From Candidatus Eiseniibacteriota bacterium (lineage in GTDB: Bacteria; Joyebacterota; Joyebacteria; Joyebacterales; Joyebacteraceae): a DNA stretch of 64,000 bases. A program made the translations under genes and the position numbers. Below the pieces are notes generated by a model, which saw only the letters and a program-made list of their open reading frames with translations, did no database searches and was not told the origin of the DNA. Each line of letters opens with the position of its first letter. Within the stretch, counting starts at the first letter, position 1. Shown in pieces: positions 1 to 64,000 of this stretch. The DNA is taken from assembly GCA_030622115.1 (NCBI GenBank), contig JAUXGN010000013.1, forward strand, positions 1-64,000. The letters run 5' to 3'.

Positions 1-1637
1 CGTTCCTGGGCCGGCACGTCCTTGAGTTCATCCTCCGGGAAGTGATCCCAGCGCTCCTTCTGAGCGTTGAAGAAAGGTGGCAGACTGTCGATCTTGCCGC
101 CGCTCAGCATCCTGTCGATCGCGGCAGCTGCCCTGCCGCCATGTGCGATCGCCTCGATAGCGGTCGCCGCACCGTTGACGACATCCCCCCCGGCAAAGAC
201 GCCCTCGACCGATGTTGCGCACGTCTTCTCGTCTGCAACGATGGTGCCCCAGCGCGTCAGTTCGAGCCCGGCCTCCAAGGACTTGGGGTCGTTCTCGATT
301 GTCGATTGGATGCAGTCGAGATCCGGAACCTGCCCGATCGCGGCTATCACGTTGTCAACAGGGATAATCTCCTCAGAACCCTCTATCGGAACGGGACGCC
401 TGCGCCCGCTCTCGTCGGGCTCGCCGAGTTCCATGCGGATGTACTCAAGCCGCTCACACTTCCCGTCTCCCTCTACTCCAGACGGCGCAGCAAGGAAGTG
501 CATTTCGACGCCCTCGTGCTCGGCGGCGTCGACCTCAACCTCCCACGCCGGCATCTCTTTGCGCGACCTGCGATAGACGATGGTCACCCTCTCGGCGCCG
601 AGACGAAGGCACGTCCGCGCCGCATCGACCGCCGTGTTCCCGCCACCGATGATGGCCACGTTCTTTCCTATCTTGACCTTCTCCCCAAGACCCATCTTCT
701 TAAGGAAGTCGGTACCTGCCCAGACGCCTTCGAGGTCCTCTCCGTCGATACGCATCTTGCGGCTTCCCATCGCACCCAGTCCGAGGAAGACCGCGTCGAA
801 TCCCTTGTCGAAGAGGTCCTTCAACACGAAGTCACATCCGAGAGCCTTACCATACTCGACAGTCACGCCGAGTCCGGTGATGAGACCGATCTCCTTATCC
901 AGAGTGTCCTTGGGCAACCTGTACTCCGGGATGCCGTAGCGGAGCATTCCTCCCGCGGCCGGAAGCGCCTCGAAGATAGTGACCGCGTGGCCCTTCTGGG
1001 CCAGGTAGTACGCGGCCGTGAGACTGCCCGGACCTGCTCCCACCATGGCGACTCTCTTCCCCGTCGGCGGTGCGACCGGGGGCGAGAACGGCTCCGGGTG
1101 CTCGATGTCCCAGTCGGCGGCGAACCGCTTCAGGAAATCAATGCAGACCGGTCCCTCCAGGGCGTTCCTGCGGCACTCGTCCTCACACGGCCTGGTGCAG
1201 ACGCGGCCGATCGACAGAGGGAATGGATTCACTTCCTTGACGAGCGCTGTCGCCTCGCGGTATTTCTTCTTCGCGATAAGAGCGATGTAGCCCTGGACGT
1301 CGACACTCGCGGGACACGCCACCTGACACGGCGCGATGCAGTCACCCCGGTGATTCGACATGAGGAGTTCGAGCGCCATGCGCCGCACGGCACGCACGTC
1401 CTCCGTGTTCGTCCATATCTTCATCCCCTCCGCCACCCGCGTTCCACACGACGGTATGTACCGCTTCATGCCTTCCAGCTTCACCGCGCAGACCCAGCAG
1501 GATGTGAAAGGCTCGAGCTGTTCGTCGTGGCACAGCGTCGGTATCTCAATCCCGTTCTGCCTCGCGGCCTCAAGGATCGTGATGCCGTGCTCGACCTGAA
1601 CTTCCTTCCCGTCAAGGGAGATAGTTACCAGTGCCAC
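1..1637 (-). CDS. GltD/NuoG-like Fe-S flavoprotein, NAD(P)-dependent oxidoreductase (partial, C-terminus beyond left edge)
   Basis: About 545 residues are visible and the frame stays open to the window edge. The order of domains is an N-terminal plant-type [2Fe-2S] ferredoxin domain (cysteines in TLCHDE, SCWVC and PSCGT, residues ~35-65), a GltD-type [4Fe-4S] region (CIAPCQVACPASVDVQGY, then CTRPCEDECRR), an FAD Rossmann fold (VGAGPGSLTAAYYLAQKG) and an NAD(P) fold (IIGGGNTAVDAARTCLRLGA). This matches the glutamate-synthase small-subunit/NfnB-like fold fused to a NuoG-type N-terminus. Start is GTG at 1637 behind GAGAGGGA. It lies downstream of nuoF-like and nuoE-like genes, so it is probably the third subunit of a soluble NADH/ferredoxin-linked complex. 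A C-terminal ferredoxin or catalytic domain may follow outside the window, so the substrate (formate, hydrogen or only ferredoxin/NADPH) cannot be decided. Confidence 0.85.
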   Translation of the reverse strand, partial: MALVTISLDGKEVQVEHGITILEAARQNGIEIPTLCHDEQLEPFTSCWVCAVKLEGMKRYIPSCGTRVAEGMKIWTNTEDVRAVRRMALELLMSNHRGDCIAPCQVACPASVDVQGYIALIAKKKYREATALVKEVNPFPLSIGRVCTRPCEDECRRNALEGPVCIDFLKRFAADWDIEHPEPFSPPVAPPTGKRVAMVGAGPGSLTAAYYLAQKGHAVTIFEALPAAGGMLRYGIPEYRLPKDTLDKEIGLITGLGVTVEYGKALGCDFVLKDLFDKGFDAVFLGLGAMGSRKMRIDGEDLEGVWAGTDFLKKMGLGEKVKIGKNVAIIGGGNTAVDAARTCLRLGAERVTIVYRRSRKEMPAWEVEVDAAEHEGVEMHFLAAPSGVEGDGKCERLEYIRMELGEPDESGRRRPVPIEGSEEIIPVDNVIAAIGQVPDLDCIQSTIENDPKSLEAGLELTRWGTIVADEKTCATSVEGVFAGGDVVNGAATAIEAIAHGGRAAAAIDRMLSGGKIDSLPPFFNAQKERWDHFPEDELKDVPAQE

Positions 1638-1663
1638 GTTGTTCCCTCTCTAGATAGAGCCCT

Positions 1664-1780
1664 CGGGCTAGCGGCCCGAAATCCGTCAATTCGGGCTAGC
1701 GGCCCGAAATCTGTCTCCGGGCTAGCGGCCCGAAATCTGTCTCCGGGCTAGCGGCCCGAAATCTGTCTCCGGGCTAGCGG
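1664..1780. repeat. Tandem array of ~26-bp hairpin repeats overlapping the nuoF-like stop codon
   Basis: Copies begin at 1664, 1692, 1718 and 1744, plus a partial copy at 1770-1780; spacings are 28, 26, 26 and 26 bp. Each full copy holds CGGGCTAGCGGCCCG, which can fold as a 5-bp stem with a 5-nt loop. The partial copy contains the TAG stop and last Arg codon of the upstream gene, so the array looks like iterated duplication starting at a gene 3' end. It fills nearly all of the spacer before the next gene in the operon; the ribosome-binding site of that gene lies just beyond it. There are no unique spacers, so it is not CRISPR. Confidence 0.9.
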
Positions 1781-3561
1781 ACAGTGATCGCGTCAAACCT
1801 ACACACCTGCCTGCACGCGTCGCAGCCCGTGCAAAGGTCGTTGTCTATTGTATGCACTTCCTTCTTCTCGCCGCTCACCGCACCCACCGGGCACGCCTTG
1901 GTGCACAACGTACAGCCTATGCAGTTCTCTGCGACGACTTCGTAGGTCAGAAGCGCCTTGCAGGCGAGCGCCGGACAGCGCTTCTCCTGGATGTGCGCCT
2001 CGTACTCGTCCCTGAAGTACTTGATCGTCGTGAGGACCGGGTTCGGTGCGCTCTGACCAAGTCCGCAGAGCGACGAACTCACTATTTTCTCACCCAGCTC
2101 CTCCAAGAGCTCGATGTCGCCCTCCTGTCCCTCTCCGGCACAGATGCGCTCGAGGATCTCAAGCATCCGCTTGGTGCCCACTCGGCAGAACGTGCACTTG
2201 CCGCAGCTCTCGTCCTGAGTGAAGTTCAGGAAGAACCGTGCGATGTCCACCATGCAAGTCGAGTCGTCCATGACAACCATGCCGCCCGAGCCCATTATGG
2301 CGCCCGTCTTCGTCACCGACTCGTAGTCGACCAGGATGTCGATGAACTCCTCCGGAATGCAGCCACCGGACGGTCCCCCAAGCTGCACGGCTTTGAACGT
2401 CCGCCCCTCCGGCACACCACCGCCGATCTCGAAGATGATATCTCTCAAGCGAATGCCCATCGGAACTTCGACAAGCCCGCCGCGGACGATCTTCCCGGCG
2501 AGTGCGAAGACTTTTGTCCCCTTGCTGGTCTCCGTGCCGTAGCTCGCGTACGCCTCGGCGCCGTTTGAGATGATCCACGCGATGTTCGCATATGTCTCAA
2601 CGTTGTTGATGTTGGTCGGCTTGCCCCAGAGCCCCTTGGCGGCGGGATACGGCGGCCGTAGTTTCGGCATACCTCTCTGGCCCTCTATAGATGCGATGAG
2701 GGCCGTCTCCTCGCCACAGACGAAAGCTCCGGCGCCTTCCTTTATCTTCACTTTGAAGCCGAACCCGCTTCCCAGGATATCGCTTCCAAGAAACCCTCGC
2801 TCGGTGGCATCGGCAATGGCAATCTCGAGACGCTTGATGGCAAGAGGATACTCGGCGCGAACGTAGAAGTAGCCTTCGTTGGCGCCGATGGCGTATGCAG
2901 CGATCACGAGCCCCTCGAGAACCGAATGAGGATCGCCCTCGAGGATGCTCCTGTCCATGAAGGCGCCGGGGTCTCCTTCATCGGCGTTCACTATGACGTA
3001 CTTGACATCTCCCGGCTGCTGGCTGGCCAGACCCCACTTCACGCCTGTCGGGAAGCCGGCTCCGCCGCGCCCCCTCAGACCGGAGTCCTTGATCACCGAG
3101 ATCACCTCATCGGGCGACATGGACTTGAGCACAGTCGCGAGGGCGTCGTAACCGCCGGTATCCACGTAGTCGTCGATCGACTCGGGATCGATGCTCCCTG
3201 CGTTCCTCAGGACTATCCGCTCCTGTGGCGCCAGATACGCATCGTCCGGAAGCTCCCGACCCTCAAGATGGACCAGCCACTCCTCGATCGGCTTGCCACC
3301 GACCACGTGTTCCTCGATGATGCGCTCGACGTACTCAGTTGTGACACCGCCGTACGTCGTCTTCCCCAATCCGGGAACAACCACGTCCACGAGCGGCTCT
3401 CTGTAGCACATCCCGACACAACCTGTGCGCTTGAGCTCGACATCGATCCCTCGACCCTCAAGCTTCTGCTGGAAGGTCTCATAGACATCCCGGGCCCCGG
3501 CGGCAATCCCGCAGCTCGAGAGGCCGACCGTTATCTCAGCAATCACGCCCGAAGTAGCCAT
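1774..3561 (-). CDS. NuoF/HndC-like NADH-binding flavoprotein with 2x[4Fe-4S] tail
   Basis: This 595-residue protein has the architecture of HydB/HndC-type subunits of soluble NADH-linked oxidoreductases. It has an N-terminal thioredoxin-like [2Fe-2S] domain (SSCGIAAGA, TGCVGMC), a NuoF core with the NADH/FMN motif GRGGAGFPTGVKWG (~residue 165) and GAGAFVCGEETALI, the [4Fe-4S] site ESCGKCTFCRVGT (~residue 455), and a C-terminal bacterial-type ferredoxin with two clusters (CIGCTLCTKACP, CTGCDACRQVC). Complex I NuoF lacks the last domain, and no other nuo genes are nearby, so a cytoplasmic complex is favoured. Start ATG at 3561 follows GGAGAGGGACAAG. Its stop codon lies inside the repeat array. 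The nuoE-like gene is 97 bp upstream. Confidence 0.9.
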   Translation of the reverse strand: MATSGVIAEITVGLSSCGIAAGARDVYETFQQKLEGRGIDVELKRTGCVGMCYREPLVDVVVPGLGKTTYGGVTTEYVERIIEEHVVGGKPIEEWLVHLEGRELPDDAYLAPQERIVLRNAGSIDPESIDDYVDTGGYDALATVLKSMSPDEVISVIKDSGLRGRGGAGFPTGVKWGLASQQPGDVKYVIVNADEGDPGAFMDRSILEGDPHSVLEGLVIAAYAIGANEGYFYVRAEYPLAIKRLEIAIADATERGFLGSDILGSGFGFKVKIKEGAGAFVCGEETALIASIEGQRGMPKLRPPYPAAKGLWGKPTNINNVETYANIAWIISNGAEAYASYGTETSKGTKVFALAGKIVRGGLVEVPMGIRLRDIIFEIGGGVPEGRTFKAVQLGGPSGGCIPEEFIDILVDYESVTKTGAIMGSGGMVVMDDSTCMVDIARFFLNFTQDESCGKCTFCRVGTKRMLEILERICAGEGQEGDIELLEELGEKIVSSSLCGLGQSAPNPVLTTIKYFRDEYEAHIQEKRCPALACKALLTYEVVAENCIGCTLCTKACPVGAVSGEKKEVHTIDNDLCTGCDACRQVCRFDAITVR

Positions 3562-3658
3562 CTTGTCCCTCTCCAGACACCCCTATCACAGGGTGCTCCG
3601 TAGTACGCTCGTTCTGATTTCGTGTCCGATCGTGCGTTGTCGACCGCCGCCTTAGGCT

Positions 3659-4150
3659 CTACTTCCCGTACTCCCGGACGACCTTCCGCGCCTCAGCGGG
3701 CGTCAGACGACCGAATGTGTCGTCCCCGATCATGATCACGGGAGCAAGGCTGCAGCAACCGATACACGACACGGAGTCGACGGTGAACATCCCGTCCTCG
3801 GTGGTGCCGCCGTCTTCAACACCAAGCTCATCACAGATAGCGGCCGTGATCGCTCCTGCCCCCTGCACATGGCAGGCAGTGCCGTGGCAGATCTTCACGA
3901 TATACTTCCCGACGGGATTGAATCTGAACTGCGAGTAGAAACTGGCCACCCCGTAGACGCGAGATGGAGGAACACCGAGTGAGTGGCTTATTCTCTCGAT
4001 CACATCAATGGGAAGGTACCCGATTCTGGCCTGGACCTGCTGCAACACGGGGATAACGCTCCCCGGCGCGTCCGCATACTTCCCGGCTATCTCGTCGACG
4101 ATTGCCAGGTACTCCTTCATTGTCTTCCCCTGAACACCCGCTTTTTCCAT
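3659..4150 (-). CDS. NuoE/HndA-like thioredoxin-fold [2Fe-2S] subunit
   Basis: 163 residues, the usual length of the 24-kDa NuoE/HndA family. The helical N-terminal bundle precedes a thioredoxin-like domain with all four cluster ligands visible (CHGTAC near residue 85; CIGCC near residue 128). It normally pairs with the NuoF-like flavoprotein encoded next, passing electrons between FMN and other clusters. I chose the ATG at 4150 because GGAGGAACG lies immediately upstream; an in-frame start 48 bp further upstream lacks a ribosome-binding site. The gene follows ndk by 48 bp, in the 2-oxoglutarate oxidation operon. Confidence 0.9.
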   Translation of the reverse strand: MEKAGVQGKTMKEYLAIVDEIAGKYADAPGSVIPVLQQVQARIGYLPIDVIERISHSLGVPPSRVYGVASFYSQFRFNPVGKYIVKICHGTACHVQGAGAITAAICDELGVEDGGTTEDGMFTVDSVSCIGCCSLAPVIMIGDDTFGRLTPAEARKVVREYGK

Positions 4151-4198
4151 CGTTCCTCCGAGTGATTCGGTGGCGATAAAGCCCGTTCCGGGCGCCAC

Positions 4199-4621
4199 CT
4201 ACCCGGCGAGTGTGCGAGGACAGTCGCCAAAGTGGAAAACCGATTCGTGTTTCACGCGCAGAGGTGCGTCGGATGCGTGCACCGCATTCTCCGTCATGCT
4301 CTTGCCGTACTTGCCCCTGATGCTGTCGGGCGCAGCCTTGGCCGGGTCGGTGGCTCCAATGAATGCCCTGAGCGCCGTCACCGCGTCGGGCGATTCCAGC
4401 ATGACGCCGACCGTCATTCCCGAGGTAATGAACTCCACGAGGGTCTCAAAGAACGGCTTGCCCACGTGCACATCGTAGAACACATGAGCCTCTTCGACCG
4501 TCAGTCTTCGTGATGCGAGGCCGACGATACGAAAGCCTCCCTGCTCAAGCGCAGCAAGGATCTCTCCCGTGAGACCGTCACGGACGGCTCGCGGCTTCAC
4601 CATGAGGAAGGTTCTGTCCAT
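4199..4621 (-). CDS. ndk: Nucleoside-diphosphate kinase
   Basis: 140 residues, full length for the family. It transfers the gamma-phosphate between nucleoside di- and triphosphates through a phospho-histidine; the active-site motif is NAVHASD with His115 (usually NxxHGSD). FRIVGL and GKPFFETLVEF are further family signatures. The N-terminal KPRAV replaces the usual KPDAV. The ATG at 4621 overlaps the korC stop by one base (TGATG), implying translational coupling. Placement after kor/suc genes fits equilibration of the NTP made by succinyl-CoA synthetase. Confidence 0.93.
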   Translation of the reverse strand: MDRTFLMVKPRAVRDGLTGEILAALEQGGFRIVGLASRRLTVEEAHVFYDVHVGKPFFETLVEFITSGMTVGVMLESPDAVTALRAFIGATDPAKAAPDSIRGKYGKSMTENAVHASDAPLRVKHESVFHFGDCPRTLAG

Positions 4622-5181
4622 CAGCTCACCTTTCCAGTCGCGCTCCTGGCGGCTTCCCGTCCAACCTCGAGCGCCTTCTTGTTCACGTCCTCTGTCCCGC
4701 TCGGCACGCGCGCCAGCACGGTCGCTTCGAGGCTTTCCCACTTCACCACGCTCGAGAGTTCAACGATCGCACCCAGTGCGATCACGTTGGCAAAGAGCGC
4801 TCTTCCGCACTTCTCGATAGCGAGAAGCGTGAACGGTATCCCAATGGCGGAGTCATGGCCGGGATTATCTACAAGATATGAATCCACAATGAAGAGCCCA
4901 TCCTTCTTGAGAGACTTCCTGTATTCGTCCGCGGATACCTGGGTCATGGCGAGAAGCACGTCGACGCGGGTCGCCTTCGGATAGTCGATATCCTCGGTCG
5001 AGATAACAACGTCTGTCTTGCTCTTGCCGCCTCTTGCCTCGGGACCGTAGCTCTGCGTCTGCACGGTGTTCTTGCCGTCACAGATGGACGCCGCCTCGGC
5101 AAGGAGCTTGCCGGCCAGCATCAGCCCCTGCCCGCCCGAACCTGAGAGACGAATCTCGAATCTGCCACTGTCTTTCGTCAC
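4621..5181 (-). CDS. korC: 2-oxoglutarate:ferredoxin oxidoreductase, gamma subunit
   Basis: 186 residues, matching the pyruvate/ketoisovalerate oxidoreductase gamma domain: the start LSGSGGQGLMLAGKLLAEAA and the motif TQSYGPEARGGKSKTDVVIS are characteristic. The gamma subunit stabilises the TPP/pyrimidine core formed by KorA and KorB. A GTG at 5181 is preferred because GAGGATTC lies 8 nt upstream; an in-frame GTG at 5211 lacks such a site. It is 39 bp downstream of korB and overlaps ndk by 1 nt. Confidence 0.9.
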   Translation of the reverse strand: MTKDSGRFEIRLSGSGGQGLMLAGKLLAEAASICDGKNTVQTQSYGPEARGGKSKTDVVISTEDIDYPKATRVDVLLAMTQVSADEYRKSLKKDGLFIVDSYLVDNPGHDSAIGIPFTLLAIEKCGRALFANVIALGAIVELSSVVKWESLEATVLARVPSGTEDVNKKALEVGREAARSATGKVS

Positions 5182-5220
5182 TTGCGAATCCTCGCGTTGG
5201 TGTCGCCGCACTCAGACGAG

Positions 5221-6129
5221 CTACCCGATCCCAGCCTTGAGTTTGTCTCCAAGTTGTTCGTAGCCCTCAATCGTCGCCCTGAGCTTCTGATTGACGGTCG
5301 AGGGACCTTTCGTCAGGTCCTGAGCGAGCTTGTCATAGACATCGATGAACTCGGGCTGGTCCTTCTCAACATGAATGCCGCGGATGAACTTGCCTTCGAG
5401 TTCCTCGGGGGACATCTCGCCGGCCTGCTTCACGGTGACCGCGCTCTCCTTCATCCACTTGAACATGTCGACCGGGCCGGAGAACTTGTTGAGCCTGCCG
5501 TAACTCGTATAGCAGTTGCTGACAACCTCGACGACGGAGAACCCCCTGTGCCGGATGGCACGCTCAAGGAGCTTGTCCAGCTCACGCACGTGGTAGACCG
5601 TCGTGCGGGCGACGAACGTCGCCCCCGCCCCGGCTGCAAGCGAAACGATATCGAATTCGTACTCGACGTTGCCGTAGGGAGCGGTCGTTCCCCGCTTGCC
5701 GTGAGGCGTGGTCGGCGAGTACTGCCCGCCGGTCATCCCGTAGATGCAGTTGTTCACTATGATCGCGGTGATATCGATGTTGCGCCGGCAAGCGTGGATG
5801 AAGTGGTTGCCTCCGATCGCCACTGAATCGCCATCACCCATCGCAGTAATGACTGTGAGTTCGGGATTGGCCAACTTAACACCCGTGGCGAACCCGAGTG
5901 CTCTGCCGTGTGTCGTGTGCAGGGTATTGGTATCGATGTAGGTTGGTAGCCGCCCCGTGCACCCGATTCCGGAGATCGTCGCCGTCTTGTTCTTATCGAG
6001 ACCCATCTCGGCCATAACCCTCGTGAGACTGCTCAGCACGACTCCGAGACCACACCCCCCACACCACACCGTCGGGAGCTTCTTGAGGGGCTTGAGATAG
6101 GTCCTCGCGCGTTCTATGGCCTGGCTCAT
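5221..6129 (-). CDS. korB: 2-oxoglutarate:ferredoxin oxidoreductase, beta (TPP) subunit
   Basis: 302 residues. It carries the thiamine-diphosphate binding core: CGGCGLG near residue 23, the GDG motif in TAMGDGDSVAIGGNHFIHA (~residue 95-113) and the Asn pair in IIVNNCIYGMTGGQ. The product is succinyl-CoA with electrons passed to ferredoxin. KorB of this type lacks its own ferredoxin domain; that role falls to KorD, encoded upstream. The ATG overlaps the korA stop by 4 nt (ATGA), the usual coupling for this pair. Confidence 0.92.
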   Translation of the reverse strand: MSQAIERARTYLKPLKKLPTVWCGGCGLGVVLSSLTRVMAEMGLDKNKTATISGIGCTGRLPTYIDTNTLHTTHGRALGFATGVKLANPELTVITAMGDGDSVAIGGNHFIHACRRNIDITAIIVNNCIYGMTGGQYSPTTPHGKRGTTAPYGNVEYEFDIVSLAAGAGATFVARTTVYHVRELDKLLERAIRHRGFSVVEVVSNCYTSYGRLNKFSGPVDMFKWMKESAVTVKQAGEMSPEELEGKFIRGIHVEKDQPEFIDVYDKLAQDLTKGPSTVNQKLRATIEGYEQLGDKLKAGIG

Positions 6130-7277
6130 GACGCCATCTCCTCCAGAACAAAGTCAGTGATCTGGTCGGGCTCGAACAGATGTCCATCCACCCGCCCAAG
6201 ATGTCGGACCGGAACAACGCCGGCCACAGCACGTTCTACTTCTGTCACAAGCTGTCCCAGGTTCATCTCGGGAACAATGATGCTGCGAAGCTGAGGAGCA
6301 AGCTCCTTCAGACGCTTTCCGGAAAACGGCCAGATAGTCTTCACACGCAGAAGCCCGGCCTTCACGCCACGCTCCCTCAGTATCCCCACAGAGGCCTTCG
6401 CAACACGCGCTGACGAGCCGTACGCGAAGAGCAGCACCTCACAATCGTCGGTCATCGTCTCGTCATTCATGGCCAGATCGTCCGCCTTAAGTTCGATCTT
6501 GTCCACGATCCCGCGGATCTTCTTGTCCACCTCTTCCGGTACCATTGTCGGGAAGCCGCGCTCGTCGTGAGTGAGTCCCGTCACGTGGAAGCGATGCGGA
6601 CCGCCGAAGTGAGCCATGGGAGGAACGTCACTTTGTCCACCACAGAACGGCCGGTAGTCCTCCTCATCGTCGGACGGAAGCGGCCGCGAACGCACCTTGT
6701 ACGACCCCGGGGCCGGAATCGCTACGCTCTCTCGCATATGACCGATCACCTCGTCCAGAAGAAGCACAACGGGTGTACGGAACTGCTCGGACAAGCTTAC
6801 ACAGCATGCCGTGAGCTCGATGCACTCGAGCACCGTCGCCGGCGCCAGCGCGATGATCGCGTGGTCGCCGTGCGTTCCCCACCGCGTCTGCATGACGTCA
6901 CCCTGCGCCGGCTGCGTCGGCAACCCCGTCGAGGGACCGGCACGCTGGACGTTGACGATGACACACGGGATCTCGGCGAGACATGCGAGCCCCAGGTTCT
7001 CCTGCATCAGCGAAAAACCCGGTCCGCTCGTAGCGGTCATCGATCTCGCGCCGGCCAGCGACGCGCCGATGATGGCTGCCATCGAGGCGATCTCATCCTC
7101 CATCTGAATGAAGCGCCCACCGATCAGAGGAAGATGTCTTGCCATGAACTCTGCAACTTCAGACGATGGAGTGATGGGATAGCCGGCGAAGAAATTGATA
7201 CCGGCGGCAACAGCCCCCACGGAGCAGGCTTCGTTTCCCTGCATCACCCAGATCGACCTCTCGTTGTTCCCTGACAT
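6126..7277 (-). CDS. korA: 2-oxoglutarate:ferredoxin oxidoreductase, alpha subunit
   Basis: 383 residues from the chosen start. The typical alpha-subunit signatures are GNEACSVGAVAAGINFFAGY followed by PITPSSEVAEF, the Glu-containing segment MEDEIASMAAIIGASLAG and SGPGFSLMQENLGLACLAEIP. The C-terminal third is the transketolase-C-like domain. ATG at 7277 follows a GGGGGT ribosome-binding site; an in-frame ATG at 7298 lacks one. Strong similarity to Kor rather than Por/Vor, together with sucCD next door, makes 2-oxoglutarate the likely substrate, though 2-oxoisovalerate specificity is hard to exclude from sequence alone. Confidence 0.92.
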   Translation of the reverse strand: MSGNNERSIWVMQGNEACSVGAVAAGINFFAGYPITPSSEVAEFMARHLPLIGGRFIQMEDEIASMAAIIGASLAGARSMTATSGPGFSLMQENLGLACLAEIPCVIVNVQRAGPSTGLPTQPAQGDVMQTRWGTHGDHAIIALAPATVLECIELTACCVSLSEQFRTPVVLLLDEVIGHMRESVAIPAPGSYKVRSRPLPSDDEEDYRPFCGGQSDVPPMAHFGGPHRFHVTGLTHDERGFPTMVPEEVDKKIRGIVDKIELKADDLAMNDETMTDDCEVLLFAYGSSARVAKASVGILRERGVKAGLLRVKTIWPFSGKRLKELAPQLRSIIVPEMNLGQLVTEVERAVAGVVPVRHLGRVDGHLFEPDQITDFVLEEMAS

Positions 7278-7320
7278 GATTGATGAACCCCCGGACATTG
7301 TAGTCCGTTAGCCGGCCTCG

Positions 7321-7599
7321 TTAGGAACCGTTCTTCTTCGCACGCTCTTTGTAGATCGTGATCGCCATATCGGGGCAGAGCATCTCGCAAAGATTGCAGG
7401 CAATGCATTTCTCGGGATGCTCCACGACAGGGTGACCGGTCTTGTCAGCCCTGAAGACTTTCGTAGGACAGAATTCGATACAGATACCACAAGCCTTGCA
7501 CCAGGCCTGGTAGACGAAGATATCCTGATCCGGGTGCTCTTCACGCGACGGGTAGTTCCATCGCCTGTTCTTCACGGCCTCAGCCGCCTGCTTCACCAT
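7321..7599 (-). CDS. korD: 2-oxoglutarate:ferredoxin oxidoreductase, delta (ferredoxin) subunit
   Basis: 92-residue 2x[4Fe-4S] ferredoxin with both cluster motifs intact (CKACGICIEFCP and CIACNLCEMLCPDMAI). It delivers electrons from the KorAB active site to soluble ferredoxin. The ATG at 7599 sits 1 nt after the sucD stop, with GGGAGGT overlapping that stop as the ribosome-binding site. Gene order korD-korA-korB-korC is conserved in many anaerobes. Confidence 0.92.
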   Translation of the reverse strand: MVKQAAEAVKNRRWNYPSREEHPDQDIFVYQAWCKACGICIEFCPTKVFRADKTGHPVVEHPEKCIACNLCEMLCPDMAITIYKERAKKNGS

Positions 7600-7600
7600 G

Positions 7601-8473
7601 CTACCTCCCAAGCGCGGTCTTCAGAAGACCCGGTATCTCACTCGGACGGTCGGCCACGGGCACACCCGCCGCCGCCAGCGCATCCATCTTTTCCTGAGCC
7701 GTACCCTTGCCGCCCGCGATGATGGCCCCGGCATGCCCCATCCTTTTTCCCGGGGGAGCCGTTCTGCCGGCGATGAAACTCACAACCGGCTTGGTCATCT
7801 TCGCCTTGATGAACTCCGCAGCCTGCTCCTCATCGGTTCCGCCGATCTCGCCTATCAGCACCACGGCTTCTGTTTCGTGGTCGCCCTCGAACGCCTCGAG
7901 CGTGTCGATGAAGTTCGTTCCAATTATCGGATCGCCGCCTATCCCTATGACGGTCGACTGCCCCATTCCGGCACGTCCAAGACTGTCCACTACCTCATAG
8001 GTCAGCGTTCCGCTCCTCGAGACGACACCTATGCCGCCCCGGGAATGGATGGAGCCCGGCATAATGCCCAGCTTCGATTTCCCCGGGCTGATGATGCCGG
8101 GGCAGTTCGGCCCGATCATGCGGACACCGAGTTCCTTCGCCCGCTTGTAGATCCTCGCGACATCCAGAGTCGGCACACCCTCGGAGACAACGACGACGAG
8201 CTTCACTCCGGACTCGACAGCCTCCATCGCCGCGTTCGCCGCAAACCTTGCGGGGACGAAGATGATGGTGGCATTCGCCTTCGTCGCCTCGACGGCCTCA
8301 CCCACAGTATCGAAGACGGGAATCCCATCCATCTCCTGTCCACCCTTGCCGGGTGTGACGCCCGCGACGACGTTCGTGCCGTACTCGACCATGGCACGGG
8401 TGTGGAACGAGCCGTCCCGACCGGTGATCCCTTGGACGCAGACCCGTGTGGCTTCATCCAGAAAGATACTCAC
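7601..8473 (-). CDS. sucD: Succinyl-CoA synthetase, alpha subunit
   Basis: 290 residues, full length. CoA-binding Rossmann domain at the N-terminus ([21 protein letters not shown]) and the phosphohistidine loop GHAGAI with His247. With SucC it converts succinyl-CoA, ADP (or GDP) and phosphate to succinate, CoA and NTP. Start GTG at 8473 behind AAGGAGGCAGGC overlaps the sucC stop by 4 nt (GTGA). Its position directly before korDABC indicates that succinyl-CoA from 2-oxoglutarate oxidation is used for substrate-level phosphorylation, or the reverse in a reductive direction. Confidence 0.95.
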
Positions 8474-9609
8474 GCCTGCCTCCTTCCCAGCTCGACGGCC
8501 TTCTCAACTGCCTCATCCATCGTCGAGGCGGATTTCATCCCGTGCTCGGCGAGGATCCGCCCGGCCTCCACTGCGTTCGTCCCTGTCAGTCGGACAACGA
8601 TCGGCAGCCCCACCGGGCGCTCCTTGAGCGCCGCCACAAACCCGCGCGCGACGTCGTCGCAGCGGGTGATACCTCCGAAGATGTTGATGAGGATCGATTT
8701 GACGTTCGAGTCGCTCGTGATGATATCGATAGCGGTCTGCATCTTCTCCGGACTTGAGCTTCCTCCTATGTCGAGGAAGTTGGCAGGCTCACCACCGTAG
8801 TACTTGATCACATCCATTGTGGTCATGGCCAGACCGGCGCCGTTCACGATGCAGCCGACGTCGCCATCGAGCTTGATGTACGAGAGGCCCATCTCCCTCG
8901 CGCGGGTGAGATCGTCGGTCTCACCCGAGGGGTCGCGCATGGCAGCAATGTCGGGATGACGGAAGAGCGCGTTGTCGTCGATGTTGATCTTCGCATCGAT
9001 GGCCCAGACCTGTTCATCAGGCGTAACAACCAGCGGATTGATCTCCGCGAGTGAGGCATCGCTTCCTGTGAACGCGTCGTACAGTTTCTCGATCACGACC
9101 GCGATGTCCCGAACCACGTGAGATCTCGTGTCGAGCTTTCCGGCAAGCTCCTGCGCCTCCGCCGCGGATAGCCCCTTGTCGGGATCGACCGGGTGCTTGT
9201 GGATCCTCTCGGGGGTCGTCGCTGCGACTTCTTCGATGTCCACACCGCCCGCTGCGCTCACCATGTAGACGGGCATCTTGGTAGCGCGGTCGACAACGAT
9301 TCCGACGTAGTATTCGCTCTCGATGTCGACGGCGTCCGCCACCATGACTCTCTCGACCGTGAGCCCCTTGATGTCCATCCCCAAAATGGCCGTTGCATGC
9401 GCGTGGGCCTCATCGGGAGTCTTCGCCAGCTTGACGCCACCGGCCTTGCCCCGACCGCCGACATGCACCTGAGCCTTGACGACGACCATCCTGCCGATCT
9501 CCTCGGCGACGCGTCGCGCATCCCCGGGATCGTCCACAACCTCAAAACGAGGAATCGGGACCCCATACTCACTCAGGATCTCCCTTGCCTGGTACTCATG
9601 GATCTTCAA
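8470..9609 (-). CDS. sucC: Succinyl-CoA synthetase, beta subunit (TTG start)
   Basis: 379 residues beginning [15 protein letters not shown], the classic start of the family, if the TTG at 9609 is used. A run of six G's ends just upstream and no ATG fits. The ATP-grasp domain includes [18 protein letters not shown] and [11 protein letters not shown], and the C-terminal ligase domain contains [14 protein letters not shown] and [11 protein letters not shown]. It overlaps sucD by 4 nt. An upstream in-frame extension to 9684 would run through the inverted repeat at 9650-9675 and has no family similarity, so it is rejected. Confidence 0.93.
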
Positions 9610-9649
9610 GTGATCCCCCCCATGGATGCTGCGGTTCCGGAGGTCCGCG

Positions 9650-9675
9650 CCTGACCCCAGCGAGCTGGGGTCAGG
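9650..9675. repeat. Perfect 11-bp inverted repeat between the cpgS-like gene and sucC
   Basis: Arms CCTGACCCCAG (9650-9660) and CTGGGGTCAGG (9665-9675) are separated by CGAG. It sits 12 bp after the stop of the cpgS-like gene (9687) and 40 bp before the sucC start. There is no T-run on either side, so it is a poor intrinsic terminator. It may be a processing or stability hairpin that sets relative expression within the operon. Confidence 0.7.
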
Positions 9676-9686
9676 CAACTCCAATG

Positions 9687-10997
9687 CTACAGGAATTTCT
9701 TAAGAACATCCACGAGCGTAGGACTACCCTTGACGTCAAGATTGTACATGACGCGCACGCTCGGCTTTTCGATCTTAATGACCTTCCTGAGATCGATCGG
9801 TGTACCGACAACCACGTAGTCGCAGTCGACAGCGTTCACCGTAGTCTCCAGATCTGCAACCTGCTCGCCGCTGTACCCGGCCGCAGGCAGAAGCGTTCCG
9901 ATACCAGGGTACTTCTCGTACATCTCGCTGATCTTGCCAACGGCCTTGTCGCGCGCGTCAACGAGGATCGCGCCGGCGCGCTCTGCGGCCACTGTCCCCG
10001 CCCCGATCGTCATCCCACCGTGGGTCAGCGTGGGACCGTCCTCGATGACCAGCACGCGCTTGCCTTTGAGATCGACATCCTCTTCGAAGACCACCGGCGA
10101 GTCGGCATGGAGGATCAGAGCTTCCGGGTTCACGGATTTAATATTGCTCACGAGCCGATCTATCTGCACCTGCTCCGCCGAGTCTTCCTTGTTGATGATG
10201 ACGACGTCCGCCATCCGGATGTTCTGCTCTCCGGGATAGTACGTCAGTTCGTGCCCTACGCGATGCGGGTCGGCCACCGTGATGTACAGATCCGCACTGT
10301 AGAAGGACGCATCGTTGTTGCCACCATCCCACAGAACGATGTCCGCCTCCTTCTCAACCTCTTCCAGGATGCGTCCGTAGTCCACGCCTGCGAAGACGAC
10401 GTTCCCCCGGTCGATATGGGGCTCGTACTCCTCCATCTCCTCGATCGTGCACTCGTGCTTCACCATGTCATCATAGCTGCCAAAGCGCTGCCAGATCTGC
10501 TTCGCCAGATCCCCGTAGGGCATCGGATGCCTGATGGCGACGACCTTCTTCCCGGCCTCTGTCAGGATCTCCGCAACGCGTCGTGTTGTCTGGCTCTTCC
10601 CGCATCCCGTCCTGGTCGCACAGATGGCGATCACGGGCTTGCTCGACTTGAGCATCGTCTCCGCAGCACCCTGGAGAACGAAGTTGGCTCCGAGGGCGTT
10701 CACCTGGGACGCCTTGTGCATCACATAGTTGTGCTCTACGTCGCTGTACGCGAAAACGACATCATCAACGCGGAGTTCCCTGATCAAGCGCGGCAGATCC
10801 TCCTCTGCGTGGATCGGGATACCTTCGGGGTAGAGCCTGCCTGCGAGTTCCGGCGGATACGCCCGGCCGTCGATGTCGGGAATCTGAGCCGCCGTGAAGG
10901 CCACGACCTCGAACTCCTCGCGGTCACGATAGACCAGATTGAAATTGTGGAAATCTCTCCCAGCCGCACCCATGATAACGACACGTCGCCTCTCCAT
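9687..10997 (-). CDS. Cyclic 2,3-diphosphoglycerate synthetase-like P-loop GTPase
   Basis: 436 residues. The N-terminus is a Rossmann-like segment (RRVVIMGAAGRDFHNFN), followed by a P-loop in ATRTGCGKSQTTRRVAEIL (~residue 130), the acidic WDGGNND motif, and VIINKEDSA typical of the GTPase/cPGS group. Archaeal homologues cyclise 2,3-diphosphoglycerate, and bacterial homologues are common but mostly uncharacterised. It is placed first in the sucCD-kor operon. I chose the ATG at 10997 because AAGGAGAGG precedes it; the open frame extends 24 bp further without support. The enzymatic activity in this organism is unproven, and a general NTPase role linked to the pathway is equally possible. Confidence 0.75.
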   Translation of the reverse strand: MERRRVVIMGAAGRDFHNFNLVYRDREEFEVVAFTAAQIPDIDGRAYPPELAGRLYPEGIPIHAEEDLPRLIRELRVDDVVFAYSDVEHNYVMHKASQVNALGANFVLQGAAETMLKSSKPVIAICATRTGCGKSQTTRRVAEILTEAGKKVVAIRHPMPYGDLAKQIWQRFGSYDDMVKHECTIEEMEEYEPHIDRGNVVFAGVDYGRILEEVEKEADIVLWDGGNNDASFYSADLYITVADPHRVGHELTYYPGEQNIRMADVVIINKEDSAEQVQIDRLVSNIKSVNPEALILHADSPVVFEEDVDLKGKRVLVIEDGPTLTHGGMTIGAGTVAAERAGAILVDARDKAVGKISEMYEKYPGIGTLLPAAGYSGEQVADLETTVNAVDCDYVVVGTPIDLRKVIKIEKPSVRVMYNLDVKGSPTLVDVLKKFL

Positions 10998-11075
10998 CAG
11001 ACCTCTCCTTGACTTCCTCATAGATTGCTATCGCGTCACCTTGAGGCCGCGACGCACCCGGCCAATCGCACGTGA

Positions 11076-11121
11076 ATCCCCCATGCACCCGCATCAGATT
11101 GGATGCGGTCACGTGGGGGAT
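11076..11121. repeat. Imperfect 20-bp inverted repeat upstream of the suc/kor operon
   Basis: Left arm 11076-11095 and right arm 11102-11121 pair over 8 bp (ATCCCCCA) and 7 bp (CCGCATC) with a 5-nt internal mismatch and a short loop. It lies in the 260-bp gap between rfaE2 and the cpgS-like gene, downstream of the candidate promoter at 11203-11231, so it would be in the 5' leader of the operon transcript. It could be a terminator for rfaE2 read-through, a leader hairpin or a protein-binding palindrome. No T-run follows on the minus strand. Confidence 0.5.
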
Positions 11122-11202
11122 CCAAGGTATCAAATGGACCGCCCGGATGTCCTTCCGCCGGTCCGCCGGCAGCCAGGAACGCGGCTACCGGACAAGGTAA
11201 GA

Positions 11203-11231
11203 ATTGTACTCCATTCAGAGGAAATAGTCCA
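11203..11231 (-). promoter_or_regulatory. Candidate sigma-70 promoter for the cpgS-sucCD-kor operon
   Basis: On the minus strand TGGACT is separated by 17 bp from TACAAT (11208-11203). The -10 matches consensus at five of six bases, the -35 at four of six. It sits about 200 bp upstream of the first gene, in the only sizeable gap before this operon. The call is by eye. Confidence 0.4.
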
Positions 11232-11258
11232 GTAACAAATGGTGTATTCAGGCCTTTC

Positions 11259-11741
11259 CTAGCGCCCCTGCCCCACCTCCAGGATCCTGTCGACGATGGA
11301 GCGCGTCGAGCGACCTTCCAACGCATCGAGGGCAACAATCCTCCCTCCGTGCTCCATTACGAGATCAGCGCCGACAATGGTCTCCACCGAGTAGCCGGCG
11401 CCTTTACAGAGCACATCCGGCACGATCGCCGTAATGAGTTCGTACGGAGTGTCCTCGTCAAAGAGACAGACGTAGTCGACGGATGCCAGCGACGCAAGTA
11501 CGTGGGCACGATCATCCTCCGGCACTATCGGTCGCGTCTCTCCCTTGAGCGCACGGACAGATCTGTCGGTATTCATGCCGACAATAAGGATGTCACCGAG
11601 CGACTTCGCCCTTTCAAGATAGTCCGTGTGGCCGCGATGGAGTATGTCGAAGCAACCGTTTGTGAAGACCACGACTGCTCCGGCCGTTCGGGCCTCTCCA
11701 CAAACCCCGATGAGTCCCTCACGAGACACAACCTCACCCAC
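11259..11741 (-). CDS. rfaE2: D-beta-D-heptose 1-phosphate adenylyltransferase
   Basis: 160 residues of the cytidylyltransferase-like fold: TNGCFDILHRGHTDYLERAKSLGD carries the HxGH nucleotide-binding motif. Monofunctional partner of the kinase encoded immediately upstream; together they produce ADP-activated heptose for the LPS inner core. Start GTG at 11741 lies behind GAGGAG, which overlaps the end of rfaE1 (2-nt gap). Separate kinase and transferase genes, rather than the fused HldE, are usual outside Gammaproteobacteria. Confidence 0.92.
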   Translation of the reverse strand: MGEVVSREGLIGVCGEARTAGAVVVFTNGCFDILHRGHTDYLERAKSLGDILIVGMNTDRSVRALKGETRPIVPEDDRAHVLASLASVDYVCLFDEDTPYELITAIVPDVLCKGAGYSVETIVGADLVMEHGGRIVALDALEGRSTRSIVDRILEVGQGR

Positions 11742-11743
11742 GT

Positions 11744-12748
11744 CTACTCCTCCTCGGCATCCTCGAACGACCCGGCTATCTCCTCGGTCGTCACTGACGC
11801 CGTGCCGACCTCCCTTATCACGATACCTGCGGCGTGATTGGCCACAGCTGCCGCCTCAACCATCGTTGCGCCGGCCGCAAGCGCCACGGCCAGCACACCG
11901 ATCACGGTGTCCCCGGCGCCCGTGACATCAAATACCTCTCTCGCCACGGTCGGAAGATGGGTCTGCACGCCGTCCTTCATGAAAAGCGACATTCCCTCCT
12001 CGCCTCTCGTGATGATCACGCACTCCGCGTCGAGTCTCTTCCGGAGTTCCCATCCCGCTCTCAGCAGCTCCTCTTCCCCGGCTATCCTGAACCCCACTGC
12101 GCCGGCCGCCTCGTTCAGATTCGGCGTGATGGCCGTGACGCCCGTGTAACTCCCGAAATGTGACTCCTTCGGATCGACGCACACGAGTTTTCCTGCCTCG
12201 CGCGCCTGCTCCAGAACCGCTCCGAGTGTCTGTTCACTCACGACACCCTTGCCGTAGTCGGAGATGACCAGCACGTCCACCGCGTCGATGGCTTCGGTGG
12301 CAAGTTCAACGAGCCGTGATGCAATCTCCGCACTGAGAGGACGTGTGTCCTCCCGATCGGCTCGGACGACCTGTTGACTGTGTGCGATGATGCGCGTCTT
12401 GCTCGTGGTCGGTCGGCCGTCGACTTCGAGGACCTTCGAGATATCGACACCGCGCTCGGTAAGAAGTGAGGTCAGCAATTTCGCGTGATCGTCGCAGCCG
12501 ACCACACCCACGACCGTCGCCGACGCTCCGAGCGACGCCACATTCTCAGCGACGTTCGCTGCTCCCCCAAAGCGGACGGTCTCCCGCGTGACTTCCACGA
12601 CAGGGACCGGCGCTTCCGGTGAGATACGGCTGACGCCTCCCCATACGTAGCGGTCCAGCATCATGTCACCGAGAATCGCGACCCTGCACCTCCCGAAGCG
12701 GTCGAGAAGTTCCGCCAGCTTCTCTCGTGTCACGTGTCTCGAATCCAC
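11744..12748 (-). CDS. rfaE1: D-glycero-beta-D-manno-heptose-7-phosphate kinase
   Basis: 334 residues of the PfkB/ribokinase family. GDMMLDRYVWGGVSRISPEA and PVPVVEV at the N-terminus are typical of RfaE1/HldE kinases, and the catalytic anion-hole motif DVTGAGDTVIG is near residue 270. It phosphorylates heptose-7-phosphate at C1. Start GTG at 12748 follows GGAGGACGTC. A TTGACT-17-TAGCAT promoter lies 70-100 bp upstream. The product supports an LPS-bearing diderm. Confidence 0.93.
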   Translation of the reverse strand: MDSRHVTREKLAELLDRFGRCRVAILGDMMLDRYVWGGVSRISPEAPVPVVEVTRETVRFGGAANVAENVASLGASATVVGVVGCDDHAKLLTSLLTERGVDISKVLEVDGRPTTSKTRIIAHSQQVVRADREDTRPLSAEIASRLVELATEAIDAVDVLVISDYGKGVVSEQTLGAVLEQAREAGKLVCVDPKESHFGSYTGVTAITPNLNEAAGAVGFRIAGEEELLRAGWELRKRLDAECVIITRGEEGMSLFMKDGVQTHLPTVAREVFDVTGAGDTVIGVLAVALAAGATMVEAAAVANHAAGIVIREVGTASVTTEEIAGSFEDAEEE

Positions 12749-12817
12749 GACGTCCTCCTTGGAACTCTTGCCATATTACGAACAGCGTCCGGCCGCCGCC
12801 ATGACGCAGCAGACAGC

Positions 12818-12846
12818 ATGCTAAGCCAGTCCAATCTACAAGTCAA
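12818..12846 (-). promoter_or_regulatory. Promoter for rfaE1-rfaE2
   Basis: Minus-strand TTGACT (12846-12841), 17-bp spacer, TAGCAT (12823-12818). The -35 matches at five of six bases and the -10 at four of six. It lies between the terminator of the neighbouring gene and the rfaE1 start, a sensible place for a promoter. Confidence 0.55.
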
Positions 12847-12860
12847 GACTACCCTGCAAG

Positions 12861-12896
12861 AGAGGCGGCCGGCTCCTCTCGGTGCCGGCCGCCTCT
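12861..12896 (-). terminator. Strong 13-bp hairpin ending the three-repeat protein gene
   Basis: Arms 12861-12873 (AGAGGCGGCCGGC) and 12884-12896 pair perfectly around a 10-nt loop. It starts 23 bp after the stop at 12919 and just before the rfaE1 promoter. The T-tract is weak, so termination efficiency is uncertain, but no other role is apparent. Confidence 0.65.
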
Positions 12897-12918
12897 TGTC
12901 TTCGCATGTCGGTAGAAG

Positions 12919-13779
12919 CTAGCTCGAGAGCTTCACTCTCTCGATCGTGCGTCTCCGTCTCGGCTTCCTCTTGGGATGCTCGGGGACGATGAGATCAGGA
13001 TATGCGTTGTGCAGCGCCTGGATCGACGAGCCCAGGAAGCACCCGGTCAACATGCCGCCGAGCCCGTACTCCCTGAAGAGATGGTAGGTGACGTCCTGGA
13101 AGACAGCCTCCGGCGGCACGCCGAGCATGTCCTCAACGAGCCACCTTGTAGCGCGTCGCGCATTCTCAAGTCCCTGTTCGCCCTGCCAGAAGTTCTTGGG
13201 AACGTTTCTGAACTCCCATGGATGGAAACGACCGGGATAGGCGTTCTCGATAGCGCGGAAGAACGAGCCCCTGAAGCATACTGACAACATGCCCCTCAGA
13301 TTGTACTTCCCGAAGGTCGTCGCCGATATCCGCTGCGGGATCTCGCCTACTGCGCAGCCTTCCTTCTCCTCGATCATCCAGCGGGTAGCCTCAGCGGCCA
13401 GCTTGAAACGCTCAGGACCCTGCCACATGCCCTTGACATTGAACTGCCACTTGTGGAATCGGTCCGGATATGCGTTGTCGATGGCCTTGTACGGCGACCA
13501 GTCGAAGCAGCTTCCAAGCATCCAAGTCAAGCCGTTCTCATAGAACAGCTTCTTATGAATGGCGCGCGGTATCTCGTCGATACCGATGCCGAGCTTCTCC
13601 TCCAGCAAGTAGCGTGTGATGATGCCCGCTCTCGCACGGCCGGTGGTTCCTTCAAAAAAATTGTTCGGAAAACGCCTTCTCTGCTTGAGAGAAACGTCTT
13701 CATAGACTTGGATCACCTCGGCGCGGTCCAATTCAGGCGCCGCAACTCCGGAGTCCAGCCTTTTCAGCTCCGCAACCAT
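12919..13779 (-). CDS. Three-repeat protein of unknown function (DUF4046-like repeats)
   Basis: 286 residues. After a ~38-residue lead, three ~75-residue repeats follow (about 39-113, 114-190, 191-265). Each begins with a basic/aromatic segment (WQGPERF or similar), has a helix with RW(M/L)(I/V)E(E/D), then a GLxxMLxxCF segment and ends in AIxNAYPxRFHxWEF. The spacing and aromatic pattern resemble repeats found singly or in tandem in uncharacterised proteins of Clostridia and Bacilli, which I tentatively associate with DUF4046. The C-terminus is basic (KRKPRRRRTIERVK). There is no signal peptide or membrane segment; a nucleic-acid-binding role is possible from the basic tail but is inference. 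It is monocistronic, with its own promoter and terminator. Confidence 0.75.
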   Translation of the reverse strand: MVAELKRLDSGVAAPELDRAEVIQVYEDVSLKQRRRFPNNFFEGTTGRARAGIITRYLLEEKLGIGIDEIPRAIHKKLFYENGLTWMLGSCFDWSPYKAIDNAYPDRFHKWQFNVKGMWQGPERFKLAAEATRWMIEEKEGCAVGEIPQRISATTFGKYNLRGMLSVCFRGSFFRAIENAYPGRFHPWEFRNVPKNFWQGEQGLENARRATRWLVEDMLGVPPEAVFQDVTYHLFREYGLGGMLTGCFLGSSIQALHNAYPDLIVPEHPKRKPRRRRTIERVKLSS

Positions 13780-13854
13780 AGCTCCTCCACTCTACAGTTC
13801 GGACAACTGTCAAAGCTGTCGAATGCGAACCCTGGATGCTCGTTGTCCACTAAC

Positions 13855-13883
13855 ATAAGACTTACCATATGTCATTCAGTCAA
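13855..13883 (-). promoter_or_regulatory. Promoter for the three-repeat protein
   Basis: Minus-strand TTGACT (13883-13878), 17-bp spacer, TCTTAT (13860-13855). It lies ~75 bp upstream of the ATG at 13779, which has GGAGGAGCT before it. The inverted repeat ACAGTT/AACTGT with a 5-nt loop lies between promoter and gene and could be an operator or leader hairpin. Confidence 0.5.
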
Positions 13884-14254
13884 GTCCACGATATCACCTC
13901 CCTCGAAACCTGTCAAGAGGAATGTTCGCCAAAGCTTATACGTACACGGTTTCCCCACCGCAGAGGACGGCCCCGCGTCTTGCGTGGCCTCGGCTTCAGG
14001 CGCGCGGCGCGGCGGTAACGGCACGCGGTGGAGGACAATCTGAGCGGCTGCGAGAAGCCGCGACCGGAAGCGGTTTGAAACATGGATGTGGGCACTCAAG
14101 TCCAACTACCCGAGTGAGAGCGAGCGTGACGTCAGTGAATCGGCCGGCGGACTCACCCAATCCAGACACGGCGGACAGAGGCCGGGCAACCACATCAGCT
14201 ACACCCTGACGCTCTCATGGCACGGTGCTTGCTGACGCGCGACCCAGAAAGCGC
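13884..14254. other. 370-bp divergent intergenic region without a recognisable gene
   Basis: Between the divergent promoters at 13855-13883 (minus) and 14255-14283 (plus). Short open frames exist on both strands but none has a ribosome-binding site or recognisable protein features. I see no tRNA, no tandem repeats and no obvious hairpin. It could hold regulatory sites for either flanking gene or an unrecognised small RNA. Confidence 0.5.
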
Positions 14255-14283
14255 TTGACATATCCCGACTTCGCTCCTATCTT
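14255..14283 (+). promoter_or_regulatory. Consensus-like sigma-70 promoter for the DUF3467-type gene
   Basis: TTGACA (14255-14260) is a perfect -35, followed by a 17-bp spacer and TATCTT (14278-14283). The start codon is 60 bp downstream. It is one of the best promoters in the window and serves one of only two plus-strand genes. Confidence 0.7.
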
Positions 14284-14342
14284 GACCGAAAATCCAGACT
14301 TCGTAGTCGTGTATGTGGATCGCATATGGGGAGGCATAGCCA

Positions 14343-14633
14343 TTGGCGGAGCAGAAGAAGATAAACATCGAACTCAGAGACGAAGAGGCAGAGGGGATCT
14401 ACGCCAACTTCGCGGTGATAACCCACTCTCCTGCCGAATTCGTCGTTGACTTCATCAGGGTTCTGCCCGGCACGAAGAAGAGCCGCGTACACGCGCGAGT
14501 CATCATGGCTCCCCAGAACATCAAGGCCTTCGCTCAGGCGCTTGCCGGCAACATCAGCAAGTACGAAGAGAAAAATGGAGAGATCAAGTCTCTCTCTAAT
14601 GGACAGCAGGACAAGCAGATAGGATTCCAATAG
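14343..14633 (+). CDS. Small DUF3467-type protein
   Basis: 96 residues: KKINIELRDEEAEGIYANFA and ITHSPAEFVVDFIRVLPG are hallmarks of the DUF3467 family, small predicted beta-rich cytoplasmic proteins of unknown function found widely in bacteria and archaea. The following KSRVHARVIMAPQNIKAFAQALAGNISKYEE is the conserved C-terminal half. Start is TTG at 14343 behind GGGGAGG with 8-nt spacing; no ATG fits. No export signal. It stands alone behind a near-consensus promoter, implying substantial constitutive expression. Confidence 0.88.
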   Translation: MAEQKKINIELRDEEAEGIYANFAVITHSPAEFVVDFIRVLPGTKKSRVHARVIMAPQNIKAFAQALAGNISKYEEKNGEIKSLSNGQQDKQIGFQ

Positions 14634-14880
14634 GATCCGCTGCTGCAAACGGCCATTTGAAGAGGTCATAGCGGAAGACTTGTTGTGTCTGATCTCGGCC
14701 GGTCCAGGGAACCGACCGCGGGTTGGCAAGAACGGGACTTTCTACGGTGCACTGGGGACTGCCCAAGGTCCTCGCGAATCCGGAGGGGGGTGCAAGGACA
14801 AAGAGAACGAAGCTGGGATGACCAGTGAAGTTACTCTGGTAGAGTGTCAATCAATCTTTTCGAATTCTAGGGGGTTCGGC

Positions 14881-15735
14881 ATGCGACGTAGTATTCTCTC
14901 AATTGCGATGATCGTGTTTGTCGTGGGACTGGCTACCACGGCCGGCGCCTTTGACTTCCTTTACTTCAACGACACGCCGATGACACACGATGCCGGCACG
15001 TTCGGCATCGGCGCGGGCGTTATCTACTTCTCGCAGAACGGTTTCTATGACGTCGATGGTGAGAAGTTCGACTTCGAAGGTGACATGGCCGGAACCGAGA
15101 TGTACATCCCGGTCGACATCTACTACAGCGTCATGGACCAGCTCGAGATCGGTATCAAGCCCGGTTTTCAGATGAACAGCTTCACCGACTTTGCGGGCGA
15201 CGAGTTCGATGCGAACGGCATCACGGACACGTGGATCGACGCGAAGTACATGGTCATGATGGACCCCATGGTCACGGCTCGCGTTGGCCTCAAGGTTGCG
15301 ACGGGCGACGATGAGGGTGACGAGGACAACGGTCCGACCGGTACGGGTCAGATGGACATCGACGCTGCCGTGCTCTTCGGCATGCCTGCCGGCCCCGGTC
15401 AGTTCGGTGCTCAGGTCGGCTACCGGATGGGCCTCGAGGATGACGACGGTTGGGCGCCGGGCGGGAAGATCCTGTTCCTCGTGGACTACTTCCATCCCTT
15501 GAGCGACGTGATGCAGCTTAAGGTCGCGGCCGATGGCTACTTCGGCAGTGACGGCACGTTTGAGGGTGACGCCATTGAGGACTCAGGCGGCAGCCTCGTC
15601 GAGATCAACCCCGGCATCGTCTACACGATGGACAACGGCATGGACGTCGGCTTTGACGTCTTCTACGTCGTCATGGGCGCCAATGAGGCCGCCAAGTGGG
15701 GCGCAGGACTCTGTGTCGGTTGGGGAACCAATTAG
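14881..15735 (+). CDS. Outer-membrane beta-barrel (porin-like) protein
   Basis: 284 residues beginning with a clear signal peptide (MRRSILSIAMIVFVVGLATT, then AGA, cleavage before FDFLYF). The mature part is acidic, rich in Gly/Asp and alternating hydrophobic residues, with repeated strands such as TWIDAKYMVMM, FGAQVGYRMGL and GFDVFYVVMG. It resembles small transporter/phenol-degradation-type barrels by pattern only. ATG at 14881 has AGGGGG upstream. A strong hairpin follows the stop. The specific substrate is unknown. Confidence 0.8.
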   Translation: MRRSILSIAMIVFVVGLATTAGAFDFLYFNDTPMTHDAGTFGIGAGVIYFSQNGFYDVDGEKFDFEGDMAGTEMYIPVDIYYSVMDQLEIGIKPGFQMNSFTDFAGDEFDANGITDTWIDAKYMVMMDPMVTARVGLKVATGDDEGDEDNGPTGTGQMDIDAAVLFGMPAGPGQFGAQVGYRMGLEDDDGWAPGGKILFLVDYFHPLSDVMQLKVAADGYFGSDGTFEGDAIEDSGGSLVEINPGIVYTMDNGMDVGFDVFYVVMGANEAAKWGAGLCVGWGTN

Positions 15736-15765
15736 CAGTAGATCTCTCTGACATATCAGACCGTG

Positions 15766-15797
15766 GAAACGGGGGGCCACGTCGGGCCCCCCGTTTC
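15766..15797. terminator. Probable bidirectional terminator hairpin
   Basis: Perfect 13-bp stem GAAACGGGGGGCC (15766-15778) with GGCCCCCCGTTTC (15785-15797) around a 6-nt loop. It lies between convergent genes (plus-strand barrel gene ending at 15735 and minus-strand LpxL-like gene ending at 15846), so it probably ends both transcripts. The A/T edge of the stem gives short T tracts on both strands. Confidence 0.75.
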
Positions 15798-15845
15798 TAT
15801 TGGTCGCTCTGCGGTGGCGGTGGCGCTTTCGCGCGCGCCGGCGGC

Positions 15846-16766
15846 CTAGGACCCGGCAGACTCATCCGGCGGCCGCGTCTTCCAGCGCTTATGCATCCAG
15901 AAGTACTGCTCCGGATCGCTCCGCACGAGTCTCTCGAACTCGCGCGTGTAGGCTTGGGTGTAGAAGTGCGCGGCTTCGTCTGAGGGGGTCCCATCCGGAG
16001 GCGGCTCGATAGCGGGACAGACGACGATCTCATGACGACCACGACCGCGACCGACGACCATGCCGGGCAGAAGGGCCGCTCCGGTCGCCGCCGCAAGTCT
16101 GCCGGAACCGTACGGGGTTGACGCCTGCCTCCCGAAGAACTCGACGAACGTGCCGCGCTTGCCGGCGTCCTGATCCGAAAGCATAACGACGACCCTGTTC
16201 GAGCGAAGCGCCCGGAACACACCCTTGAGACTCCCGGTCAGGGGCACTATCTCCCCGCCGAATTTCGCCCTCATCTTGTTCATGAGCCCGTCCACAAGCA
16301 TGTTGTGTTGCTCACCAACGAGGAATGTCACGGAATAGCCCATCGTCGGAAGGGTCGCAAGGTACTCCCAGTTTCCCAAATGGCCGGCGACGAGAATCGC
16401 TCCCTTCCCCTTCTCAAGCGCTCGGTCGAGGTGCTCGGCTCCCACAAGCGACACAGTCTTCCCGATCCGGCGAGGAGTCAGACGGGGAAAGCGCGCATAC
16501 TCGAACGTCATTCTGCCGAAGCTCCTGTACGATTCCCTGGCGATCCGGACCAGCTCCTTCTCACAGAATTCGTTCCCGAGCGCACGCCTGAGATGATCCA
16601 TTGTCACCGCTCGTCTGATGCGCACGATCGAGAAGGCCACAGCGCCGAGGAACGCCCCTGTCTCGCGCGCAATGCCGGCAGGACCTACGCAGATGAGCGC
16701 CTGGAGCACGCGAGCAGTGCAGTACTCCATTCGATGACTCAGTGTGGTCTTCCTTCTTCGACCCAC
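15846..16766 (-). CDS. LpxL/HtrB-like lipid A or lysophospholipid acyltransferase
   Basis: 306 residues of the HtrB/LpxL/MsbB family. AGHLGNWEYLATL carries the catalytic HxxxxE-type motif (His and Glu), MLSDQDAGKRGTFVEFFG is the second conserved block, and YFWMHKRWKTRPP near the C-terminus is diagnostic. These inner-membrane enzymes add secondary acyl chains to lipid A precursors. GTG start at 16766 behind GGAGGGATC. Last gene of a long operon, ending at the hairpin at 15766-15797. Acyl-chain and acceptor specificity cannot be assigned. Confidence 0.88.
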   Translation of the reverse strand: MGRRRKTTLSHRMEYCTARVLQALICVGPAGIARETGAFLGAVAFSIVRIRRAVTMDHLRRALGNEFCEKELVRIARESYRSFGRMTFEYARFPRLTPRRIGKTVSLVGAEHLDRALEKGKGAILVAGHLGNWEYLATLPTMGYSVTFLVGEQHNMLVDGLMNKMRAKFGGEIVPLTGSLKGVFRALRSNRVVVMLSDQDAGKRGTFVEFFGRQASTPYGSGRLAAATGAALLPGMVVGRGRGRHEIVVCPAIEPPPDGTPSDEAAHFYTQAYTREFERLVRSDPEQYFWMHKRWKTRPPDESAGS

Positions 16767-16858
16767 GAAGATCCCTCCATCGGTGGGCGGCGCGCCGATC
16801 GTTCAAGGCAGCGCTCGTCGGTACTGGGACTCCCGGTTGCTTCAGGCAGGTTCCCGCC

Positions 16859-18007
16859 TCAAGCGAACTTCCGTGCAAGCCATGAGAGCTTCACACGGAC
16901 CGCCTCGTGCGGACAAACCTCGTGGCAACAGAGACACTCCACGCATGCCTTCCGATCGACCACGGGCCCCGTCTCTGTCATCTCTATCGCATCAACGGGG
17001 CAGCTCCGAACACAGAGGGCGCACTCCTCCGCCCGGCAACCCCATTCCTTCGACATCTCCGGATAGACCCAGATCCACGGCTTGAGCGCACGCACCAGGA
17101 AACCGGGAATGTAGTTCAGCACTCCGGCTGACGGCAGCGCGAATCCCTCTGTGTCGAACGATTCGGGAGCGTCTCCAAGAACATCTATCCTGCGCCTGTC
17201 GGCGATGCCCAAGTCTTTCTCGGCCGCCTGCCTGATCATGTGGACTTGACCGTTCTTGATCCCCATCATCCCGGCCAGAATCGTGTCAACAGCAACAGCG
17301 TCGGTCCCCGCAACAATGGCTCCTACAAAGCGCGGCTTTCCGCCGGATGGCCCATCACCTTCCATCGCTACCACGGCATCGACCACGTTTAGAGCCGGTG
17401 TGACAAGAGAGAACACGTCGACGAGATGGCGGCTGAACGGCTCGGGTCTTGGTGCGATGTTGTGCATGCGCCCCTTCCCGAATCCGGGGATCGAACCGAA
17501 CATATTCTTGATGCACCCGGTGAAGAGAGTGAGCACATGTGTCTTCATCTTCGGGACATTGATGATCACATCCGCGTTCAGAACGGGCCGTGTGATCATG
17601 TAGGATTTCAGTTCGCCTTCGACCGACTCAGCGCCCGCCTTCTCGAAGTTCACGAGTTCGACACCTGTGCGCTCGGAGAGATCGAGGAATCCCGCATTCC
17701 GCCACACGCGTTCGACACCCCTGATGGCTCCGCCTGGACTGTCCCCCATGCGTGGCTCAACGCCGTTCTCGCGCGCAAGCTCGATGATGGCCTGGACAAC
17801 GGTTGGATGCGTCGTGATGGCTCTCTCCGGGGCTTTGGCCGAGAGCATGTTGGGTTTGAGAAGAAGGGATTGCTTTCCCCCCACGAATGCCGACATGCCT
17901 CCGAGGAGGTCCACAGCCCGTCTCACGGCTGCCCGCACCTCATCGAGGTCGTAGCTATCGCACCGCGCGATCGCCACGGTCGCTCTGTCGGTCGTTCTCT
18001 CCACCAT
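16859..18007 (-). CDS. DUF362 domain protein with 2x[4Fe-4S] ferredoxin tail
   Basis: 382 residues. Residues ~1-290 are the DUF362 domain (LLLKPNMLSAKAPERAITTHP, INVPKMKTHVLTLFTGCIKN, MGDSPGG), of unknown biochemical role. The C-terminus has two ferredoxin motifs (CRAEECALCVRSCP and CVECLCCHEVCP). Such proteins occur in anaerobes and are thought to be redox-linked. ATG at 18007 behind GAGGGCG. It lies between dprA and the LpxL-like gene in one run of co-oriented genes, which gives no functional clue. Confidence 0.88.
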   Translation of the reverse strand: MVERTTDRATVAIARCDSYDLDEVRAAVRRAVDLLGGMSAFVGGKQSLLLKPNMLSAKAPERAITTHPTVVQAIIELARENGVEPRMGDSPGGAIRGVERVWRNAGFLDLSERTGVELVNFEKAGAESVEGELKSYMITRPVLNADVIINVPKMKTHVLTLFTGCIKNMFGSIPGFGKGRMHNIAPRPEPFSRHLVDVFSLVTPALNVVDAVVAMEGDGPSGGKPRFVGAIVAGTDAVAVDTILAGMMGIKNGQVHMIRQAAEKDLGIADRRRIDVLGDAPESFDTEGFALPSAGVLNYIPGFLVRALKPWIWVYPEMSKEWGCRAEECALCVRSCPVDAIEMTETGPVVDRKACVECLCCHEVCPHEAVRVKLSWLARKFA

Positions 18008-18079
18008 TGCTTCGCCCTCGTTTGGCGGCCTAACCTGCCACCCGTGTCCCGATCACACGCGACGGCCCTCTCACGATAG

Positions 18080-19207
18080 TCATTGTGCTCTCGTGTAGAG
18101 GCCTCCGGGCCACGCCTTCGCGAGGCCTCTCAATTCGAGTTCCATCAATGTCGCCAGCACCTCCCCGAGCGGCGCACTCAGCTCTTCCGCCAGAGCGTCC
18201 GGCCGCGCAGGAGTGAGCGTCAGCAGGTCCAGCAGCCTCGCGACGCCGGGTCTCTCGCTCTCGCTCCGAGCAGGGAATACACCTTCTGCACACGCGGCCC
18301 CCGGGGCGGAGGACTTGCGACGCGTGAACACGGCCGTCCTGACAGGAAATTCGCCCCACGAGCTCTCAAGCTCGATCAGAACATCCTCTATCGATTCGAC
18401 GAGCTTGGCCCCCGCCTTGATGAGTGAATGAGGACCGCGGGTTGTAGCCTCATCGACCGGTCCCGGCACTGCGAACACCTCGCGGCCCTGCTCGAGAGCG
18501 CGCGCGGCTGTGATCAGGGCGCCGCTTCGCTCGCCCGCCTCAACAACGATGACACCGATAGAGAGCCCCGCGATGATCCGGTTGCGTTGCGGAAAGGACC
18601 CGGGCCTCGGGTCCTGCCCATACGGAAACTCCGTGACCACGAACCCCCGCTTTGCAATCTCTTCGCAGAGCCCGGCATTCTCGGGTGGGTAGATGCGATC
18701 GAGTCCTGAACCGAGAACGGCAATGGTCGTTCCACCGGCATCGAGCGCGCCCTCGTGCGCCGCGGTGTCTATCCCCCGTGCAAGGCCGCTCACAACGGCG
18801 ATCCCCCGCGAGACGAGTTCCCGGGCCAGCCGTCCGGCATGGGCCAGCCCACGCGGGGTGGCCCGCCTCGTTCCGACTATCGCGACCGCAGGCATCGCAG
18901 GTTCGAGCTCAGACCCTCGTACGAAGAGACCAACAGGCGGCGCATGTATCTGAGCGAGAAGCTCAGGATAGCCGCGAGTTCCGGCCACTACGAACCGGGC
19001 TCCGCGGGCGTCTGCCGTCTTGAGCTGTGTTCTGTACTCCCCGCGACTTCTGCTGTCTCTTATCGCTCTCAAGGCGCCGTCTGAAGACCGTGCAGCCGCT
19101 GCCACAACAGATGCAAAAGAACCAAAGCGCGTTCTGAGCCGCGCCGCCGTCACAGCACCCACACCATCTGCCAGAAGAACTGCCAGAGCAGCTTCCCGCT
19201 CATCCAC
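18080..19207 (-). CDS. dprA: DNA-processing protein DprA (Smf)
   Basis: 375 residues. The extended Rossmann fold of DprA is clear: AIVGTRRATPRG, GIAVVSGLARGIDTAAHEGAL, TIAVLGSGLDRIYPPEN, QRNRIIAGLS and EAGERSGALITA. An N-terminal SAM/HhH-like segment and a C-terminal winged-helix-like domain (ARLLDLLTLTPARPDALAEEL) complete it. In transformation it loads RecA onto incoming single-stranded DNA; non-transformable species keep it too. GTG at 19207, after the obgE stop and behind GGGGGTGG, is preferred to an upstream frame overlapping obgE. Confidence 0.93.
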   Translation of the reverse strand: MDEREAALAVLLADGVGAVTAARLRTRFGSFASVVAAAARSSDGALRAIRDSRSRGEYRTQLKTADARGARFVVAGTRGYPELLAQIHAPPVGLFVRGSELEPAMPAVAIVGTRRATPRGLAHAGRLARELVSRGIAVVSGLARGIDTAAHEGALDAGGTTIAVLGSGLDRIYPPENAGLCEEIAKRGFVVTEFPYGQDPRPGSFPQRNRIIAGLSIGVIVVEAGERSGALITAARALEQGREVFAVPGPVDEATTRGPHSLIKAGAKLVESIEDVLIELESSWGEFPVRTAVFTRRKSSAPGAACAEGVFPARSESERPGVARLLDLLTLTPARPDALAEELSAPLGEVLATLMELELRGLAKAWPGGLYTRAQ

Positions 19208-19232
19208 CCGACCACCCCCCGTCCCAGTGAAC

Positions 19233-20222
19233 CTACTCCGTAAGCGCATCGACCTCATCGATGAGGGCACGCATCATGCCTTTGAGTTTCTCAAGGCCCA
19301 TGCCGGTTGCCGACGATATCTCGACGATATCCTCACCCCCGAACGTGACATCCTCGGATCTCACTCCGGATCCGAGATCCAGTTTGGTCAGCGCCACAAT
19401 GCGCGGCTTCTCGGACACACCGAAGCCGTAGCTCTCAAGCTCATGAAGGAGAGTGCGATAGGAGACCTCGGGATCGGGATCCGTCGAATCCACGAGAAGG
19501 ACCAGGACTCGCGTGCGCTCGATGTGACGCAAGAACTTGTCGCCAAGTCCCTTTCCCAGATGGGCGCCTTCGATAAGACCGGGAAGATCGGCTACAACGA
19601 AGCTCCGATCGATATCGAAAGGCACCAGCCCAAGCACGGGGCTCAGCGTCGTGAAAGGGAAGCTTCCGATCTTCGGGCGAGCCGCCGAGATTGTCGACAG
19701 AAGGGTGGACTTGCCCGCGTTGGGAAGTCCTACGAGCCCTGCATCCGCGATCAGCTTGAGCTCCAGTTCTATCGTCAGCTCCTGACCGGGGCGCCCTTCC
19801 TCTCGGCGCTTGGGAGCTCTATTGGTAGCAGTGGCGAACCGCGCGTTTCCCCGTCCCCCGCGGCCTCCGACTGCGACCACGAATCTCTTCCCGTGCTCGT
19901 CAAGATCGACGAGGATCTCACCTGTACCGAGGTCCTTGATCACCGTCCCGACAGGGATCGTGAGGACAATGTCCTCCCCACCTCTCCCCGTCTTGCGCGA
20001 TCCGAGACCGTGGTGCCCTCGTTCCGCCTTGTAGAGCCGCTTGTATCTGAAATCCTGAAGCGTCGAGCGCCCACTGGACGCCACGAGAATGACGCTGCCA
20101 CCCTTGCCCCCGTCGCCCCCGTTGGGTCCGCCGAAGGGCACGAACTTCTCACGTCGAAAACTCATACATCCGTCACCGCCGTCTCCCGCCTTCACGGTGA
20201 TCTTCGCAACATCAAGAAGCAT
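19233..20222 (-). CDS. obgE: Obg family GTPase
   Basis: 329 residues. The glycine-rich Obg fold (residues 1-158; GGDGGKGGSVILVA, VGGRGGRGNARF) precedes a GTPase domain with G1 GLPNAGKST, G3 DLPGLIEGA, G4 LTKLDL and G5 SSAT. The variable C-terminal OCT domain is absent, as in many non-Firmicutes. It acts in late 50S ribosome assembly and stress responses. ATG at 20222 behind TAGGAG. Neighbours dprA and glcD-like give no pathway link. Confidence 0.95.
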   Translation of the reverse strand: MLLDVAKITVKAGDGGDGCMSFRREKFVPFGGPNGGDGGKGGSVILVASSGRSTLQDFRYKRLYKAERGHHGLGSRKTGRGGEDIVLTIPVGTVIKDLGTGEILVDLDEHGKRFVVAVGGRGGRGNARFATATNRAPKRREEGRPGQELTIELELKLIADAGLVGLPNAGKSTLLSTISAARPKIGSFPFTTLSPVLGLVPFDIDRSFVVADLPGLIEGAHLGKGLGDKFLRHIERTRVLVLLVDSTDPDPEVSYRTLLHELESYGFGVSEKPRIVALTKLDLGSGVRSEDVTFGGEDIVEISSATGMGLEKLKGMMRALIDEVDALTE

Positions 20223-20235
20223 TCGAGAACTCCTA

Positions 20236-21672
20236 TCACACGATCGCAGACACTGCCGGATCGCTCCACCATGGATTCGGCCTGTCGGTCAGTATCTTAT
20301 CCGGGTTCAGAAGACCGGACGGATCGAGCGCACGTTTGACGGCCGCCGTAATGCGAAGGGCCGCTTCGTCCAACTCCTCCGCCAGATGCTCTGCCTTGGT
20401 TATTCCGATGCCGTGTTCGCCGCTCAAGGTCCCGTCCGACTCAAGCGCAACACGGAAGAGCATTGATACGGCCCGGCGCGCCCGGGCCACTTGAAGGGAA
20501 TCAGCGCGGTCCAGCATAATGTTCACATGCAGGTTGCCGTCGCCTGCGTGGCCGAACGCCAGGATCGGCAGATCGACCTCCCTCGAGATGCAACGCATCT
20601 CTTGAATGAACGCCGGAATGCGGCTTCTCGGGACGGCGATGTCCTCGTTAATCTTGCCTGTGGCGAGTCTCGCCAGAGATGCGGAGATGGAACGCCTGAT
20701 CTCCCAGATCTCATCCCGCTCGCGTTCATCGGATGCGGCTCTCACCAGCGTTGCTCCGGAGCGCTCCAGGAGAGGCTTGAGTCTTCCCCACATTCCGGTG
20801 AGGTCGCTTGAGATACCCTCGACCTCGATGAGAAGGGCTCCCTCCGACCGTGTGTCCGGCGCTCGGCCGCGCACGTATTCCGTCGCGCAGGCCAGAGTAT
20901 CTCTGTCGATGATCTCAAGAACGCTCACCGGCACGCCATCGGCCGTTATCACTGCCACGGCCGCTGCAGCGTTTTCAAGCGAATCGAACTCGGCCCAGTA
21001 CGTCCGCGTAGCTTCCGGCACATCGGTCAGTCTCAGCGCCACTCTGGTCACCACGGCCAACGTCCCCTCCGAACCCACGATGAGCGGACCGGGATCCCAC
21101 GCAGTACCGGAACCCGAAGCGAGGTAGCCGGTGCGAGCGACGCTCCCGTCCACCGTGACCAGTTCGAGCCCTACCACGTAGTCCCCGGTAGTCCCGTAGA
21201 GCACGGTCCGCGGTCCCGCGGCGCCCTCCGCTACATTGCCTCCGATCGTTGACACCTTGAGGCTTGCCGGATCGGGAGGATACATCAATCCCACGCGCTC
21301 CACGGCATTGCGCAGGTCTTCGTTGACAACGCCGGGCTCGACCACCGCGACACGCGCCGCGACGTCTACGTCGATGACACGCTTCATCTTCTCGAACGAG
21401 AGCGCGATTCCCCCACAGATCGGAATGCTGCCGCCCGTGTACCCAGTGCCCGCCCCTCTCGGGACGAGCGGAAGATGTGCTCGGGACGCTATCTTCGCCA
21501 CGGCCACGACATGATCCCGTGACTCAGGCCACACGACGATATCGGGAAGCCCACGGATGTCCGTCGCGTCGAAGGAGTAGCAGATCCTGTCCTCGCGCGC
21601 CGCCGAGCAGGCCCCCCCCACCGCGGCCTCGATCTCCCTCTGAACAGCCTTCGTAAGGCGACTGCCTTCCAT
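20236..21672 (-). CDS. GlcD-like FAD-binding oxidoreductase (glycolate/D-lactate dehydrogenase family)
   Basis: 478 residues. The FAD_binding_4 domain includes PRGAGTGYTGGSIPICGGIA and GGNVAEGAAGPRTVLYGTTG, and the FAD-oxidase C domain ends with LSGEHGIGITKAEHL and DPSGLLNPDKIL. The family oxidises 2-hydroxyacids (glycolate, D-lactate, 2-hydroxyglutarate); the exact substrate is unknown. ATG at 21672 gives the family's usual length; weakly supported in-frame starts lie up to 21735, only 4 bp from the pta stop. No ferredoxin-like GlcF partner gene is adjacent, though the DUF362 ferredoxin is in the same operon. Confidence 0.87.
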   Translation of the reverse strand: MEGSRLTKAVQREIEAAVGGACSAAREDRICYSFDATDIRGLPDIVVWPESRDHVVAVAKIASRAHLPLVPRGAGTGYTGGSIPICGGIALSFEKMKRVIDVDVAARVAVVEPGVVNEDLRNAVERVGLMYPPDPASLKVSTIGGNVAEGAAGPRTVLYGTTGDYVVGLELVTVDGSVARTGYLASGSGTAWDPGPLIVGSEGTLAVVTRVALRLTDVPEATRTYWAEFDSLENAAAAVAVITADGVPVSVLEIIDRDTLACATEYVRGRAPDTRSEGALLIEVEGISSDLTGMWGRLKPLLERSGATLVRAASDERERDEIWEIRRSISASLARLATGKINEDIAVPRSRIPAFIQEMRCISREVDLPILAFGHAGDGNLHVNIMLDRADSLQVARARRAVSMLFRVALESDGTLSGEHGIGITKAEHLAEELDEAALRITAAVKRALDPSGLLNPDKILTDRPNPWWSDPAVSAIV

Positions 21673-21738
21673 GCTCGTGGCCCCAGTAGAAAGGACTTCG
21701 TAGAAGCTCACGCAAACCCGCGATGCACTCGACAACCG

Positions 21739-22743
21739 TCACGCAATGCTCTGAGCGGCCGTGATGGCGGCCAGATCGACAATGTCCTGCACGCTTGCGC
21801 CGCGTGAGAGATCGTTCACGGGCTTGGCCAGTCCCTGAAGTATCGGTCCCACGGCCATCGCTCCGCCGAGCCGCTGCACCAACTTGTAGCTGATATTGGC
21901 GGCGTCGAGATCGGGGAATATGAGAACATTGGCTCGCCCGGCGATCTTGCTTCCCGGCGCTTTCTTGGCCCCGATCGCCGGCAGGAGCGCCGCGTCGGCC
22001 TGAAGTTCACCGTCTATCAGGAGTTCCGGAGCCCGCTCGCGAACGAGCCGAGTCGCGTCTATGATCTTGTTCACATCCCGGTGGTTGGCGCTTCCCTTGG
22101 TCGAGAATGACAGCATGGCCACGACCGGCTCATCACCGACAAGGGCCCGCCGTGTCGCCGCCGTAGCGATGGCGATGTCGGCGAGCTGCTCGGGCGTCGG
22201 CTGAGCAACGACCGCGCAATCCGAGAAGAAGAGCACATGTTCGGGAACCGGCACATCGTCCGGGACGATCATCAGAAAGGTGCTCGAAACAATGGATGCA
22301 CCAGCAGTCAGGCCGATGCAGTGAAAGGACGCTCTCAGTACGTCCGCAGTCGCTGTCGCCGCACCGGCAACGCACCCATCCACATAGCCGTTTCGAACCA
22401 TGAGTGTTGAGAAAAAGATCGGGTCTCGGACAGTCTCCCAGGCCTCCTCCTCCGTGATACCCTTGTGAGCTCTGAGCTCGTGGTACTGTCGCGCGAAGTC
22501 ACCGAGTCTCTCTGAACGCTCTGGTGAAATGGTCTCGATCTCGGAGATGTCGTCGCCGTGCGCGCGCGCGGCCGCCTCCAGGCTCTCGCGCTTCCCGAGG
22601 ATGACCGGCGTCGCAAACCCCTCACGCTTGATCTGGGCAGCGGCCTTGATTATGCGATCATCGTTCCCTTCGGGCAGGACTACCCGCGCACCGCGCTCTT
22701 GTGCCCGCTCTCTGATGGACTCCAGTATTCCCATTGTCTCCAT
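21739..22743 (-). CDS. pta: Phosphate acetyltransferase
   Basis: 334 residues, the short Pta form without N-terminal regulatory domains. Typical motifs: [30 protein letters not shown]-like segment, [12 protein letters not shown] and [20 protein letters not shown] with [17 protein letters not shown]. It interconverts acetyl-CoA and acetyl phosphate for acetate fermentation or assimilation. No ackA is in the window. Start ATG at 22743 (AGGAGAGA) or an in-frame ATG at 22734 are both possible. Confidence 0.93.
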
Positions 22744-22764
22744 TCTCTCCTGTGATCATGCTTG

Positions 22765-23247
22765 TCAGGAATCGCCGCGCTTCTCCGTGAGTCTTTTCAG
22801 AACAACGTCCGGCACGAGTCCGGAGACGTCGCCTCCCAGAAGAGCAACCTCCTTGACAATTGTGGAGTCCAGATACGTGAAGCGTTCCTTCGGTGTGAGG
22901 AACACGGTCTCGATCTCGGACGCAAGACGTCTGTTCATGAGAGCCATCTGGAACTCGTACTCGAAATCGGAAATGGCCCTCAGGCCCCGGATCACGGCGC
23001 ACGCCTCGCAGCGTACGGCCTCCTCCACAAGAAGCCCCTTGAGCTGTATCACCTGGACACGCTCGAGGCCGGCCGTGGTCTCCTGGATCATCTCCATGCG
23101 CTCGGACAGAGTGAACATCGGGTTCTTGTCCCGAGCCCTGCCCACCGCCACAACCACCCGGTCGAACAGGCCAAGCGCTCGATTCAGAAGATCAAGATGA
23201 CCGTTTGTGATCGGGTCGAACGTCCCCGCATAGAGTGCTGTCCTCAA
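22765..23247 (-). CDS. coaD: Phosphopantetheine adenylyltransferase (TTG start)
   Basis: 160 residues, full length. AGTFDPITNGHLDLL has the nucleotidyltransferase T/HxGH signature, and VIRGLRAISDFEYEFQMALMNR is diagnostic of CoaD. It catalyses the penultimate step of coenzyme A synthesis. TTG at 23247 lies behind GGAGGTGG and overlaps the rsmD stop by 4 nt (TTGA). The rsmD-coaD pairing is one of the most conserved bacterial gene pairs. Confidence 0.95.
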   Translation of the reverse strand: MRTALYAGTFDPITNGHLDLLNRALGLFDRVVVAVGRARDKNPMFTLSERMEMIQETTAGLERVQVIQLKGLLVEEAVRCEACAVIRGLRAISDFEYEFQMALMNRRLASEIETVFLTPKERFTYLDSTIVKEVALLGGDVSGLVPDVVLKRLTEKRGDS

Positions 23248-23843
23248 ATGCCCACCTCCGATGTCATCTCAGTGGTACACACCTCGAAGAACTCCACCTC
23301 AATGGTCCCGTAGCGCTCCCTTCTCACACCGACAAGCCGACCTCTCGCGGTCGGAAGCTCGGTGCCAACCCGGTGCTCCACGACAACGAGTGAACCCGCG
23401 CAAAGGCCGTCCCAGCTTCCCAGCATTTCAAGCGTCCTCTCAGCCAACCCGCTGTCGTACGGGGGGTCGGCAAATACGACGTCGAACCGCACGGCACTCG
23501 ATCCGCCCTTCAGGAACCCGGCGACCGCCTGTCTCAGCACCGACGACCTGGGCTTGAGACCCAGCCGCTCGATATTCGCAGCAAGCACCCTCGCGACGTC
23601 ACGATCCCGCTCAACGAACGTGGCCGATCGGGCTCCGCGCGACAGGCTCTCTATGCCAAGGCTGCCCGTACCGGCAAAGAGGTCCAAAACCCGCGCGCCC
23701 TCCATTCTCGGACCAATGATCGAGAACACAGATTCCCTGACACGATCGTAGGTCGGTCTGATGTCACTTCTTTTGGGAACCTCGATCCGGCGCCCTCTGA
23801 GCTCGCCGGCGATTACTCGCAATCCGTCCTCCCGACGCTTCAT
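23244..23843 (-). CDS. rsmD: 16S rRNA (guanine(966)-N(2))-methyltransferase
   Basis: 199 residues. RVIAGELRGRRIEVP and RPTYDRVRESVFSII at the N-terminus and the SAM-binding LDLFAGTGSLGIESLSRGA, with catalytic motif FADPPYD, identify RsmD. Overlaps coaD by 4 nt. The gap to the PilR-like gene upstream is only 31 bp. Confidence 0.94.
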   Translation of the reverse strand: MKRREDGLRVIAGELRGRRIEVPKRSDIRPTYDRVRESVFSIIGPRMEGARVLDLFAGTGSLGIESLSRGARSATFVERDRDVARVLAANIERLGLKPRSSVLRQAVAGFLKGGSSAVRFDVVFADPPYDSGLAERTLEMLGSWDGLCAGSLVVVEHRVGTELPTARGRLVGVRRERYGTIEVEFFEVCTTEMTSEVGI

Positions 23844-23874
23844 CGCTCATTCTCGTGCAGACTCTTCGATCGAC

Positions 23875-25248
23875 CTACTCCTCAACCTGCTCTTCCATTC
23901 CGTATCGCTGGAGCTTCCGGTAGAGAGTGGAGGGATTGATACCCAGAATCTCGGCTGCTTGCTTCTTCTTCCACCCCACCCCGTTGAGAGTCTGGAGCAG
24001 GTAGCGGCGCTCCAGCTCATCGAGCGTGATCCCGGATATGCCGAGGTCGCCCGTGGACACGGTCGCGAGACCTTGCTTTCTCAAACGCTCAGGGAAGATC
24101 GAGACATTGAGGCTCTCACCCGTGATCTCCGACCCATCCGACAGAATGACCGCCCGCTCGATGATGTTCTCAAGCTCCCTCACATTGCCGGGCCACTCGT
24201 AGCTCATCAGAATCTTCATCGCGTCATCGGACACCGTCTTCTCTCCTCCGGTGAGCTTCTCAATGAAGTGATTCACCAGGAGAGGAATATCGTCGTGGCG
24301 ATCCCGGAGAGGAGGAATGGCTATCGGGATCACATTGAGTCTGTAGTAGAGATCGGGTCTGAATTGCTTCTTCTCGACAAACCCCTCGAGATCGGCATTG
24401 GTGGCCGCGATGATCCTGACATCGACCTTCGTGGGCTTGGTGCCGCCTACCGGAACGACCTCACGCTCCTGGAGGACCCTCAGCAGCTTCACCTGGATCG
24501 CGAGCGACATTTCGCTGACCTCGTCGAGGAAGAAAGTGCCTCCCTCAGCCACGACGAACAGGCCTCGCTTGTCCCTTACGGCCCCGGTGAAGGAACCCTT
24601 CATGTGTCCGAAGAGCTCGCTTTCAAGAAGCGTCTCGGGCAGCGCCGCACAGTTGATCGAGACGAAACGCTGGTCGGAGCGCGAACTCGCCGCATGAATG
24701 GCACGGGCGACCAGCTCCTTACCGGTGCCGCTTTCCCCCCTCAGAAGCACGGTGCTCGCAGTCTTCGCCACGCGCTCGATGAGGTCGAAAACGCCCTTTA
24801 TCCCGTTGCTGTCACCAATCATATTCCGCTCGCTCGAGACGTGCAGCGCTCGCTCGAGATCGACGTTCTCTTCCCTGAGCCTCTGCACTTCCAGAGCATT
24901 GCGCACAACCTGCTTCAGCTCCTCATTCGAGACGGGCTTCAGAAGGTAATAGAAGGCCCCGAGGTTCAGGGCTTCGATCGCGGACTCCTGGGAAGCATGC
25001 CCGGTCACAATGATTATTGGAACGGTCGGGTCGGATTCACGAAATGCGCTGAGGAGATCGATTCCCGTCATTCCCGGAAGCTGGATGTCCGTGATAACGG
25101 CATCGAAGCTCTCCTTCGAGCTGAGCCTTACCGCCTTCTTCCCATCCGCGGCCGCCTGCACGTCGTAGCCCTCACGCTCCAGCATCATTGCAAGATACTC
25201 TCGAATGCTGTCCTCGTCGTCCACAACCAGAATTCTTCCGTGCGCCAT
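23875..25248 (-). CDS. NtrC/PilR-type sigma-54-dependent response regulator
   Basis: 457 residues. Receiver domain with phospho-acceptor Asp54 (VITDIQLPGMTG) and Lys in LLKPVS, AAA+ domain with Walker A GESGTGKE (~residue 170), the sigma-54 contact loop GSFTGA (GAFTGA in most relatives) and arginine-rich sensor region, then a Fis-type helix-turn-helix (KKQAAEILGINPSTLYRKLQRYG). It activates sigma-54 promoters when phosphorylated by the kinase encoded upstream (26-bp gap). The partner's membrane topology suggests PilR, but pilus genes are not in the window, so the regulon is unknown. Confidence 0.9.
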   Translation of the reverse strand: MAHGRILVVDDEDSIREYLAMMLEREGYDVQAAADGKKAVRLSSKESFDAVITDIQLPGMTGIDLLSAFRESDPTVPIIIVTGHASQESAIEALNLGAFYYLLKPVSNEELKQVVRNALEVQRLREENVDLERALHVSSERNMIGDSNGIKGVFDLIERVAKTASTVLLRGESGTGKELVARAIHAASSRSDQRFVSINCAALPETLLESELFGHMKGSFTGAVRDKRGLFVVAEGGTFFLDEVSEMSLAIQVKLLRVLQEREVVPVGGTKPTKVDVRIIAATNADLEGFVEKKQFRPDLYYRLNVIPIAIPPLRDRHDDIPLLVNHFIEKLTGGEKTVSDDAMKILMSYEWPGNVRELENIIERAVILSDGSEITGESLNVSIFPERLRKQGLATVSTGDLGISGITLDELERRYLLQTLNGVGWKKKQAAEILGINPSTLYRKLQRYGMEEQVEE

Positions 25249-25274
25249 CGCGGTGTCCTTCCGAATACGCTTCG

Positions 25275-26879
25275 TCAGTCGCCCACTCCGGGCAAGAATA
25301 CTATGAACCTGCTGCCTTGACCCTGTTTGCTCTCGACCGTGATCCGTCCGCCCTGCAGCTCGACGAGTTTGTCAACGATCGCGAGTCCAAGTCCGGTTCC
25401 GCCGGCCTTGGAGGTCACAAATGGTGCAAATACCTGAGCCACACGTTCCGCTTCGATCCCACATCCCGTGTCCTGAACAACCATCGCCACTTCACCCTCA
25501 CCCGCCTTCAGATCCATCTCGGAGACAGGCGGGAGAAACACGCTGACCCGGCCGCTTTCCTCGATCGCCTCGAAGGCGTTGATTACAAGATTCAGGAGGA
25601 TCTGCCGTATCTGCTCGGGGTTTCCCAGCACGCTCGCACCGCGGCAATTGACGTCAAGCGCGATGTCCGACCTGTGGCTCGAGTGATTCCGCGCAAGAAG
25701 AGATACCTCGTGTGCAAGTTCGCCCAGATCCACGCGCCCGACGACACCCTCTTCCACCCGCCCGTAGCTCAGCACGCCCTGCACGAGATTGCCCAGTCTC
25801 TCAGACTCCTTCAGCACGAGTTCGACCAATCGTGCATCATCGCTGCCCGGGTCTATCCCATCCCGGATCATCTCAACTGAGCCACGAATCGCATTCAGCG
25901 GATTCCGGATCTCATGCGCGAGCCCGGCCGCAAACTCGCCCAACGCCGCGAGGCGGTCAGCGTGACGCATCCTCTGTTCGAACTCTCGCACATCCGTGAG
26001 GTCCTGGAAGATCGCGATCGCGCCCCTTGCCTTCCCCTCATCGTCACAGAGGACGGAGGTCGAAAGCCCAACGGGAACTCTGGATCCATCGGGGCGCTCG
26101 ATCGGGAGTTCCACGCGCGTCTCCGAACGCTGTTCCCCAAGCGCGGCCGCAATGCGCTCGGCGAAGGACGGGACTGCCGACAGCACTTCCCGAAAATCGC
26201 GGCCCCGTGTCTCTACCTTGGGAATACCGAGGATGTGGCGTCCGGCCCGATTCAGATGGATGAGGACCCCCGCGCTATCGACGAGAACAAGCCCGCTCCG
26301 GATGCTCTCCACGATGTTCTCTGCGTGGATCTGCGCTCTGGCCAGCTCGGATCTGGTCTCCTTAAGCCTCTGCTCGCTCTCACGTGTGCGGGCTCCCAGA
26401 AAACCGACCAGAAGTGCCACCAGGATCAGTGACAGTGAGAGAATCACCGCCTCATCAACAAGCTGGTGTCCGAGCCGATCAAGGAAATCCGACCGGTCGA
26501 TGAGAAACAACCCTGCGAACGCGGTGAGAGCTCCAACAGCGATGATGACTCCGGCACGCGTGCCGAGCGCCGATGCGGCTGAGATCACGGGCAGGAAATA
26601 GAGCAACTTGAAGGGACTGCCGCCCCCTCCCGAGAAGTAGACCAGAAGGGTTACAAGCGCGATGTCTGAGGCCAGCTGAACCGGCAAGATCGCGCCACGC
26701 CACTTGCCCCACGAATGCCAGAAGTAGAAGACACCGCTCAGGAGAAGCAGGGCGGCGCCAAGTACCACAATCGGCGCCAGATTGAATTCACCTCCACCGA
26801 TGGACGCGACAGCTATCACGACGGCGGCCACAACGAGCCGCCCGACGATGCCGTTTCTCACGCTCGATGACTGCTTCAT
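25275..26879 (-). CDS. PilS-like membrane sensor histidine kinase with PAS domain
   Basis: 534 residues. The first ~170 residues hold about six hydrophobic segments without a large periplasmic loop, as in PilS. They are followed by a coiled linker (~175-200), a PAS domain (~200-310), a HisKA dimerisation domain with His322 in LAHEIRNPLNAIRGS, and a HATPase domain with N-box NLVINAFEAI and G-boxes DTGCGIE and GGTGLGLAI. It phosphorylates the adjacent NtrC-type regulator. The signal is unknown. The six-nt gap to the upstream helix-hairpin-helix gene indicates co-expression. Confidence 0.9.
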   Translation of the reverse strand: MKQSSSVRNGIVGRLVVAAVVIAVASIGGGEFNLAPIVVLGAALLLLSGVFYFWHSWGKWRGAILPVQLASDIALVTLLVYFSGGGGSPFKLLYFLPVISAASALGTRAGVIIAVGALTAFAGLFLIDRSDFLDRLGHQLVDEAVILSLSLILVALLVGFLGARTRESEQRLKETRSELARAQIHAENIVESIRSGLVLVDSAGVLIHLNRAGRHILGIPKVETRGRDFREVLSAVPSFAERIAAALGEQRSETRVELPIERPDGSRVPVGLSTSVLCDDEGKARGAIAIFQDLTDVREFEQRMRHADRLAALGEFAAGLAHEIRNPLNAIRGSVEMIRDGIDPGSDDARLVELVLKESERLGNLVQGVLSYGRVEEGVVGRVDLGELAHEVSLLARNHSSHRSDIALDVNCRGASVLGNPEQIRQILLNLVINAFEAIEESGRVSVFLPPVSEMDLKAGEGEVAMVVQDTGCGIEAERVAQVFAPFVTSKAGGTGLGLAIVDKLVELQGGRITVESKQGQGSRFIVFLPGVGD

Positions 26880-26885
26880 CGTTCA

Positions 26886-27287
26886 CTACTCCCCTCCCGC
26901 CTCAAGCGGGAGCTGGATCTCGTCAACAACTACCATCGGCCTCATGCGTTCGAGAGTTCGCGGACCTATTCCCTTCACCTCAAGAAGATCCGCCGGATCG
27001 GAGAAGCGTCCGAGATTCCGCCTGAGTTCAATGATCGCCTTCGCACGAACCGGTCCGATGCCAGGAAGCAGCACGAGTTCCTTCTCACCGGCGCTGTTCA
27101 GATCCAGAGGCCAAGCAGGCTCAAGGCTCTCCGCAACCTCCTCCAAATCCGTGGCCGTCTGCAGGCGAAGCCCCTCAACGCGCGACGGGTCAACTCGCCC
27201 GACTGCGAGCACTATGGCGCCGACGAGAACGGCCAGGACCAGAAATACTATGACCGCGCGCTCATCTCGCGTGAAAATGCCTTTCAC
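26886..27287 (-). CDS. ComEA-like membrane-anchored helix-hairpin-helix protein
   Basis: 133 residues. One N-terminal membrane segment (VIVFLVLAVLVGAIVLAVG, residues ~12-30), a short linker, then a ComEA-type tandem HhH: LDLNSAGEKELVLLPGIGPV and LLEVKGIGPRTLERMRPMVV. ComEA-type proteins bind double-stranded DNA at the cell surface during uptake. Start GTG at 27287 follows GGAGGTGAT. It leads the operon containing the PilS/PilR-like pair and, further on, dprA; together these suggest, but do not prove, competence. Confidence 0.85.
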   Translation of the reverse strand: MKGIFTRDERAVIVFLVLAVLVGAIVLAVGRVDPSRVEGLRLQTATDLEEVAESLEPAWPLDLNSAGEKELVLLPGIGPVRAKAIIELRRNLGRFSDPADLLEVKGIGPRTLERMRPMVVVDEIQLPLEAGGE

Positions 27288-27312
27288 CCCATCACCTCCA
27301 CCCAATCTATTG

Positions 27313-27341
27313 AATCTAACGAATTGCAAAACGCAATGCAA
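27313..27341 (-). promoter_or_regulatory. Candidate promoter of the HhH-pilSR-rsmD-coaD operon
   Basis: Minus-strand TTGCAT (27341-27336), 17-bp spacer, TAGATT (27318-27313), within an AT-rich patch in otherwise GC-rich DNA. Each box matches consensus at four of six bases. It is 26 bp from the first start codon, giving a short leader with the GGAGGTGAT site. Confidence 0.45.
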
Positions 27342-27464
27342 ACTAATCCTCACATCGGTCCACGTCGGCAGACCGCTCGAATAGGGGGAATAGCTGCTTG
27401 GGGGGAAGGGAACGTTTCAGTGCTCGCAGGTAGAGGAGAGGGGGCCGCGGATCGGCCGAGTCGA

Positions 27465-29387
27465 TCAGTTCCAGAAATCCCAGGAGAACCCTACGGTGAG
27501 GCGCCGGCCGGCCGGATCACGCCGTGGCCACCGCGGGCGGTCCGTCTCAAATGGATCGTCCATGCGGACATAGATGTGCGCGGGTCCCACATCCGCGGTC
27601 ACACTCGCTCTGGTGTGAAGCACGTGGTCGTCCGCAACATCTCCCCATAGCTCTCCGACGTCCGGAGCCTCGTAGATCGCGGCGATCGCCAATCGTGCGC
27701 GGAGCGTCTCCTTGAAGAGGAGTCGTACCAGCCACACTTCCGCATCGATGCGAACAGGGGGCGCCGGAACCAGACTGTGCAGGTCTCCGACCTCCGTTAG
27801 ATCCACACGCATGCTCGCACCGCCCATCAAGCTGTCGTCCACTGCCGCCCATAGCGAGAGCGCCCCTACTACTTCGCTGCTTTGGTTGACGGGAAGGAGA
27901 ACACCATTGTCACCTTCGAGGAGCACGATCCTCGAATCCACCCTGGACACTCTCCCCACCAGACCCCCGGACACGATCCGGCCGCGCGTCGACCAACCGC
28001 AGCTCAAGGTAGCCGCCGTCTCAGGATCGAGGTCGGGATTCCCCTCCACGAACGCGCCGGCTCCGCCGAAGTCCGGGATCGGCGTCTCGACAAGGGCTAG
28101 CTCGACGACCGTAGGCTGCCGTCCACCAAGATCCCCTGCCAGCCAGAAGCCGCTCGCAAAAGGATCCCGCGCGAGAAGAAGAACGGCCTGCGGGATGATC
28201 GCTTCACGCTCGCGACTCGCGCCCAGAGACGCGTAGAGCGTCCAGGCCGAGCCGCACTTCATTCTCCGGTCGACACCGGCAGCCACAGTGACTGCGTTCC
28301 CCGGCTCTCGAAGCAACGAGCCACGGGCGCTGTGCCTTGCCGCGTGAATTCGCACGGCGTCGAAGGGACCCGTGACAAAGGATAGCGCTACACCGTCCGT
28401 CGCGCCGTCGATACCACCACCCACGGCAACCGAGCGGTCTGAACTGAGCCAGCCGTCTACATGGAAGAGCTGGACGCGAGTTCTCCCGTTTGTCGCCACG
28501 AGATCGACGTCGCTCCTGATGAGGCGGTTCGCCACCGATGCGATGTCAGACGACGGAAATGGAAGATGTCGCTCCACGTCTATTCTCATCCCCTGAGCGT
28601 CAACTCTCCACGCTCCGGAGAGAGGGATCGTGATCCTGCCGCCCATTGTTCCGTTGTCGTACGACCCGCCCGGCACGGGGGCCCTGCCTTCACTCGACTC
28701 CATGAAGCCCTGCAGACCCACGTCCCCGTCCGTGAATCGTCGCCCGAACTCGAATGACAGGGCACGCGCGCCCAGATCCCCGCTCATCATCCCGACCCTG
28801 GCGAACGGCGCCGCGGCGGGTTTGCGTCCAGGATGCACGCTGACACCGAGTCCCGCCACGCTACCGGATCCGAAACCTGCGGGCCGGACGGGCACTATGC
28901 CGACACGCTCCGCTGTTGTGAATGGCCATATCGAAATATCGGGTCCACTCGGAACCAGGACCGTACCGGAGGAAGGCGCGTATGCTTCCAGCAGATCGAG
29001 TCCGCCGAGAACGCGGTCACGCGTGTCGCGACCACCCAGAATCACGGTGGTCATCGATGGCGGAAGAGCGCCACAGGCGATCGATGAACGGTGGCCCTCC
29101 CAACCCGATGACTCGACGCGCGCTCCAGGAACTCCTGCGAGCAGAGCCGCGGTGTTCTCTGTTCCTGTGGGCGCCGGGCTCTGGACGGCGACAACGAATA
29201 GCGGATGCCCGACGCGCTCGAGCAGCAGCGTGTCGGGAGGCTCGTGCTCATGCCGCACCGGGAGAACCCGAGTGCTGTCCGGGGCAAAGAGAACGGGCTC
29301 CAGAACATCAGCCGGTTCCTGTGCGGTGGCAAGAACGGCGCCGACCACAATGGCCAGAACAGTGACAAGATCGCGAACCGCTTTCAT
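27465..29387 (-). CDS. TonB-dependent receptor-like outer-membrane protein
   Basis: 640 residues with an N-terminal signal peptide (VTVLAIVVGAVLATAQE). A plug-like region covers about residues 75-150 (VAVQSPAPTGTENTAALLAG, MTTVILGGRDTRD), followed by many amphipathic strands and a C-terminal aromatic strand GFSWDFWN. The barrel is shorter than most TonB receptors and no clear TonB box is visible, so a reduced or divergent receptor is likely. It is last in the unit after an ECF S component and a lipoprotein; together these suggest uptake of a small molecule such as a vitamin. The ligand is unknown. Confidence 0.7.
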   Translation of the reverse strand: MKAVRDLVTVLAIVVGAVLATAQEPADVLEPVLFAPDSTRVLPVRHEHEPPDTLLLERVGHPLFVVAVQSPAPTGTENTAALLAGVPGARVESSGWEGHRSSIACGALPPSMTTVILGGRDTRDRVLGGLDLLEAYAPSSGTVLVPSGPDISIWPFTTAERVGIVPVRPAGFGSGSVAGLGVSVHPGRKPAAAPFARVGMMSGDLGARALSFEFGRRFTDGDVGLQGFMESSEGRAPVPGGSYDNGTMGGRITIPLSGAWRVDAQGMRIDVERHLPFPSSDIASVANRLIRSDVDLVATNGRTRVQLFHVDGWLSSDRSVAVGGGIDGATDGVALSFVTGPFDAVRIHAARHSARGSLLREPGNAVTVAAGVDRRMKCGSAWTLYASLGASREREAIIPQAVLLLARDPFASGFWLAGDLGGRQPTVVELALVETPIPDFGGAGAFVEGNPDLDPETAATLSCGWSTRGRIVSGGLVGRVSRVDSRIVLLEGDNGVLLPVNQSSEVVGALSLWAAVDDSLMGGASMRVDLTEVGDLHSLVPAPPVRIDAEVWLVRLLFKETLRARLAIAAIYEAPDVGELWGDVADDHVLHTRASVTADVGPAHIYVRMDDPFETDRPRWPRRDPAGRRLTVGFSWDFWN

Positions 29388-29412
29388 CGTTTCCTCGCGG
29401 GAAGAAGCTCGA

Positions 29413-29991
29413 TCAGACCGACCGTGACTCTACGCGCCGCCTGGTCATGGCAATGGCTCGAGGCACAACCACGGGTACGAGCATGGCGAAGACGATCGTG
29501 TTCGACACTATGTGCACTGTCGAGAAGAAGGCGTTCCCGACAAGCGCGGCCACGAATCCCGTGCCGACATCCAGGCTGGCCACGGCCAAACCCGCAACAA
29601 CGCCAACCTGATAGACGCCGGTCAGCACGAATCCGGTGACAGCCGCGAGCACCACATGGCGAAGCCCCCCCCCCGTCCGCCACGCGCCTCCCAGTGACCC
29701 ACCGACGAAGCCGATGAACGCCATGGCAAGAACCTGCGCGATGAACATGGGAGGGATACCGAGGCCGGAACCAACGGGATTGGCGCCGGAGTAGATCCCC
29801 ATGGCGATCATCCCGAGACAGGCTCCACGCCCGCGCCCCAACACAGCTCCAGACACGAACACTGTGAAAGAGACGAGTTCGATGTTCGGAACGTGCGCAA
29901 GCAACATACCGAGCGCGACAGCCAAGGCCGTGAGAATCGCCATCAGCGCGAGACCGTGAGCACCACGGCCGGCCCTCTCCCGATCGACCAT
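29413..29991 (-). CDS. ECF transporter S component-like membrane protein
   Basis: 192 residues, five to six hydrophobic segments, e.g. LALMAILTALAVALGMLLAH and VLAMAFIGFVGGSLGGA. The pattern, with PNIELVSFTVFVSGAVLG after the first helix, matches substrate-binding S components of energy-coupling-factor transporters. ATG at 29991 has a strong site (GGAGGCAAG); a frame extending to 30051 adds a Cys-rich, unsupported leader. No EcfA/EcfT genes are nearby, so a shared energising module elsewhere would be needed. Confidence 0.75.
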   Translation of the reverse strand: MVDRERAGRGAHGLALMAILTALAVALGMLLAHVPNIELVSFTVFVSGAVLGRGRGACLGMIAMGIYSGANPVGSGLGIPPMFIAQVLAMAFIGFVGGSLGGAWRTGGGLRHVVLAAVTGFVLTGVYQVGVVAGLAVASLDVGTGFVAALVGNAFFSTVHIVSNTIVFAMLVPVVVPRAIAMTRRRVESRSV

Positions 29992-30050
29992 CTTGCCTCC
30001 ACGCTGCGCGGCACTGAGAACACGTCCGCATTCACAGTCGCCGGCGCTCA

Positions 30051-30485
30051 TCAATCGATCGCCGTTCTCTCGTGGTCAAGCCGATCCGGCGTCACATCAT
30101 CAAGCTGAGTCTCGTCAGAGTCTCTCTCACCGATGGGCTCGATGTACTGAGATATCTCGGCCTTGTCCGCAGAAGTCAGGCGTCCCCAGTTGCGCTGAAC
30201 CTCAATGATGAGCGGCGTTCCGCACTTGCCCAAAACCTCACTCTTGTATTCGGACGGCAGGCTCAGCGGATCGAACATCGCATATACTTTGTACAAGAGG
30301 CTTGTCGAGTAGTCGATCCTGCCCTCGGCGAATGCGAACGAGATGAGAGAGAACGTATCGAATTCACCCGCCGACCCGCTCTCTGTTGTCGGGACGTCCG
30401 GCGTACTCTCGGCCACCGTCGACGGCGCGCATCCCGCCACAACCACGGCGCACATGATGAACACCGACAGGAGAATCAATCGCAT
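30051..30485 (-). CDS. Lipoprotein of unknown function
   Basis: 144 residues. Signal peptide with lipobox VVAGC, lipidated Cys19. After a Ser/Thr/Pro-rich linker the segment IDYSTSLLYKVYAMFDPLSL with KCGTPLIIEVQRNWGRL resembles the N-terminal part of some large secreted putative metalloproteases, but no protease domain is present here. ATG at 30485 behind AGGAGGTTCC. Co-transcribed with fchA (8-nt gap). Function unknown. Confidence 0.75.
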   Translation of the reverse strand: MRLILLSVFIMCAVVVAGCAPSTVAESTPDVPTTESGSAGEFDTFSLISFAFAEGRIDYSTSLLYKVYAMFDPLSLPSEYKSEVLGKCGTPLIIEVQRNWGRLTSADKAEISQYIEPIGERDSDETQLDDVTPDRLDHERTAID

Positions 30486-30493
30486 GGAACCTC

Positions 30494-31120
30494 CTACGAT
30501 ACCTTCTCGAGCACCACAGCCATTGCCCGCTCGGCGAGACGGTCTGCCCTTTCCACCATATCATTCATGGCGGCCCGAGCTTCTTCCACGAATATAGCAT
30601 GCCGCTCGGCCCGGATGCCTCCGAGGTTAATGAGGACATTCAAGCGCGCCGCGTGGGCACCGGCACGCCCGGTCAGCGCTGCCACTCCCGCGTCTGAGAC
30701 GGCGTTCAGATTTCCCTTCTCAGCAACAGAGACAGACAATTCTATGACCTCCACACATTTGCTCATCACTACGAGAGGGACGCCGGCAGCGTCCACGAGA
30801 CTATCCTGGAGCGCCGCTCTCCTCACCGCCTTCTCTTCGTCGGTCTCCTTCGGAAGCTTCATCGCGACCATCACCTTGTCAAAGGCCGCCGCGTCTTCAT
30901 CGATCAACTGGTTGAGTTCCAAACGAAGCCGCTCCGTCTCCGTGAGGACACGCTTGAGATCCTCCTCAACACCTACATACTTCTTCTTGCCAATCGTGAG
31001 ATTGCAAACCATCGAACAGAGCGAGGCTCCGAGGGCGCCCGAGAGAGCGGCGACGCTGCCGCCGCCGGGTGTCGGCGAATTCGAAGCAAGCTCTGCCAGA
31101 AATTCATTCACCGCAGTCAT
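30494..31120 (-). CDS. fchA: Formimidoyltetrahydrofolate cyclodeaminase
   Basis: 208 residues of the FTCD_C family: SPTPGGGSVAALSGALGASLCSM, NLTIGKKKY, and a helical core ending in GNLNAVSDAGVAALTGRAG. It converts 5-formimino-THF to 5,10-methenyl-THF and ammonia, completing one-carbon transfer from histidine degradation. It is a separate gene rather than fused to FtcD as in vertebrates. ATG at 31120 behind GGAGGACCA. Confidence 0.93.
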   Translation of the reverse strand: MTAVNEFLAELASNSPTPGGGSVAALSGALGASLCSMVCNLTIGKKKYVGVEEDLKRVLTETERLRLELNQLIDEDAAAFDKVMVAMKLPKETDEEKAVRRAALQDSLVDAAGVPLVVMSKCVEVIELSVSVAEKGNLNAVSDAGVAALTGRAGAHAARLNVLINLGGIRAERHAIFVEEARAAMNDMVERADRLAERAMAVVLEKVS

Positions 31121-31134
31121 TGGTCCTCCAATTC

Positions 31135-32034
31135 CTATTTCTGGGAAAGACGGTTTTCCAGGATCAGGTCGCGGTCGAAATCCTCGAGCCTCAGGAAGAA
31201 ATCGGCGCAGTCAATGAGCGCGTCGAGCGGCACCAGCCCGACGATCTCACTTCCTATGATCGGAACGCCATACCGCTCGGCCTCGCTCTTCACCATCTGA
31301 AAGACACGGAACAGCGGTGTTCCTTTGTAGTGCACCATGTTCATCGAAACCTGGACGATGCCGCGGTCCTTGATCTCGAAACCCATCGCCTTCACATACC
31401 TGAGCCCCCCGCCCGCGTGTCGTATGGACTTCGCTATCCGCTTGGCGATCGTGATATCGTCGGTTCCCAGGTTGATGTTGAACGCCACAAGGAACTCCCT
31501 CGCCCCTATCGCTGTTGCGCCGGCCGTCGGGTGTATCTTGTTTGGACCGAAGTCCGGTTCCTTCGCGGGGTTTGTCCCTATCTCGTCCCTGAGTCCCTCG
31601 AACTGGCCCCTTCTGACCTTCGCGAGATTCTGCCGCGTCGGACGAGTCGCCGCCGCTTCGTAGAGAAACACGGGTATGTCAAGTTCGCGGCCGACTCTCT
31701 CACCCAGTCTCTTCGCCAGCTCGACACACTCATCCATCGTGACCTCGCTGACCGGCACGAACGGGCAAACGTCCGTCGCTCCCATGCGTGGATGCTCTCC
31801 CTCGTGCTTCGTCAGATCAATGAGATCCCTCGCCTTCTCGATTCCCCTGAACACGCCTTCCAGGACGACGTCGGGGTCGCCGATGATCGTGACGACCGCC
31901 CGATTGTGATCCGCATCCATCTCCTTGTCCAGAAGCCTCACTCCCTCAACTGCCGTCATCGCCCCCACGATCTCGTCCAGGATCTCGGGACGTCGTCCCT
32001 CGCTGAAGTTCGGGACACACTCAACAAGCCTCAT
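31135..32034 (-). CDS. ftcD: Glutamate formimidoyltransferase
   Basis: 299 residues, the monofunctional bacterial/archaeal form. VECVPNFSEGRRPEILDEI, DADHNRAVVTIIGDP, HEGEHPRMGATDVCPFVPV and GPNKIHPTAGATAIGAREFLVAFN are signatures. It transfers the formimino group of N-formimino-L-glutamate to tetrahydrofolate, releasing glutamate. ATG at 32034 behind AGGAGGTAACC. Neighbours hutI and fchA give the complete route from urocanate to methenyl-THF. Confidence 0.95.
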   Translation of the reverse strand: MRLVECVPNFSEGRRPEILDEIVGAMTAVEGVRLLDKEMDADHNRAVVTIIGDPDVVLEGVFRGIEKARDLIDLTKHEGEHPRMGATDVCPFVPVSEVTMDECVELAKRLGERVGRELDIPVFLYEAAATRPTRQNLAKVRRGQFEGLRDEIGTNPAKEPDFGPNKIHPTAGATAIGAREFLVAFNINLGTDDITIAKRIAKSIRHAGGGLRYVKAMGFEIKDRGIVQVSMNMVHYKGTPLFRVFQMVKSEAERYGVPIIGSEIVGLVPLDALIDCADFFLRLEDFDRDLILENRLSQK

Positions 32035-32044
32035 CGGTTACCTC

Positions 32045-33319
32045 CTACACATTGCGCCCGAGTGTTGAAACGACCGTGCCGCGTTTGACGACGGTCGCCG
32101 CCAGATTCACACCGTAGTGATAGGGTATCGCCCTGTAGTCGTTCACGCCCCACAGAACCAGATCGCAGAGTTTGCCGACAGCCAGCGACCCCACGCTCCT
32201 CTCCATGCCGACGGCACACGCCGCGTTGATGGTGACCGCCACCAGAGCCTCTTCCGGGGTCATGCGCATGACCATCGAGGCGAGCGAGATTATGATCTGC
32301 ATCGACTCGGTCATGGAGCTTCCCGGGTTGCAGTCGGTGGCAAGCGCGATCGCTCCACCCACCTCGATGATAAACCTTGCTCGCGCGAAATCCCTCTTCC
32401 CAAGCGAGAGTGTCGTGCCCGGGAGGAGCACCGCCACTACGCCGCTGTCGGCCATCGCCTTCAGCCCCTCATCCGACGCACAAACGAGGTGGTCCGCAGA
32501 AATCGCGGAGAGCTCCGCCGCCAGTTCGGCGCCGCCGAAAGCACTGAGCTCGTCGGCGTGGATCTTCGAGACCATTCCATGCTTTGCCGCCGCCAGAAGA
32601 ATCGTCCGTGACTGCTCGATGGAGAATACGCCTCGCTCGCAGAATACATCGCAGAAGCGCGCCAGCTTCGCGCGAGCTACCGCGGGTATCATCCTCCGGG
32701 TGAGCTCCGAAACGTATCCATCGCGGTCGTCGCGGTACTCGTCAGGAAACTCGTGAGCCCCGAGAAACGTCGGGACGATATCGAGCGCGTGAAGCTCGGA
32801 CAGCCTGGAGATGACCTTGAGCATCTTGAGTTCAGATTCGAGAGAGAGCCCATACCCGCTTTTCACTTCAACCGTCGTCGTACCGAACTCCATCATTCTA
32901 TCAAGCGTCTTGGCGCCTCGAGTGAAGAGTTCCTCCTCCGATGCCTGTCGCACGTCCCGCACACTCGAGCGGATACCACCTCCGGCCTCCGCAATGTCCT
33001 CGTAGCTTCTGCCCTCGACGCGCATTGCGAATTCACTCTCCCGCGTTCGCGCGAAGACGGCATGCGTGTGTGCGTCTATGAGCCCCGGGGTAACGACACA
33101 CCCCCGGGCATCGAGTTCCACCGTTCCGGGACCGATCGAGACGGCGTCCAGAACATGGTTCTCAGGCCCCACTGCCACTATCCGACCGCCCAGAGCCGCG
33201 ACAGCGCCGGATTCCTCAATCCCGAGCTCGCTCATCGCCCCGCCCGTCCGCGGAGCATCGGATCCTCGCACGGTGATGAGCTGACCAATGTTCCTGACCA
33301 GAAGATCTGCCTCCAGCAT
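32045..33319 (-). CDS. hutI: Imidazolonepropionase
   Basis: 424 residues of the amidohydrolase superfamily. The metal-binding start motif VTPGLIDAHTHAVFARTRESEF and later blocks (TVEVKSGYGLSLESELKML, IHADELSAFGGAELAAEL, ATDCNPGSS) are diagnostic. It hydrolyses imidazolonepropionate to N-formimino-L-glutamate. ATG at 33319 follows GAGGGAG; a longer in-frame ORF to 33412 overlaps hutU and is not supported. Confidence 0.94.
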   Translation of the reverse strand: MLEADLLVRNIGQLITVRGSDAPRTGGAMSELGIEESGAVAALGGRIVAVGPENHVLDAVSIGPGTVELDARGCVVTPGLIDAHTHAVFARTRESEFAMRVEGRSYEDIAEAGGGIRSSVRDVRQASEEELFTRGAKTLDRMMEFGTTTVEVKSGYGLSLESELKMLKVISRLSELHALDIVPTFLGAHEFPDEYRDDRDGYVSELTRRMIPAVARAKLARFCDVFCERGVFSIEQSRTILLAAAKHGMVSKIHADELSAFGGAELAAELSAISADHLVCASDEGLKAMADSGVVAVLLPGTTLSLGKRDFARARFIIEVGGAIALATDCNPGSSMTESMQIIISLASMVMRMTPEEALVAVTINAACAVGMERSVGSLAVGKLCDLVLWGVNDYRAIPYHYGVNLAATVVKRGTVVSTLGRNV

Positions 33320-33332
33320 GGGGACTCCCTCG

Positions 33333-35000
33333 CTATGTGTTCTCGCGCATCGGGATCTTGATCCCGTTGTCCCGAGCGAACTCAAGCGCCTCATCGTATC
33401 CGGCGTCCGCATGTCTGATGATGCCGGTTCCCGGATCTGTCGTAAGGACTCTCTCGAGACGCCGGGCCGCTTCGGGAGTGCCGTCGGCGACTATGACCAT
33501 ACCGGCATGAAGCGATTTGCCTATGCCGACGCCGCCGCCGTGATGGAACGATATCCACGTCGCCCCGCCGACCGCGTTGAGAAGCGCATTGAGAACGGGC
33601 CAATCCGCGATCGCGTCGCTCCCATCCTTCATGGCCTCGGTCTCACGATAGGGCGAGGCCACGGAGCCGCTGTCCAGATGATCCCGCCCGATCACGATGG
33701 GCGCACTTATCTCACCGGACGCGACCATGTCGTTGATGATCCGCCCAAAGCGGGCCCTCTCCCCGTATCCGAGCCAGCAGATTCGGGATGGGAGGCCCTG
33801 GAATGTGACTCTCTCACGCGCAAGCTTGATCCAGCGCACGAGAGCCTCATCCTCGGGAAACTCCCTCACTATCACATCATCGGTCTTGTAGATATCCTCG
33901 GGGTCGCCTGAGAGCGCCACCCAGCGAAACGGGCCCTTCCCCGTGCAGAAGAGGGGGCGGATATAGGCGGGCACAAAACCCGGGAAGTCGAACGCGTTCT
34001 CAACACCCGCAGCCATGGCCTGTCCTCTCAGGTTGTTCCCGTAGTCGAACGCCACGGCGCCACGTTCCTGCATCGCGAGAATCGCTCTCACATGTACTGC
34101 CATCGCTTCCATCGAGAGTTCGATGTACCGTTCCGGATCGCTCTCCCTCAGACCCCGCGCCTCATCGAGCGTCATTCCGCCAGGAACGTAGCCGTTCAGG
34201 GAATCGTGAGCCGATGTTTGATCGGTGACCACATCCGGCGTCACGCCGCGCCGCACGAGCTCGGGGAGCACGTCCGCACAGTTGCCCACCAGACCGACCG
34301 AGAGCGGCTCACGCGCGGCGACCGCGGCATCAACGAGCCTCAGAGCCTCGTCGAGATCGTCCGTCATACGATCGCAGTAGTCGCTGTCGATGCGCTTCTG
34401 AATTCGCTCACCGTCCACCTCGATATCGAGGCAGACTCCGCCGTTCATGGTCACCGCAAGAGGCTGCGCCCCCCCCATTCCCCCCATGCCGCCGGTGAGA
34501 ACGAAGCGTCCCGAGAGATCACTCTTGAAGTGCTGCCTCGCGAGTTCGGCCAGTGTCTCGTAGGTGCCCTGAAGAATCCCCTGGGTGCCGATATAGATCC
34601 AGCTCCCCGCCGTCATCTGCCCGTACATCGTGAGCCCCTGGCGTTCCAACTCACGGAACTGCTCCCACGTAGCCCAGTCACCGACCAGGTTGGAGTTCGC
34701 AATGAGCACCTTGGGCGCGTCCTCGTGGGTCCTGAAGACCCCGACCGGTCTGCCCGACTGGACAAGCAGAGTCTCGTCGGACTCAAGCTCGCGCAAGCTC
34801 CGCACGATAGCTTCGTACGCGTCCCAGCTCCTGACTGCCTTTCCAGTCCCGCCGTAGACGACAAGCTCATCCGGATTCTCAGCCACCTCAGGATCGAGGT
34901 TGTTCATGAGCATCCGCATCGCGGCCTCCTGCAGCCACCCTTTGCAGGAGAGTGTGGACCCGCGCGGAGCCCTGATACTTGGTCTCGCATTCGCACTCAT
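33333..35000 (-). CDS. hutU: Urocanate hydratase
   Basis: 555 residues, family-typical length. It uses tightly bound NAD+ to hydrate urocanate to imidazolonepropionate. Signatures: [55 protein letters not shown]-like segment and [23 protein letters not shown] at 35000 behind GGAGGTAATC, overlapping the helicase stop by 4 nt. The preceding enzyme histidine ammonia-lyase (hutH) is not in the window. Confidence 0.96.
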
Positions 35001-37870
35001 GATTGATTACCTCCAGCTGTCTCAGCGCAAGCGTGTAGTCCCTCGAGCACGGACAGAAGCTCCGATTCGCTTCGCACGACCATTGCATTCGTGGGAAGCT
35101 GATCCAGAAGCCGCGGACCGTAGGATTTGCTGTCAAGTCTGCTATCGAGAAACACGACTGCCCCGGTGTCGGCCGTCGAGCGGATCAGGCGTCCGAAACC
35201 CTGCCTGAGACCTATCGCCGTCCGCGGAACCATGTACTTGTCGAATGATCGTTCGCCATTCTGTTCGTATCGCTCGCAGTGCACCTGCACGACCGGATCG
35301 GATGGAACAGGGAAGGGAAGCTTGACGATGATCAGAAGCTCCAGTGAACGGCCGGGCACATCGACTCCCTCCCAGAAACTGCTCGTGGCAAGGAGAATGG
35401 AGTCTGTGTTCTGCGCGAACTCGTTCAGGAGCGCAGAAGGCGCCCCACCGTGACCCTGCGCCAGAATCAACTTGCCGGACCCGGCCAGCTTGTCCCGCGC
35501 TCCCTCAAAGACGGCGTTGAGCGCCGCCCTCGATGTGAAGAGAACGAGAGTGCCGCCCGTGGCCGGCCTGGCCAACTTGACAACGAGATCACTGACAACG
35601 CGATTGAAACCGGGCGACGATGGCGGCTTCAGATAGCCGGCCACCACGGCCAGCGCTTGCGCGTCGTAGTCGTACGGACTCCCGACGTCGAGTGTCAGCA
35701 CTTTCCAGTCGGGAAGTTGATCCAGCCCAAGCCTCTCGAACAGGAAATCGAACGACCCGTCTACCGTGAGAGTCGCCGATGTCATAATGAGCGATTCCAC
35801 CTTCGAATACAGGAAGTCGCCCATCTTCTCAGCGACGCTCACCGGCGCACATCGGAGTTCGCACTCCAGGTGGTCCCGGAACGACCGGACCTCAAGCCAG
35901 AACACGCTCTCCGGGTCCTCTGCCCCGGCAACGTAGCCGAGATCATCGGCCAACCCACCGACACGGGCAGCTTCGAACTCCAGGCTCTGGAAAACGGAAT
36001 CGGCCCGTTCCAGACCGGAATCGGCAACGAGATCTCCGAGCAGGGCGATCGAGTTTCCGACGCGAGCGAGCGCCGACGTCGCCAGGGCAAGTTCTTCGGA
36101 GACGACATCGGAGACCGAACTCCCGGACCGATATCTCAGCTTCCCATATTCGACCGCCCTCCCCGCGTTGAGTCTGACATGCTCGGTCGACAGGATCTTG
36201 AAGAAGACCTCCACGGACCGTCGCGCTTCTTCCACCTCGTCTCTCAAACGTTCGGCCGCCGTTCTCACAGCCTCGGGCATTCCACCATCGCCCTGTCCCG
36301 AGATCTCAGTGAGGATGTCGACCACGATCCCGGTGTCAACTCCATCGCTCCGATAGACCCCATCGAGCACGGTCCGCACCCTCCAGACGCTCACTCGTCG
36401 ACCAAGATGCTCGGTCGCGACACGCTCGAGATTGTGGGCCTCATCGCAGATAAGGTACGAGTAGTCTCCCAAGACTCTATTGTCAGTTTCCATATCGCTG
36501 AAGAGAAGTGAATGATTGATGATAACGATGTGCGCGGCCTGCGATGCCCGCCGCGCCTGCATGAGATAGCACTCCTCATTCATCGGGCACTTCTGTCCCA
36601 TGCACGGCCCACCATCGGCGGAGACCTTGCTCCAGAGATAGCCGTAGCGTCTGACGGGAACCGCCTCGCTGACGTCGCCCGAGCGCGTCTCGGCCTCCCA
36701 GAGAACGAGCGGCAGAAGAACCGAGCGTTCCTGCGGAGAAAGGCTGCGCTCGGAGAGCTGCACCCACCTCCGCCGACAGAGGTAGTTCCCCCGCCCCTTG
36801 AGAAGCGAGACGCTGAATCTAAGATCAAGCGCATCCTCAAGGAAGGGAACATCCTTGTTGAAGAGCTGCTCCTGGAGATTCTTCGTGTTCGTCGAGATGA
36901 TGACACGCTCGCCATTCATCACGGCGAAGTGCGCTGCCGGAACCAGATAGGCCAGCGATTTTCCGACACCCGTTCCCGCCTCGACGATCAGGTCGATACC
37001 GCTGTTGAAGGAGTCGCCGACGGCGTGCATCATCTCCAGTTGTTCGCGACGCTCCTCATATCCCGGGAGCCTGGATGCTATCGGTCCATTCTCATCGAAC
37101 ACCGCCTCAACGATGTCCAGATCTACAGAGAGCCGTTCCTCTCTCCCCTCCCTTGTGAACTCCATTCCACGAGCGATGTCGTAGCGCAGGAGTTCACTCT
37201 CCCGCTCCCCGTGGTCGGGGACTGCGAACGGATCGAGGCGCCCCTCGGATCGATCTTTGGCCGCATCTATCAGGAGCTTTGTCTGGGGGTCCGCGAAGGC
37301 CGCCATGCGGCTCAGAATAGCCGAACCCACCTGATCGAGAACACCCAGGAGAGAGACAAGAAGAAGAGCGGTAGCGCCCGCGTCATCGGGGGCGCGGTGC
37401 GCTCTTGCGAGTTCGATGTCGAAGAATGCCGCGATTGTGGTAAGGCGATGATTGCTGAGTCTCGGAACGAGGGCGCGCCCGATAGTGAGTGTGTCGAACA
37501 CTCCCGCGCCTCCAAAAAGGAACTCGGGTCTGTTGTCGGCCGCCTTCGCAAGGAAACCAAGGTCGAAGGGAGCGTTGTGGGCGACGAGGGGAGCGTCGCC
37601 CACGAACCTGATTAGATCGGGTAGCACCTCATCGATGGCTGGGGCGTCGGCCACATCAGCATCCTCGATTCCCGTGAGGTACACGATCTCTGCAGGGATG
37701 GGGATGCCGGGGTTGACAAGAGCCTCAAACCGTCCTTCGATCTTCCCGCCCGTAACGCGAACCGCACCGATCTCAATGATGCGGTCCTGATGCATATCGA
37801 GCCCGGTCGTCTCCAGATCTATTCCGACGAAGGTCCGGGGATATCCACTCGATCCACTTCCCATCCTCAC
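34997..37870 (-). CDS. dinG: DinG-type helicase with N-terminal 3'-5' exonuclease domain
   Basis: 957 residues. Residues ~12-180 are a DnaQ-like exonuclease ([12 protein letters not shown] with DxE, and [10 protein letters not shown]). An XPD/DinG-type superfamily 2 helicase follows with Walker [18 protein letters not shown] box ICDEAHNLE and C-terminal motif [20 protein letters not shown]. Four cysteines between motifs I and II ([21 protein letters not shown]) are placed as in Fe-S cluster DinG/XPD proteins; some Firmicute homologues with the exonuclease domain have lost them. GTG at 37870 overlaps the thiC stop by 4 nt; an ATG at 37864 is possible. Confidence 0.9.
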
Positions 37871-39156
37871 TCACCCTCCTTGTCCCGAACATCGGTCATC
37901 TTCTTCACGGCGCAGAACTCCCCGCACATTGAGCACAGCTTGTCATCCGAGGGAAGCGCCATGTCGCGCGAGGCCTTCGCCTTATCCTTGTCGAGGCAGA
38001 GATCCATCATAGTATCCCAGTCCAGCGCCTTGCGGGCAGCAGAGAACCTGTCGTCCCAATCGCGCGCGCCACGCACACCTTTGGCTATGTCGGCCGCATG
38101 AGCTGCAAGGCGAAACGTGTAGACGCCTTCCCGGACATCGTCCACATCCGGAAGCCTGAGATGCTCTGCCGGGGTCACGTAGCAGAGGAAATCAGCACCG
38201 GCCATGGCGATAACGGCGCCCCCTATCGCTGCCCCGATGTGATCGTAGCCGGGTGCGACGTCGGTGACCAGTGGTCCGAGGACATAGAATGGAGCCTCAT
38301 CGCAGAGCGATTTCTCGAGCTCCACGGATGATGCCACGAGATTGAGAGGCACGTGGCCCGGTCCCTCGACTATGGTCTGAACGCCTCTCTCTCGCGCTCG
38401 CTGTACGAGTTCGGAGATGACCGTGAGCTCGGCTATCTGCGCGGCGTCGTTGGCATCGGCAAGGGCGCCAGGTCTCAAACCGTCGCCGAGGCTGATCGTA
38501 GCATCATACTCTGCCGTGATCTCCAGAAGCTCGTCGTACCGTTCGTAGAGTGGGTTCTCCTTGCCGTTGTAGGACATCCACTCCATCAGAAACGATCCGC
38601 CGCGACTGACCACGTCCGCCAGTCTGCGCGACCGACGGCAGTGTTCGGCAACCTCCCTCGTGACACCGCAGTGAACGGTAACGAAGTCGACACCATCTCT
38701 CAGGTGATCCTTCACAGCGCCGAGTATCTCATCGCCGGTCATATTGACCATGCCCGCCCCGGAGCGCCGCGCACGAACGGCCGCCTGGTAGATCGGAACC
38801 GTCCCCACGGGCACCGGTGAGCGGTCTACTACCGCTCTGCGGATCGCGTCCAGGTCACCGCCCGTGGAGAGATCCATCACTGCGTCCGTGCCTGCCTCCA
38901 CGGCCGCGTCCACCTTCGCGAGTTCCCCGTCGATATCCGACGCGTCCGTCGACGTCCCCAGGTTAGCGTTCACCTTCGTTCTGAGCCCCTTCCCCACACC
39001 AACGGGACGATGGGAGTTCTTGTTGTTCTTGAGTATCGCCACCCTGCCGGCCGCGACGTTGGCCATGAGTTCCTCGAGAGGAACTCCTTCCTCGCGGGCA
39101 ACCGCTTCGAGCTCTCGTGTTTCTCGGCCCTTCCGGGCCTCATTCATCATCAGCAT
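37867..39156 (-). CDS. thiC: Phosphomethylpyrimidine synthase
   Basis: 429 residues, the short bacterial form. Radical-SAM enzyme converting aminoimidazole ribotide to HMP-phosphate for thiamine. KVNANLGTSTD, TVHCGVTREV, LGDGLRPGALADANDAAQ, EGPGHVPLN and the C-terminal cluster motif CSMCGEFC are intact. ATG at 39156 behind GGAGGGGCGG. Only 94 bp separate it from ligA, too little for a TPP riboswitch, and none is visible. Thiamine diphosphate is a cofactor of the KorAB complex encoded elsewhere in the window. Confidence 0.95.
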   Translation of the reverse strand: MLMMNEARKGRETRELEAVAREEGVPLEELMANVAAGRVAILKNNKNSHRPVGVGKGLRTKVNANLGTSTDASDIDGELAKVDAAVEAGTDAVMDLSTGGDLDAIRRAVVDRSPVPVGTVPIYQAAVRARRSGAGMVNMTGDEILGAVKDHLRDGVDFVTVHCGVTREVAEHCRRSRRLADVVSRGGSFLMEWMSYNGKENPLYERYDELLEITAEYDATISLGDGLRPGALADANDAAQIAELTVISELVQRARERGVQTIVEGPGHVPLNLVASSVELEKSLCDEAPFYVLGPLVTDVAPGYDHIGAAIGGAVIAMAGADFLCYVTPAEHLRLPDVDDVREGVYTFRLAAHAADIAKGVRGARDWDDRFSAARKALDWDTMMDLCLDKDKAKASRDMALPSDDKLCSMCGEFCAVKKMTDVRDKEGE

Positions 39157-39250
39157 GATCCGCCCCTCCCCCTCTGTATTGTCTTCTCAGCTGTCGGTTC
39201 ATCCGCTATCAGTTCATCGGGACGCGATGCCCCGACGAACCACGTCACGC

Positions 39251-41444
<2,194 letters not shown>

Positions 41445-41452
41445 AGTGGGGT

Positions 41453-43273
41453 CTAGAATTCGCGGATCAGACCTACGTGCAGTTTGCCGTCAAGGAGGCT
41501 ATCACCCTCACCCAGCCCATAGTCGATGGCAATTATACCCAAGCCCGTTTCGCCGCGCAACCCGATTCCGTATCCCAGCTTCGTACCCTTTGCGAAGTCA
41601 GGGCTCTGCCTGTAGAAGTAGCCGGCATCGACAAAGACTATCGCCCTCGACGTTCGTCCGAGCAGGAAACGGTACTCTACACTCCCGAGCGCCACCCGGG
41701 ACCCGCGGAACTGTTCTTCCTTGTAGCCGCGCAGGCTGTTTGCACCGCCGAGCGTGATCTGCTCGTGGAGCGGTATCTCATCCCGGCTGGAAGCCATCCC
41801 GGTAAGCTCGACGTGCAGGAAAATCACCTGAGCATCTCGGGTCGGGATCACAACATCGCAGTCGATCGCGAGGGCTCCTGTCCTGTAGCGCCCTTCAGTG
41901 TCCCTCACCTCCTGGTCGCGATACTCGAGCCTTCCACCGGCCCGAGCGCCCCGACTTGGATTCAGCGCATTGTCCAGCACGCTGTACTCGGCCTCGACGG
42001 CTGTTCTGTAGCCCTCGGTGGTCGACTCCTCCGCGCTTCCGGGAACGTAACGCTCGCTGCCAACCAACCAGGTGATGGTCGTGCGCGGGCCGAAATGCGC
42101 CGACACAAAGAGGTCTGCCTCCACCGTCGTGTAGAGCGTATCCCGTATCGCCTGTTCACCACGGACCCCGACATTGATGGGCGCGCCGAAGAGCCACGGT
42201 TCCTCGTATCTGAAGGTGATGCGCTCATGCCTGGACCGCAGTCGTTCCCACGACGCGGCGGCCTTTCTGCCTGTGCCGGCTATGTTCCCGAGACGCATGT
42301 CGATCAACCCGGTGAACTCTCCCCCGCCCTCCGAGTCGGGGGCGTACCCAAAAAGACCGGATATGCTGTTCACTGGACGCTCCGACACGACAATGCCCAC
42401 GGCCGCGTTTCCGGTCGCTGGATCGACCACGACGACCGGTTCAGCCACCTCCGAGAATATCCGGAGCCGCTCCAGCCGAGGACGGACGGCGTCCAGGATC
42501 CGCGCATCGTAGACAGCCCCCGGGATGATCCCTATCTCCCGGATAATCACCTCGTCACGCGTGAGATCGTTCCCGGAGAGAAACAGCTGTCCGAAACGAG
42601 TGGCCCGGCTCTCATCGATGGAGAGTTCCAGGGTGGGGCGCTGCACGGTGGAGGCCTCCATCCTGGAGGACTCTCCCTCCCGGGCAACCAGGATCCCGGG
42701 GGCAACGGTCGCAAAGGGATGGCCACGCGTGGCGTACCAGTCCAGGATGGAATGGATGTCGTCCTCAAGAGCCGTCAGGCTCAGCACATCTCCAGAACTG
42801 AGTTCCACCCGGCGTCTGAGAGCGGCCTCATCCGTTTCATCCACGCCAGTCAGGCGAACGGCGGCCAGCCTGGCATCAGGACCTTCATCTATCTCAACGC
42901 GGACCAAGAGGCCATCGGGACCATCCGTCCAGTTCATCTCCACCCGGCCAAAGGGACGCCCGCGCGTCACGAGCAACGCAAGGAGCGAGTCGGCTCCCGC
43001 GCGGGCGTGCGCGGCGCTGAACACTGCGCCGGATCTGAGGTCGAGCGCTCTTCCCGCCTCACGACGGCTCACGCTCTCGTGACCCCCGATCTCGACGCGC
43101 GCGATGAGGGTGTCGCCCGGAGCCTCGGCGCCGGGCGGCTGGGAGGCCGCTTCAACGTGGGTCCCATATCCCAGGAGCGCGCAGAAGAATACCGCGATGA
43201 TCACGCGCCCGTACCATGAGCGGCCTCTCTGGATCACCGTGCCGTAGCTCCCTGCTGTGCTAGAAGAATGCAT
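41453..43273 (-). CDS. BamA/TamA-like Omp85 outer-membrane assembly protein
   Basis: 606 residues. Signal segment near residue 25-42, POTRA-like domains over ~50-300 (e.g. TLIARVEIGGHESVSRREAG and FGQLFLSGNDLTRDEVIIRE), and a 16-strand-type barrel with the conserved lid-lock motif ANSLRGYKEEQFRG (~residue 510) and C-terminal aromatic LHVGLIREF. Only about three POTRA repeats are evident, so it may be a TamA-like or specialised paralogue rather than the main BamA. It overlaps the SprA-like gene by 14 nt and is the last gene of the envelope operon. Confidence 0.85.
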   Translation of the reverse strand: MHSSSTAGSYGTVIQRGRSWYGRVIIAVFFCALLGYGTHVEAASQPPGAEAPGDTLIARVEIGGHESVSRREAGRALDLRSGAVFSAAHARAGADSLLALLVTRGRPFGRVEMNWTDGPDGLLVRVEIDEGPDARLAAVRLTGVDETDEAALRRRVELSSGDVLSLTALEDDIHSILDWYATRGHPFATVAPGILVAREGESSRMEASTVQRPTLELSIDESRATRFGQLFLSGNDLTRDEVIIREIGIIPGAVYDARILDAVRPRLERLRIFSEVAEPVVVVDPATGNAAVGIVVSERPVNSISGLFGYAPDSEGGGEFTGLIDMRLGNIAGTGRKAAASWERLRSRHERITFRYEEPWLFGAPINVGVRGEQAIRDTLYTTVEADLFVSAHFGPRTTITWLVGSERYVPGSAEESTTEGYRTAVEAEYSVLDNALNPSRGARAGGRLEYRDQEVRDTEGRYRTGALAIDCDVVIPTRDAQVIFLHVELTGMASSRDEIPLHEQITLGGANSLRGYKEEQFRGSRVALGSVEYRFLLGRTSRAIVFVDAGYFYRQSPDFAKGTKLGYGIGLRGETGLGIIAIDYGLGEGDSLLDGKLHVGLIREF

Positions 43274-46200
43274 TGAGCCTCATATCGACCGTGTGCCTGT
43301 CATCGGCATCCGGACGCCTTTCTCCCGAGTAGGTCACACTCCCGGTCAGAAATCTGTTGAACCTGTAGTCGCCGGAGAGCCTCCATTCAGCCGAAGCTCC
43401 GGCTTGCCTTCCGTCCGCCATGTAGTTCGGCAGCGTTCCACCCGTGGCCTCCACTTGAGAGCGGGTAAGACTCGCACTCACGGCGCCCCGCCCTTCGAAA
43501 CGGTAGATCAAGGTCGGTGTGATCTGCCAAACCTCGACCTGGACGCCGGAGACCGCGTCACCCTCAAGCCCGTAGAGCACAGTCAGCTTGATCTCTCTAC
43601 CCCCCCCCAGTCTGTCCCTGACCTCGGCGAGGACGGAGTGCTCGTCCAGATCGTAGTCATCGAGGCTGCCACCAGCCTCTCTCTCCTTCACGGCAGTGTC
43701 ACCCTGAACGCGATACGAAATCCCTCCGGGTGGAGAGATCTTGAGTTCGAGAGTCCCGCTCCGCTCTCTGAGTTCCTCCGGGGAATTCGTGTAGACACGG
43801 TCCAGCCGGTCTCGCGTCTTGACAGCCATGCGCGCCGACAGGATCCCACCCGTTGTGTACCTCACGGTATGACGTCCCGTCATCTCTCCGGTAACCGTAT
43901 CCTCTCCTCTGAGCACGGATGGATTCAGAGAGTAGAGCCGCGCTTTGTCGCTGGTCGTTGTGGCTTCCCTGAGCTTCAGACTGGTCTCGAGCGACAGGCC
44001 CGACAGAAGGCGTTTCCACGCGCTCGGGTCCGGCATCCACCGGTCGTCCCGGGAGCTCCCTCCGAAGCGGAGCGACCACCTGGTACCGACAGACAATTCC
44101 GTCACGGGCAGGAAATCGCCGGTGGAGATGATGTGCGTCACCTCAACACCGTCCTCGTCGGTCACGAATCGCTCCTTCTCCTCCACCTCGGTGGCCGTGA
44201 CCGAGTACTTGAGTTCTCCCTTGAGGGCGTCGCTCATCGACCGATGCCCCAGCGTGATGGCCGCGAGATCGTACCTGGTTCCGGGCTCATCGAACCCCTT
44301 CGCAACATCGGTTCGTCTCCTCACGAGAGAGCCTTCGATCATGAGTGCCTCCCAACGCCTGAACTCGGCACTCATCTCCTCCGTTCTGGTCGAGGACGAC
44401 CTCGCCCATGCCTTTCCATCCGAGGTCCGTTCGGTGGCCCGGTAGCTCACCGCGATTCTGAATCCGCTGTCTCCGCTTCCGGAGCTCTCAATAGACGCTC
44501 CGTGCTCGTCGTAGCGCTCTCCGTCGTCGTTCTCAATGCGGGAGTCGTGCCTGTAGCTCAGGCCCGGCCGCACAGGTCCCAATGCGTAGCTTGCACCCGC
44601 GCGATAGAACTCCCGTTTTCTCTGAAGCGAGGAGTCGGCTCCAGCCCTGTACGTCAGATCAACGAAACGGGCGCCGGCCCACACGCTGCCGTGCTCAAGT
44701 GGACTTGCCGACATGGAGAACTCGGCTCGATTCGACTCGAGCACAGAAGCGCGTTCGAGGACACCCTGCGACAGCTCGATCGCGCCCCCTCCCGGCAAAG
44801 ACAGGGCCAATCTGCCTTCACCCAGAAGCTCATCTTCCGGCAGATCAAGGCCCTTGAGTTCCCATGCCTCCTCATAGCGCACATCTCTGAAGCGGCCTAC
44901 TCCCTCGAAGCTGCCTCCAACACGTCTGCCGACGAAGCCCACGGAGGCCTCGGTCCCGCCGAGGAAACCGACCTGAAGACCCGGTGTGGACGCGCGCAGC
45001 ACGACCGCGTTTCCCAGATTGTCATCGTCGTCCAGATCAGAGAAGGTGTTTCGATCGAAGCTCGAGACGGCAGCCTCGGCAGAGATGACCCCATCTCCTC
45101 CAAACTCCCACCGGCCGTCGAGCGCCGCGACAGCCTTGTCCTGCGGCATGGGGAGCGCCTTGCCCAAACGGAACTCGCCCGCTCCTTCACCCACGTAGAG
45201 GTAGAAGCCACCGAGGTAGTCGAGAGTGTACTCGCCGCCGCCAGTCCGTTCGAAACTCAGATCGTAGACTCCTGAATCAGCCCCCGCGTACTCGAAGTAG
45301 CCCTCCTGAGTCAGGATGTAGTCTCCGTTACCCATCCCGAGAGAATCGATGCCGTCATCGTGAGCCAGTTCGATATCGTCTCCAGCCGCTTCGAGGATGG
45401 CTCTGTGGCCTGCAGTAAGAGCGGTGGATAGGGCGCCTCCGCGGTCATCCGACTCGCGGATGAACCCGGCCCCTATGACGACATGCCCATCACCCGCAAC
45501 AAAGGTCGTTCTCCCTCCGTAGATATCTCTGTCGTAATCGCTCGTGGCGTACTCGTAGTCGGCGACCACCTCGCTGTCACCCGTGATGTGCTTGCGTTCG
45601 GTGAACTCGATCTCGCCCGAGGCGTAGTCTATCGTGTAGTCGTTGTCCTTCCCCCTCCTGAGCCTCTCCCCGTCGAGCCAGATGCGCTCGCTTCCCGCAA
45701 CCACCGTTATGCCGGTCGCGCCACTTCTGTCGGTGAGAGGATAGGGACCTTGCTTCCCTCCGATCCCGCGGAAGGTCATGCTTACGTACTCGCCTTCAGC
45801 GCGCGCGCCGGCCAACACGATCGCCGCTCTGCCCGCCTCTCCTCTGACCTTGACACCGGACAGATCCCGCCTCACACGCAGGAGGCTCCCCCCATCGATC
45901 TCGAGGATGTAGTCCCCCATTGTGGCCGCCATGTGGTCGCTCTCGATCTCGACCAACACCTTGTCGAGCGAACGAAGCTCCTCGGTGTCCCCTTCCGGAA
46001 CGAGTGGCGTGTTCTGATCCGAGAGGTAGGCGGTAACACTCACGTCGCGCGTGATCCTGCCTGAGATGTTCAATCGCAGCGACTGCTCCAATCTGAGGTC
46101 GCGATCGGATCCCACCGTTATGCCGAAGGTCTTGGCGCCGCCGACTTTGAGGGACGTCGATCTCTCCGGGGAGGCCGAGCCACCCTCCGCCACCACCATC

Positions 46201-46667
46201 GCGCCGGGCCCGCTGCTCGGGACACCGGCCCTGCCGGCCGCATCAACTCCTGCCGAATCAGGCATCCCTCCCATCTGCAGGAACACGTCCGGGAGTTGCG
46301 CCTCCGGATCGATGACTGACCGTCTGTAGACGGCGTGAGCGGGAACGGGGTAGTAGCGGTACCGGAGAATGATCCGAGCGTTCTCGGGAACGGCAACAGA
46401 AAACGCGAGCCGCCCGGTCGAATGATCGATGGAGTAGTCCAGGCCTCGCGCTGCCGCGCGCCCATCTATGAAGAGGGAATCACTGCCGGAGTAGACGAGC
46501 GCGTCCGGAAGAGTGATGCCGGAAGCGCCCTCGGCTCCCGAGAACTCAATCTCCCGTTCACCGCTTACGGCTGAGAGTCGGCCGGCAGGTGCATCCTGGA
46601 CGAACATCACGGAGAGAACGAGACACAGAACGATCACTGCCGGTGGTGGAAATGCGGTCCGATTCAT
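43260..46667 (-). CDS. Large SprA-like outer-membrane protein
   Basis: 1135 residues with a signal peptide (VIVLCLVLSVMFVQDAPAG). Residues ~60-360 have the pattern typical of SprA-like proteins: the repeated motif (G)xDYxIDxxxGxxxF (LDYSIDHSTGRLAFSV, NDYTIDYASGEIEFTE) and LRLNISGRITRDVSVTAYLS followed by DQNTPLVPEGDTEELR. The C-terminal ~600 residues are long alternating strands ending in VDMRLNAFF, consistent with a large barrel. Bacteroidota SprA, the type IX translocon, is about twice as long, so orthology is uncertain. It follows the NHL-repeat gene by 4 bp. Confidence 0.7.
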   Translation of the reverse strand: MNRTAFPPPAVIVLCLVLSVMFVQDAPAGRLSAVSGEREIEFSGAEGASGITLPDALVYSGSDSLFIDGRAAARGLDYSIDHSTGRLAFSVAVPENARIILRYRYYPVPAHAVYRRSVIDPEAQLPDVFLQMGGMPDSAGVDAAGRAGVPSSGPGAMVVAEGGSASPERSTSLKVGGAKTFGITVGSDRDLRLEQSLRLNISGRITRDVSVTAYLSDQNTPLVPEGDTEELRSLDKVLVEIESDHMAATMGDYILEIDGGSLLRVRRDLSGVKVRGEAGRAAIVLAGARAEGEYVSMTFRGIGGKQGPYPLTDRSGATGITVVAGSERIWLDGERLRRGKDNDYTIDYASGEIEFTERKHITGDSEVVADYEYATSDYDRDIYGGRTTFVAGDGHVVIGAGFIRESDDRGGALSTALTAGHRAILEAAGDDIELAHDDGIDSLGMGNGDYILTQEGYFEYAGADSGVYDLSFERTGGGEYTLDYLGGFYLYVGEGAGEFRLGKALPMPQDKAVAALDGRWEFGGDGVISAEAAVSSFDRNTFSDLDDDDNLGNAVVLRASTPGLQVGFLGGTEASVGFVGRRVGGSFEGVGRFRDVRYEEAWELKGLDLPEDELLGEGRLALSLPGGGAIELSQGVLERASVLESNRAEFSMSASPLEHGSVWAGARFVDLTYRAGADSSLQRKREFYRAGASYALGPVRPGLSYRHDSRIENDDGERYDEHGASIESSGSGDSGFRIAVSYRATERTSDGKAWARSSSTRTEEMSAEFRRWEALMIEGSLVRRRTDVAKGFDEPGTRYDLAAITLGHRSMSDALKGELKYSVTATEVEEKERFVTDEDGVEVTHIISTGDFLPVTELSVGTRWSLRFGGSSRDDRWMPDPSAWKRLLSGLSLETSLKLREATTTSDKARLYSLNPSVLRGEDTVTGEMTGRHTVRYTTGGILSARMAVKTRDRLDRVYTNSPEELRERSGTLELKISPPGGISYRVQGDTAVKEREAGGSLDDYDLDEHSVLAEVRDRLGGGREIKLTVLYGLEGDAVSGVQVEVWQITPTLIYRFEGRGAVSASLTRSQVEATGGTLPNYMADGRQAGASAEWRLSGDYRFNRFLTGSVTYSGERRPDADDRHTVDMRLNAFF

Positions 46668-46670
46668 GAA

Positions 46671-47624
46671 TCACTCACAGGCGTCGTAGACGAGCTCGAC
46701 CCGGATCACGCGACCCTCGGCTCGATCGAGCACGAGCAGGCGGCCGTTGTCATCAAATGCCAGACCGACCGGCTCAAGAGCCGGGGGTAGGGAGTCTCCG
46801 CCAAGCGCGACGGCCGTCACCATCCGACTCCTTGCACCGAACGCGACAATGCGGTGTCCCTCGGCGTCCGCAGTGATGAGATTGCCGTAGGCATCAAATG
46901 CGACAGCGCATGGTCGAAAGCGCTCTCCCGGCAGTGCGACCTCATAAAGCTCCGAGCCGAACTCGTCAAAGACGTGAACAACTCCGGCCCCGGGATCAGA
47001 CACGGCGATCTGCCTTGATGGTCCCATTACGACGCCGCACGGCGACACGAACACGCCGGCTCCATCTCCGAAGCCACCGAGAGGCTCCAAGGCTTCGGCG
47101 AACTGCGAATAGACGATGACAGCCTGCTCGTCCTCATCGACGATGAGAAGCTCACCTCCGCTCCCTATCGCAATGCCGATCGGGGCGCTCGTCTCATCCT
47201 CATCCACGATCCGGCCCAGGTAGTTGCCGCGCTCATCGAATCGTTCCACGCGCCTGTTCCCTTCATCGAGAACGTAGATGTAGAAGCCGGCGTAGACGGC
47301 CAGATCCGTTGGGGTATCGAACTGCCCCTCATCCCAACCGTACCCCCCGAACTCCATGACGACGTCGCCCGTTTCCGAGACGACGAGAACACGGTTGTTG
47401 CCCGAATCCGCGATCACCATGTTCCCACGGTGATCAATGGCCAGGGCTTGGGGGGAATCGAGACCCCACTCTCCGCTTCCCGGCGCCTCACCAACAGGCT
47501 CAAAGCCGATTACGAAGCGGGAATCGTCGACCGTCGCAAAGACGTCAACGTCGGAGGAGTAAACACTGCCGGCAGCAGCAAGGAGGCAGCCGAGCACGAA
47601 CAAGCATGTTCTGGGATAGTGCAT
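46671..47624 (-). CDS. Secreted NHL-repeat beta-propeller protein
   Basis: 317 residues with signal peptide (LFVLGCLLAAAGSVYS). Several NHL repeats follow: LDSPQALAIDHRGNMVIADS with GNNRVLVV, FDTPTDLAVYAGFYIYVLDE and FRPCAVAFDAYGNLITADAE, enough for a six-bladed propeller. Such propellers usually bind proteins, carbohydrates or peptides outside the cytoplasm. ATG at 47624 behind GGAGGGCTC. In many FCB genomes NHL proteins are associated with envelope or gliding-related gene clusters; the partner here is unknown. Confidence 0.8.
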   Translation of the reverse strand: MHYPRTCLFVLGCLLAAAGSVYSSDVDVFATVDDSRFVIGFEPVGEAPGSGEWGLDSPQALAIDHRGNMVIADSGNNRVLVVSETGDVVMEFGGYGWDEGQFDTPTDLAVYAGFYIYVLDEGNRRVERFDERGNYLGRIVDEDETSAPIGIAIGSGGELLIVDEDEQAVIVYSQFAEALEPLGGFGDGAGVFVSPCGVVMGPSRQIAVSDPGAGVVHVFDEFGSELYEVALPGERFRPCAVAFDAYGNLITADAEGHRIVAFGARSRMVTAVALGGDSLPPALEPVGLAFDDNGRLLVLDRAEGRVIRVELVYDACE

Positions 47625-47696
47625 GAGCCCTCCACTGGAAGTGAACCCGGGGATTCGTGGGGAGGGACAGAAGGGGAAGCGGGCCGCAAGAGAACG

Positions 47697-48533
47697 CTAG
47701 AACGACATTTCGAGGGTCACCTGGCTGCCTGGAAATCCGCGCTCGTCGATAATGGGTGCGACAAAAAGCCTGGCGTGCGGCTCGTCCTTGAGACCCTGAT
47801 TGTGCCTGCGCGCCATCCAGGCGCTGTCGATACCGCTTATCGCGCGGTTCAGGACCGCGAGCCCGAGCATGTGGAACGCATTCTTGCGTGAGAGCGATGC
47901 GCTGTGGCGAAGATCCAGGTACTCGGAGAACCGCGCCTTGCTCTCCCACCCCCAGCCCGTATCCCCAAAGTAGCCGTTCTGTGCGAAGTACTCGTTCTGA
48001 GCGTCCAGGTCATCCGGATAGAGACTGCGCGCCTCGCTCCTTATCCCCTCATTGTAGCTGTCCTCACCCTCACTGCGGATGTAGTCGGCGATATCCTGAT
48101 AGTATTCACTCGTCGCGCCATGCGCCACACCGGCGAAGACGAAAGCGAACTCCTTGTAGTCCTCCTCGCGCATGCTGCCCTGGATCTCAAAAGAAGCGTA
48201 CCCAACCCATATGGCGCCCTCGGCCGCCATGAAGGCCCTTCCACGGCCATCGTTCCCCGTATACATCTCACCCCACCCGGGCAGAACCATGGACATGAGA
48301 AGAGCAACCATCGGATTCTTCACATCTCCACCGGATGCCAACACTGGCGGTCTCCTGCCGTCTCCATTCAAATCGGGATCGGTCGGACTCCGGGTCGCAT
48401 CCAGGGAGAGCCCACTCAACTCGAGTCCCGCGCGCGCGCCTTGCGCAAGCTCCAGGTCATCAATTGCCGCGGCCGCACGAGCTCCCGATATGAGCAGCGT
48501 GATGGCCAGAAGAGCTGTAACGGTGCGATTCAT
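47697..48533 (-). CDS. Small envelope protein, DUF5683-like (paralogue 2)
   Basis: 278 residues. Signal peptide, then a hydrophobic hairpin (PMVALLMSMVLPGWGEMYTG, GRAFMAAEGAIWVGYASFEI) with the PGxGE motif seen in DUF5683-type proteins, and a second hydrophobic segment (RKNAFHMLGLAVLNRAISGI). It aligns along its length with the upstream neighbour. Start ATG at 48533 with GGGGTGG nearby; an ATG at 48545 overlapping the neighbour's stop is an alternative. Function unknown. Confidence 0.75.
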   Translation of the reverse strand: MNRTVTALLAITLLISGARAAAAIDDLELAQGARAGLELSGLSLDATRSPTDPDLNGDGRRPPVLASGGDVKNPMVALLMSMVLPGWGEMYTGNDGRGRAFMAAEGAIWVGYASFEIQGSMREEDYKEFAFVFAGVAHGATSEYYQDIADYIRSEGEDSYNEGIRSEARSLYPDDLDAQNEYFAQNGYFGDTGWGWESKARFSEYLDLRHSASLSRKNAFHMLGLAVLNRAISGIDSAWMARRHNQGLKDEPHARLFVAPIIDERGFPGSQVTLEMSF

Positions 48534-48544
48534 GCGCCACCCCA

Positions 48545-49396
48545 TCAGTAGGTCGCCACGAAGGCTACGCTGAGACCGGCCGCATCGTCGGGCACCCCGA
48601 ATTCGATACCGACGTCGGCGGCAGCAGTGTGGTTCGGAGTCCCGTGTCCTCCGGCCAGAATGAACGAGTCCACGGCGCTCACGATGTGATTCAGAAGCGC
48701 GGCCATCATGAAATACCGCGCCTGTTTGAGAGATGTATTGCTGTCTTTCCTCATGCCCCAGTACTCGTTGCGGAGCGCCAGTGCTCCCGCGGTCGGCTCG
48801 TTCGGAACGCCGTCGCCACCCCACCATGGCCAGTAGACATCGTACTTGCCTATGTCTTCGTAGAACTCCTGCGATCCGAAGTCGGCCAGCGGTCTGCATC
48901 CATTGGCGTAGTCGTGGGGGGATTCGGAACAGTTCTCGTTGTAGAACTCGATGTAGCTATCGAGGTCCCAGTTGGCGTCTGCGAACAACTCGTAATCGCC
49001 CCGCTCGTCCATACCCTGCTTGTCCAGAACGTAGAACCCGCTCCACATCGCGACCTCAGCAAGAAGGAAGAGGTAGCCCCGTTTCTCGCCCTGCAGGAGT
49101 TCGCCACTACCGGGGACCGCGAGCGACGCGAGGAACATCATCAAAGGACTGTGCCCGGACTCGACTGTGGCCCCGTCGGATCCGCCGACCGACAGTAACT
49201 CGGACCTGGCATCAAGCGATGAGATCAGCACGAAATCCGCCCTTGCGCTCGTCCCCTCCGGCACAGCAGCGCCACCGCAAACACCAGGCACAAGTGCCGC
49301 AATCATGGCACACATGACAGCGAGCCTGGCCGAATGCCCGAGTGCGGGTCTCACCATGTCGACAAGAACGACCTTTGCCTGCGAAGTCACTATCAT
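48545..49396 (-). CDS. Small envelope protein, DUF5683-like (paralogue 1)
   Basis: 283 residues, with signal-like segment at ~25-45 and the shared core PLMMFLASLAVPGSGELLQG, GYLFLLAEVAMWSGFYVLD, then YEDIGKYDVYWPWW and ARYFMMAALLNHIVSAVDSF. The matching order of motifs in the next gene shows tandem duplication of an ancestor. GTG at 49390 is better spaced from GAGGGG than the ATG at 49396. Overall topology suggests two to three membrane helices plus a periplasmic or surface domain. Function unknown. Confidence 0.75.
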   Translation of the reverse strand: MIVTSQAKVVLVDMVRPALGHSARLAVMCAMIAALVPGVCGGAAVPEGTSARADFVLISSLDARSELLSVGGSDGATVESGHSPLMMFLASLAVPGSGELLQGEKRGYLFLLAEVAMWSGFYVLDKQGMDERGDYELFADANWDLDSYIEFYNENCSESPHDYANGCRPLADFGSQEFYEDIGKYDVYWPWWGGDGVPNEPTAGALALRNEYWGMRKDSNTSLKQARYFMMAALLNHIVSAVDSFILAGGHGTPNHTAAADVGIEFGVPDDAAGLSVAFVATY

Positions 49397-49402
49397 ACCC
49401 CT

Positions 49403-52400
49403 CTATTTGACGACGGCGATCTTCATGATCCTCTGCTCGATCCGCTCTCTCTCTCTCAACTCCCCGAGAGGCGTAGGAATACCCACGCGCGCCTCGACAC
49501 GCACCAGATAGAGCCCACCGGCGATAGAAGATGTGTCCCAGACGTACTCGTTCACCGTCGGGATGCCATCAATGTCCACGCTCTCGATCACCTGCCCCGT
49601 CACGTCCAGCATCTCGATACTGAGTTCGGCTGCCTCCTCGAGATAGACGCGAACGGTAAGCTCCGGACCGTCCGCCGGATTCGGATAGCAGTAGGTGCGC
49701 TCGATAGCCATGAGCGTCTCTGTTTCATCGTACGCACCAAAGAGGAGCGAATCAGCATAGCAACCCGTGCCTGCGGCGTTACCTCCCTCGGTCGACCAGA
49801 CGATTCTCTCATTGGAACACTCGACAGGCATCTCATAGAAGAGGACCCGTCCGCCTGCACCCGCGACCAGAACGTCCAGTTCCCCGTCGCTGTCGACATC
49901 CCCGATCCACGGTGTGCCGAGCGAGACATCCGACGAGAGAGGCCAGCCCTCCAGCATCTCCCCCGTCACACCATCCCATGCGAACAGGCTACCGCCCGGT
50001 CCTCCGATGACCACATCCGTGGTCCCATCGGAATCGATATCACCGACGAGCGGCGAGGAGGGCGTGGCGCGCAGGCTGTCACCTGCCGAGAACCCCAGGG
50101 GCCAGTTCTCGACGGCCGTTCCGTTCATCCTGATACCGATCACGCTCTTTCTGCCGGCCGGAACGAGTATCTCAAGGTAGCCATCGCCGTCGATGTCGCC
50201 GAGAGAAATCCGCCCGACGATCTCGGCGCCTATATCGACGGGCCAACCAGGAAGCTCATTGCCGCCCGAATCCCACGCATGGATGATGCCGTCTGATCCT
50301 GCCGCTATTACCTCCGGACGACCGTTGGGGGTCCGGTCTATGTCACCTATCACAATGCCCGCGGTTTCCTGGATCCACGAGTCCACAATGATGGGCCAAC
50401 CGGAAAGCGCTGTTCCATCCGATCGAATGGCCGCGATCCAACCTCTATTGGTGGTCGATATCACCAGCTCGTCCGCGCCGTCACCGTCAAGGTCACCGGC
50501 GGCGATCGTCACATCGTCCAGGGTCAGATGACCGAACGAGTAGGGCGAATAGCCGATGTGCTCGCCGCCGGCATCGACGATCGTGACCTGCCCTCCCCGA
50601 GACACGGCCGCTATCTCAGGTTCTTGGCCGGCCTCGAGCTGCGCTACGAGAGGAGCTCCACTGGCTGGACCACCTATCGAGAGCGGAAAGCTGTCCGAGA
50701 CAAGGTCGGCGATCCCGTCGCCGCGATCGTCCCGTCCGTGCCAGGCGTACAGGAGACCATCGTCGGACGCGACGATCACCTCGGCCGCACCGTCGCCATC
50801 AAGATCCGCTAGAGCGGGCGCATGTGAGATACCCCCGGGAGCCATGGCGATGAAGCCGAACGGTCCCGCGCAGTCGGGGATCACCGGTGATCCGTCGGCG
50901 TGCCACGCGTAGACCAGGCCCGTCGTCGTGGCCACCACGACATCCATCTCGCCATCGCCGTCGAGGTCCGCGACGCGCGCCGTCAACTCACCTACGGCGT
51001 CCTCTACCTCTATCGGCCACCCGTCCTTCCATCGATCGAAGTGTATCGACGCCGTCATGATGGAGTCAGAGTCCGAGATCCCGGAGATCGAGATGTAGCT
51101 CTTGGCTCCTGAATTGTCATCTGTCGAGGGGAACGTATCCCAGGAGAACGTGTCGTTGTTGTCGGCGAAGAACGGATCGTACTTGCTGCCCGCCCAGTAA
51201 AAACTGGATATGTTGCCGATGTCCATGATCCCATCGGCCTCCTCGACGGCGACGCCAAGGCGATGTCGATCGGCATTGACCCAGTTGTACGGAAGGAGTC
51301 CCGGCGTCACGCGCGTGTCGTCCACGTGGTAGATGAGAAGCCCGGGGCCCGGAAGCAAGAAGTCGTATTCGTGATTGACGGGACATATGGGATCCTGGCA
51401 GTTGGGATCGACCGGACCCAGCACGACACCCCTCTCCTGCTCGATGGCAACGAGGTTATCCTTGCCGATGTCATCCATGCGGTTCTCAAGAAGGAAGTAC
51501 TCGGTGCTCGTTATCGGGATCTTGAAGAGCCTGGCGTCTCCGCTTCTGAGAACGGAAGCTCTGATGGAGATCTCCTCAGTCTCCTCGGTGACAACCACGG
51601 GATCCGTCCACCCAAGGTACTGGAGCGACCATCCGCAGGGCGGAACCGGAATGAGACCGTATGCCCACCCCCACGGCGTGTTCATGCCGATCCGTCCGCC
51701 GGAGTCCATGAGTCCCCAGTAGCCGATCGCCGGGTAGAAATTGGAGGTGTTGTACAGATCGGGCAGCCCAATGATGTGAGCCACTTCGTGCGCGAGCGTC
51801 CCATTCAGAACGATGGTGAGTCCGTCCTGACTAGAAGTCTCGGGCAAGATCGCCGCACCCCAGATCTCGTGCGTGCCTTCGTTCACAAGGATAGGTTCAC
51901 CGAGCGAGATGTGCGCCGAGGGAAGATCGTAGGGCGAGTTCCGATACACGTCGCTCTGCCAGTCAGCACCGGCGTGAAAGACGACGTACCCATCGTATTC
52001 GGCGAAGTCTATGTTGTCAGTCGTGTCGGCGGCCGCGAAGGCATCGCGTATGAAGGACTCCACCTGACTCACGTACCAGACCTGCTCTTCCGAGTAGTCG
52101 TGATAGTAGCCCATATCATGCGGCAGCACGTATGCCTCACCGGAAGCGGCCGGAGCAACACTGAACTCCAGGTCGAGCGCTCCGTGTGAGACGGATTCGT
52201 AGTAGCTCTCAAGCGCCGTCATGTGAAGCTCGAAATACTCCAGGTCGTGCGGCGGACCATCGAAAGTCGCGCCGTCCCACTCGGAGAGATCAAAAGTGCC
52301 GTCTCCTGTGCTCAGCGGGTCCGAATCGGGCTGAAACTGCACGCGAAAAGCCAGAAGTCGCACGAGCGTGCGGTCGCCATCGCCACGTCCTCTCGCACGA

Positions 52401-52576
52401 GCCAGTTCTATGGCACTCACGCGGGCCGGCTGGCTCGGGTAGTATTTGGACGTGACCGCCTGGAGTTCCTCAAGATCAACCTCACCGCTCTTGCTACAGA
52501 TAAGCGTTGACGCCGCGCCGGCGGGAAACGCGGTCGCAAGCAGTATCACAACAAGAATGGCCGCGCTCAATCTCAT
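49403..52576 (-). CDS. Secreted M6-family metalloprotease with FG-GAP-like repeats and type IX-style sorting tail
   Basis: 1057 residues. Signal peptide (RLSAAILVVILLATAFPAGA). The M6 zinc-protease domain has the full motif HEVAHIIGLPDLY with His263, Glu264 and His267. About six FG-GAP/VCBS-type repeats follow (VADLDGDGEMDVVVATTTG, LADLDGDGAAEVIVASDDG, AGDLDGDGADELVISTTNR), each with a DxDxDG calcium loop. The last ~90 residues (YCYPNPADG near residue 960, then IEMLDVTGQVIESV and IAGGLYLVRVEA) match the T9SS type A sorting domain. ATG at 52576 behind GGAGGACGAG. Encoded beside PorV- and PorU-like proteins, so it is the likely cargo of that system. Confidence 0.9.
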   Translation of the reverse strand: MRLSAAILVVILLATAFPAGAASTLICSKSGEVDLEELQAVTSKYYPSQPARVSAIELARARGRGDGDRTLVRLLAFRVQFQPDSDPLSTGDGTFDLSEWDGATFDGPPHDLEYFELHMTALESYYESVSHGALDLEFSVAPAASGEAYVLPHDMGYYHDYSEEQVWYVSQVESFIRDAFAAADTTDNIDFAEYDGYVVFHAGADWQSDVYRNSPYDLPSAHISLGEPILVNEGTHEIWGAAILPETSSQDGLTIVLNGTLAHEVAHIIGLPDLYNTSNFYPAIGYWGLMDSGGRIGMNTPWGWAYGLIPVPPCGWSLQYLGWTDPVVVTEETEEISIRASVLRSGDARLFKIPITSTEYFLLENRMDDIGKDNLVAIEQERGVVLGPVDPNCQDPICPVNHEYDFLLPGPGLLIYHVDDTRVTPGLLPYNWVNADRHRLGVAVEEADGIMDIGNISSFYWAGSKYDPFFADNNDTFSWDTFPSTDDNSGAKSYISISGISDSDSIMTASIHFDRWKDGWPIEVEDAVGELTARVADLDGDGEMDVVVATTTGLVYAWHADGSPVIPDCAGPFGFIAMAPGGISHAPALADLDGDGAAEVIVASDDGLLYAWHGRDDRGDGIADLVSDSFPLSIGGPASGAPLVAQLEAGQEPEIAAVSRGGQVTIVDAGGEHIGYSPYSFGHLTLDDVTIAAGDLDGDGADELVISTTNRGWIAAIRSDGTALSGWPIIVDSWIQETAGIVIGDIDRTPNGRPEVIAAGSDGIIHAWDSGGNELPGWPVDIGAEIVGRISLGDIDGDGYLEILVPAGRKSVIGIRMNGTAVENWPLGFSAGDSLRATPSSPLVGDIDSDGTTDVVIGGPGGSLFAWDGVTGEMLEGWPLSSDVSLGTPWIGDVDSDGELDVLVAGAGGRVLFYEMPVECSNERIVWSTEGGNAAGTGCYADSLLFGAYDETETLMAIERTYCYPNPADGPELTVRVYLEEAAELSIEMLDVTGQVIESVDIDGIPTVNEYVWDTSSIAGGLYLVRVEARVGIPTPLGELRERERIEQRIMKIAVVK

Positions 52577-52621
52577 CTCGTCCTCCGCCCCTCTCATTCG
52601 ACAATCGGTGACTCAGATACT

Positions 52622-52672
52622 TGCGCCGGCACAATCGGGCACCATCTGCCGAGTGCCTGGCTTGCCGGCGCA
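52622..52672. repeat. Nested inverted repeat between PorV-like and M6 protease genes
   Basis: Outer arms TGCGCCGGC (52622-52630) and GCCGGCGCA (52664-52672) pair over 9 bp; the loop contains a 5-bp inner hairpin GGCAC/GTGCC (52638-52642 with 52653-52657). It falls 17 bp after the PorV-like stop, in the 112-bp gap. It may attenuate or process the transcript so that PorU/PorV and the cargo protease are made at different levels. Confidence 0.6.
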
Positions 52673-52688
52673 GAGTGTGGTTGCTTTC

Positions 52689-53672
52689 TCAGAATGTCGC
52701 AGTCAGCGAGAACCTGAACGGACGCTTGAGTCCTTCTGCCTGCGGAACATTTGCAAGATCGAACGCGAAGTTGCGGTACTTGAGTCCCATCCCGAACGCG
52801 AAGTCCTTAACCTCACCGTCCTTATCGTACACATAGCCGGCGCGCAGGCTCAGAAGATCGAAATACCGATACTCAGCACCGAGATTGATAATGACACCCG
52901 TGGACTGATCCACGATATCCTCGATGATGACAAGCGACTTGTTGTAGTCGGCACACACCATGAGCTTGTTCATCTCATCCGATATGAGCATGTAAGAAGC
53001 ACCGGCCTTGAGATTCCGCGGCAGAGGATCGGACTGTTCTTCGTCAATGTACGCGATCCTCGGCCCGACGTGCTGCAAGGCCCCACCCAGCCTGAGCGTA
53101 CCGTCCCACATCCTGTAGAGCACGCCCAGATCGGCCGCGAACGTCGTCCCCGCACCCTTCTGCTGATCCTGCGTGTATTGGGCAGGGGCAAGATTGACAT
53201 AGACGAACTTGAGATTGAGACCTAACGCCAGATTGTCGGTCAGGAGAGTGCCGTAGGCTACGGACGGGATTATCTCATAAGAACTGAACGTGCCTATTGG
53301 ATCCGGGCTGTCCGGATCCGTAGCTATCTGCTCGCCGTACGTCAGATAGATCAAAGATGCCCCGATCGTGCCCAGCCCCTCGATCCGCTGCGCGTACGCC
53401 GCATACTCGTAGTAGACGTCGTCCCAGTCGGGAACCAGCTGCGTATGCATGAGCGTCACGTTGAACTCGCTCTCGATGAACGCAAGTCCGGCGGGATTCC
53501 ACGAGACTGCGCTTGCATCCTCCGCGACCGCCACGTAGCAGTCGCCCATTCCGGCCGGCCTGGCGCCCGGTTGAATGTAGAGCGACTGAGCTCCACCGAT
53601 CGACACCTGCGCGTGTGCCGGCAGAACGATCGTGAGCGCCAGCAGTCCCAGAAGCACCTTTGTTCTCAGCAT
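52689..53672 (-). CDS. PorV/PorQ-like outer-membrane beta-barrel
   Basis: 327 residues. Signal peptide (LLGLLALTIVLPAHA), then the family start GGAQSLYIQPGARPAGMGDC followed by YVAVAEDASAVSWNPAGLA, shared by PorV, PorQ and FadL-like barrels. It ends in FRFSLTATF, a barrel C-terminus. In Bacteroidota PorV escorts type IX cargo to the PorU sortase. ATG at 53672. Immediately downstream of the PorU-like gene, an arrangement also found in Bacteroidota. Confidence 0.85.
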   Translation of the reverse strand: MLRTKVLLGLLALTIVLPAHAQVSIGGAQSLYIQPGARPAGMGDCYVAVAEDASAVSWNPAGLAFIESEFNVTLMHTQLVPDWDDVYYEYAAYAQRIEGLGTIGASLIYLTYGEQIATDPDSPDPIGTFSSYEIIPSVAYGTLLTDNLALGLNLKFVYVNLAPAQYTQDQQKGAGTTFAADLGVLYRMWDGTLRLGGALQHVGPRIAYIDEEQSDPLPRNLKAGASYMLISDEMNKLMVCADYNKSLVIIEDIVDQSTGVIINLGAEYRYFDLLSLRAGYVYDKDGEVKDFAFGMGLKYRNFAFDLANVPQAEGLKRPFRFSLTATF

Positions 53673-53705
53673 GTCCCGGTCTCTCCCCTCGGTTATCTAC
53701 TAGAA

Positions 53706-56700
53706 TCATCTCATGATGACGGCTCTGCCGATCGCCTCGGCCTTGTCGCCACGGTAGCTCTTGGACACGGCGGAAATCTTGTACAGATAGACTCCGTTGG
53801 CCAACTCATCTCCCACGTGATCCCGACCGTCCCAGAAGACCTGATTGGCTCCAGCGGTCGCGTCAATGTCGTCCAGCGTTACGATTCTCCTGCCTCCCAC
53901 CGTGAAGATGTCGATCCTGACGTCCGCTTCCACCGACAGCTGGAAGAGTATGTGAGTGCCTTCTCTTCCTACGTCAGGGAACGGATTCGGGTGGTTGGCA
54001 ACATTCCGTATCTCGAAATCCGCGGTCGTGATGACTTCGAACCAGAGATCCTCACTCCGCCTGTTTCCAACGTTGTCGCTCGCGGAGAGCGACAACGAAT
54101 GCCCGCCGAGCGACATCGATGGAAGATCATACTCAAACGAACCCTCGCGGAAATCCCCGAGGTCGCAAATGAATCGATCCGTCAGATCGGTCGAATCGCC
54201 GCTGTCGATCTGCAGGATGATGCCACGTCCTCTACCATCTGTCGCCAGGTTGATTCCGCTGTCGTCAGAGAGTGAGATCGCCAGAGTCGCGCTCGGCAGA
54301 ACCGACACGCCACCCCCCTCGAACTCAAGAGCAATATCCGGTCCGGTGTGATCCGAGACATCCACCGAATCCACGAGTGCCACGTTCTCAAGCGAAAAGG
54401 CCCCATCTGTGTCGCTGCCGTAGCCGTATCCACGAATCCTCGCGTGCGAGCCCTCGCGTGCCGCGGTCGAGACGACGAACTCCACCGACAGACTGCCGTC
54501 CGAAACCACGACCGGTCCTCGGAAGATCGTCTCTCCCGGAAGTGAGTATTCGACGTGATGTCCGCTTGACGCCTGAGTGTACCCTGTCGTATCTGCGCTC
54601 TCCGTGACCCGTATGAGCGCAACCCCGTTCAGGCTCTCGATGGCGCCGCTTCCCTCACCATCGATCTCAATCGTCGCTCCGCGCTTCATCGGATCGAGAT
54701 CCTCGGAAACGAGAGCGCCGCCGCCTGCCGGCGCTGCCAGGGTCAAACCCGGGTCGCCCAGCACCACGAACTTGGAGTTGTTCCACCATGAGGTCAGTGA
54801 GCTCCACATTGAGAATGCCGTCTGGAACGCACACCCCACATCCATCACGGCCTCAGGGCTTGTCAGCTGGTATCCAAACACGGCCCCGAGGAAATCGCGG
54901 TTGAAGTTGGCGTTCTGGCTGGCCCCCGAGTCCCGCGTGCTTCCGATGGAGATGATCGAGCCTCCCCTCGCGGATTTCGCCAAGGCCTCACCCAGGGAAT
55001 CGACGGTTTCGTTGTCGAACTTATTCAACCTGCACGAAGCCGCAAAGAACAGGGGAAGGGCATCAATGTTGTCCAGAAGCGAGACGTCGTCGTACAGAAA
55101 GACCGACTCATGGGCGATGACGATCTCGCTGCCGTGCCCCGTGTAGTTCATGAGGATGGCGCCTTCACTCCAGGCGTCGATGACGGCGGCCCGAGCTGCA
55201 GGCTTCATCGCCCCCACTTTGTCGTATTCCATGAGATAGATCTTCTGCCGGTCCACAGGAAGCGGCAGCACATCAGTGGCTATCTGCTCCGTTTGCACGG
55301 TGTGCATCCACTCGGAAGAGCTGTTGGACGAGTACTCATCATCGGCCAGGAGAATCGCCGTGTTCTTCCAGAGGCCCGGTTGAGCCGCCAGTTCGTAGCG
55401 CTCGATCTTGTCCACCATCGTCACCGCTTCCGCTACCGTGTCAACAGACAGCCGCCCGAGAGCGATGTCCATATCACACTTGTTGGTATCCGCGAAGCAA
55501 ACGTACCAGATGTCGGTCGGCCAGTATGACGGTTCGAATGACACAGCCCCTCGGAGTGTATATCTGACGGGAATGTGCGTGGGGAGACTTGATGAGGCGT
55601 ATCCTCGAGGATCAGACGTCCCGCCACCGATCAGAATCGCATGAGTGGGCGGTATGATCTCATTCTCCCAGGTGAACTTGAAGTAGTCCCTGATGGCGGC
55701 CGGATCGACAAGCCCCCATGAGAACTCGTCGTAGACATCGGAGACCTTCACCAACCGGACGTCGAAGTTCCCCCCGTCTGCGCTCTCCCTGAGATTCTTG
55801 AGCCGCACGGCCTCATCATAGAACGCGTCGTGAGCAACCATGAGGTAATCGTGTCCACCCGGCGTCCTCAGGTCCGTAGGCTCATCCAGCTCCAGTGACG
55901 GCGTCAGATACGCCGATGATGAGATCGCCGCGTACGATGCTGTGTCCGCGGCGTCGTCCTGGAATACAGCGGCGCCGTCTCTCCCGACGATTCCACGCGA
56001 AACACCCGGTATCGTTCGGACGGTGAACTTGTCGATGATCTTGTAGACTGCAACATCCGTATCCTGAAACCCCGCGACGGTGTACTCCACAATCCCCGCT
56101 CTGCCAGAGCTTCCGAAGAAAGCGCGATCACTGGTCGCGACCAGATCCCTCCAGTACGTGATATCAAACCAGTCGATGTAGATCGACTCGTCGGTCGCTC
56201 CGGGAATGTCTCGCGGGATGTAGACCTCAAGCGTGTTGTAGCCCTCGTTGATGGAGATATCACGGGCGTCAAATCTCATCTCGTAGTAGCTGTCCCATGA
56301 GGCGTCGTGCGCCTCCTCTCCGTTCAGAGAGAAGATCACGTGGTGATCCGGGCTGGGCACGAAGGAGCTGTTCCCGTAGACGCTCACCGCGAGACCGCCC
56401 AGCGAATCGACCCTGACGTGGTCCAGCTGCTCGTGGAAGTAGCGACGACTCTCACTCTTCGTCATCTCGTGCCAGAACCAGTTATCCGACCTGCCCTGAC
56501 GAATGAGTATGTTGCGCTCGAAGTGCGCGCGCACTCTGTGAGCGTCAGCGTGGATCGGCGTCGGCGAGTTCTGTAAGTCGTCGTCCTCCATACGCAGCGG
56601 GTCGGCACTGAATCCCGACGATGTGCCCTCATTCTCCCACGTCAGCCAAGAGACACCCTCGTTCGCGAAACGGTTCTCGTGGTAGGGCTCCTCTGGATTC

Positions 56701-57731
56701 TCAACGTCGAACTCAGACGACCACCCGTCGGCGCCCAGCGCGTAGAAGATCACACGGTCACTGGGATCGAATGAACCATCCTCCTCACCCGGGACGAGAA
56801 TCGTGCACTCATCCATCCAGTCCGCACGTGGTTCGAGCACCGAAGGCGGCATCGACAGGCCACCCCCGCTGAATACCCGCATGGTTGCGGGATCGATCGA
56901 GCCGGCTTGAACTCCGAGAGAGATGAGCGCCTCGTAGGAGACGCTGTAGAATCCCCCATCCGAAATCGACATCTTCACCCAGTTGGTCGACGTGCTGAAG
57001 GAATCGCCATCGCGACGACCGGAAGCTTCCAGACCGCCACCGACACGACGCCAGGCCCTACCGCTGTCATAGTTCAGGAGGGCCGTGCGAAACATGTTCT
57101 CCCGTCTCGGCGCATCGGCGCGTGGACGACCGTCTTCACTTACGGCGCCTTCCCTGAGCCCTGCGAATGTCAGCCTCGCCTCGATTCTTCCTCGCGAGAC
57201 CAGAGTGTTCAAGGCTGGGTCGAACTGAACAGGATGGAACTCGACTACGACAACGCGCTGGGTCGCGAACCACCTGGGACCTTCGAGGCTTGCGATCGAC
57301 GGGGGCCAGAGACCGGCTGTCTCATAGATGCTCCCCTCCTGCCGTTCATGCCGGCCGAGTCCGCCTGCCGGCACCGGCACGACAGACTCAGATGGAACCA
57401 CCCGAACCCCTTCGGTCAACTCGATCCCGTCCGTTGTCAACCGGAGTTCGACTGCTTCGCAGTCGGGAACAGCAAGCATGACTCTGATGCACGGGAGGTC
57501 GGGACTGCCGGGAACCGCCGTCGACTGCGAGTGAGGCAGTGCAACCGAGACGTAGTTGCGGTCGGCCGCCGTGAGAGCCGTGAGAATCGGCTTCCCGGAC
57601 TCGCACACGAGGGTAATGCCGACCTCGTTCGACTCCACCAGAGTTACCGATACCGCCGCCACGGGATCTGCTGAAGATACAATCCAGATCACCGACAGCA
57701 CAACTGCCGGAAGAAGGCTTCTGTACTTCAC
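53706..57731 (-). CDS. porU: PorU-like C25 (gingipain-family) peptidase, type IX sortase candidate
   Basis: 1341 residues. Signal peptide (LLPAVVLSVIWIVSSADPVA). The C25 domain covers about residues 600-960 with the catalytic His866 in NYTGHGSEIVIAHES and Cys900 in FFAASCRLNKFD, both intact. Ig-like and sorting-tail-like modules follow, including HPNPFPDVGREGTHILFQL and the FlgD-like ANGVYLYKISA. PorU cleaves type IX sorting domains and attaches cargo to the surface. GTG at 57731 behind GAGGAGG overlaps the CBS gene by 4 nt. The symbol is tentative: a secreted C25 protease with another role is possible, but PorV and a tailed protease next door favour PorU. Confidence 0.8.
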   Translation of the reverse strand: MKYRSLLPAVVLSVIWIVSSADPVAAVSVTLVESNEVGITLVCESGKPILTALTAADRNYVSVALPHSQSTAVPGSPDLPCIRVMLAVPDCEAVELRLTTDGIELTEGVRVVPSESVVPVPAGGLGRHERQEGSIYETAGLWPPSIASLEGPRWFATQRVVVVEFHPVQFDPALNTLVSRGRIEARLTFAGLREGAVSEDGRPRADAPRRENMFRTALLNYDSGRAWRRVGGGLEASGRRDGDSFSTSTNWVKMSISDGGFYSVSYEALISLGVQAGSIDPATMRVFSGGGLSMPPSVLEPRADWMDECTILVPGEEDGSFDPSDRVIFYALGADGWSSEFDVENPEEPYHENRFANEGVSWLTWENEGTSSGFSADPLRMEDDDLQNSPTPIHADAHRVRAHFERNILIRQGRSDNWFWHEMTKSESRRYFHEQLDHVRVDSLGGLAVSVYGNSSFVPSPDHHVIFSLNGEEAHDASWDSYYEMRFDARDISINEGYNTLEVYIPRDIPGATDESIYIDWFDITYWRDLVATSDRAFFGSSGRAGIVEYTVAGFQDTDVAVYKIIDKFTVRTIPGVSRGIVGRDGAAVFQDDAADTASYAAISSSAYLTPSLELDEPTDLRTPGGHDYLMVAHDAFYDEAVRLKNLRESADGGNFDVRLVKVSDVYDEFSWGLVDPAAIRDYFKFTWENEIIPPTHAILIGGGTSDPRGYASSSLPTHIPVRYTLRGAVSFEPSYWPTDIWYVCFADTNKCDMDIALGRLSVDTVAEAVTMVDKIERYELAAQPGLWKNTAILLADDEYSSNSSSEWMHTVQTEQIATDVLPLPVDRQKIYLMEYDKVGAMKPAARAAVIDAWSEGAILMNYTGHGSEIVIAHESVFLYDDVSLLDNIDALPLFFAASCRLNKFDNETVDSLGEALAKSARGGSIISIGSTRDSGASQNANFNRDFLGAVFGYQLTSPEAVMDVGCAFQTAFSMWSSLTSWWNNSKFVVLGDPGLTLAAPAGGGALVSEDLDPMKRGATIEIDGEGSGAIESLNGVALIRVTESADTTGYTQASSGHHVEYSLPGETIFRGPVVVSDGSLSVEFVVSTAAREGSHARIRGYGYGSDTDGAFSLENVALVDSVDVSDHTGPDIALEFEGGGVSVLPSATLAISLSDDSGINLATDGRGRGIILQIDSGDSTDLTDRFICDLGDFREGSFEYDLPSMSLGGHSLSLSASDNVGNRRSEDLWFEVITTADFEIRNVANHPNPFPDVGREGTHILFQLSVEADVRIDIFTVGGRRIVTLDDIDATAGANQVFWDGRDHVGDELANGVYLYKISAVSKSYRGDKAEAIGRAVIMR

Positions 57732-58198
57732 TGGGAGTCCTCCTCGCCGGCAGCACCCGTGAACGCAGAACTCACAGCACTCCGATTGATGACGCCGACA
57801 ACACGGTTCTCCTCGTCGACCACGGGCAAAAGGACATGCTTGTTGTTGAGCATTATGGCAGCGACCTTCATCATGGATGTTCCGGGACCGACCGTGTGTG
57901 GGTCGACATGCATAATATCCTCAGCAAGGAAAAGCGTCGGCTCGATCTCCGACATGGTTTGCGCCTCGATCGTTTCAAGATCATCGACAAAAGCGAGATC
58001 GTCGAACATCGAGAGATAGTGTGGAAGGAACACGTTTATGAGCTCTTCATGCGTGACGACGCCGAGCAGGCGACCGTCCTCATCGACAACGGGGACGCCG
58101 GTGATTCGCTGGCGTCTCAGAAGATCCGCAATCTCGGCGATGTTCGCCGATCGTCCGACGGTAACAACGTTCGCCGTCATGTAGTCGCGCGCCTTCAT
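57728..58198 (-). CDS. CBS-domain pair protein
   Basis: 156 residues with two CBS motifs (YMTANVVTVGRSANIAEIADL and DIMHVDPHTVGPGTSMMKVAA), forming a Bateman module that normally binds adenine nucleotides. No catalytic domain. ATG at 58198 behind GGGGGAAC. Translationally coupled to the PorU-like gene; a regulatory link with energy status is speculative. Confidence 0.87.
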   Translation of the reverse strand: MKARDYMTANVVTVGRSANIAEIADLLRRQRITGVPVVDEDGRLLGVVTHEELINVFLPHYLSMFDDLAFVDDLETIEAQTMSEIEPTLFLAEDIMHVDPHTVGPGTSMMKVAAIMLNNKHVLLPVVDEENRVVGVINRSAVSSAFTGAAGEEDSQ

Positions 58199-58245
58199 GT
58201 TCCCCCATTCGGGCGAGGCGATTCCCCGCGCCCTCTGTCAGGCGC

Positions 58246-58704
58246 CTATTTCACCGAATCGAAGAGCCTGAGCACGTCTTCCACTGAGTCCGTTGAGAGA
58301 AGCCGCTCTCTGTTTCCCTCGTCCTTCATCAGAAACGACATGTGTGCCATCAGATTGAGATAGAGCCGCGACGGTTCCTGCTCCTTGGGCGCCCCAATGA
58401 GAAAGACGAGTCGCACGGGATTTCCATCCAGGGCCCCGAACTCCACGTCTCCTGTTGTGCGCCCGAACGCGAACACCACATCGCGCACGGCCTTGCTCTT
58501 CGCATGAGGGAACGCCACCCCGTGGCCCACCCCCGTTGACACAAGCTCTTCTCTAGCCAATACATCATCCAGAAAGGCGCCGGCATCCGTGACTTTCTTG
58601 GAACGCGATAGCAGATCCGTCATGCGTCCTATCACTTCTTCTTTGGTGCCGGACGTGACGCCCAGATTCACGAGCTTGCGATCGGTAAAGGCTGACAGCT
58701 TCAT
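58246..58704 (-). CDS. PTS EIIA (PtsN-like) domain protein
   Basis: 152 residues of the PTS EIIA type 2 family with the phosphorylatable His67 in GVAFPHAKS, and family segments LVSTGVGHG and KEQEPSRLYLNLMAHMS. Single-domain EIIA proteins are usually regulatory (nitrogen-PTS type). No EI or HPr gene is in the window. ATG at 58704 with AGGAG 11 nt upstream. Placed between accA and the CBS protein. Confidence 0.87.
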   Translation of the reverse strand: MKLSAFTDRKLVNLGVTSGTKEEVIGRMTDLLSRSKKVTDAGAFLDDVLAREELVSTGVGHGVAFPHAKSKAVRDVVFAFGRTTGDVEFGALDGNPVRLVFLIGAPKEQEPSRLYLNLMAHMSFLMKDEGNRERLLSTDSVEDVLRLFDSVK

Positions 58705-58718
58705 AAGGGAGAGAACTC

Positions 58719-59675
58719 CTACGCTTCCTTGTACTTGCCCATGTTCATGAATTTCTCGAGTCTGCGATCAACAAGTTCGGTCGGGCTCAGCTTCTCAAGT
58801 TCGCTCAGGTGCCGCTGGATCGCCTCGCCGACATTGCGCGCCGCCATCTCGGGATCCCTGTGCGCCCCACCCACCGGTTCGCGGATGATCTCGTCTATCA
58901 CACCGAGTGATTCGAGATCCGGCGCAGTTATCTTCATCGCCTCTGCGGCCTGTTGCGCCTTGGCGGCGTCTCTGTAAAGGATGGATGCGCAGCCCTCGGG
59001 TGAGATCACGGAGTAGATCGCGTACTCCATCATAAGAATACGATCACCAATAGCGATGCCCAGCGCCCCACCACTGCCACCTTCCCCGATCACTACCGCC
59101 ACAAACGGCACGGGAAGACGTGCCATCTCACGTAGATTCAGAGCGATCGCTTCAGCCTGTCCGCGCTCCTCGGCTCCGATGCCGGGATACGCGCCCGGTG
59201 TATCCACAAAGGTGATGATCGGACGATTGTACTTCGCCGCCAGCTTCATGAGTCTGAGAGCCTTGCGATAACCCTCAGGGTGAGCCATGCCGAAGTTGCG
59301 CCTGATGTTCTCCTTCGTGTCCCTGCCCTTCTGGTGACCTATCACAACCACCTTGCGGTCGCCCCAGAAGCCAAATCCACCGACAATGGCCGCATCATCG
59401 CTGAAGCGCCTGTCGCCGTGGAGTTCGACGAAATCTATGCCCAGCATCTTCAAATAGTCCAGCGTGTACGGGCGACGCGGGTGACGCGCCAGCTGTGTCA
59501 TCTGCCACCGCGTGAGCTTCCCATAGATCTGCTTGCGCAGCTCACCTGCCTTCGCCTCCAGCCGTGCCAGCTCGCCGGCTACATCAATGTTCTGGCTGTC
59601 CGCGAAGCTCCTGAGCTCATCTATGCGCCGTTCCAGCTCCAGAAGGGGCCGTTCGAACTCAAGCCAGCCTATCAT
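58719..59675 (-). CDS. accA: Acetyl-CoA carboxylase carboxyltransferase, alpha subunit
   Basis: 318 residues, family length. The N-terminal helical region ([20 protein letters not shown]) and crotonase-like core ([69 protein letters not shown]) are standard. With AccD it transfers CO2 from carboxybiotin to acetyl-CoA for fatty acid synthesis. ATG at 59675 follows GAGGGGAGG; an upstream extension to 59717 overlaps the previous gene. accD is not in the window. Confidence 0.95.
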
Positions 59676-59688
59676 CCAGAACCTCCCC

Positions 59689-60438
59689 TCAGAACGAGTC
59701 GTAGAAGGCGAACCCAAGCGACCTGCTGTTCAACTCAGGCGAGCCATTGGGACCCACGACGTTCCGGAAGTAGATGTCCACCTCGAGCTGCTCCATGAAT
59801 ATCCAACGAAGCCCGAAGTTCAAGAACCCCGTCGTGCTCTCTGTACCATCACCATCCTCCCGCTTGTCCACCCCCCATTGGTACTCGGCCACGACCGAAA
59901 ACTCCTGCGAGAGGCGTGCGGACACACCGACGATGATATCGGGTTTGGCCCTCTCCTCATCGAGAGTCCGGGAGAGCCCGGCGTGGACCTGCCAGAATTC
60001 GGAGAACGGAAGCGTCTTGGCCGCACTCACGAACAGGCCTGACGAGGCCTTTTCGTACTCCCCACTCTCCAACTGCATGCCGTATCCCCTGGAATCGTAG
60101 CCGATCGCTATTTCGGGAATGCCGCCCGTTTCTTCGGCCACCCTGAGCTTGAAATCGAACTCCATGCGGTCATCCCACTCTGGAGATCCACTCCCCACGA
60201 CATTCGTGGCTCCGTAGGAGACACCCAGCAGGATGTAGTCCGAGATCCCGACACGAATACCGGTGATGACACGCCCAGCCGGGACGATGCGCATTCTGAG
60301 GGAGTACCCTCCCCTCGGAAGCCCATATGCACTCGGGAAGTCGATCAGCTTGATCGGGTGCTCTATCTGGGCCGCAGCCACAGGCGGAAGCACGGCGACC
60401 AGGACCAAGAGAGCCGCAAGTGCCTTGCCTCTCTGCAT
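59689..60438 (-). CDS. Outer-membrane beta-barrel protein of unknown function
   Basis: 249 residues. Signal peptide ([15 protein letters not shown]). The mature start [25 protein letters not shown] and [22 protein letters not shown] resemble a family of small barrels predicted in many FCB and deltaproteobacterial genomes. Ends in LGFAFYDSF, an outer-membrane C-terminal pattern. ATG at 60438 is 40 bp from the near-consensus promoter. First gene of the envelope operon, with accA following by 13 bp. Confidence 0.75.
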
Positions 60439-60484
60439 CTACGGATCCTTTCAACTTACCGGAATGCACCATGATTTGGGAGAA

Positions 60485-60513
60485 AATATAGCAACGCAGG
60501 AATTCGCTGTCAA
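60485..60513 (-). promoter_or_regulatory. Strong sigma-70 promoter of the envelope operon
   Basis: Minus-strand TTGACA (60513-60508, perfect), 17-bp spacer, TATATT (60490-60485, five of six). It directly adjoins the dnaE stop codon (60514-60516), with predicted transcription start near 60478 and a ~40-nt leader. This is the best promoter seen and probably drives the 19-kb run down to the Omp85 gene. Confidence 0.7.
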
Positions 60514-63500
60514 TCAGAAACGCGGCTCCGGCACGACGACTCGCCGCGCCGCCCCTACCAGCTCAACGGACGATTGCCCGACGAGCGGTTCAAGAGCATC
60601 GAGAAGGGCATGGGAGGGCTCCACTTTCGTTGTTCCCACCTCTACCGTCAGCTCCCGGCGATCCACGGTCTCCAGGATGATATCGATCGGGCATCGACCA
60701 GGATGCTTGAGAAAAACGTCTCTCACATCATGGAGAAGCGACTCCTCGAGACCCACGGTGGTAAGATGAATGGCGATGCGTTCAACAAAGCGCCCCATTG
60801 CACTCGACAGGGGAACCAGGTCACCGACGATGATCTTCGGCTCCTGCTCCTCTCGCGTTGAGACCTTCCCATCGATGATCACGGCCGCCTCGCTCCTTAT
60901 CTCCGCTTGCCGCTTCGCATAGATGCTGGAAAAGACGACCGCCTCCACCGTACCCGTGAAGTCCTCGATGGTCACGAAGGCCATCCGTTGTCCCTTGCGA
61001 TCGTTCGTCGTCTTCACGCCTGTGATGATCCCACCCAGGCGAACCTCCTCACCATCGTCGATCTCGGGCAGCTCCTCGATCGATGCGGTGGCGAAAGCAT
61101 CCAGCTCGCGCCCGTATCGAGCGAGGGGATGCCCCGTGACGTAGAACCCGAGCACATCCTTCTCCCGCGAGAGCGAGAAGCTGTCGTGCCACGGCTCAAC
61201 CTCAGGGAGCTTCCTCGGCTGGACCTGCGTATCATCATCGTCGCCGCCCCCGAAGAGCAGCGTCTGACCGGAGTCCCGGTCCCGCTGGAGGCGCTGACCA
61301 AGCTCGAGCGCTGCGGGAATGGCCGCCATCTGCTGTGCGCGGTGCCCATGAAGCCCATCCATCGCACCAGCCGCGATGAGACTCTCCAGCACCCTCCGGT
61401 TCACCAACCTCAGATCAACACGCCCGGCGAGATCGAAGATATCATGGAACTCCCCGTGCTTCTGCCTCGCGTTGATGAACGACTGGATCGCCGGAAGCCC
61501 TACGTTCTTCACAGCGCCGAGTCCGAACTGGATGTCGTTCCTGGCGGTCGCCAGGAAACTGGCGTGCCCCTGATTGATGTCCGGAGGAAGCACCTGTATC
61601 CCCATGCGCTTGCACTCGTTCAGGAGGACCACGATGCGGTCCGTGTTCCCCATCTCGCTCGTCATCACGGCTGCCATGTACTCAGCGGGATAGTGAGCCT
61701 TCAGGTAGGCGGTCCTCACGGCCAGGATAGCGTAGGAGGCGCTGTGGGCCTTGTTGAACCCGTAGTCGGCGAATTTGGCCATCTGATCAAAGACGGCAAC
61801 GGCCGTCTTCTCCTTGATGCCGCTCCCCGTGGCGCCACGGACGAAGTCCTCGCGCTGCTGGTCCATGACGCCGGTGACCTTCTTGCGCATCGCGTTCAGA
61901 AGAACGTCCGCCTGACTCATGGAGAATCCAGCCAGCGCACTCGACACCTGCATCACCTGCTCCTGATAGGCAATGACGCCGTATGTCTCACCAAGCACCG
62001 GCTCCAGGTTCGGGTGAAGGTATCTGACCTTCTGCTTTCCGTGCTTCCGCTTGACGTAATCGTCGACCATGCCGGAACCGAGCGGCCCCGGGCGGAAGAG
62101 AGCATTGATCGCTATCATGTCCTCGAGCCGCTCAGGCTTCATCTTCCTGAGAAGATCCCGCATTCCCGACGACTCAACCTGGAAGACCCCGATCGTGTGC
62201 GCGGCCGCCAGGAGTTCAAAAGTGCCGGCATCATCAAGCGGGATATCCTGCGGGGTCAGGGTGATGCCATGATTCTCACGCATCATGTCGATCGTGTCTT
62301 CGATAACGGTCAGTGTTCTGAGGCCGAGGAAATCGAACTTGAGAAGACCTATTTTGGAGAGCGATTTCATCGCGTACTGCGTGGTTATCTCATCGCGATT
62401 CGTCTTGTACAAGGGCGCCCAGTCCGAGATACGACCCGGTGCGATGATGACACCCGCCGCATGCACGGATGCGTGCCTGGCGAGCCCCTCGAGCGTCTTG
62501 GCATACTCGATGAGCTTCATATGTCTCTCGTCGGACATCGCGAGCGCCTTGAGCTCGGGCACGCGCTCGATCGCGGCGGCCAGAGTGATATTGAGCTCAC
62601 GCGGGACCAGCTTCGCCAGGCGATCGACTTCAGAGTAGGTGAACTTGAGAACGCGACCCACATCTCTTATGACGGCCCTGGCCTGCATCGTCCCGAAGGT
62701 GATCACCTGGGCAACGGAATCCCTGCCGTACTTGGACGTCACGTAGTCAATGATCTCGCCACGCCGCACGTAGCAGAAGTCGATATCGAAATCCGGCATG
62801 CTCTTTCTGGCCGGGTTGAGAAAGCGCTCAAAAACCAGGCCGAACTCCAGAGGATCGAGTTCGGTGATACCCAGCGCGTAGCTCACTATGCTCGCCGCCG
62901 CCGAACCTCGCCCGGGTCCGACAGCGATGTTGCGCCTCCTGGCCTCATGTATGAAGTCGTGGACGATCAGAAAATAGCCGGAGAAACCCATCCCCGCTAT
63001 CATATCGAGTTCCGTCTTAGCGCGGTCCTCGATCTCCGGCGTGATGGTCTCGTATCTCTCCGCTATCCCCTCATGGGTCAGATGAGCCAGATAGGCCGCC
63101 GCATCCTTGTACCCCTTGGGGATCGGGAAGCGAGGCATGTGAACTTTATCGAAATCCAGAGAGAGATTGCACTTCTCGGCTATCGCCACGGTGTTGCTGT
63201 AGGCCTCGGGGATATCTGCGAAGAGGGCTTTCATCTCGTCGGGCGATTTGAAATAGAACTGGTCGTTCGCCATGCGCATCCGATTCGGATCATCTATCTC
63301 CTTCCCTGTCTGGATGCAGAGAAGAACATCGTGCGCGGCCGCGTCCTCACGGCGGAGATAGTGGCAGTCGTTCGCCGCCACGAGAGGCACACCAAGTTCC
63401 TGCGACAGCTGTACGAACCCCTGGATGACACGCTCCTCCTCCTCGAGTCCGTGCCGCTGCACCTCGAGGTAGAAGTTGCCCTCGCCCATGATCTCCAGAA

Positions 63501-63993
63501 GATCAATCACGGCGGCCCTGGCTCCATCCATGTCCCCGGCAAGGATCCTCTGCGCGGGCTCAGACGCCAGGCACGCCGTCGTGGCGATGATGCCTTCATG
63601 GTGTTCCCTGAGCAGCGCCTTGTCGATCCGCGGCTTGTAGTAGAAACCGTCCACATAGCCGGCGCTCGAGAGGCGCATCAGATTCCGGTAGCCCTCAGTG
63701 TTCTTGGCAAGCAGAAGCAGATGGTTGTATTTCCTGCGCACCGAATCGTGCGGCTTCTCGGTATGCGATACGGGGTCGAGATAGGCTTCCATTCCGATGA
63801 TCGGCTTGATGCCCCTCTCCATCGCTCTCGTGTAGAACAGGATGGCTCCGAACATGCCTCCGTGGTCTGTGATGGCCAAGGCGGGCATGTGGAACTCGCG
63901 CGCCCTCTCGACCAGATCGTTGATCCTGATGGCGCCATCCAGAAGGCTGTATTCGGTGTGATTGTGCAGGTGTACAAAATCCGCGTGTCGCAT
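60514..63993 (-). CDS. dnaE: DNA polymerase III, alpha subunit
   Basis: 1159 residues, complete. PHP domain with FVHLHNHTEYSLLDGA (HxH at residues 8-12) and ITDHGGMFGA, polymerase active-site aspartates in MPDFDIDFCYVRRGEII (~residue 397), fingers and beta-binding region, HhH region (VGLPAIQSFINARQKHGEF), and the OB fold (GGIITGVKTTNDRKGQ and MAFVTIEDFTGTVE, ~residues 990-1030). No 3'-5' exonuclease domain, so DnaE1 type. ATG at 63993 with AGGTAG upstream is only 7 bp from the window edge; a further upstream start cannot be wholly excluded but the sequence begins as expected. Confidence 0.96.
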   Translation of the reverse strand: MRHADFVHLHNHTEYSLLDGAIRINDLVERAREFHMPALAITDHGGMFGAILFYTRAMERGIKPIIGMEAYLDPVSHTEKPHDSVRRKYNHLLLLAKNTEGYRNLMRLSSAGYVDGFYYKPRIDKALLREHHEGIIATTACLASEPAQRILAGDMDGARAAVIDLLEIMGEGNFYLEVQRHGLEEEERVIQGFVQLSQELGVPLVAANDCHYLRREDAAAHDVLLCIQTGKEIDDPNRMRMANDQFYFKSPDEMKALFADIPEAYSNTVAIAEKCNLSLDFDKVHMPRFPIPKGYKDAAAYLAHLTHEGIAERYETITPEIEDRAKTELDMIAGMGFSGYFLIVHDFIHEARRRNIAVGPGRGSAAASIVSYALGITELDPLEFGLVFERFLNPARKSMPDFDIDFCYVRRGEIIDYVTSKYGRDSVAQVITFGTMQARAVIRDVGRVLKFTYSEVDRLAKLVPRELNITLAAAIERVPELKALAMSDERHMKLIEYAKTLEGLARHASVHAAGVIIAPGRISDWAPLYKTNRDEITTQYAMKSLSKIGLLKFDFLGLRTLTVIEDTIDMMRENHGITLTPQDIPLDDAGTFELLAAAHTIGVFQVESSGMRDLLRKMKPERLEDMIAINALFRPGPLGSGMVDDYVKRKHGKQKVRYLHPNLEPVLGETYGVIAYQEQVMQVSSALAGFSMSQADVLLNAMRKKVTGVMDQQREDFVRGATGSGIKEKTAVAVFDQMAKFADYGFNKAHSASYAILAVRTAYLKAHYPAEYMAAVMTSEMGNTDRIVVLLNECKRMGIQVLPPDINQGHASFLATARNDIQFGLGAVKNVGLPAIQSFINARQKHGEFHDIFDLAGRVDLRLVNRRVLESLIAAGAMDGLHGHRAQQMAAIPAALELGQRLQRDRDSGQTLLFGGGDDDDTQVQPRKLPEVEPWHDSFSLSREKDVLGFYVTGHPLARYGRELDAFATASIEELPEIDDGEEVRLGGIITGVKTTNDRKGQRMAFVTIEDFTGTVEAVVFSSIYAKRQAEIRSEAAVIIDGKVSTREEQEPKIIVGDLVPLSSAMGRFVERIAIHLTTVGLEESLLHDVRDVFLKHPGRCPIDIILETVDRRELTVEVGTTKVEPSHALLDALEPLVGQSSVELVGAARRVVVPEPRF

Positions 63994-64000
63994 TCTACCT

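Follow-up and report, generated by a model that had tools for sequence, protein, structure and literature searches.

The window analysed here, the whole 64,000-nt stretch of the Candidatus Eiseniibacteriota contig, carries on its minus strand a closely packed run of genes for PorU- and PorV-like proteins, a tailed M6-family metalloprotease, two small membrane proteins, an NHL-repeat propeller, a large SprA-related protein that we call hSprA, and an Omp85-superfamily protein (Table 1). From PorU to the Omp85 gene (57731 down to 41453) the intergenic gaps range from -14 to 91 bases. The five proteins named by an earlier note on this DNA (all of the above except the membrane pair and the propeller, which its list lacked) are real minus-strand open reading frames, and the GC content that it called high is 60.7% for the window. 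It had also put accA at the head of the operon; accA does lie upstream in the same run, but the PTS EIIA-like and CBS-domain-like genes intervene before PorU. Downstream of the module lie ligA and thiC (named by eye from their translations). Elsewhere in the window, positions 23875-26879 encode a PilS/PilR-like two-component pair.

Table 1. Genes of the PorU-to-Omp85 run and its neighbours (positions in the window)
Feature	Position	Strand	Evidence and remarks
ligA, downstream neighbour	39251..41257	-	identified by eye; kept across phyla
Omp85-superfamily protein, POTRA repeats and barrel	41453..43273	-	PF01103 71.6 bits, PF07244 68.2 bits
hSprA, 1135 aa, probable large outer-membrane barrel, SprA-related, separate unnamed family	43260..46667	-	similarity to SprA of the same genome; predicted fold
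NHL-repeat beta-propeller, apparent signal peptide	46671..47624	-	PF01436 61.5 bits
DUF5683/DUF6677-like small membrane protein b	47697..48533	-	start 48545 or 48533; within longer ORF 47697-48899
DUF5683/DUF6677-like small membrane protein a	48545..49396	-	Pfam matches below cut-off; motifs common to several phyla
M6-family metalloprotease, FG-GAP repeats, type A-like C-terminal sorting tail	49403..52597	-	PF05547, PF13517, PF18962 above cut-off
PorV, FadL-type outer-membrane barrel, putative shuttle/attachment partner of PorU	52689..53672	-	NF033709, PF19572
PorU, C25 cysteine peptidase/sortase, Propeptide_C25 and C-terminal Ig-like tail	53706..57731	-	NF033707, PF01364, PF08126
CBS-domain-like gene	57728..58198	-	identified by eye; 4-base overlap with PorU; neighbour kept, syntenic in relatives
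PTS EIIA-like gene	58246..58704	-	identified by eye; neighbour kept in relatives
accA, upstream, same collinear run	58719..59717	-	identified by eye; 14-base gap to next gene; conserved in relatives

PorU scores 533.9 bits to the NCBIfam type IX sortase model NF033707 (cut-off 420) and 249.7 and 58.8 bits to PF01364 and PF08126, respectively, and has P. gingivalis PorU as the closest solved structure (6za2, E 1.7e-33). The intact His866 and Cys900 that had been noticed in this peptidase are invariant in an alignment of nine sequences, one of them from another phylum. PorV, described earlier as a PorV-like barrel, passes the cut-off of the PorV/PorQ family model NF033709 (243.5 bits against 90) and misses that of the strict PorV equivalog NF033710 (178.6 bits against 250); it also scores 91.6 bits to PF19572 and matches the PorV chain of the SprA complex (6h3i_F, E 7.3e-24). 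The genome as a whole holds 25 matches to C25 peptidases, some cut by contig ends, and 18 to the PorV family, seven of them above the cut-off, with some PorV genes adjoining genes for tailed proteins.

Several features of these two families can be recorded alongside. In the window PorV, the probable signal-peptide cleavage site is followed by a glutamine, which agrees with the Q-rule of Bacteroidetes. PorV proteins of the Zixibacteria type carry an insert of about 520 residues directly after the NPAGL motif (L122:1231-3849, L124:1356-3992 and L094:3766-6447), which in the L094 protein gives weak matches to two-component-regulator propellers and LysM and may represent a PorZ-like module built into PorV. 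A second PorU-like C25 protein (L251:11836-15558) reaches 269 bits where the PorU cut-off is 420, and its tail end is of the PorU type rather than the cargo type.

The metalloprotease was said to bear a type A-like sorting tail, and it does, matching Por_Secre_tail (PF18962) with 29 bits against a cut-off of 27. It is probably active, judging from its sequence, because its metal-binding motif, HEVAHIIGLPD (HExxHxxG), is intact; the motif is present in 34/34 of the orthologue rows listed in which this region is covered, with the same genome standing behind more than one row in some cases. Its best NCBIfam match is NF052323, a family of T9SS-dependent, M6-like inactivated metalloproteases with a similar C-terminal tail, but we rejected membership, as the score of 389 bits falls short of the cut-off of 600 and HExxH is kept in the window protein and in every listed orthologue with the region.

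Proteins with such tails are abundant in this genome. A count of them had been suggested as a check, and the tail domain, found with a FlgD_ig-type profile, gives 112 matches, 100 of them above the cut-off. All 60 of the matches translated from known coordinates lie at the extreme C-terminus, with the protein ending at most 24 residues past the domain and, in most cases, in a KMVLLK-like motif; for these 60 we therefore rejected the reading as flagellar FlgD. Of 30 further matches, 28 show the tail in a pattern search, and in 26 of the 28 exactly 19 residues lie between GxY and the end; this is weaker evidence than the 60 traced by position, since these were picked by pattern. The tail ends of the window PorU and M6 proteins (AVIMR and IAVVK) are unlike the bulk.

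A full-length sprA, also proposed as something to look for, is present on another contig (C74): the protein runs for 1966 aa up to the contig end and scores 547.4 bits to TIGR04189 (cut-off 200). Adjoining SprA at L015:13098-14003 is an M28-family lipoprotein that, read from its sequence, is glutaminyl cyclase-like. The earlier note had reasoned that, if PorK, PorL, PorM, PorN and PorT and further tailed proteins were all lacking, the window genes would be isolated family members and not a secretion system. Recognisable PorK/L/M/N were indeed not found, which speaks for that reading, but it is contradicted by the full-length SprA and the roughly 100 C-terminal tails that this genome also encodes, and we regard it as very improbable. 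Because the genome combines this SprA with C25 and PorV-family matches and 100 terminal tails, we take the system to be a real type IX-like one, as had been suggested for this high-GC, non-Bacteroidota genome, and not a set of stray family members.

The presence of a full-length SprA also changes the status of the half-length SprA-like protein in the window. The earlier note was right that it resembles SprA, but it belongs to a different family, and since the true SprA is encoded elsewhere in the genome hSprA is not a cut-down translocon; that candidate was rejected. It is about half as long as SprA/Sov (1135 aa against about 2000-2400 aa), gives only a short match of 26.1 bits to TIGR04189 (cut-off 200), and coexists with SprA. 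No Pfam or NCBIfam family exceeds its cut-off for hSprA, and a profile search of the PDB returned nothing. With SprA of its own genome it shares a weak, collinear similarity that includes the N-terminal repeat region (31.9 bits; E 1.6e-12 with this SprA as the only target). Its AlphaFold model (pLDDT 82.1) is a large beta-rich barrel whose top Foldseek matches are SprA chains (6h3i, 8gl6; E 5.7e-10, with a TM of only 0.25), and the strands listed for the model would suffice for a barrel of SprA-like size. In all probability, hSprA forms a barrel with a SprA-like fold in the outer membrane, and the adjacent Omp85 protein may assemble it.

Lengths of hSprA are mostly about 1080-1250 aa, in a list filtered to 1050-1300; the Effluviviacota-type rows form one clade with a support of 100 (SH-aLRT, quick search), and hSprA identity outside the taxonomic family of this genome is about 22-26% (Krumholzibacteriota, Zixibacteria and one Latescibacterota locus included). 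In the tree, the hSprA of one MAG with the label Rickettsiales (L156:9554-13027) is of the Bacteroidota type and nests with Marinoscillum; the label is probably wrong. In two Bacteroidota of the Cytophagales type (L168:6241-9654 and L174:5958-9644), a sensor-kinase-like long membrane protein, identified by eye, overlaps the start of the hSprA frame.

The Omp85 protein reported earlier is confirmed by PF01103 (cut-off 24). The DUF5683/DUF6677-like proteins have a PGxG...G.kRGy and an E/W motif conserved across phyla, and protein b is modelled with long helices (pLDDT 80) and has no significant PDB match in a fold search; we rejected it as a motor subunit, its match to the PorM periplasmic domain (E 0.55) being noise. 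From their linkage, the NHL propeller, the two membrane proteins, hSprA and the Omp85 protein would be accessory envelope parts of the module.

The gene order is conserved well beyond this genome. Of the named loci, 23 contain six or more of the nine module genes, and every one of them keeps the order PorU-PorV-M6-x-x-NHL-hSprA-Omp85-LigA on one strand. These loci span Effluviviacota, Krumholzibacteriota, Zixibacteria and relatives, and one Latescibacterota locus; the named relatives come from one genome scan with hSprA and are mostly labelled Ca. Eisenbacteria or 'bacterium', with L107 labelled Ca. Effluviviaceae. The layout is non-textbook, as the earlier note had it, when compared with type IX secretion in Bacteroidota, but it is no peculiarity of one genome. 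We found no paper describing the PorU-to-LigA operon in the open-licence literature.

Conservation of this kind bears on whether hSprA and the Omp85 protein might serve envelope biogenesis as a pair, sharing no more than the operon with the other genes and having nothing to do with secretion. Such a pair would fit the Bacteroidota and Balneolota loci, where hSprA occurs without the other module genes, and the presence of housekeeping genes (ligA and accA) in the run. What weighs against it is that the order with PorU and PorV is kept over several phyla and that SprA exceeds its cut-off in 19 of 20 hSprA-bearing genomes, a set chosen for hSprA only; the exception is a Latescibacterota chromosome with SprA pieces below the cut-off. 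We lean against a separate biogenesis role while granting it a substantial chance.

A rotary GldLM motor is described as the power source of type IX secretion. The homologues of PorK, PorL, PorM and PorN that had been proposed for a search were sought in this genome and none was found above cut-off; GldM gave no match at all. Across 41 genomes, profile searches returned no GldL or GldN above cut-off and, for GldK, nothing beyond sub-cut-off matches to its FGE domain; the positive control covers GldM only. That control comes from the 20 named, hSprA-bearing genomes, where GldM is found in 7/7 Bacteroidota (268-407 bits) and in 0/13 others. One of these 13 belongs to Balneolota and the other 12 are of Krumholzibacteriota, Zixibacteria, Latescibacterota or Effluviviacota types; 12/13 have SprA above its cut-off. 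Judged by these profiles, the GldLM motor and GldKN ring of type IX systems appear to be missing here, and loss, replacement or strong divergence may account for this.

As for divergence, profiles built on Bacteroidota may miss diverged proteins. Even SprA scores only about 500 bits here, whereas the tested genomes of Balneolota and Bacteroidota give 1545-2755, so that further components could have diverged still more; the sub-threshold FGE-domain matches to GldK also speak for this. A complete type IX system with PorK/L/M/N too diverged to recognise comes close to an even chance without reaching it. Against it stands the split in GldM, which is lacking even in Gracilimonas (Balneolota; L142:9965-15674), where SprA still scores 1545 bits. 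In that genome hSprA is directly followed by ExbB-ExbD-ExbD, and the genome of the window has three ExbB/TolQ loci, one of them on a contig (C8) that also carries PorV paralogues. Export might be energised by a complex of the ExbB-ExbD-TonB or Tol type, or by folding and cargo capture alone. We consider this unlikely: the Exb/Tol sets resemble general TonB/Tol machinery with no direct link to SprA, and the Gracilimonas arrangement is one neighbourhood in one genome. As an energy source these loci are only a lead.

Our preferred reading, to which we would give a probability of roughly 80% on the strength of sequence comparisons, is that the window encodes the module of a type IX-like secretion system that matures the cargo and attaches it to the cell surface. 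Building on the observed gene content, catalytic residues, tails and gene order, and by analogy with the translocon model for Bacteroidota (PMC10994853), we can outline a route. About 100 cargo proteins would cross the inner membrane by Sec and then the outer membrane by way of the full-length SprA, guided by their C-terminal Ig-like tails of about 75-90 residues. PorV would receive the exported cargo, and PorU, using Cys900 and His866, would cut off the tail and anchor or release the protein. The tailed M6 protease would probably itself be exported by this machine and may process other cargo. Export along this route would not be powered by a recognisable GldLM motor.

The system shares with type IX secretion in Porphyromonas gingivalis and Flavobacterium johnsoniae the PorU His/Cys pair, PorV, a full-length SprA and many proteins with Ig-like tails, whereas it has no recognisable GldK/L/M/N, sets PorU-PorV within a run with the M6 protease, two membrane proteins, NHL protein, hSprA, Omp85 protein and LigA, and has cargo tails that match the FlgD_ig profile. 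We see it as a variant of type IX secretion that has the type IX core, an operon conserved across phyla and a barrel family without a name; because the motor was looked for and not recognised, full membership should not be assigned. In a 2016 survey type IX secretion was confined to Bacteroidetes (PMC4793230), whereas a paper from 2024 holds that it may also occur in some other FCB phyla (PMC11285876); for the seep phylum Ca. Effluviviacota, the main text of the describing paper does not contain the term 'T9SS' (PMC11323493).

A broader proposal can be put forward tentatively, and we rate it as rather doubtful: that a motor-less type IX variant, which has neither GldLM nor the GldKN ring, draws on another energy source and includes hSprA as a conserved second barrel of SprA fold, occurs widely among FCB candidate phyla (Effluviviacota, Krumholzibacteriota, Zixibacteria, Latescibacterota and perhaps Balneolota). 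If true, a motor-less system of SprA, PorU, PorV and cargo in a set of phyla would uncouple translocation from the motor, whose contribution would become testable by comparison. Finally, hSprA represents an unnamed, conserved barrel family that is present in Bacteroidota too, where genetics is possible.
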